This document shows positions 1 to 21,379 of a DNA stretch of 21,379 nt, piece after piece. Below the pieces are notes generated by a model. It was not told the DNA's origin, searched no databases, and was given only the letters and a program-made list of their open reading frames with translations. Positions within the stretch are counted from its first letter, which is position 1. Each line of letters begins with the position of its first letter. Position numbers and translations under genes: made by a program. This DNA comes from Gallionella sp. (GTDB lineage: Bacteria > Pseudomonadota > Gammaproteobacteria > Burkholderiales > Gallionellaceae): NCBI GenBank assembly GCA_030690245.1, contig JAUYGW010000347.1, forward strand, positions 1-21,379, written 5' to 3'.

Positions 1-817
1 CATCCCGCCGCGCACGTCTTACCAAGGTTTCTTTGTGTGCCATGATCAAAAAAAGATCATCGAAAGATTTTAATTGATCATACTTCAGGCTTTTGCCCAA
101 TACCTGCAGCTGTTGCACGGCTTGGACAGTCGGGCAGTTGCGCTGGTATGCGGTCAGCTGCCGGAAAAAGTTTCCACCAATAAGCGTTTCCTGCCGGGCC
201 TTGCGCACAATCGCGCAGATGTCATCGGAAAACTGAAGGGACTTAACGCTCGCCTGCTTATCAAGATCGTCAATTTCAAGCAGCAGAGCGTCAAATGTAT
301 TTATGCCAGCCATATTGGCTGTCATCAAGCTTGGTATGCGCAGATAAGCGTAAATGCCATAGCAGCCGCTTATGATTACGACCATCATCAAAGCATAGGC
401 TAAAGTATGAACATTCCACCCAAACTGAAAGCCGGTATGCAGCGTAGCCAGCACGACGAGTGCTATTCCCAGATAGGTGTGAGCAGAAAGCCAGCCCTGA
501 AGCGTTGCACCATGATGCCGCAACCAATTCGCTTGGCGTTTTCGACGGTCTGGAACATCCTGCTGCATCGATGGAGTATTTGATGAGTTTCGCCGTTCGG
601 TGCGTATTGACGGCAACCGCTTGCGTACCCCGTACAGAGTCAGCACGACGACGATGAGTGCCGATAAAATCCCAAATATATAACCCAGCCAGGAGCCGCC
701 GTATGCACCCATCTCGGGCTGATCGAATAAATAAGCCAATACGGCAGCAATCATCAGCAGGCTGGCGATTTTAAAGTAGCGATAATTTTTGTACTCCAGC
801 AATGTGCTGTGCTGCAT
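1..817 (-). CDS. Heme-b-like membrane protein, partial (C-terminus beyond left edge)
   Basis: An uninterrupted reading frame runs from an ATG at 815-817 to the left edge (272 codons, no stop seen), so only the N-terminal part is visible. It starts 26 bases after the stop of the flavin/ferredoxin fusion gene, which implies one operon. I see about four hydrophobic segments (roughly residues 15-31, 43-63, 108-128 and 137-158). Histidines at 113 (SAHTYLG), 127 (LHTGF) and 137 lie at or in the last two, the arrangement expected of heme-b ligands in cytochrome-b/ferric-reductase-like proteins. After residue 160 comes a soluble stretch ending in a basic run (HKETLVRRARRD). With its neighbour it probably moves electrons through the inner membrane. 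The family is not firmly recognised and heme binding is inferred. An AGGA lies about 12 bases before the start. Confidence 0.72.
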   Translation of the reverse strand, partial: MQHSTLLEYKNYRYFKIASLLMIAAVLAYLFDQPEMGAYGGSWLGYIFGILSALIVVVLTLYGVRKRLPSIRTERRNSSNTPSMQQDVPDRRKRQANWLRHHGATLQGWLSAHTYLGIALVVLATLHTGFQFGWNVHTLAYALMMVVIISGCYGIYAYLRIPSLMTANMAGINTFDALLLEIDDLDKQASVKSLQFSDDICAIVRKARQETLIGGNFFRQLTAYQRNCPTVQAVQQLQVLGKSLKYDQLKSFDDLFLIMAHKETLVRRARRD

Positions 818-843
818 ATCGTTTCGATCCTGAATTGTTATGT

Positions 844-3261
844 TTATTCCAATGAGGAAGAGTTGTCACGCATCGTCAGGGAAAGCGCTTCTGGGCTGAT
901 GCGTATGGCCGCTCCAGTCGGGCATGACCGGACGCAGGCTGGCCCCATTGCATTATCCTTGCACAAGTCGCACTTGATTGCCTTCTTGGGTAAATCATCA
1001 CCAGAAATGCGGTTTTTCTCGCCTTGATAAGCACCGCCCGTCAGGGCTTGCCATAAGCCCGGTTTTTTGAACTTTGGATTAACCGCCACCATCTGGATAG
1101 CATCGTAGGGGCAGTTGCTTTTGCAATTGCCGCAGCTAATACAGCCGTCTGCAATGTATACCTCACCGTTGACCGATCTGTGGATAACATTAGGCGGGCA
1201 ATCCAGCATGCAATAGGGATGCTCGCAATGGCGGCATGATGTGGGTAAATGAATGTGGCCGTGCGTGGGACCGGCTTCACGGTTAAAAAGTGGGGTGCCA
1301 TGGTGCGTGTTTGCGCAGGCAGTTTCGCAATTATTGCAACGGATGCAAAGTGAATAATCGATCAACAATACATCCGTTGCTTCGCCAACACCCTGCTGAA
1401 TAAGGAAAGTGAATAGATTGTCAGGCTTGCTTTGAGGCTCGAGCATTTTTTCATCGTGAGCATTTTCGCGGTAGCGTGCGGCGAAAAAATCACGCAGTTC
1501 TGCATTGCGCTCCAGCACCGCAATAGCCACCGGGGCCTTGAGTAAGACAACTTCGGTTTCTGAGGCGGCACGGACTGTGGCTGAACGCGGTTTATCCGAG
1601 ATAAGCGCCATTTCGCCAACATAATTGCCCGCAACGACAAAAGATAACGCATCCTCTTTGCCGCCTATCATTCGGGAAATCATCACCGAGCCGCGCCGGA
1701 TCAGATACAACCCGTCAGCTTTATCGCCTTGATGAAATAAAACATCCCCGGCTTTATATCGCTGGATCGTTGCACCCTGCAATAAATAGTTCAATTCATG
1801 TTCGGGGAGCGTGTTGGTCAGGCAGTTGCGTACTACCCGTTTCATCGATACTTCGTCGAGTTTTCGACGCACAGACTCTGCGGAATTAATCAATTTAAGC
1901 ATCGAGCGACGCGGCGTTTCGATCAGCACGCAATTTGTTATTGCCTTAATGGTGGCGGATCTGCGGCGTCCGGATATCAGCCCCATTTCACCAAAGAAAT
2001 TCCCCGCTTTAATCTGAAAATAAATTTCACTGCCATCCTTGGCTTTAACAAGAACAGCAAGCTCGCCTTCTAAAATTGAAAAAAAACTACTGGTGTAATC
2101 ATCGTATTTGAAAATGATTTCATCCGGCTGGGGGGTCAGAATATTGCTTTCGAGCAGAAGCTCGCGCAGTTGCAGTGCGGTAAGGCCGGCTAATATAGGC
2201 GCATTGCGCCGGATAAGGGCGAGCCCTTCACGCACTGAGCATGACGCATCGAAGCTGGAGATTTTTTGTTTGAGGAGCGGCTCATCCGCCGGTTCGACCG
2301 GATTTCCGAGGATATATTCGATCACCTCGTAACCATGGTTCAAAGCCTGCTTGATAAGCGGGCAGCCACCGAGCGTCCCGATAATATAGAGGCCCGGCAC
2401 ATTCGACTCGTACTGTTCGGATAATTCCGGCGCCGTAGTTATATCGCTGTTGGAGAATTTTACGCCAAAGCTTTCCAGCAGTTTGCGTGGCGGGCTAGCG
2501 CCAAGGCGCGCAATAACACGATGGCAGGGAATGATCTCAATGCCTTCAGAAGTTTTTGCAACCACCCTCAGCAAGTAACCGATTTCCGTCTCGCTGTCGA
2601 TGAAGTCGATACTGGAGTTGACGCGGGGTTCAATTCGGCCTGCCTTGATGGCAGCTTGCAGCAGGTTGAAGTTGCCCTCTTTGCAGCGGCTGAATTCTTC
2701 CTCGCGATTGATCAGGATCACCCGGTTCTGCTGTGCGAGCGCGAGCGCATTTTCCACGCCGGCATCCCCGCCACCCACAACCACGATGGTTTCGTCTTTA
2801 AACTCTTCCGGATCGTCGAGATGATATTGCACGGTCGGCAAATCTTCGCCCGGAACCCCCAGTTTGTGTATGTTGCCCTGAAGCCCAATCGCAAGAACTA
2901 CAAACTCGGCATCTATGGGTTGCCCGGAGGATAAAGTGACCTGAAAGTGGCCGCGCTCGCCTGTTATTCCGTTAACCTGTGCGCCCAGGCGCAGGTTAAT
3001 CTTATGCCTCTGGATATCTTCATGCCATAGGGTAAGAATGTTTTCGCGAGTCCCCGCAGCAAACGTCATCGGGCTTCGCAGCGGCAGCACCGCAGGTTCA
3101 GCCATGACGAGCTTGCCTTTTTGATATTTGTGTATAGTGTTGGCGGGATGCTGCGCAGCTTCCAGCAGAACATGCGAGATTCCCAGTTCGGCAGCATGTG
3201 CAGCAGCAGACAGGCCTGCTGGCCCCGCGCCAATGATTGCAATCTTGAATTTTTCAGTCAT
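844..3261 (-). CDS. Flavoprotein-(cNMP-binding)x2-polyferredoxin fusion oxidoreductase
   Basis: The 805-residue protein has four parts. Residues 1-320 resemble a thioredoxin-reductase-like pyridine nucleotide oxidoreductase: FAD motif GAGPAG at 11-16, NAD(P) motif GGGDAG at 163-168, and a second FAD-type motif near 293 (GLYIIGTLGG). Two cyclic-nucleotide-binding (CAP_ED) domains follow, with phosphate-cassette motifs FGEMGLIS...RRSAT (423-437) and VGEMALIS...PRSAT (548-562). Both keep the Glu and Arg used to bind cyclic nucleotides. The C-terminus is HybA/NrfC-like, with four cysteine quartets (639/642/645/649, 676/679/684/688, 707/710/713/717, 764/767/776/780), enough for four [4Fe-4S] clusters. 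No signal peptide is seen, so it should act in the cytoplasm, passing electrons between NAD(P)H, flavin and the clusters under ligand control. It lies directly upstream of a heme-b-like membrane protein, its likely partner. Domain assignment is confident; substrate and ligand are unknown. Confidence 0.9.
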   Translation of the reverse strand: MTEKFKIAIIGAGPAGLSAAAHAAELGISHVLLEAAQHPANTIHKYQKGKLVMAEPAVLPLRSPMTFAAGTRENILTLWHEDIQRHKINLRLGAQVNGITGERGHFQVTLSSGQPIDAEFVVLAIGLQGNIHKLGVPGEDLPTVQYHLDDPEEFKDETIVVVGGGDAGVENALALAQQNRVILINREEEFSRCKEGNFNLLQAAIKAGRIEPRVNSSIDFIDSETEIGYLLRVVAKTSEGIEIIPCHRVIARLGASPPRKLLESFGVKFSNSDITTAPELSEQYESNVPGLYIIGTLGGCPLIKQALNHGYEVIEYILGNPVEPADEPLLKQKISSFDASCSVREGLALIRRNAPILAGLTALQLRELLLESNILTPQPDEIIFKYDDYTSSFFSILEGELAVLVKAKDGSEIYFQIKAGNFFGEMGLISGRRRSATIKAITNCVLIETPRRSMLKLINSAESVRRKLDEVSMKRVVRNCLTNTLPEHELNYLLQGATIQRYKAGDVLFHQGDKADGLYLIRRGSVMISRMIGGKEDALSFVVAGNYVGEMALISDKPRSATVRAASETEVVLLKAPVAIAVLERNAELRDFFAARYRENAHDEKMLEPQSKPDNLFTFLIQQGVGEATDVLLIDYSLCIRCNNCETACANTHHGTPLFNREAGPTHGHIHLPTSCRHCEHPYCMLDCPPNVIHRSVNGEVYIADGCISCGNCKSNCPYDAIQMVAVNPKFKKPGLWQALTGGAYQGEKNRISGDDLPKKAIKCDLCKDNAMGPACVRSCPTGAAIRISPEALSLTMRDNSSSLE

Positions 3262-3306
3262 TAGCTATTTATGCTGGCAGTTTTTAGGCGTAATTTACCA
3301 TAGCCG

Positions 3307-3327
3307 ATATATTGTATTTCAATATAT
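3307..3327. promoter_or_regulatory. Perfect palindrome in divergent control region (candidate operator)
   Basis: Two 8-base arms, ATATATTG (3307-3314) and CAATATAT (3320-3327), form a perfect inverted repeat with a 5-base spacer. It lies 46 bases upstream of the fusion oxidoreductase start and 168 bases upstream of the SHP-like cytochrome. Dyads of this size are typical dimeric-regulator sites, but it does not match the FNR/CRP spacing, so the regulator is unknown. A second, weaker dyad (GCTTGAA 3359-3365 / TTCAAGC 3376-3382) lies nearby. Confidence 0.4.
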
Positions 3328-3403
3328 GCAAATATGTCTTTTGGCACATCGGGATGAAGCTTGAAATTTACCGCGTTCAAGCAAGCTTGTTGCCAAGCTA
3401 GTG

Positions 3404-3433
3404 TTGACATAGTTATATACACTCATGTACATT
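3404..3433 (+). promoter_or_regulatory. Candidate sigma-70 promoter for the SHP-like cytochrome
   Basis: A consensus -35 box TTGACA (3404-3409) is followed after 18 bases by TACATT (3428-3433; four of six match). The cytochrome start is 61 bases further on, with a very strong ribosome site AGGAGGGG at 3478-3485, nine bases before ATG. The -35 box is convincing and the -10 only fair. Confidence 0.45.
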
Positions 3434-3494
3434 CACCTATGTAGTACAAACTCAACGAAATACAAACTTAACTCCTTAGGAGGGGCTTTAAAAA

Positions 3495-3914
3495 ATGCGT
3501 AAATTTGCTTATGTTCTGCTTGCAGTTCTCGGCTTTTTCAGTCTGCCTGTTCAAGCGGATGTTGATGGTGCAAAACAATTCGTTAAACAGTATGCGGCTC
3601 TCGTCAAAGGAGTGAATCCTTCTTACGTTTTGAATGCGGAAGCGGGGCGAGCGTTTTACATCAAAAAACATACTGTGAAAGGCAAAGAGGTTGCTTGCAC
3701 AGATTGCCATGGCGATAATCCTGCTGCTGTTGGCAAGCATTCAGAAACCAAGAAGAAAATCGCTTCCCTTTCTCCTGCGGTCAACCCCAAGCGTTTCTCG
3801 AATCTGAAAAAGACCGAAGAAACATTCGATATTCATTGCAATGATATCCTCGAAAGAAACTGTACGTCGCAGGAAAAAGGCGATTACATAGTTTACATAT
3901 TGTCGATTAAGTAA
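3495..3914 (+). CDS. DUF1924 / SHP-like monoheme cytochrome c
   Basis: A 139-residue exported monoheme cytochrome. A Sec signal peptide covers residues 1-21 (ends PVQA), and the heme motif CTDCH is at 68-72. The segment NPKRFSNLKK (97-106) and the final CNDILERNC...EKGDY (115-130) match the DUF1924 family, which includes Rhodobacter sphaeroides heme protein (SHP). In SHP the sixth iron ligand is an asparagine in a disulfide-closed loop, and the site binds oxygen or NO. Here C115 and C123 enclose N116 and N122, so the same design is likely. Length is normal for the family. The protein should sit in the periplasm and act as an electron carrier or small-ligand binder. It is divergent from the fusion oxidoreductase and is probably a functional partner. 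Family assignment is confident; the exact ligand residue is inferred. Confidence 0.88.
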   Translation: MRKFAYVLLAVLGFFSLPVQADVDGAKQFVKQYAALVKGVNPSYVLNAEAGRAFYIKKHTVKGKEVACTDCHGDNPAAVGKHSETKKKIASLSPAVNPKRFSNLKKTEETFDIHCNDILERNCTSQEKGDYIVYILSIK

Positions 3915-3934
3915 ATTAGCGGTAGGTGCTAAAG

Positions 3935-3970
3935 AACAGCCCACATTTTTGTGGGCTGTTTTGTTTTTTT
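3935..3970 (+). terminator. Rho-independent terminator after SHP-like cytochrome
   Basis: A 10-base perfect stem AACAGCCCAC (3935-3944) / GTGGGCTGTT (3951-3960), extendable by one A-T pair over a TTTT loop, is followed by a T-rich tail to 3970. It lies 20 bases after the cytochrome stop and marks that gene as a single transcription unit. Confidence 0.92.
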
Positions 3971-4021
3971 AAGAATATTAGCGTTCCCGATGGCGAGCGT
4001 ATTTTGGAGCGATAAACAATT

Positions 4022-4387
4022 ATGGTTACTTTGCCGGAATTGAAGCAGGTTTTCGATAATCTCGACGAGGGGATAGTTTTTATTGATCAAGACCGTCGCA
4101 TTGTGGCAATCAATGAAGCGGCTAGCCGCATGCTGGGGCAGGATAGCGACGCTATCCTGAATAAGCTTTGCCCAACTCTTTTTCAGGGCACGGATTGCGC
4201 GAGAGATTGCGAAAAGAGCGATCATTGCACGCTTATGGTGGAAACCAAGCAAGAAAGAAAGTTTCAAGACCTTGTCGTACGGCGACCGGACGGCGCATTG
4301 GTTCAGATGCGCATGTGGGCCATCGTGCTGCCCTCCAAAGGACCATCGAAGCACTGCGCTGTGGTATTGCGTGGGACGAATTGGTGA
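4022..4387 (+). CDS. Free-standing PAS-domain protein with cysteine cluster
   Basis: A 121-residue protein that is essentially one PAS domain. The opening (LPELKQVFDNLDEGIVFID, then RRIVAINEAASRMLG at 26-39) and the end (VVRRPDGALVQMRMWAIVL) are typical. A cysteine cluster C50-x8-C59-x3-C63-x5-C69 is inserted in the middle; similar Cys-bearing PAS domains occur at the N-terminus of some sigma-54 activators, where a metal or redox role has been suggested. There is no output domain: the frame closes at 4387, and I see no continuation in another frame before the convergent cusA end at 4487. The ribosome site is weak (GGAG about 12 bases before ATG). It could be a small redox or metal sensor acting on a partner, or a remnant of a larger regulator. 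The domain call is confident; function is unknown. Confidence 0.72.
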   Translation: MVTLPELKQVFDNLDEGIVFIDQDRRIVAINEAASRMLGQDSDAILNKLCPTLFQGTDCARDCEKSDHCTLMVETKQERKFQDLVVRRPDGALVQMRMWAIVLPSKGPSKHCAVVLRGTNW

Positions 4388-4486
4388 GATTCTAGCGTAT
4401 AAAACGGGTATGAGCATCGCGGCAACGCACCTGATCTAGACAGATTACGCAAGAATGAACGTTGTCTGGATGCGCCGGATTTGCGA

Positions 4487-7400
4487 TCAAGACTGATTTT
4501 CCGGCAAGCTCCTTTCCTGCCACCATGCGTAGATGACGGGAATGACGATAAGGGAGAGCAGTGGCGCGCTAATCATGCCGCCCACCAGGGGTGCGGCAAT
4601 CCGCTTCATCACATCGGCGCCGGTGCCGGAGCTGACCATCACCGGAATCAACCCGGCCACGATCACCGATACCGTCATGATTTTCGGGCGGATGCGCGAC
4701 AACGCGCCATCAATAATGGCAAGCTGCAAATTCTGGTAGTTTACCGGCCGGCCGGACTGGCGCAGTTCCGCGATGGCCTGGTCCAGATAGAGCAGCATCA
4801 CCACGCCGAACTCGGCCGCCACACCGGCCAGCGCGATAAACCCGACCGCGACCGCGACCGACAAGTGATAATCCAGCCAGTACACCAGCCAGAAGCCGCC
4901 CGCCAAGGAGAACGGCAGGCACAGCAGCACCAGCAGCACTTTTCCGCTATGGCGGAAATTCAAATAAAGCAGCGCCACTACCAGCAGCAGCGTGAGCGGT
5001 ATCACCCACATGAAGCGTTCCTTGGCATGCTGCAGGCTGGCGTATTGCCCTGACCAGGCGATGGCGTAGCCCGGTTGCAGCTCGACGGCTTTGGCCACTG
5101 CGGCCTGCGCGTCGGCTATATAACCGCCCAGGTCGCGCCCAGCGAAATCCAGATAAACATAGGCCACCAGGCGGCCATTTTCGCTTTTGATCTCGACCGG
5201 GCCATCATTCACGCTTATCTTTGCGATTGTCCCCAGCGATACTTGCGCGCCGGAAGGCGTCATGATGCGGCTGGACGCAAGCGCGGTGAGCGAATCGCGG
5301 AAAGCGCGCTGATAGCGCAGGTTGATCGGGAAGCGATTGCGACCCTCGATTACCATGTCGATATTTTCTCCGCCGATGGCGCCCTGCACCAGGCGCTGTA
5401 CATCGGCTGCGGTAACGCCGTAACGCGCCGCTTGCTCACGATCCAGCGCAATATCCACGTAGCGCCCGCCGGAAGCGCGGTCGGCGAAAGCGTTGCGCGT
5501 GCCCGGCACGGAACTTTTTATCGCCTCTTCAATTTGCATGGCCAATGCGCTGATGCCGGCAAGATCCGGGCCGGTAACCTTGACGCCCAGCGGTGTGCGG
5601 ATACCGGTGGACAGCATGTCTATGCGCGTGCGGATCGGATACCCCCAGGAATTGGTCAGCCCCGGCAGGCGTACCTGGCTGTCCAGCTTGTGGATCAACT
5701 CCTCCATGGTTTCGCCGTCCGGCCACTGTTCGCGCGGTTTGAGCAGAATCGTGGTTTCCAGCATCGAAAGCGGCGCCGGGTCGGTGGCGGAATTGGCGCG
5801 CCCTGCCTTGCCGAACACGCGCTCGACCTCGGGCATTTGCGCGATCAGGCGATCGGTGATTTGCAGAATATTCGCCGCCTCATCTATCGATACGCCGGGC
5901 AGGGTGGTGGGCATATAAAGCAGGTCGCCCTCATTGAGCGGCGGCATGAACTCGCTGCCCAGTTTTGCAAGCGGCCAGGCGGCGCTCAGCAAAAATATCA
6001 GGCAGAGCGACAGCGCAAGCTTGCGTTTTTGCAGCGCGGCCATCAGCACCGGGCGGTAAAGCGCATGCAGCAGCCGGTTCAGCGGGTTGTTTTGCTCGCG
6101 GGTGATGCGCCCGCGGATAAAATAACCCATCAGCACCGGAGCCAAAGTAATCGCGAGCGCCGCACTTGCGGCCATCGCATAAGTCTTGGTGTAGGCGAGC
6201 GGAGCGAACAGCTTACCCGCCTGTCCGGTGAGCGTCAGCACCGGCAGAAAGGATACGGTGATGATCAGCAGCGAAAAGAATAAGGCCGGCCCGACCTCGA
6301 GCGCGCTCTGGGCGGTGACTTTCCAGTAGTCGGGTTTGTCTCCGGCGCGCTCCAGATGCTTGTGCATGTTCTCGATCATCACTACCGCGGCATCCACCAT
6401 CGCGCCGATGGCGATGGCAATGCCGCCCAGCGACATGATGTTGGCGGTTATGCCCTGGTTTTCCATGATGATGAAAGCGGCCAGAATGCCGATCGGCAGC
6501 GTGACTACCGCCACCAATGAGGAACGCAGGTGGAATAAAAATGCGAGGCATACCAGGGTGACGATGAGCGATTCCTCGACCAGTTTTTCGCCCAAGGTTT
6601 TGATGGCGCGGTTGATGACCCCGGAACGGTCATAAGTGACCACCAGCTCGATGCCGGGCGGCAGCCCGCCCTGCAATTCCTTCAATCGCTCCTTGACGCG
6701 CATGATGGTCTTGAGCGCGTTTTCGCCATAGCGCATGATGATGATGCCGCCGGTCACTTCGCCTTGACCGTCCAGATCGGTCACACCGCGGCGCAATTCG
6801 TGCCCGATCTGAATTTGCGCGACATCTTCCAGGCGGATGGGCACCCCCTGTGCGTTGGTCGCCAACGGAATGCGCCGGAAGTCATCCAGGTTCTTCAAAT
6901 AATTCTGTGCGCGCACGACATATTCGGCCCGCCCCATTTCCATCACCGAGCCGCCGCCCGCCATATTGCTGTCGCGGATCGCCTGCTCGACGCTTTCCAG
7001 GCTCAGGTTGTACGCAGCCAGCCGGTTGGGGTTCACTTCGATCTGGAATTGCCGCACCATGCCGCCGATGCTGGCGACTTCGGCCACGCCCGGCAGGCTT
7101 TGCAATTCATATTTGAGGAAGAAATCCTGCACTGCGCGCAATTGGTCGGCATCGTAGCGGTGATGGCGATCCACCAGCGCGTATTCGAACACCCAGCCTA
7201 CGCCCGAGGCGTCCGGCCCCAGCGTAGGGATGACGCCCCGCGGCAGACGGTCTTCAATCTGGCTTATGTACTCCAGCACGCGCGAGCGCGCCCAGTAGGG
7301 GTCTATGCCGTCCTGGAAAATCACATACACATAGGATTCGCCGAACATCGAAAAGCCGCGCACCGCAGTCGAACCCGGCACCGACAGCAGCTCGGAAGTA

Positions 7401-7606
7401 AGCGGAAAAGTGACCTGGTCTTCGACTACCTGCGGCGGTTGGCCCGGGTAAGCGGTTTTGACGATAACTTGAACGTCGGAAAGATCGGGAATGGCGTCCA
7501 GTGCCATATTGCGCGCGGAATAGATTCCCCATCCTGCCACCAACACTGCGCCCAGCAGCACCAGGATGCGGTTTTTCAGCGACCATTTGATGATGCGTGC
7601 AATCAT
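4487..7606 (-). CDS. cusA: CusA-type Cu(I)/Ag(I) RND efflux pump
   Basis: A 1039-residue heavy-metal-efflux RND transporter of the inner membrane (E. coli CusA is 1047). The three methionines of the CusA periplasmic metal site are all present at a constant offset of eight: M565 (LLYMPTT), M615 (LSMLETT) and M664 (IDMLSTGI), corresponding to M573, M623 and M672. The proton-relay motif GAMVDAAVVMIEN (401-413) keeps D405. Membrane helices occur near 13-31, around 345-500 and toward the C-terminus, with two large periplasmic loops. The methionine triad argues for monovalent copper or silver rather than the Zn/Co/Cd substrates of CzcA. It follows cusB by 72 bases on the same strand and forms an operon with it. 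No outer-membrane factor is visible on the downstream side within this window. Confidence 0.95.
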   Translation of the reverse strand: MIARIIKWSLKNRILVLLGAVLVAGWGIYSARNMALDAIPDLSDVQVIVKTAYPGQPPQVVEDQVTFPLTSELLSVPGSTAVRGFSMFGESYVYVIFQDGIDPYWARSRVLEYISQIEDRLPRGVIPTLGPDASGVGWVFEYALVDRHHRYDADQLRAVQDFFLKYELQSLPGVAEVASIGGMVRQFQIEVNPNRLAAYNLSLESVEQAIRDSNMAGGGSVMEMGRAEYVVRAQNYLKNLDDFRRIPLATNAQGVPIRLEDVAQIQIGHELRRGVTDLDGQGEVTGGIIIMRYGENALKTIMRVKERLKELQGGLPPGIELVVTYDRSGVINRAIKTLGEKLVEESLIVTLVCLAFLFHLRSSLVAVVTLPIGILAAFIIMENQGITANIMSLGGIAIAIGAMVDAAVVMIENMHKHLERAGDKPDYWKVTAQSALEVGPALFFSLLIITVSFLPVLTLTGQAGKLFAPLAYTKTYAMAASAALAITLAPVLMGYFIRGRITREQNNPLNRLLHALYRPVLMAALQKRKLALSLCLIFLLSAAWPLAKLGSEFMPPLNEGDLLYMPTTLPGVSIDEAANILQITDRLIAQMPEVERVFGKAGRANSATDPAPLSMLETTILLKPREQWPDGETMEELIHKLDSQVRLPGLTNSWGYPIRTRIDMLSTGIRTPLGVKVTGPDLAGISALAMQIEEAIKSSVPGTRNAFADRASGGRYVDIALDREQAARYGVTAADVQRLVQGAIGGENIDMVIEGRNRFPINLRYQRAFRDSLTALASSRIMTPSGAQVSLGTIAKISVNDGPVEIKSENGRLVAYVYLDFAGRDLGGYIADAQAAVAKAVELQPGYAIAWSGQYASLQHAKERFMWVIPLTLLLVVALLYLNFRHSGKVLLVLLCLPFSLAGGFWLVYWLDYHLSVAVAVGFIALAGVAAEFGVVMLLYLDQAIAELRQSGRPVNYQNLQLAIIDGALSRIRPKIMTVSVIVAGLIPVMVSSGTGADVMKRIAAPLVGGMISAPLLSLIVIPVIYAWWQERSLPENQS

Positions 7607-7678
7607 GCTTCAGTCCAAAGGTTCTTCGCACCCCACGCGCGAGGGATTGGTGTTCCTTCGCGGCAAAATCTTTTGCGC

Positions 7679-9085
7679 TTAGTGTTCGCCTGCATCGTGG
7701 CTGTCATGCATGCGCTGTGCGGCATCGCTCATCGATGCCGCAGCATCCAACAGGAATTGCCCGTTTACCGCAACCTGGTCGCCGGCTTGCAGACCGGCGG
7801 TGATTTCAATCGAATCGACGGTTTCAATCCCGGTTTCCACTTGGGCCGGCGTGAAATGCCCTTCGCCCCCGGCCAGCATCACCCAATCGCCTTTGCCGGT
7901 GCGCATTACCGCCGAGCGGGGCACGGCAAGCGCCTTGTGCGGCTTGGCGTGGATGATGACGTCAAGAAATGAGCCTATGAGCAACTGGTTCCTGGGATTG
8001 TCGACGCTCAGGCGCGCCTGTACGGTGCGCGTCGCGCTGTCGACCACCGGGTTGATAAATTGCAGGCGCGCCTTGATTTCCGGCGCGCCGGACTTCGGCA
8101 GCTTCAACGTCACTTTGTCGCCATTTTTTACCCAGGCCAGTTGATCGGGAAAAAGCGGCACATCGACCCAGACCCGCGACAGGTTGGTGAAAGAAAACAG
8201 CCTGTCCATCGGTTTGATTGCGCTGCCTTCTCGAACCTCGATCCTGGTGACGAAACCGGATTGCGGGGCGCGGACTTCAATCACTTCTCTTGTCCGGTAG
8301 CTTGTATTGAGTTCCTCGATCAGATGACCGACATCGAAATACTGAAATTTTTCGGTGTAGAGGTTGCGCTTTTTCGCATTCATCTGAATTTCCATCATCT
8401 CGCTCTCGGTCATCGAATAGTCGGGGTTCGTATGCGCGTCTTCGGCGTTCATCGGAACCATGAGCCGGTCTTTCTCCTTGATCAAGTCGACGTATTCGAA
8501 TTGGATCTTAAGCAATTCGGGGGAATATATTTCGTAAATCACCTGCCCTTCCTCGACCTTTTGGCCGACCGAATTTATATGGAGTTTTTTGATGACTCCT
8601 TCGAGTTTCGAGCTGAGATTGAAAATCAGGCTTTCATCGGCAACCACGTTGCCATAGGCGTGGATGTCCTGGCTCAGTGTTCGCCATTCGGCGGTGGCCA
8701 AACGCACCCCCAGCCTTTGCTGCGAAGCGGTGTCGATCTGCACGCCATGGCTATGTTCGGGCTGCGATGTGCCCAGCTGATCCATTTCCACCAGATCCAT
8801 ACCGCAAATCGGGCACAGTTCACCCGGCTGATCCCGGATAACCTGGGGATGCATGGGGCATACCCAGAGTTTTTTTGCCGGCTTTGTCGAAGTTTGGCTG
8901 TCGGCGGTTATTGGATCGAGGCTTGAATGGGCCTCAGGAGCGTTGCCGCCAAGCTGGCTTGCCGGATGGCCAAGGTAGAAATATCCAATAGTGGCCAGGA
9001 TTGCGATTGCCCCTGCGCCCAGCCACCACTTTGCATGCTTGGATGCAAACATATCGAGCCATCGTTTTTTTTCAGGCCTGGTCAT
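7679..9085 (-). CDS. cusB: CusB-type periplasmic adaptor with heavy-metal-binding domain
   Basis: A 468-residue membrane fusion protein. A single N-terminal anchor (residues 20-39) leads to a heavy-metal-binding domain with CPMHP (76-80) and CPICGM (91-96). The usual barrel-sandwich hybrid, helical hairpin and beta-barrel regions follow (for example GFVTRIEVREGSAIKP, then LSRVWVDVPLFPDQL). It links CusA to an outer-membrane channel and may hand over Cu(I) or Ag(I). I chose the ATG at 9085; an in-frame TTG at 9106 adds seven residues but has no better ribosome site. The CPMHP/CPICGM module is found in many, but not all, CusB homologues and is absent from the E. coli protein. The C-terminus is His-rich (HDSHDAGEH). 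It is first in the cusBA order, 58 bases downstream of a small secreted Cys-rich protein. Confidence 0.93.
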   Translation of the reverse strand: MTRPEKKRWLDMFASKHAKWWLGAGAIAILATIGYFYLGHPASQLGGNAPEAHSSLDPITADSQTSTKPAKKLWVCPMHPQVIRDQPGELCPICGMDLVEMDQLGTSQPEHSHGVQIDTASQQRLGVRLATAEWRTLSQDIHAYGNVVADESLIFNLSSKLEGVIKKLHINSVGQKVEEGQVIYEIYSPELLKIQFEYVDLIKEKDRLMVPMNAEDAHTNPDYSMTESEMMEIQMNAKKRNLYTEKFQYFDVGHLIEELNTSYRTREVIEVRAPQSGFVTRIEVREGSAIKPMDRLFSFTNLSRVWVDVPLFPDQLAWVKNGDKVTLKLPKSGAPEIKARLQFINPVVDSATRTVQARLSVDNPRNQLLIGSFLDVIIHAKPHKALAVPRSAVMRTGKGDWVMLAGGEGHFTPAQVETGIETVDSIEITAGLQAGDQVAVNGQFLLDAAASMSDAAQRMHDSHDAGEH

Positions 9086-9143
9086 TTTTGTATATTGATC
9101 CGGCAACCGTAGATTGGTTTAAGAAATTAGTCGTGGATTAATA

Positions 9144-9485
9144 TCATTTGGCAGGGCTTTTGTAATGCGGGTTCACGATGCAGCTGCCGATCCGTCTCTG
9201 GGCTTCCACTTCGCATGACTCATAGTCCTGGTATTTGTCGCAGACTTCGAAAGCACCCATGATTAAGCAGTACGGCGCCTTGGTGGATGGAGGGGGTTGA
9301 TCGACCGCGCAATCCCCTTTGGTTCCGGTAACGCGCTTGCATTCTTCGTTGGTGCTGTACTTGCACTCGTCTATGCGGATAGCGCCACTATCTGTTACCG
9401 GGCAAAATCTGCCGGCGGACGCATATTGCGGAAGCCCGATTGTTACGCACAACACCAGAGCGGTTAAAAGTTTTCTAGCTTGCAT
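9144..9485 (-). CDS. Small secreted cysteine-rich protein, two internal repeats
   Basis: A 113-residue protein with a clear Sec signal peptide (residues 1-24, ending ASA). The mature part contains two similar units of about 40 residues, each with four cysteines: C28/C41/C49/C59 and C73/C82/C91/C102. Each starts with an aromatic residue before Cys (RFCPV, PYCLI) and ends near C-x-V (CAVD, CIVNPHY). The pattern recalls the DUF3551-like small exported proteins but is duplicated. Even cysteine number and export suggest disulfides, or metal binding given the neighbouring copper pump. AAGGA nine bases upstream supports the ATG. It may be co-transcribed with cusBA (58-base gap). I do not recognise a characterised homologue. 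Confidence 0.72.
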   Translation of the reverse strand: MQARKLLTALVLCVTIGLPQYASAGRFCPVTDSGAIRIDECKYSTNEECKRVTGTKGDCAVDQPPPSTKAPYCLIMGAFEVCDKYQDYESCEVEAQRRIGSCIVNPHYKSPAK

Positions 9486-9763
9486 AGTGTGACATCCTTA
9501 ACGTTTGGATTGCATGGTAACCACAAATTGGAGGTATATCCTGAGCGGTTAGTTCCAAGTGACTGCGATCAGCAATCATTCATCCCACCGAAAACATGGA
9601 TAAGCACGGCCTTTGGGAGGGCATATCTGGAATTTATGGGCACTGAAAAACTGAATTGCACTGATCTACAGCGGGTGTCATTCTACACGACAGCTTGTCA
9701 AATGTGATGCTACTATTGGCGGCATCCATAAGGATAATGGCAACTTTTAAAAGGTAATGGAAC

Positions 9764-10372
9764 ATGGGTCATCCGGTTTTTTTCGATGCGGTACCAAAGA
9801 TCAGTTTGTACGACCCGTTGGCCGAAGTTCTCGGCGCAGCGGAAGACGGAATTCTGCAATACGGCTATTTTGATGCGGTGCGGTTGGCCGGCCACTCCTG
9901 TCCGACGGTAGCCTCGGCCTATTGGCTGACCTACAAGGCCTTGGCTTCGCTCTATCCCGATGCAATGCCGGAGCGCGGCGATATTCTGGTGGAGTTCGAC
10001 CAGGACAGCACCAGCGGCGTGACGGGCGTGATCGCGAATGTTGTGAACATGTTGACCGGCGCCACGGCAGATACTGGTTTCAAGGGGCTTGCCGGGCGCT
10101 TTAACCGGTGCGACCGGTTGTTTTTTTCGGTGGAAATGCCCGGAGAAATGCGTTTCACCCGCCTCGACACAAACCGGGCCGTGACTGTGGCGGCCAACCT
10201 GCAGCGCGTCCCGGCTTCGCCGCGCATGTCGCCGCTGATAGGGAGTTGCCTCGCAAACAGGGCAACCCCGGAAGAAACTGCCGAGTTCAGGCAGCTATGG
10301 CAGGAACGGGTGCGCAGCATTCTGCTGGATCATGGAGATGATCCGGAAGTCTTTGTCGTAATACCCGCTTGA
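9764..10372 (+). CDS. FmdE-family protein
   Basis: A 202-residue protein of the FmdE (formylmethanofuran dehydrogenase subunit E-like) family. The hallmark GHSCP at 43-47 supplies a Cys/His metal site. The sequence then follows the family pattern: PERGDILVEF, TGVIANVVNMLTGAT, and TGFKGLAGRFNRCDRLFF (about residues 105-122). Bacterial members outside methanogens are mostly uncharacterised and have been linked to metal or redox cofactor handling, not to methanofuran. No signal peptide, so cytoplasmic. The hemerythrin-like gene follows after seven bases, so the two form an operon. An AAGG lies about ten bases before the ATG. The 278 bases upstream hold no convincing gene or promoter. Family is confident; reaction unknown. 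Confidence 0.85.
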   Translation: MGHPVFFDAVPKISLYDPLAEVLGAAEDGILQYGYFDAVRLAGHSCPTVASAYWLTYKALASLYPDAMPERGDILVEFDQDSTSGVTGVIANVVNMLTGATADTGFKGLAGRFNRCDRLFFSVEMPGEMRFTRLDTNRAVTVAANLQRVPASPRMSPLIGSCLANRATPEETAEFRQLWQERVRSILLDHGDDPEVFVVIPA

Positions 10373-10379
10373 GCATCCC

Positions 10380-10763
10380 ATGAAACGAATCCCAGCCCTG
10401 CAACCCCTGTCGCGTGAACATCACACCGCCCTTACCCTGGCAAAAGCCTGCGAGCGAGCGGCACAATCGCGCGATGAAGAACGGATAGCCAAGACCTGCC
10501 AGCGCGTAATTCAGGCCTTTTCCGCTGAGCTGGAACCGCACTTTCAGCTTGAGGAGCAGTCGTTGTTGCCGCTGTTGCGTAGCGCCGGAAACACGCCGCT
10601 CGAGGAGCGCACCCTGGAAGACCACCAACAGCTGCGCGCGCTGCTCGATGGTTTACAGCAAAATAATATCGAGGCATTGGGCAGCTTTGGCAAGCTCTTG
10701 TCGGCTCATGTCCGGTTTGAGGAAAGAGAGCTTTTTCCGGCGCTTGAAAGCCTGTTGCCGTAA
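10380..10763 (+). CDS. Hemerythrin-like HHE domain protein
   Basis: A 127-residue single-domain hemerythrin-like four-helix protein. The expected di-iron ligands can be read off: H14 or H15 (SREHHTAL), H54 and E58 (EPHFQLEE), H82 (LEDHQQL), H110 and E114 (SAHVRFEER). Such proteins bind O2 or NO, or act in iron storage or repair of damaged iron centres. No signal peptide, so cytoplasmic. It starts seven bases after the FmdE-family stop and is translationally close-coupled to it. It converges on the c5-type cytochrome genes. Role in this organism cannot be fixed from sequence; O2 or NO sensing or scavenging is plausible given the redox setting. Confidence 0.88.
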   Translation: MKRIPALQPLSREHHTALTLAKACERAAQSRDEERIAKTCQRVIQAFSAELEPHFQLEEQSLLPLLRSAGNTPLEERTLEDHQQLRALLDGLQQNNIEALGSFGKLLSAHVRFEERELFPALESLLP

Positions 10764-10782
10764 AAGTTGTAGTTCAGTCCGC

Positions 10783-10804
10783 GCCGGAAACCGCTTCTTC
10801 CGGC
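10783..10804. terminator. Hairpin between convergent hemerythrin and cytochrome genes
   Basis: Perfect 7-base stem GCCGGAA (10783-10789) / TTCCGGC (10798-10804) with an 8-base loop, 20 bases after the hemerythrin stop. There is no T-tract, so it is a possible transcription end or mRNA 3' stabiliser, not a textbook terminator. Confidence 0.3.
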
Positions 10805-10861
10805 TGGCTGAAAAGCCGCTCAATAAATCTGCGGGAGGGTCGCCTCATCCCGCGCGTCATG

Positions 10862-11311
10862 TCAATTTCCCCATTCCCAGCTCGGTATGGCATGCACAAC
10901 CATGTAGTCCACCGCCGCCTTGACCTCGTCCTCGGATAATCTGGCGTTAGAGCCGCGCGACGGCATGGAGCCTTTCTTGCCTATGTACCCGTTTATCGCG
11001 CGGTCATAGAGAACTTCGTTGCCTTGGGCAAGGCGCGCTTCCCAATCCTGCTTCTTGCCCAAACGCGGCGCCCCTTTCAATCCGGATTTATGGCAGATGC
11101 TGCAGGTGCCCTTGTACACCTTCTCGCCGGTTGCCAGGTCGGGGGCGGCTGCGACAGTCTGCGGTTTGACCTCATGCGGAGCAGAGAGTGGCTTCGGAGC
11201 GGCTGCCATGTCGGGAGTTGCTGTGGCGGGCACGGCAACTTCCTTGCCCTTACCGCCGCATCCGGAAAGGAGCGCGAGCGAGGCGATAACTATCAGTGTT
11301 TGTTTTTTCAT
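10862..11311 (-). CDS. c5-type cytochrome c lipoprotein
   Basis: A 149-residue exported cytochrome. The lipobox LLSGC ends at C18, so the protein should be membrane-anchored through a lipid. A flexible Ala/Pro-rich linker (about 22-58) leads to one cytochrome-c domain with CSICH at 70-74 and a likely axial methionine M116 (KGSMPSRG). The order GEKVYKGTCSICHKSG...GAPRLG...W..R...G...L and the final AAVDYMV are those of class I c5-type cytochromes. It is a periplasmic electron carrier. The paralogue next door shares most of the domain, which points to a tandem duplication; both are on the same strand, 19 bases apart (stop to ATG). Ribosome site AAGGA is about ten bases upstream. Redox partners unknown. 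Confidence 0.9.
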   Translation of the reverse strand: MKKQTLIVIASLALLSGCGGKGKEVAVPATATPDMAAAPKPLSAPHEVKPQTVAAAPDLATGEKVYKGTCSICHKSGLKGAPRLGKKQDWEARLAQGNEVLYDRAINGYIGKKGSMPSRGSNARLSEDEVKAAVDYMVVHAIPSWEWGN

Positions 11312-11330
11312 GTTGGCTGTAATCCTTCAG

Positions 11331-11759
11331 TTAGCGAATTGTAAATTGTTTGGTTGTCGCAGAAAACACCTGCGATCCGAACGGCCCATGCGGTTTTGGC
11401 ATGGAATACCACACCATATAGTCCACCGCCGCCTTGACCTCGTCCTCGGATAATTTGGCGTTCGAGCCGCGCGACGGCATGGAACCCTTGCTGCCTCGGT
11501 ATCCCTTTATGGCATGGACATAAAGAATTTCATTGCCTTGCGCGAGGCGCAACGCCCAGTCCTCCTGGTCACCCAGGCGGGGCGCACCTTTCAACCCGAG
11601 CCGATGGCAAATGCTGCAGGTGTTCCTGTAGACCTTTTCACCGGTTGATATTTTTCCCGGCAATTCGGCGGCGGACGGCGCGGTCACTTCAACTTCCCGG
11701 CCGTCGCACCCGGAAAGAAGCGCAAGCAATGCGCTAACCGCCAATACCCGTTTTTGCAT
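11331..11759 (-). CDS. c5-type cytochrome c lipoprotein, tandem paralogue
   Basis: A 142-residue paralogue of the adjacent cytochrome. From the ATG at 11759 the signal is a compact lipoprotein leader (MQKRVLAVSALLALLSGC, lipidated C18). Another in-frame ATG at 11774 adds five residues; neither has a good ribosome site. CSICH lies at 48-52 and the probable axial Met at 94 in GSMPSRG. Compared with its neighbour it has a much shorter linker and a longer C-terminal tail (about 22 residues after the last conserved helix). It is first in the two-gene operon. The shared stretch SRGSNA(K/R)LSEDEVKAAVDYMV is nearly identical at DNA level, showing a recent duplication or gene conversion. Confidence 0.88.
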   Translation of the reverse strand: MQKRVLAVSALLALLSGCDGREVEVTAPSAAELPGKISTGEKVYRNTCSICHRLGLKGAPRLGDQEDWALRLAQGNEILYVHAIKGYRGSKGSMPSRGSNAKLSEDEVKAAVDYMVWYSMPKPHGPFGSQVFSATTKQFTIR

Positions 11760-11990
11760 GACTGCGTTACCCATTGGAAAACAGAAGTGGCTGAAGAGCG
11801 ATGGGCATGATGTTCGCGGCGCGTGGCAAATATCTCTAAAGCCAGCGTGTCAGCGCCCATGCCAAGGCCGGAAATGAGACGCGATGAAATGCAACAAGTT
11901 CCACAACGGCTGCCGTTGAGCGGCCGAATATGCCTGAATCCATATTCCGTGGAGAGCCGGGGTATGGAATCAACGCGCCCAGAATTAGGC

Positions 11991-12018
11991 TTGCATTTTC
12001 AATATATCCTATTAAAAT
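11991..12018 (+). promoter_or_regulatory. Candidate sigma-70 promoter for DUF2249 gene
   Basis: TTGCAT (11991-11996) and TAAAAT (12013-12018) are spaced by 16 bases in a locally AT-rich stretch, 47 bases before the start codon of the DUF2249 gene. The -10 is good (five of six); the -35 is weak (three of six). Confidence 0.35.
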
Positions 12019-12065
12019 ACTCGGGCTTTATTTTTCGATCAACTCACTCTTTTAAGGAATACAAA

Positions 12066-12326
12066 ATGGTTCACAATTGCGCCAATTCTACCTCGCCTGA
12101 TATGCGTTACCCGTTCGATGCCCGTGGCGTCGCCAAACGCTTCCGCCATGCTGCTATTTTCGGCGCGTTTGACTCGCTGCATCCGGGCGAAACCATGCAT
12201 TTCTGCAACGACCACGACCCGCTGCCGCTGCTTGCACAACTCAAAGACCGCTACGGCGAAGGCATCGATATCAGCTATGTCGCCCGCGAACCAGGTCAGA
12301 TCATCATCGATTTCACCCGCAAGTAA
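12066..12326 (+). CDS. DUF2249 domain protein
   Basis: An 86-residue protein matching the small DUF2249 family: GVAKRFRHAAIFGAFDSLHPGETMHFCNDHDPLPLL is split here by its two parts, the core LHPGETM and the motif NDHDPLPL, followed by a C-terminal EPGQIIIDFTRK. The frame is open for another 81 codons upstream, but I place the start at 12066, where AAGGA sits seven bases before ATG and the conserved domain begins. The family is of unknown biochemical role; members are often near hemerythrin, cytochrome and denitrification genes, and sometimes fused to hemerythrin domains, which fits the hemerythrin gene 1.3 kb away. Cytoplasmic, single gene, ended by a hairpin shared with the convergent glycosyltransferase gene. 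Confidence 0.85.
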   Translation: MVHNCANSTSPDMRYPFDARGVAKRFRHAAIFGAFDSLHPGETMHFCNDHDPLPLLAQLKDRYGEGIDISYVAREPGQIIIDFTRK

Positions 12327-12345
12327 TCGCTTCAGATGTTCCGTT

Positions 12346-12370
12346 GACGGCGGCAGAGATTGCCGCCGTC
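12346..12370. terminator. Strong hairpin between convergent genes
   Basis: Perfect 10-base GC-rich stem GACGGCGGCA (12346-12355) / TGCCGCCGTC (12361-12370), loop GAGAT. It sits 19 bases after the DUF2249 stop and 24 bases from the end of the convergent glycosyltransferase gene, as expected of a bidirectional terminator. The T-run is poor on either side. Confidence 0.55.
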
Positions 12371-12394
12371 ATCGCACCGAATTTGCTTCATTTC

Positions 12395-13459
12395 TCATCT
12401 CTGCAACCGTCCAGTTATCCAATCCGCCACTTGTCCTGCACCTTCCGGAATAACCGGTCTGGGGCGCGGTGCATCGCAGATTTCTTCCAGCACTCCAGCA
12501 AAATTCCCCTGTTCCAGCGCATCCCTCGATACCTCGCGGCACAGGCTGCGTCGTTGCAGCCATTCGATCAAGGCGGGCGATTCCGGCCAGTCGGCGCGGC
12601 TGACATACAGCACCGGCGTGCCGCTGCATGCGGCCTCGGCGAAGCTGCCGTAACCCGGTTTGCACAGCAACACGTCGCAACTGGCGAGCAGGTCACTGAA
12701 GCTCATCGGCAGTGATTCGAGCGCGACGGCATCGGGATGCTCGACCTGCCAGCTTTGCTGCACCAGCCAGCGCACGCCGTCGATGCGCGGCCAGCGCTCG
12801 ATGGGCAGGCGGCCGGCGATGCCGCCCAGGCTGACCAGCACCAGCTTCTCTTCTCTCGAAAGTTTTAGATGATGGTTCAACTCATCGCGCCGGTTGCTGC
12901 CGACGGCGGCGATGGGCGTGACCGGAACGAGATTGGGCAGATGCTCCATCGCCATGCCGGGCGTGGCGCGCAGAAAGGCATCGGCATTGGCGTAACCGGT
13001 GTGGACCTGCGCCGCGATGGCGTCATCGCCGCAATAGTGGCGGTAGATATCAAACCAGTTCAGCGAGCATAACGCGGCATTCGGAATGCCCGCGCGCTGC
13101 GCGCCCGCCAGCGGCAGGTAGCCGACGTTGGACAGCACCATGTCCGCGCCGAGCTCGCGCAGCAGGCGCGCCTCTTCGGTGACGCGCACCTCCCAGTCTG
13201 CATGAAAGGCGCGATACGCCGCGCGGCTCTCCCCGACATGAATGTCCAGCGCCGAAGACATCGCCATGCCGATGTCGCCTTCGCTGGGCAGATGAGCGAA
13301 CGGCGCATGGATGCGCGAAAGCAGATGGGCAAGCGGCACGGCTGAGCGCACCGTGAGGCGCAGTTGCGGCAGGCGCTCATGCAGCCGGTTCAGCACCGGC
13401 GCGGTCTGCGCGACATGGCCGAAACCGTGGCCGGAAATCGAAACAACGAGATGGGGCAT
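12395..13459 (-). CDS. GT-B fold glycosyltransferase-like protein (MurG/GT28-like)
   Basis: A 354-residue protein with two-domain GT-B architecture. The N-terminus carries SGHGFGHVAQ (9-18), a glycine-rich loop like that of MurG and related nucleotide-sugar enzymes. The C-terminal domain has VLVSLGGIAG (207-216) and the donor-site signature CKPGYGSFAEA (266-276), followed by GTPVLYV. A similar domain is also found at the N-terminus of some L-arabinokinase-like proteins, so a sugar-nucleotide role is likely but acceptor and product are unknown. No signal peptide or membrane span is evident. It is monocistronic on the minus strand; the ribosome site is weak. The family level is confident, the function open. 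Confidence 0.8.
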   Translation of the reverse strand: MPHLVVSISGHGFGHVAQTAPVLNRLHERLPQLRLTVRSAVPLAHLLSRIHAPFAHLPSEGDIGMAMSSALDIHVGESRAAYRAFHADWEVRVTEEARLLRELGADMVLSNVGYLPLAGAQRAGIPNAALCSLNWFDIYRHYCGDDAIAAQVHTGYANADAFLRATPGMAMEHLPNLVPVTPIAAVGSNRRDELNHHLKLSREEKLVLVSLGGIAGRLPIERWPRIDGVRWLVQQSWQVEHPDAVALESLPMSFSDLLASCDVLLCKPGYGSFAEAACSGTPVLYVSRADWPESPALIEWLQRRSLCREVSRDALEQGNFAGVLEEICDAPRPRPVIPEGAGQVADWITGRLQR

Positions 13460-13579
13460 TTAGCGGGCGACTTCAAATGACTCGGGGAGGCGAAGTTTAC
13501 CGTGAGTCGCGGCAGGGTTCGACTCCGGCATTCAGGGGTAGTAATATATCCTTCGTAGTTCGGGACTTCTATGAGTGTT

Positions 13580-13599
13580 TGCGCAGTTTCTGCTGCGCA
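13580..13599 (+). other. Short hairpin just upstream of msrB ribosome site
   Basis: TGCGCAG (13580-13586) and CTGCGCA (13593-13599) form a perfect 7-base stem with a 6-base loop, ending five bases before the AGGAGG of msrB (13605-13610). It could influence translation or mRNA stability. Role is speculative. Confidence 0.3.
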
Positions 13600-13615
13600 T
13601 AATCAGGAGGATGCC

Positions 13616-14164
13616 ATGGATAGACGTTCATTCATCAGGCTCGCAGCCGGCGGTGCCGGTGCGCTGGCATTGTCGAGGTTCCTCATGGCGGGGCAGGCCA
13701 TCGCCGCCGAGCGCATCGCGAAACTCAGCAAGAGCGATGCGGAATGGAAGCGACTGCTCACACCCGAACAATATGAGGTACTGCGCCGGGAAGGCACCGA
13801 GCGGCCGTATTCCAGCCCCCTCGACCGTGAAAAACGCAGCGGTATGTTCCTCTGCGCCGCCTGCGACCTGCCGCTGTTTCCCTCCAGGTTCAAATTCGAC
13901 AGCGGCACCGGCTGGCCGAGCTTCTACGACGTGCTGCCCGGCCGCGTCGAGACCAGGACCGACTACAAGCTGATCCTGCCGCGCACCGAATACCACTGCG
14001 CGCGCTGCGGCGGCCATCACGGCCACGTGTTCAAAGACGGCCCGAAACCCACCGGCCTGCGCTACTGCAACAACGGCGTGGCGCTGAAATTCGTGCCGGA
14101 CAAAGGATGGTACAAACTTGGGGAAGCAATTCAGCCACGGATTAACACAGATATTCACGGATAA
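13616..14164 (+). CDS. msrB: Tat-exported peptide-methionine (R)-S-oxide reductase MsrB
   Basis: A 182-residue MsrB with an N-terminal Tat signal (MDRRSFIRLAAGG, hydrophobic to about 31), so it repairs oxidised methionine in the periplasm. Start chosen at 13616, with AGGAGG five bases upstream; an ATG 45 bases earlier has no ribosome site and would bury the Tat motif. The domain shows the zinc cysteines C80/C83 (CAAC) and C128/C131 (CARC), the GTGWPSF loop (97-103), GGHHGHVF (132-139; the family usually has GGHLGHVF) and the catalytic cysteine C151 in RYCNNG. The last ten residues (PRINTDIHG and neighbours) are encoded by an intergenic repeat arm and are unlike the usual MsrB tail. dipZ follows after 59 bases and could supply reducing power. 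Confidence 0.93.
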   Translation: MDRRSFIRLAAGGAGALALSRFLMAGQAIAAERIAKLSKSDAEWKRLLTPEQYEVLRREGTERPYSSPLDREKRSGMFLCAACDLPLFPSRFKFDSGTGWPSFYDVLPGRVETRTDYKLILPRTEYHCARCGGHHGHVFKDGPKPTGLRYCNNGVALKFVPDKGWYKLGEAIQPRINTDIHG

Positions 14165-14205
14165 AACCGGTTCTAATCCGTGTTTCATCGGTGTTAATCC
14201 GTGGC
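14134..14205. repeat. Imperfect inverted repeat covering msrB stop
   Basis: Left arm 14134-14162 and right arm 14176-14205 share GCCACGGATTAACAC and CACGGAT, separated by a few unmatched bases, and can fold into a long hairpin with a loop of about 13 bases. This type of ATCCGTG/GTTAATCCGTGGC unit resembles an interspersed intergenic repeat seen in many environmental proteobacteria. The left arm encodes the msrB C-terminus and stop; the right arm ends 18 bases before the dipZ start. Confidence 0.7.
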
Positions 14206-14223
14206 TAATGTCAGGAGCCTAAA

Positions 14224-15870
14224 ATGAGCGTAATCGACATCGGCCTCGCGTTCCTCGAAGGCGTGGCGCTGATTGTCTCGCCCTGCATCCTGCCGGTGCT
14301 GCCGCTGGTGCTGGCCACCTCGGCCGGCGGCGGCAGGCGCAGGCCGTATGGCATCATTATCGGCTTCGTGCTGGCGTTCACCCTGTTCGCCCTCGCGGCG
14401 CGCCAGCTTGTTTCGCTGCTGGGCCTGGATCTCGACCTCGTCAAGAATACTTCGCTGGTGCTGCTCGCGCTGATGGGGCTGGTGCTGCTGTCGTCCAGGC
14501 TCTCGGAAAAATTCGGCGCGCTGACGCAGGGTCTGGCGAACCTCGGCAACGACCTCGCCGCGACCAAAGGGGAAGGCCTGCTCGGCGGCATCGCCATCGG
14601 CGCCTTGATCGGGCTGGTATGGACGCCGTGCGCGGGGCCGATCCTCGCCGCCATGCTGGTGCAGGTGATCCGCCAGCAGAGCGACCTGGCCGGCAACTTC
14701 GTCATCCTCTCGTTCGGCATCGGCGCGGGCGTGCCGATGCTCATCATCGCGCTGGCCGGGCGCAGGATCATGGGCAGGCTCGGATTCTTCGCCCGCCACG
14801 CCGAAGCCGTGCGCAAGGGTTTCGGCGTGCTCATCCTCCTGTCGGTCGCCTACATCGCTTCCGGCGCGGACATCGAGGCGCTGTTCATGCCGAAAGAAAC
14901 CGCCGAAGCGCCGCGCAGCGAGCTGGTGCTGCAGGAAGGCCTGGGCAGGCCCTATGCCGCGCCGGAATTCGCCGGGATCGAGGCGTGGCAGAACTCGGCG
15001 CCGCTCACCATGAAGGAGCTGCAAGGCAAGGTCGTGCTGATCGACTTCTGGACCTATTCCTGCATCAACTGCGTGCGCACCTTGCCCTATCTCACCGACT
15101 GGGACAAAAAATACCGCGATAGGGGGCTGGTGATCGTCGGCGTGCATTCGCCCGAGTTCGAGTTCGAAAAAAAGCCGGCCAACGTCCGGGACGCGATCGC
15201 GCAGCACGGCATCCGCTACCCCGTCGCGCTGGACAATAACCTTTCCACCTGGCTGAATTTTCATAACCGCTACTGGCCCGCGCATTACCTCATCGACCGG
15301 CAAGGCCGGGTGGTCTACACCCATTTCGGTGAGGGCAAATACAACGTCACGGAGAACAACATCCGCTACCTGCTCGGCCTGAAAGAGCAGGGCGAGACCA
15401 TCCAGGTCGAAGGCCCGGCGTTTGCGCCGGGGCAAACGCCGGAGACCTACCTCGGCTACGACAGGGCGGACAGCTTCGGCGGCAAGGAAAGCGTGATACG
15501 CGACGCACAGGGCGGCTACTGCTTTCCCTCCACCCTGTCGGCTGATGCATGGGCGCTGAACGGCACATGGCAGGTGGAACGCGAAAAGATCGTCGCGGGC
15601 GCGCAGGGCGCCGCGCTGCGCCTCAACTTCAAGGCACGCAAGGTGTTCCTGGTGCTCGGCACGGCCGGCGGCAAGCCGGTGCGTGTCACGCTCAAGCTCA
15701 ACGGCGAAGCGGTTGGAAACAATGCGGGCAAGGATGCGACGGCGGGCGTGGTCACCGTCGAGCGCAACACGCTGTATGAACTGATCGACCAGCAAAGCCC
15801 GAAGAACGGCCTGCTCGAAATCGAGACGGACGCGCCGGGGCTGGAGGCTTATGCGTTTACGTTCGGCTAG
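14224..15870 (+). CDS. dipZ: DipZ-like transmembrane thiol reductant carrier
   Basis: A 548-residue DipZ-type protein. Residues 1-215 form a CcdA/DsbD-like membrane domain of about six helices with the paired cysteines C21 (SPCILP) and C136 (TPCAGP) that carry electrons across the membrane. Residues 230-400 form a TlpA-like thioredoxin domain with C280-x2-C283 (YSCINC) in the periplasm. Residues 405-548 are the beta-rich C-terminal domain typical of DipZ (CBM-like). It should take electrons from cytoplasmic thioredoxin and pass them to periplasmic thiol enzymes. The ribosome site CAGGAG is eight bases upstream. Lying directly behind a Tat-exported MsrB, it is a plausible source of reductant for it. 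The gene is notably GC-rich. Confidence 0.92.
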   Translation: MSVIDIGLAFLEGVALIVSPCILPVLPLVLATSAGGGRRRPYGIIIGFVLAFTLFALAARQLVSLLGLDLDLVKNTSLVLLALMGLVLLSSRLSEKFGALTQGLANLGNDLAATKGEGLLGGIAIGALIGLVWTPCAGPILAAMLVQVIRQQSDLAGNFVILSFGIGAGVPMLIIALAGRRIMGRLGFFARHAEAVRKGFGVLILLSVAYIASGADIEALFMPKETAEAPRSELVLQEGLGRPYAAPEFAGIEAWQNSAPLTMKELQGKVVLIDFWTYSCINCVRTLPYLTDWDKKYRDRGLVIVGVHSPEFEFEKKPANVRDAIAQHGIRYPVALDNNLSTWLNFHNRYWPAHYLIDRQGRVVYTHFGEGKYNVTENNIRYLLGLKEQGETIQVEGPAFAPGQTPETYLGYDRADSFGGKESVIRDAQGGYCFPSTLSADAWALNGTWQVEREKIVAGAQGAALRLNFKARKVFLVLGTAGGKPVRVTLKLNGEAVGNNAGKDATAGVVTVERNTLYELIDQQSPKNGLLEIETDAPGLEAYAFTFG

Positions 15871-15929
15871 GGCGGGCTCGCAGCAAAACCAAACCTGCAC
15901 CCTAAGCGTCCTCAGGGCACAATAACGAA

Positions 15930-15958
15930 CTGGCATCACACGGGATTTATTGTATTCT
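15930..15958 (+). promoter_or_regulatory. Candidate sigma-70 promoter for coiled-coil gene
   Basis: CTGGCA (15930-15935) and TATTCT (15953-15958) are separated by 17 bases and lie 38 bases before the coiled-coil protein start. Each matches four of six consensus positions. Confidence 0.35.
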
Positions 15959-15996
15959 ATGCGCGCTGCAAGCTTGAATTCACAGGAATGGACATC

Positions 15997-16665
15997 ATGG
16001 ATAAAACAGTAAAGCTCCGCCCATTTTCCGGCGACGCAATGGACAATTCCCCGCAAAGCAATCTTACCGAAGATCAGGATAAATCTCTTGAGCTGGTAAA
16101 GAAAAATGCCCAGCTTGAGGAAGAGAAGAAAAAGTCGCTCGAACAATTAAAAATAATCGAGCAGCTCAAGGAGAGTCTCAAGCAAGAGCAGGTCAGAATG
16201 GCCGGGATGGCGAAGAACGCGGCCGGGCCGGATGCCAATCAGCTTGCGGTAAAAGATGCCCAGCTGGAAGAAGAGAAGAGCCGGTCGCTCGAAAATTTGA
16301 AAATGATCGTACAGCTGCGGGAAAGCCTCAAACAGGAGCAGGCAAAAACGGCCGAGATGGTCAAGATGATGGCCGAGCAGGAGGCCCGGATAAAAGCATC
16401 GGCCATGTCGGAAACGAATGAGCTCGCCAGGAAGAATGCCCAGTTTGAAGAAGAGAAGAAAAAATCGCTCGAACAAATAAAAATAATCGAGCAACTCAGG
16501 GAAAGCCTCCAGCAGGAGCAGTCAAAAACGGCCGAGATGGTCAAGATGATGGCAGAGCAGGAAGCCCGCACAAAAGCTTCGGTCGCGCTGGAAGCCAAAG
16601 CCAAGGAGTTGACCGAGGCGCTCGGCAAGATCGCGGCTATCGCCGCTGCGGTGAAAACGGCCTAG
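15997..16665 (+). CDS. Repetitive coiled-coil protein
   Basis: A 222-residue, highly charged protein with no signal peptide or membrane segment. From residue 37 it contains three copies of a 29-residue unit of the form (N/D)AQ(L/F)EEEK..SLE..K.I.QL.ESL.QEQ at 37-65, 87-115 and 147-175. Copies two and three are followed by a shared 20-residue extension (KTAEMVKMMAEQEAR, then KAS), giving a 60-residue period; after copy one this linker is 10 residues shorter and diverged. Heptad-like spacing of Leu/Ile and Lys/Glu richness predict a long alpha-helical coiled coil. I chose the ATG at 15997 (AGGA nine bases upstream) over 15988, which overlaps that site. Family unrecognised; a structural, scaffold or polar-organising role is possible. 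Confidence 0.78.
   Translation: MDKTVKLRPFSGDAMDNSPQSNLTEDQDKSLELVKKNAQLEEEKKKSLEQLKIIEQLKESLKQEQVRMAGMAKNAAGPDANQLAVKDAQLEEEKSRSLENLKMIVQLRESLKQEQAKTAEMVKMMAEQEARIKASAMSETNELARKNAQFEEEKKKSLEQIKIIEQLRESLQQEQSKTAEMVKMMAEQEARTKASVALEAKAKELTEALGKIAAIAAAVKTA
16255..16614 (+). repeat. Two 180-bp direct repeats inside coiled-coil gene
   Basis: Units at 16255-16434 and 16435-16614 encode codons 87-146 and 147-206 and share long identical stretches (for example ACGGCCGAGATGGTCAAGAT in both). Similarity fades over the last 11 codons of each. A shorter, diverged third unit starts at 16105. This points to tandem duplication within the gene. Confidence 0.75.
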
Positions 16666-16680
16666 CAACGCTCATCTATA

Positions 16681-16719
16681 AAGCCGTTCGTGTTATGTCA
16701 GTCGAAACATGAACGGCTT
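16681..16719. terminator. Hairpin between convergent coiled-coil and GpsA-like genes
   Basis: AAGCCGTTC-GTGTT (16681-16694) pairs with AACAT-GAACGGCTT (16706-16719): 14 pairs with one G-T, loop of 11. It lies 15 bases after the coiled-coil stop and touches the end of the opposing gene, so it could end both transcripts. No T-run follows. Confidence 0.5.
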
Positions 16720-17633
16720 CAAATCGCACAACTCTCCGTCTCGCGCAGCAGCTTCAGATAATCTTCCACCCGCTCATGTAGCGTCGCAGGCTGAGTGACG
16801 ATGTCGCGCACCAGTGAGAACAGCGGGTATCCGCGCCAGTCGAACGGGCGATATTTTTCCACCATGCGCAGGGTATGCACGCCCTCGCCGGAGATGTCCG
16901 ACCACTCGCCGCGAGCCAGTTGCCGCCCGAGCGCATGGTGGTGCGAATCCTCGCTGGTCGCCGTCGTCATCAGGTCGCCCAGCCCGGCGTAGCTGTAAGG
17001 CGTGTGCGCCTGCCCGCCGAACGACTGCACGATGCCGGACAGTTCCGCGATCGCGGCGACCATCAGGTGCCCGCGCATGTTGTCGCCCAGCTTCAACTCA
17101 TCCGCCACGCCGAACATGATCGCATACACGTTCTTCAGGATCACCGACCAGCTCCTGCCGTGCATGTCCGAGGCCTGCTGGCAGACCAGCGTGCTGCCCC
17201 GGAACAGGCTGTGCATCACGTCGAAATCCGCCGCGTCGGACAGCACCGCATCGGCAAAGCCATAGCGCCCCGCCCTGAGTTCCTCCGAGATCATCGGCCC
17301 ATACACCACCCCGTAGTGGTGCCTGCCTGCAAATAGAGATTCGAAAACCTGCGCAGCCGTGCGCCCCGATTCGTCCAGCCCCTTTGCGATGCTCAAGCAT
17401 AAACTGCCCTGCGCCAGATAAGGCGCGATGCGGCTCGCGATCTCATGGTGCGGATTCACCGGCAGGCAGAACAGGATCGCCTGCGCTTCGGCGACCTCAT
17501 CCCCCAGCGTCGCACGGCTGCCCCTCACTACCTCGCCCATGTTCCAGATGCGCACATCGTGCCGCGCCGCCAGCAGATACTCCATGGCGTGCCCCATCTC
17601 GCCGTAGCCCAGGATCAATACTCGAAGTTTCAT
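16719..17633 (-). CDS. Divergent GpsA-like NAD(P)-dependent glycerol-3-phosphate dehydrogenase family protein
   Basis: A 304-residue protein with the GpsA fold order. An N-terminal Rossmann site GYGEMG (9-14), SIAKGLD (81-87), YGPMISEEL (111-119), the catalytic-lysine region VILKNVYAIMFG (164-175, K167) and AGLGDLMTTATS (216-227) follow the family in sequence. GpsA makes sn-glycerol 3-phosphate for phospholipids. However the conserved SRN after that last motif is SHHHALG here, losing the usual Arg and Asn, and GPSFA is GPMIS. It is also shorter than E. coli GpsA (339). It may be a specialised paralogue with altered substrate or cofactor use. Ribosome site GAGGTG is about six bases upstream. 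Single gene, convergent with the coiled-coil gene. Confidence 0.82.
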   Translation of the reverse strand: MKLRVLILGYGEMGHAMEYLLAARHDVRIWNMGEVVRGSRATLGDEVAEAQAILFCLPVNPHHEIASRIAPYLAQGSLCLSIAKGLDESGRTAAQVFESLFAGRHHYGVVYGPMISEELRAGRYGFADAVLSDAADFDVMHSLFRGSTLVCQQASDMHGRSWSVILKNVYAIMFGVADELKLGDNMRGHLMVAAIAELSGIVQSFGGQAHTPYSYAGLGDLMTTATSEDSHHHALGRQLARGEWSDISGEGVHTLRMVEKYRPFDWRGYPLFSLVRDIVTQPATLHERVEDYLKLLRETESCAI

Positions 17634-17767
17634 GTCTGCACCTCAGTCTCGCGCAAAAGTCAGTTTGGATTTTGGCATGGTAGCGTGAGGGCAAGGGAAA
17701 TTACTTCTGCACAGACGATAGGATTGCTTGAGTTCATTGCGAATTTGCTACTTCACAAACAGGCGCA

Positions 17768-17786
17768 ATGCGCATACCATGCGCAC
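17768..17786 (+). promoter_or_regulatory. Candidate CcdA operator: two phased palindromes
   Basis: ATGCGCAT (17768-17775) and ATGCGCAC (17779-17786) lie 11 bases apart, one helical turn, and just ahead of the ccdA ribosome site GGAGG. Ribbon-helix-helix antitoxins bind such repeated short palindromes to repress their own operon. The link to CcdA is inference. Confidence 0.4.
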
Positions 17787-17799
17787 ATGGAGGTTTCCC

Positions 17800-18051
17800 A
17801 TGAAATCAATGCAAAGCAACCAGGCACGCAAGCGTCCGGTCAACCTGACGCTCAATGAAGAATTGGTAACGCAGGCCAAAGGAATGACGAACAATCTCTC
17901 CGGTGTGGTCGAGCAGCTACTGGCCGATTACGTGATGAAACAGAACAACGTACGGCAAGAAAAAGCGCACCACGCCGAAGTGGCGGCAAAAGCGTGGAAT
18001 TCCTTTAACGAACGCTCCGGTTCGTTTGCCGACGAACACTCCACCCTGTAA
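17800..18051 (+). CDS. ccdA: CcdA-family antitoxin
   Basis: An 83-residue antitoxin. The N-terminal part (KRPVNLTLNEELVTQAK, 11-27) fits a ribbon-helix-helix DNA-binding domain; the C-terminal part has the CcdA toxin-binding signature AWNSFNERSGSFADE (65-79, compare GSFADEN in F-plasmid CcdA). Start chosen at 17800 because GGAGG lies six bases upstream; the frame is open 24 codons further but without support. It should neutralise CcdB and repress the operon. The stop overlaps the ccdB start by one base (TAATG), giving coupled translation. Confidence 0.93.
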   Translation: MKSMQSNQARKRPVNLTLNEELVTQAKGMTNNLSGVVEQLLADYVMKQNNVRQEKAHHAEVAAKAWNSFNERSGSFADEHSTL

Positions 18052-18380
18052 TGGCGCAGTTCGACGTTCACCGGAACATCGGAAAACAGCGGGAAGACAT
18101 TCCCTATGTCGTCATCGTTCAATCATCCCTGTTCGACAGCTACCGCCGCCGTGTCGTGATCCCTTTGGTGCGCCGCAGCAACCTGGATAATGCCGCAACG
18201 CTGGTCGGATCGGCGCTGAATCCTGCTTTCACGATCGAGGGAATAGAAGTGGTGCTGCACCCGCTGGAGACCGTATCCGTCGCCACCGATCAACTAGGCG
18301 AAAAGGTCGCCACGCTTGCGCAGGAAGGCGATCGCATCACTGGCGCGATGGATGAGTTGCTGACGCGGGCTTGGGCGTAG
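18051..18380 (+). CDS. ccdB: CcdB-family DNA gyrase toxin
   Basis: A 109-residue CcdB-family protein, which in the F plasmid poisons DNA gyrase (GyrA) and traps cleaved DNA. Family features include FDVHRNIG at the start, PYVVIVQSSLFD (18-29), RRVVIPLVRR (33-42), VVLHPLETVSV (67-77) and LGEKVATL (82-89). F-plasmid CcdB ends in Trp-Gly-Ile, residues needed for killing; here the chain ends RAWA, so the Trp is kept but the last two residues are replaced by a single Ala. The final codon and stop lie at the start of an intergenic repeat. The toxin may be weakened, or have a different tail as in other chromosomal CcdB proteins. Confidence 0.92.
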   Translation: MAQFDVHRNIGKQREDIPYVVIVQSSLFDSYRRRVVIPLVRRSNLDNAATLVGSALNPAFTIEGIEVVLHPLETVSVATDQLGEKVATLAQEGDRITGAMDELLTRAWA

Positions 18381-18448
18381 GGTGCCAATAAGCGAAGCGC
18401 ATTGCACCAGATGTTTTTCATTCGGCGCAATAACGATTGCGCCCTACG
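18378..18448. repeat. Double-hairpin intergenic repeat (REP-like)
   Basis: Two palindromes in tandem: GGTGCCAAT...ATTGCACC (18381-18408, one bulged C) and GGCGCAAT-AACG-ATTGCGCC (18424-18443, perfect). They are bounded by TAGGGTGC at the left and GCCCTACG at the right, so the whole element is itself roughly symmetric. The motif ATAAGCGAAGCGCATTGCACC resembles a widespread proteobacterial intergenic repeat. It starts with the ccdB stop codon and fills the space before the truncated DUF262 gene; it may also end transcripts. Confidence 0.7.
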
Positions 18449-18458
18449 CGGACTTGAC

Positions 18459-19496
18459 TCATAACTTTGCTTTATCTTGGATAAATCTATTCATTCTTTC
18501 TGCCAGAGCTACACGACGGCTCTGCAAGAAATCTCTATATCGCTCGGTCGCCCAAAGCTCAGAAGCAGTTGGAACACACTGGCTGTGTAGGGCTTCTTCT
18601 CCCTGCTTTGCAACGATATCGACGAGGTAACCTGTCGCCTCTTTATTGCTGATACGGCGATTGGTTTGGCCGGTGATAAAGGCCATATTGGCAATCTCAT
18701 TGATTTCGCCTGTTTCGTATCCTTGTGCCTTGAGCAGCGATTTCGGGATGATGTGATGCCACTGAATGAAGTGCAGCTTTCCTTGATGAGTCAGGGATAA
18801 ACCCAAACCGCTATACCAATCTTTTGCACCCGAAGCTTTGAGTGCAAGGTAGGACAATGAGAACAGCGGGCTGTTCACGCCGCGACCGGCAAGGTCACCG
18901 GGTTCAATATGTAACCTTCCGAATTGACGTTTCACTGGTTCCATTAAGGCGCCTATGTCATCTTTTCGGAATATGATAGCCAAGTCCTCGTTGAGCAATG
19001 TTTCGGTTGAACCGCGTGAGTACCGCCCACGGGCATTGGCGACCAGCAACCAGTGCAATAGCTTGTTCTGCTCATCCGCAGTCAGCTTGTTGTCTTTGAC
19101 CCGACTAACAGCGGCCAGAGCATGGATGAACATCGGCGAAGACAGGAGTGATTCATCCTCAATGCTGGCATTGGTACGCAGAAAGTTAATAGCAAAGCGC
19201 AATCCTTCTTGCGCTTGCTTCCATCCTTCCTTGAGCGCATCAACTGGTGTACTGGAAACGCTACGGAACAAACATTGCTTCGTCGCAAAAATCACTATGC
19301 CTCTTACCAATTGGCCAAGCTCGATAGTGAACCAACTCTGTTCGCATTCGTCCTGAAACTTTTCCAACTCTTTAAGTAGGTTCGGCCAGCGCGAGGTCAT
19401 CTGTGCGAGAGCAAGGTCAGAGGATCGCAGCTTTGCTCCAAGGGAATTCACGCGGGAGCTAACAGGGTCAGCTTCGCATTGTTCCGGTACAGCCAA
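18459..19496 (-). CDS. N-terminally truncated DUF262/HNH (DUF1524-like) protein, probable remnant
   Basis: A 345-codon open frame starting at TTG; no convincing ATG or ribosome site. From about residue 15 it matches the middle and end of DUF262-family proteins: RVNSLGAKLRSSDLALAQ (15-32), a helical middle, and a C-terminal HNH-type region with WHHIIPKSL (246-254), INEIANMAFITGQTNRRISN (265-284). Full members carry about 200 more N-terminal residues with the DUF262 domain (ParB-like, DGQQR motif), which is the nucleotide-hydrolysing part of GmrSD-type modification-dependent restriction systems. That part is absent: similarity stops at residue 15, next to the end of the ParE-type toxin gene. 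Probably a decayed phage-defence gene interrupted by arrival of the toxin-antitoxin module; a short functional nuclease cannot be excluded. Confidence 0.75.
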   Translation of the reverse strand: MAVPEQCEADPVSSRVNSLGAKLRSSDLALAQMTSRWPNLLKELEKFQDECEQSWFTIELGQLVRGIVIFATKQCLFRSVSSTPVDALKEGWKQAQEGLRFAINFLRTNASIEDESLLSSPMFIHALAAVSRVKDNKLTADEQNKLLHWLLVANARGRYSRGSTETLLNEDLAIIFRKDDIGALMEPVKRQFGRLHIEPGDLAGRGVNSPLFSLSYLALKASGAKDWYSGLGLSLTHQGKLHFIQWHHIIPKSLLKAQGYETGEINEIANMAFITGQTNRRISNKEATGYLVDIVAKQGEEALHSQCVPTASELWATERYRDFLQSRRVALAERMNRFIQDKAKL

Positions 19497-19519
19497 CCAG
19501 AGAACTGGGGAATGGCTTG

Positions 19520-19849
19520 TCAGTCGCCCCTCAGTAGCCTCTGGGTGAGAAGCGTTTTCATATCTTTTCTGGTGTCTGCAACGATGTGAATGTAGATGAT
19601 TTCCTGTCTTACCTCATAGATCACCCGGTTCATTCCCGAAATGACTTGCCGGTATTGTGTGAGGTTTAGTCGCTCAAGTTCTTCCGGGATAGAGCCGACA
19701 AATGGAAAAGTCTTCAGGTTGCGGATGGAGTCTTTTAGCCTGCTATAGGTGTCTTGCCAAGTATCAGGGGAAAAGTTTTTGGCGACGTAGCTTTTAAGTT
19801 CCTTCATGTCCTGCTCGGCAGAAGCCAGAAAGACGATTTTGTAACTCAT
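19520..19849 (-). CDS. ParE/RelE-superfamily toxin
   Basis: A 109-residue toxin of the ParE/RelE fold: YKIVFLASAEQDMKELKSYVA (3-23), a helical pair, RQVISGMNRVIYEV (67-80), then IIYIHIVADTRKDMKTLLTQRLL (84-106), the typical end of plasmid-stabilisation-type toxins. The start ATG overlaps the antitoxin stop by four bases (ATGA). RelE members cut mRNA at the ribosome and ParE members act on gyrase; the sequence does not settle which. Its stop lies 24 bases from the truncated DUF262 frame on the same strand. Confidence 0.9.
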   Translation of the reverse strand: MSYKIVFLASAEQDMKELKSYVAKNFSPDTWQDTYSRLKDSIRNLKTFPFVGSIPEELERLNLTQYRQVISGMNRVIYEVRQEIIYIHIVADTRKDMKTLLTQRLLRGD

Positions 19850-20118
19850 TGCTGAGCGGTCTTATCCAGTTCGGCAAACACTTCTTCCGCGTCGCGGAAT
19901 TTTCCCTGCTCGATTTCTTTGTTGCCGCAGGCAAGAATTCTCAGAAGTGCGACGGTTTGTTCCTGCTCCTCGTAGCTTTTTATATCCATAACGACCAGCT
20001 TGGCTTCGCCGTTCTGTGTGATAAGAAGCGGCTCACGACTTTCAGAAATGTCCCTGATGATTTCGGCAGCATGATCCCTTAGGTAGCTGATGGGTTTGAT
20101 CTGTGTAGAAAGTTTCAT
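19846..20118 (-). CDS. Phd/YefM-family antitoxin
   Basis: A 90-residue antitoxin. The N-terminal Phd/YefM DNA-binding fold is recognisable (IKPISYLRDHAAEIIRDISE, 7-26, then EPLLITQNGEAKLVVMDIKSYEE, 29-51); the C-terminal acidic helical part (53-90) should wrap the toxin. AGGAG lies five bases before the ATG. It forms an overlapping two-gene operon with the ParE/RelE-type toxin and presumably represses it. It sits upstream of the toxin and just beyond the 3' end of mutS. Confidence 0.9.
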   Translation of the reverse strand: MKLSTQIKPISYLRDHAAEIIRDISESREPLLITQNGEAKLVVMDIKSYEEQEQTVALLRILACGNKEIEQGKFRDAEEVFAELDKTAQQ

Positions 20119-20156
20119 GGTGGCTCCTGGGCTACGGTACTGAAATAACGAGGTTA

Positions 20157-20186
20157 ATCCTATGCTGAATCCAGGCTGGCGTCCAA
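20157..20186 (-). promoter_or_regulatory. Weak candidate promoter for Phd/ParE module
   Basis: Read on the minus strand, TTGGAC (20181-20186) and TAGGAT (20157-20162) are spaced by 18 bases, 38 bases before the antitoxin start. Both boxes are only partial matches. The site falls in the 81-base gap after mutS, so read-through from mutS is also possible. Confidence 0.25.
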
Positions 20187-20199
20187 TTTCTCGCCACAG

Positions 20200-21379
20200 C
20201 TACACCAGCTTCTTCAACTGATAAATCCTTTCCAGCGCTTCCTTCGGACTCAATTCATCCGGCTGCAATTCGCGCAATGCCGCCAGTAGTGGATGCTCTT
20301 CCGGTTCCGGCATCTCCGGTTTGCGATCGAACAAATCTCCCTGCGGGTTCTGTGCGGCACTGTTCTGTTCCAGTTTGCGCAGTTGTTTCTTCGCGGTCTT
20401 GATGACGTCGTTGGGTACGCCCGCCAGCGCGGCGACTTGCAGGCCGTAGCTTTGGCTGGCCGCACCCTCATTCACCGAGTGCAGGAAGACGATGCTGTGC
20501 TGGTGCTCGATGGCGGCGAGGTGGACGTTGGCGAGCTGGGCGAATTCCTCGGCGAGCCGCGTGAGTTCAAAGTAGTGCGTGGCGAACAGGGTGTAGCTGC
20601 GGTTCTTTTCCAGCAGGTGGCGCGCGATGGCGTAGGCGAGGGCGAGGCCGTCGAAAGTGGAGGTGCCGCGCCCGATTTCATCCACCAGCACTAGGCTTTT
20701 TTCGGTGGCGTTGTGCAGGATGTTGGCGGCTTCAGTCATCTCGACCATGAAGGTGGAGCGTCCGCTGGCGAGGTCGTCGGATGCGCCGATGCGCGTGAAA
20801 ATCTGGTCGATCTCGCCGAGCACTGCCTGCTGCGCGGGGACGAAGCTGCCGACATGCGCGAGCAGCGCGATGATCGCGACCTGGCGCATGTAGGTGGACT
20901 TGCCGCCCATGTTCGGGCCGGTGATGAGCAGCGTGCGGCGCGCGTCATTGAGCGTGGTGTCGTTCGGCGTGAATGTATCGACTTGCGCTTCCACGACCGG
21001 ATGACGGCCTTGCTTGATAACGATCTGTGCGTCGTCGCTGAACTGCGGCGCGCTGAAATTCAGCGTGGCGGCACGTTCGGCGAAGGTCGCGAGCACATCG
21101 AGTTCGGCGATCGCGGCGGCGATGCGTTGCAGTTGCGGAATGAATGGCGCTAACTGGTCGAGCAGTTGTTCGTAGAGGAATTTCTCGCGCGCCAGCGCGC
21201 GCTCGTTCGCGGACAGCGCCTTGTCCTCGAAGGCCTTCAGTTCCGGCGTGATGTAGCGCTCGGCGTTCTTCAGCGTCTGGCGGCGGCGGTAATCGTCCGG
21301 CACGTTGGCGCTCTGCGCGTGCGTCACCTCGATGTAGAAACCATGCACGCGGTTGTATTCCACCTTCAGCGTGGCGATG
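20200..21379 (-). CDS. mutS: DNA mismatch repair protein MutS, partial (N-terminus beyond right edge)
   Basis: The C-terminal 392 codons of MutS, open to the right edge. The visible part starts in the lever/clamp region ([14 protein letters not shown], then [18 protein letters not shown]). The ATPase domain carries Walker [14 protein letters not shown], the [21 protein letters not shown] segment, Walker [15 protein letters not shown], and the [10 protein letters not shown] histidine switch. It closes with the helix-turn-helix [17 protein letters not shown] and the conserved end [17 protein letters not shown]. MutS binds mispaired bases and, with MutL, starts repair. The sequence is close to proteobacterial MutS with no missing motif. 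The frame continues upstream of the GTG at 21363, so that codon is an internal Val. Confidence 0.97.

Follow-up and report, generated by a model that had tools for sequence, protein, structure and literature searches.

Known inner-membrane routes to periplasmic multihaem cytochromes are mostly quinol-driven, and the inner-membrane cytochromes CbcL, CymA and ImcH act as quinol oxidases. NADPH oxidases and ferric reductases use cytosolic NAD(P)H and FAD together with two b haems and two His pairs, and transfer electrons outward. The SHP operon encodes the cytochrome SHP with a dihaem cytochrome b and a dihaem cytochrome c, and its electrons are proposed to come from quinol; according to the same paper, the dihaem c appears absent in Methylophilus methylotrophus (PMC2909971). 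Finally, Table 1 of a survey of iron oxidisers lists a 'Forkhead-associated protein' with 10 haem motifs (cluster 403) in Gallionellaceae iron oxidisers, 27/87. Cluster 403 is placed under 'Other', with neither partner genes nor a function given in the available parts of the paper, where the word occurs once (PMC10734462).

Layout of the locus

The window, by which we mean the whole stretch of DNA analysed (21,379 nucleotides from Gallionella sp.), is an entire contig (C251). Its first bases encode FUS, a flavin/cyclic-nucleotide/Fe-S fusion protein, MEM, a membrane protein, and CYT, a small cytochrome (Table 1). The original prediction had described these genes, the first two as a tight unit, and had read them as a signal-gated electron conduit with an SHP-type cytochrome. 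This observation is confirmed, with all three genes present and FUS and MEM forming the two-gene unit; the interpretation is partly supported.

The gene set is incomplete in the window solely because the contig ends at base 1. Truncation of MEM by mutation was considered and rejected: the MEM C-terminus lies on another contig of this genome, C352, with the gene of a decahaem cytochrome directly after it (C352:80-1747). About 13 MEM residues between the two contigs are covered by neither. The leftward extension, which had been proposed as a look for the remainder of the membrane gene and any dihaem cytochrome, delivered the former. No dihaem cytochrome c gene was seen in the open reading frame lists of six loci (L021-L026), and the missing partner is instead a membrane-anchored FHA-decahaem cytochrome. 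A sigma-70-like promoter precedes CYT; the scan found 3 sites of this kind against 2.2 expected, which is weak alone, and the TTGACA is kept in all 5 intergenic regions aligned. Hairpins like that downstream of CYT were found once, with 1.4 expected by chance.

Table 1. Features of the locus, with positions in the window.
Feature	Position	Strand	Evidence
MEM, membrane protein with predicted dihaem b; 272 N-terminal aa of about 308, the rest lost at the contig end	2..817	-	ORF, hydrophobic segments, alignment of relatives, AlphaFold2 model of relative L026
First H-x13-H pair of MEM, His113/His127	437..481	-	invariant 41/41
FUS/MEM gap, 26 nt	818..843	-	ORF coordinates
FUS, 805 aa	844..3261	-	Pfam, NCBIfam, PDB relatives, alignment of 32 relatives
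HycB/DmsB-like ferredoxin domain of FUS, aa 632-785, 16 Cys for four [4Fe-4S] clusters	907..1368	-	Pfam, PDB relatives
Cyclic-nucleotide-binding domain 2 of FUS, aa 500-585	1507..1764	-	PF00027; G549, E550, R559 invariant 32/32
Phosphate-binding cassette, cyclic-nucleotide domain 1 of FUS, aa 424-437, GEMGLISGRRRSAT	1951..1992	-	G424, E425, R434 invariant 32/32
FAD/NAD(P)-binding domain of FUS, aa 5-306, YpdA/thioredoxin-reductase-like	2344..3249	-	Pyr_redox_2 5.8e-27
Sigma-70-like promoter of CYT, TTGACA-18-TACATT	3404..3433	+	motif scan
CYT, DUF1924 monohaem cytochrome, c''-like	3495..3914	+	DUF1924 3.6e-32; PDB 1e8e 1.6e-25; SHP 1dw0 2.6e-13
His114 of CYT, sixth haem ligand position (His in cytochrome c'', Asn in SHP 1dw0)	3834..3836	+	PDB alignments
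Terminator-like hairpin 3' of CYT, between CYT and PAS gene	3933..3962	+	13-pair stem, then T run

Architecture of the components

Pfam resolves FUS into an FAD/NAD(P) oxidoreductase domain (Pyr_redox_2/3), two cyclic-nucleotide-binding domains (cNMP_binding; PF00027 matches the whole protein with 1.8e-40 in two stretches) and a 4x[4Fe-4S] domain. The GE...R phosphate-binding cassette of the predicted ligand site is intact in both cyclic-nucleotide domains of 32/32 relatives, and all 16 Cys of the ferredoxin domain are invariant in 32/32. FUS was also considered as a YpdA bacillithiol disulfide reductase. This assignment was rejected: NCBIfam TIGR04018 scores 127.3 bits against a cut-off of 339.9, and residue 15, which we take to be the position of the YpdA redox Cys in the first glycine-rich loop, is never Cys in the 32 relatives (Ala in 25, Gly in 4, Ser in 3; Ala in the window protein).

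MEM has five hydrophobic helices. Its four His form two H-x13-H pairs (H113/H127 and H286/H300), the first encoded in the window and the second on C352. Both lie in hydrophobic segments, are invariant in 41/41 relatives and would be fitting for two b haems, so that the haem-ligand-like His of the original prediction are borne out in the full-length protein. A full-length relative (L026) was modelled by AlphaFold2 with a pLDDT of 85.5. MEM gave no match above cut-off in Pfam (best PF01292, 0.005) or NCBIfam. Against PDB sequences, the single sequence reached an E value of 0.38 at best and the profile returned nothing below 0.04. Foldseek searches with the model gave 44 matches, none with E <= 0.001, and together with VIA-align returned just general helical arrangements and no PDB fold match. 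In UniRef, the name 'Ferric reductase like transmembrane component' is given to some members of the family, although neither profile nor model gave a PDB match.

The third protein is predicted to consist of a cytoplasmic FHA domain, one transmembrane helix and a decahaem cytochrome domain with ten haem sites. In the latter, nine extra His are invariant in 23/23 sequences and a tenth is kept in 21/23. The FHA domain has FHA relatives in the PDB, e.g. GarA, and its G32 and R33 (the GR motif) and H50 are conserved in 90% or more of the 23. The canonical Ser of the S-x-x-H motif, which contacts phosphate, is present in 4, replaced by another residue in 18 (Asn in L026) and falls in a gap in 1. In Acidobacteria, further FHA domains at the C-terminus carry S-K-R-H. 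The AlphaFold2 model of the decahaem protein (mean pLDDT 60) is good just for the FHA domain, residues 1-113 of which are modelled with high confidence, and the helix.

CYT belongs to DUF1924 (PF09086), a fold family with CxxCH. Its residues 22-137 align with cytochrome c'' of M. methylotrophus (1e8e), and SHP (1dw0) is matched as well (E values in Table 1). With cytochrome c'' it shares a His followed by a predicted disulfide Cys pair, HCNDILERNC in CYT aligning with HCNDILGADC of 1e8e. The sixth-ligand position is His in 12/12 operon-linked CYT sequences aligned. To our knowledge, cytochrome c'' of M. methylotrophus has no such operon partner. In SHPs, the sixth ligand is Asn in 33 of 42 species, Asp in 5 and His in 4 (PMC2909971). 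With His at this position, CYT was rejected as an SHP proper; judged by its sequence, it is cytochrome c''-like and not a typical SHP. The SHP-type assignment therefore held for the DUF1924 family and the linkage to the operon and failed for the type. The O2 or NO reduction once suggested for the locus is unsupported, because CYT has His as in the M. methylotrophus homologue, which does not bind O2 (PMC2909971).

Conservation of the gene set

FUS loci were fetched by FUS sequence patterns alone. Of 142 confirmed FUS-pattern stretches 80 were kept; those matching just the cyclic-nucleotide part (L077-L100) were left out of all counts, which refer to 56 loci (L021-L076). The material overlaps in part: judged from coordinates and the lengths of their contigs, L103, L104 and L108 repeat L026, L023 and L032, and some of the sampled genomes (G) are those of loci (L). 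MEM follows FUS in 50/56 loci and a decahaem gene on the same strand follows in 46/56. This layout is not chance. The contig ends before MEM in L066 and L067 and before the decahaem gene in L025, L043 and L065, L024 is a copy without a decahaem gene of its own, and in L031, L034, L035 and L068 no MEM adjoins FUS and MEM lies elsewhere in the genome.

Among 61 genomes of the genus, with up to 16 FUS candidates scored per genome, FUS occurs in 16 and the FHA-decahaem protein in the same 16, which are related and so do not count as 16 independent events. In the phylum sample of 397 genomes, 17/17 genomes with FUS hold the decahaem protein; as 2-3 candidates were scored per genome, those without a match may hide one. 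In two Magnetococcales (L029, L032), FUS and MEM are fused in one frame, with FUS joined to the MEM end that is predicted to be cytoplasmic. Distances of FUS, MEM and the decahaem protein correlate at 0.93-0.97 over 18 loci, a value that shared ancestry alone also gives. The original prediction had named two outcomes that would speak against it, a lack of any conserved neighbourhood and a full-length membrane protein without His pairs; both were tested and neither occurred.

Neighbours of the set include cytochrome c maturation genes, cNMP-phosphodiesterase-like genes and other multihaem genes. Cyclases are present in 59/61 genus genomes and hence do not track the system. Outside the genus, the set is present in records of Brevundimonas denitrificans and Erythrobacter longus, among others. 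In many other lineages, the set is accompanied by an LVIVD-repeat decahaem protein. This protein was found in 0/61 genus genomes in a search run without a positive control, and its absence there is likely.

Discussion

Like the SHP operon, the locus links a DUF1924 cytochrome to a membrane protein, here predicted to be a dihaem b protein, and a multihaem cytochrome c (PMC2909971). Unlike in that operon, the input looks like an NAD(P)H-type flavo/Fe-S protein with cyclic-nucleotide domains rather than quinol, the c partner is an FHA-decahaem and not a dihaem protein, and the sixth-ligand position is His, not Asn. The set would work similarly to NADPH oxidases and ferric reductases, given the two His pairs between helices in 41/41 MEM sequences and their predicted haems. 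It differs from these enzymes by its Fe-S clusters, cyclic-nucleotide domains, split polypeptides, decahaem receiver and five hydrophobic helices, and no sequence or PDB fold match to them was obtained with the MEM profile or model. As in CbcL, CymA and ImcH, membrane b haems or an anchor would feed a periplasmic multihaem c domain; unlike in those proteins, the input protein is of the flavo/Fe-S type and is either fused or encoded in the same operon.

We consider it probable that the set forms a gated, three-part electron conduit of the inner membrane that leads from NAD(P)H to the periplasm. The predicted path from FAD through four [4Fe-4S] clusters to b haem, with sensor domains attached, is supported by the domains of FUS and the His pairs of MEM. 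NAD(P)H would reduce the FAD of FUS in the cytoplasm, and the Fe-S clusters of FUS would hand the electrons on to MEM, where the inner b haem would receive them before the outer one. From MEM they may enter the decahaem domain in the periplasm and reach a soluble or outer partner, which would be the c''-like CYT here and, in many other lineages, the LVIVD-repeat decahaem protein. A bound cyclic nucleotide could shift the domains between FAD and Fe-S clusters and thereby gate the flow, and the FHA domain may dock a cytoplasmic regulator onto the same complex. We infer the direction, the cyclic-nucleotide ligand and the final acceptor of the conduit.

Outward flow is the likelier direction, since electrons moving outward follow the membrane potential and since Erythrobacter, Brevundimonas and Acidobacteria have the set as well. 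Alternatively, periplasmic electrons, e.g. from Fe(II), could travel inward via the decahaem domain and b haems to FUS, where NAD(P)+ or an acceptor in the cytoplasm would be reduced. The genome of the window belongs to a group rich in Fe(II) oxidisers, the nearest loci including records of Ferrigenium and Gallionella, and the survey count of FHA-decahaem proteins in iron oxidisers (PMC10734462, Table 1) points the same way. We nevertheless regard inward flow as unlikely, since just 16/61 genus genomes hold the set and it reaches into the three other groups just named. It would also oppose the membrane potential, and by established bioenergetics Fe(II) lacks the reducing strength needed for NAD+.

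In one sampled genome (G039), which contains MEM and the decahaem domain, FUS gave no match at E <= 1e-20, and in two others (G037, G058) FUS lies away from both; together with the four loci in which MEM does not adjoin FUS, this indicates that the components can function separately or take electrons from other donors. A possible reading is that MEM and the decahaem protein are a quinol-linked module, like CbcL or CymA, which FUS, a separate regulator or reductase, joins just sometimes. This is rather improbable in view of the FUS-MEM fusions, the decahaem protein in every FUS genome of the phylum sample, and the MEM genes retained in all four genomes with a separated FUS.

It is improbable to a slightly greater degree that the role of the set lies in maturing cytochrome c or in periplasmic repair, with reductant being provided to haem or thiols on the outer side of the membrane. 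Of the 74 loci scanned, 21 contain a CcmF homologue, often divergent from FUS, and ccmH-type TPR genes adjoin the set in L044 and L053. However, different tools returned overlapping loci, many of the 74 belong to the single family Caulobacteraceae, a need for ccm genes may be all that places multihaem genes near them, and no ccm genes adjoin the operon in the window.

Equally hard to credit is that CYT is an unrelated neighbour: a DUF1924 cytochrome occurs in just 9/56 FUS loci, is absent near the operon in those of Alphaproteobacteria and Acidobacteria, and has paralogues in 46/61 genus genomes, yet copies with E < 1e-30 are found in 15/16 genus genomes with FUS and 0/45 without, and CYT adjoins the operon in 14 of the 16 (7 divergent upstream, 6 convergent downstream, 1 between two copies) and in two Magnetococcales. 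CYT is a local partner in Gallionella and Magnetococcales of a core set that is much wider.

In the open-licence literature, to which the search was confined (subscription papers lay outside its scope), and as far as the texts were available, the set is undescribed; the lone trace is the table line on the 10-haem 'Forkhead-associated protein' (PMC10734462). Judged by its description, this cluster 403 protein is probably the same third component. The words FHA, forkhead and cyclic nucleotide are absent from the main text of PMC8788666 as available. A Magnetospirillum gene with a cNMP domain was also considered, and no link to the set could be made from the available part of its report (PMC5459824).

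Taken together, this looks like a widespread, undescribed gene set of bacteria. More speculatively, and with considerable doubt on our part, it may constitute a doubly controlled electron valve, in which a single inner-membrane complex would connect the NAD(P)H pool with the periplasm or the surface of the cell. Both a second messenger, at the cyclic-nucleotide domains, and a protein-phosphorylation or docking signal, at the FHA domain that the decahaem subunit itself carries, would open it. Such a valve would be a general, unnamed transmembrane electron-transfer system of Proteobacteria, Magnetococcales and Acidobacteria, in which the outer partner can be exchanged, a c''-like cytochrome or an LVIVD-repeat decahaem protein. 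The DUF1924 cytochromes of these bacteria gain a concrete partner to test. If the conduit is real, it would explain the decahaem protein left unassigned, in the parts available, by the iron-oxidiser survey (PMC10734462) and provide a new target for research on iron oxidisers and extracellular electron transfer. An NAD(P)H-linked route under cyclic-nucleotide and FHA control would then tie second-messenger signalling directly to electron output.

The FUS-MEM-decahaem operon

The three genes put forward in the original prediction were all found: FUS, a fusion of flavin/NAD(P), cyclic-nucleotide-binding (cNMP) and four-cluster Fe-S parts; MEM, a membrane protein; and CYT, a small monohaem cytochrome. 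The window is an entire contig (C251) of a 2.34 Mb genome in 357 contigs, 82.5% complete. The first bases of another of its contigs, C352, encode the MEM C-terminus, ending HAPLSIAFLTALITHIVAIFFYW, followed by a gene for an FHA-domain decahaem cytochrome (C352:80-1747; product 87% identical to the L026 protein). The operon is thus FUS-MEM-FHA/decahaem, divided between C251 and C352 by the assembly. Leftward extension, proposed as a way to the rest of MEM and any diheme cytochrome, recovered the C-terminus of the former, but the partner is the FHA-decahaem protein.

Features of the window and their coordinates
Feature	Position	Strand	Description
MEM	2-817	-	starts 26 nt after FUS; continues beyond contig end
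FUS	844-3261	-	Pfam: FAD/NAD(P) domain, two cNMP_binding stretches, 4Fe-4S domains
CYT	3495-3914	+	Pfam DUF1924 cytochrome
PAS protein	4022-4387	+	small PAS-domain protein, several cysteines; 3' of CYT beyond terminator-like hairpin
Efflux pair	4487-9106	-	CusA/CusB-type, heavy metal; ACR_tran 2e-229; HlyD_D23 with heavy-metal-binding domain
FmdE-like, hemerythrin	9764-10763	+	FmdE-like protein (PF02663, 4e-6), then hemerythrin-domain protein
Cytochrome pair	10862-11774	-	tandem, similar, cbb3-subunit-III-like, monohaem
SelR, DsbD-like	13571-15870	+	methionine sulfoxide reductase adjoining thioredoxin-fusion protein; periplasmic repair pair
CcdA/CcdB	17728-18380	+	toxin-antitoxin pair
RelE/RelB-like	19520-20118	-	second toxin-antitoxin pair, assigned by eye

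A FUS search of genome contigs retrieved 80 loci, 56 with a FUS relative (L021-L076) and 24 matching the cNMP part alone. MEM lies directly 3' of FUS in 50 of the 56 and a multihaem gene follows it on the same strand in 46, so the neighbourhood whose absence was to count against the prediction is conserved. Ten loci have no downstream multihaem gene: L025, L043, L065, L066 and L067 are contig ends; L024 holds two copies, one without a decahaem gene of its own; and in L031, L034, L035 and L068 MEM does not adjoin FUS and is found elsewhere in the genome. FUS and MEM form one open frame in Magnetococcales (L029, 1123 aa; L032, 1118 aa).

Of the 61 genus genomes, 16 carry FUS, and the decahaem gene occurs in exactly those. 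Across 397 genomes of the phylum, FUS occurs in 17, all of which also have the decahaem gene. A decahaem gene was found in G039 as well, in a form lacking FHA; this genome has MEM, but no FUS was found in it. MEM and the decahaem gene are separate from FUS, which lies elsewhere in the genome, in G058 and G037. Over 18 loci, the FUS, MEM and decahaem distances correlate at 0.93-0.97, as expected of a co-inherited set, although species ancestry alone could give the same.

Locus L109 (G473:C41, 6089-17277) carries on one strand a 5-haem gene, a 542-aa gene, two tetrahaem genes, FUS, MEM and an FHA-decahaem gene, and may be the most complete version of the system. In L128 (G035:C186) and L129 (G059:C20), a weak MEM-like match lies near a match (about 1e-60) that covers just the FAD part of FUS (aa 4-266); this may be a remote two-gene relative that lacks the cNMP and Fe-S domains.

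Architecture of the components

In FUS, PF00027 (cNMP_binding) matches two stretches (1.8e-40, Pfam), lying between the FAD and Fe-S domains. Region by region, FUS resembles YpdA-type reductases, cGMP/cAMP-dependent kinase regulatory domains and HycB-type ferredoxin subunits in the PDB. An alignment of 32 sequences shows no variation in its 16 cysteines or in the GE...R motif of either cNMP domain.

The heme-ligand-like histidines proposed for MEM are borne out by two H-x13-H pairs (H113/H127 and H286/H300), all four residues invariant in 41 sequences. The protein has hydrophobic segments at roughly 14-32, 43-61, 108-126, 132-161 and 281-299, and the loops that follow the second and fourth helices are rich in Arg/Lys. 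From the sequence, the most straightforward predicted topology would be five helices, N-terminus in and C-terminus out; the His-pair helices would then be parallel, placing one predicted haem near each membrane face. At least 2827 of 7997 scored proteins match the MEM profile at E <= 1e-5; among the 120 matches listed, nearly all are unnamed or "hypothetical protein".

The decahaem protein comprises an N-terminal FHA domain, a single hydrophobic helix (in L026, residues 143-161) and ten haem sites, in Gallionella relatives nine CxxCH and one C-x4-CH. Outside the haem motifs, nine histidines are shared by all 23 aligned sequences and a tenth by 21 of them; ten extra histidines per ten haems would be consistent with bis-His ligation. 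The FHA domain retains GR and His; classical phosphothreonine binding is uncertain, since the phosphate-contacting Ser is present in just 4/23. In Acidobacteria the protein is extended by a second membrane-spanning stretch and, at the C-terminus, by another FHA domain, which has an S-x-x-H motif.

The small cytochrome

CYT belongs to the DUF1924 family, as the label "SHP-type" implied, but is closer to Methylophilus cytochrome c'' (PDB 1e8e, 1.6e-25) than to SHP (1dw0, 2.6e-13). Its sixth-ligand position is His (12/12 operon-linked sequences aligned), where 1dw0 has Asn. DUF1924 paralogues occur in 46 of 61 genus genomes, whereas close CYT copies (E < 1e-30) are present in 15 of 16 genomes with FUS and none of the 45 without it. 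Fourteen adjoin the operon: seven divergent upstream, six convergent downstream and one between two copies (G065). The G079 copy lies 160 kb away, and G020 has a distant relative only. CYT also adjoins FUS in two Magnetococcales; in L036 and L037 (Gammaproteobacteria) another kind of small monohaem cytochrome diverges from FUS.

A promoter-like site precedes CYT and a terminator-like hairpin follows it, both site types being about as frequent by chance; the TTGACA is kept in 5/5 aligned intergenic regions. The PAS gene, a possible redox sensor, is beside CYT in five of 56 FUS loci (L021, L022, L023, L025, L026).

The suggested O2 or NO reduction has only the DUF1924 family name in its favour, and a His-ligated relative does not bind O2, according to PMC2909971. 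In a pyrite-growth transcriptome (PMC11267869), the most strongly induced genes include Alvin_0022, a DUF1924 gene, alongside genes for dihaem c and cytochrome b561; this is an SHP-type set, a parallel to the present system and not evidence for it.

Neighbouring genes

Across 74 scanned loci, duplicates among them, CcmF was found in 21, an LVIVD-repeat decahaem protein in 23 and a c554-like tetrahaem protein in eight. A metallophosphoesterase akin to cyclic-nucleotide phosphodiesterases, scoring under the NCBIfam thresholds of SpdA and CpdA, occurs in 12; in six of these loci (L044, L053, L055, L058, L073, L116) it comes directly 3' of the decahaem gene. A class III cyclase domain adjoins FUS in one locus, L031. 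With four class III cyclase matches in the window's genome, a cyclic-nucleotide ligand could be made there, but such cyclases, present in 59/61 genus genomes, do not single out the system.

The LVIVD-repeat protein (L034:1485-5288 and relatives) is secreted-looking, 1,270-1,430 aa long with 10 haem motifs, and lies near the system in many lineages. It partially matches ExtM, a selenite/tellurite operon cytochrome; we found no description of it in open-licence full texts, and no match in the 61 genus genomes in a search without a positive control.

Proposed electron path

The most economical path would run from NAD(P)H via FAD, four [4Fe-4S] clusters, inner and outer haem b and the decahaem protein to a partner. 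Because the cNMP domains sit between the FAD and Fe-S domains, a ligand-driven shift might make or break their contact; the FHA domain may also have a role in the conduit. Some bacteria with the set are not known as iron oxidisers. We favour outward over inward electron flow, since it runs along the membrane potential and the set occurs in such bacteria. Electrons might finally go to the c''-like cytochrome or to surface LVIVD decahaems, or serve periplasmic repair or maturation.

In the open-licence full-text literature, the set left one trace: Table 1 of a Gallionellaceae pangenome (PMC10734462) lists under "Other" a "Forkhead-associated protein" with 10 motifs in 27/87 iron oxidisers, which resembles the FHA-decahaem protein in domain make-up and host group. 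As far as our searches of that literature go, this combination of parts, with its two signal-type domains, is undescribed; the parts themselves are of known kinds, and we place the system among the transmembrane electron conduits, itself a known kind.
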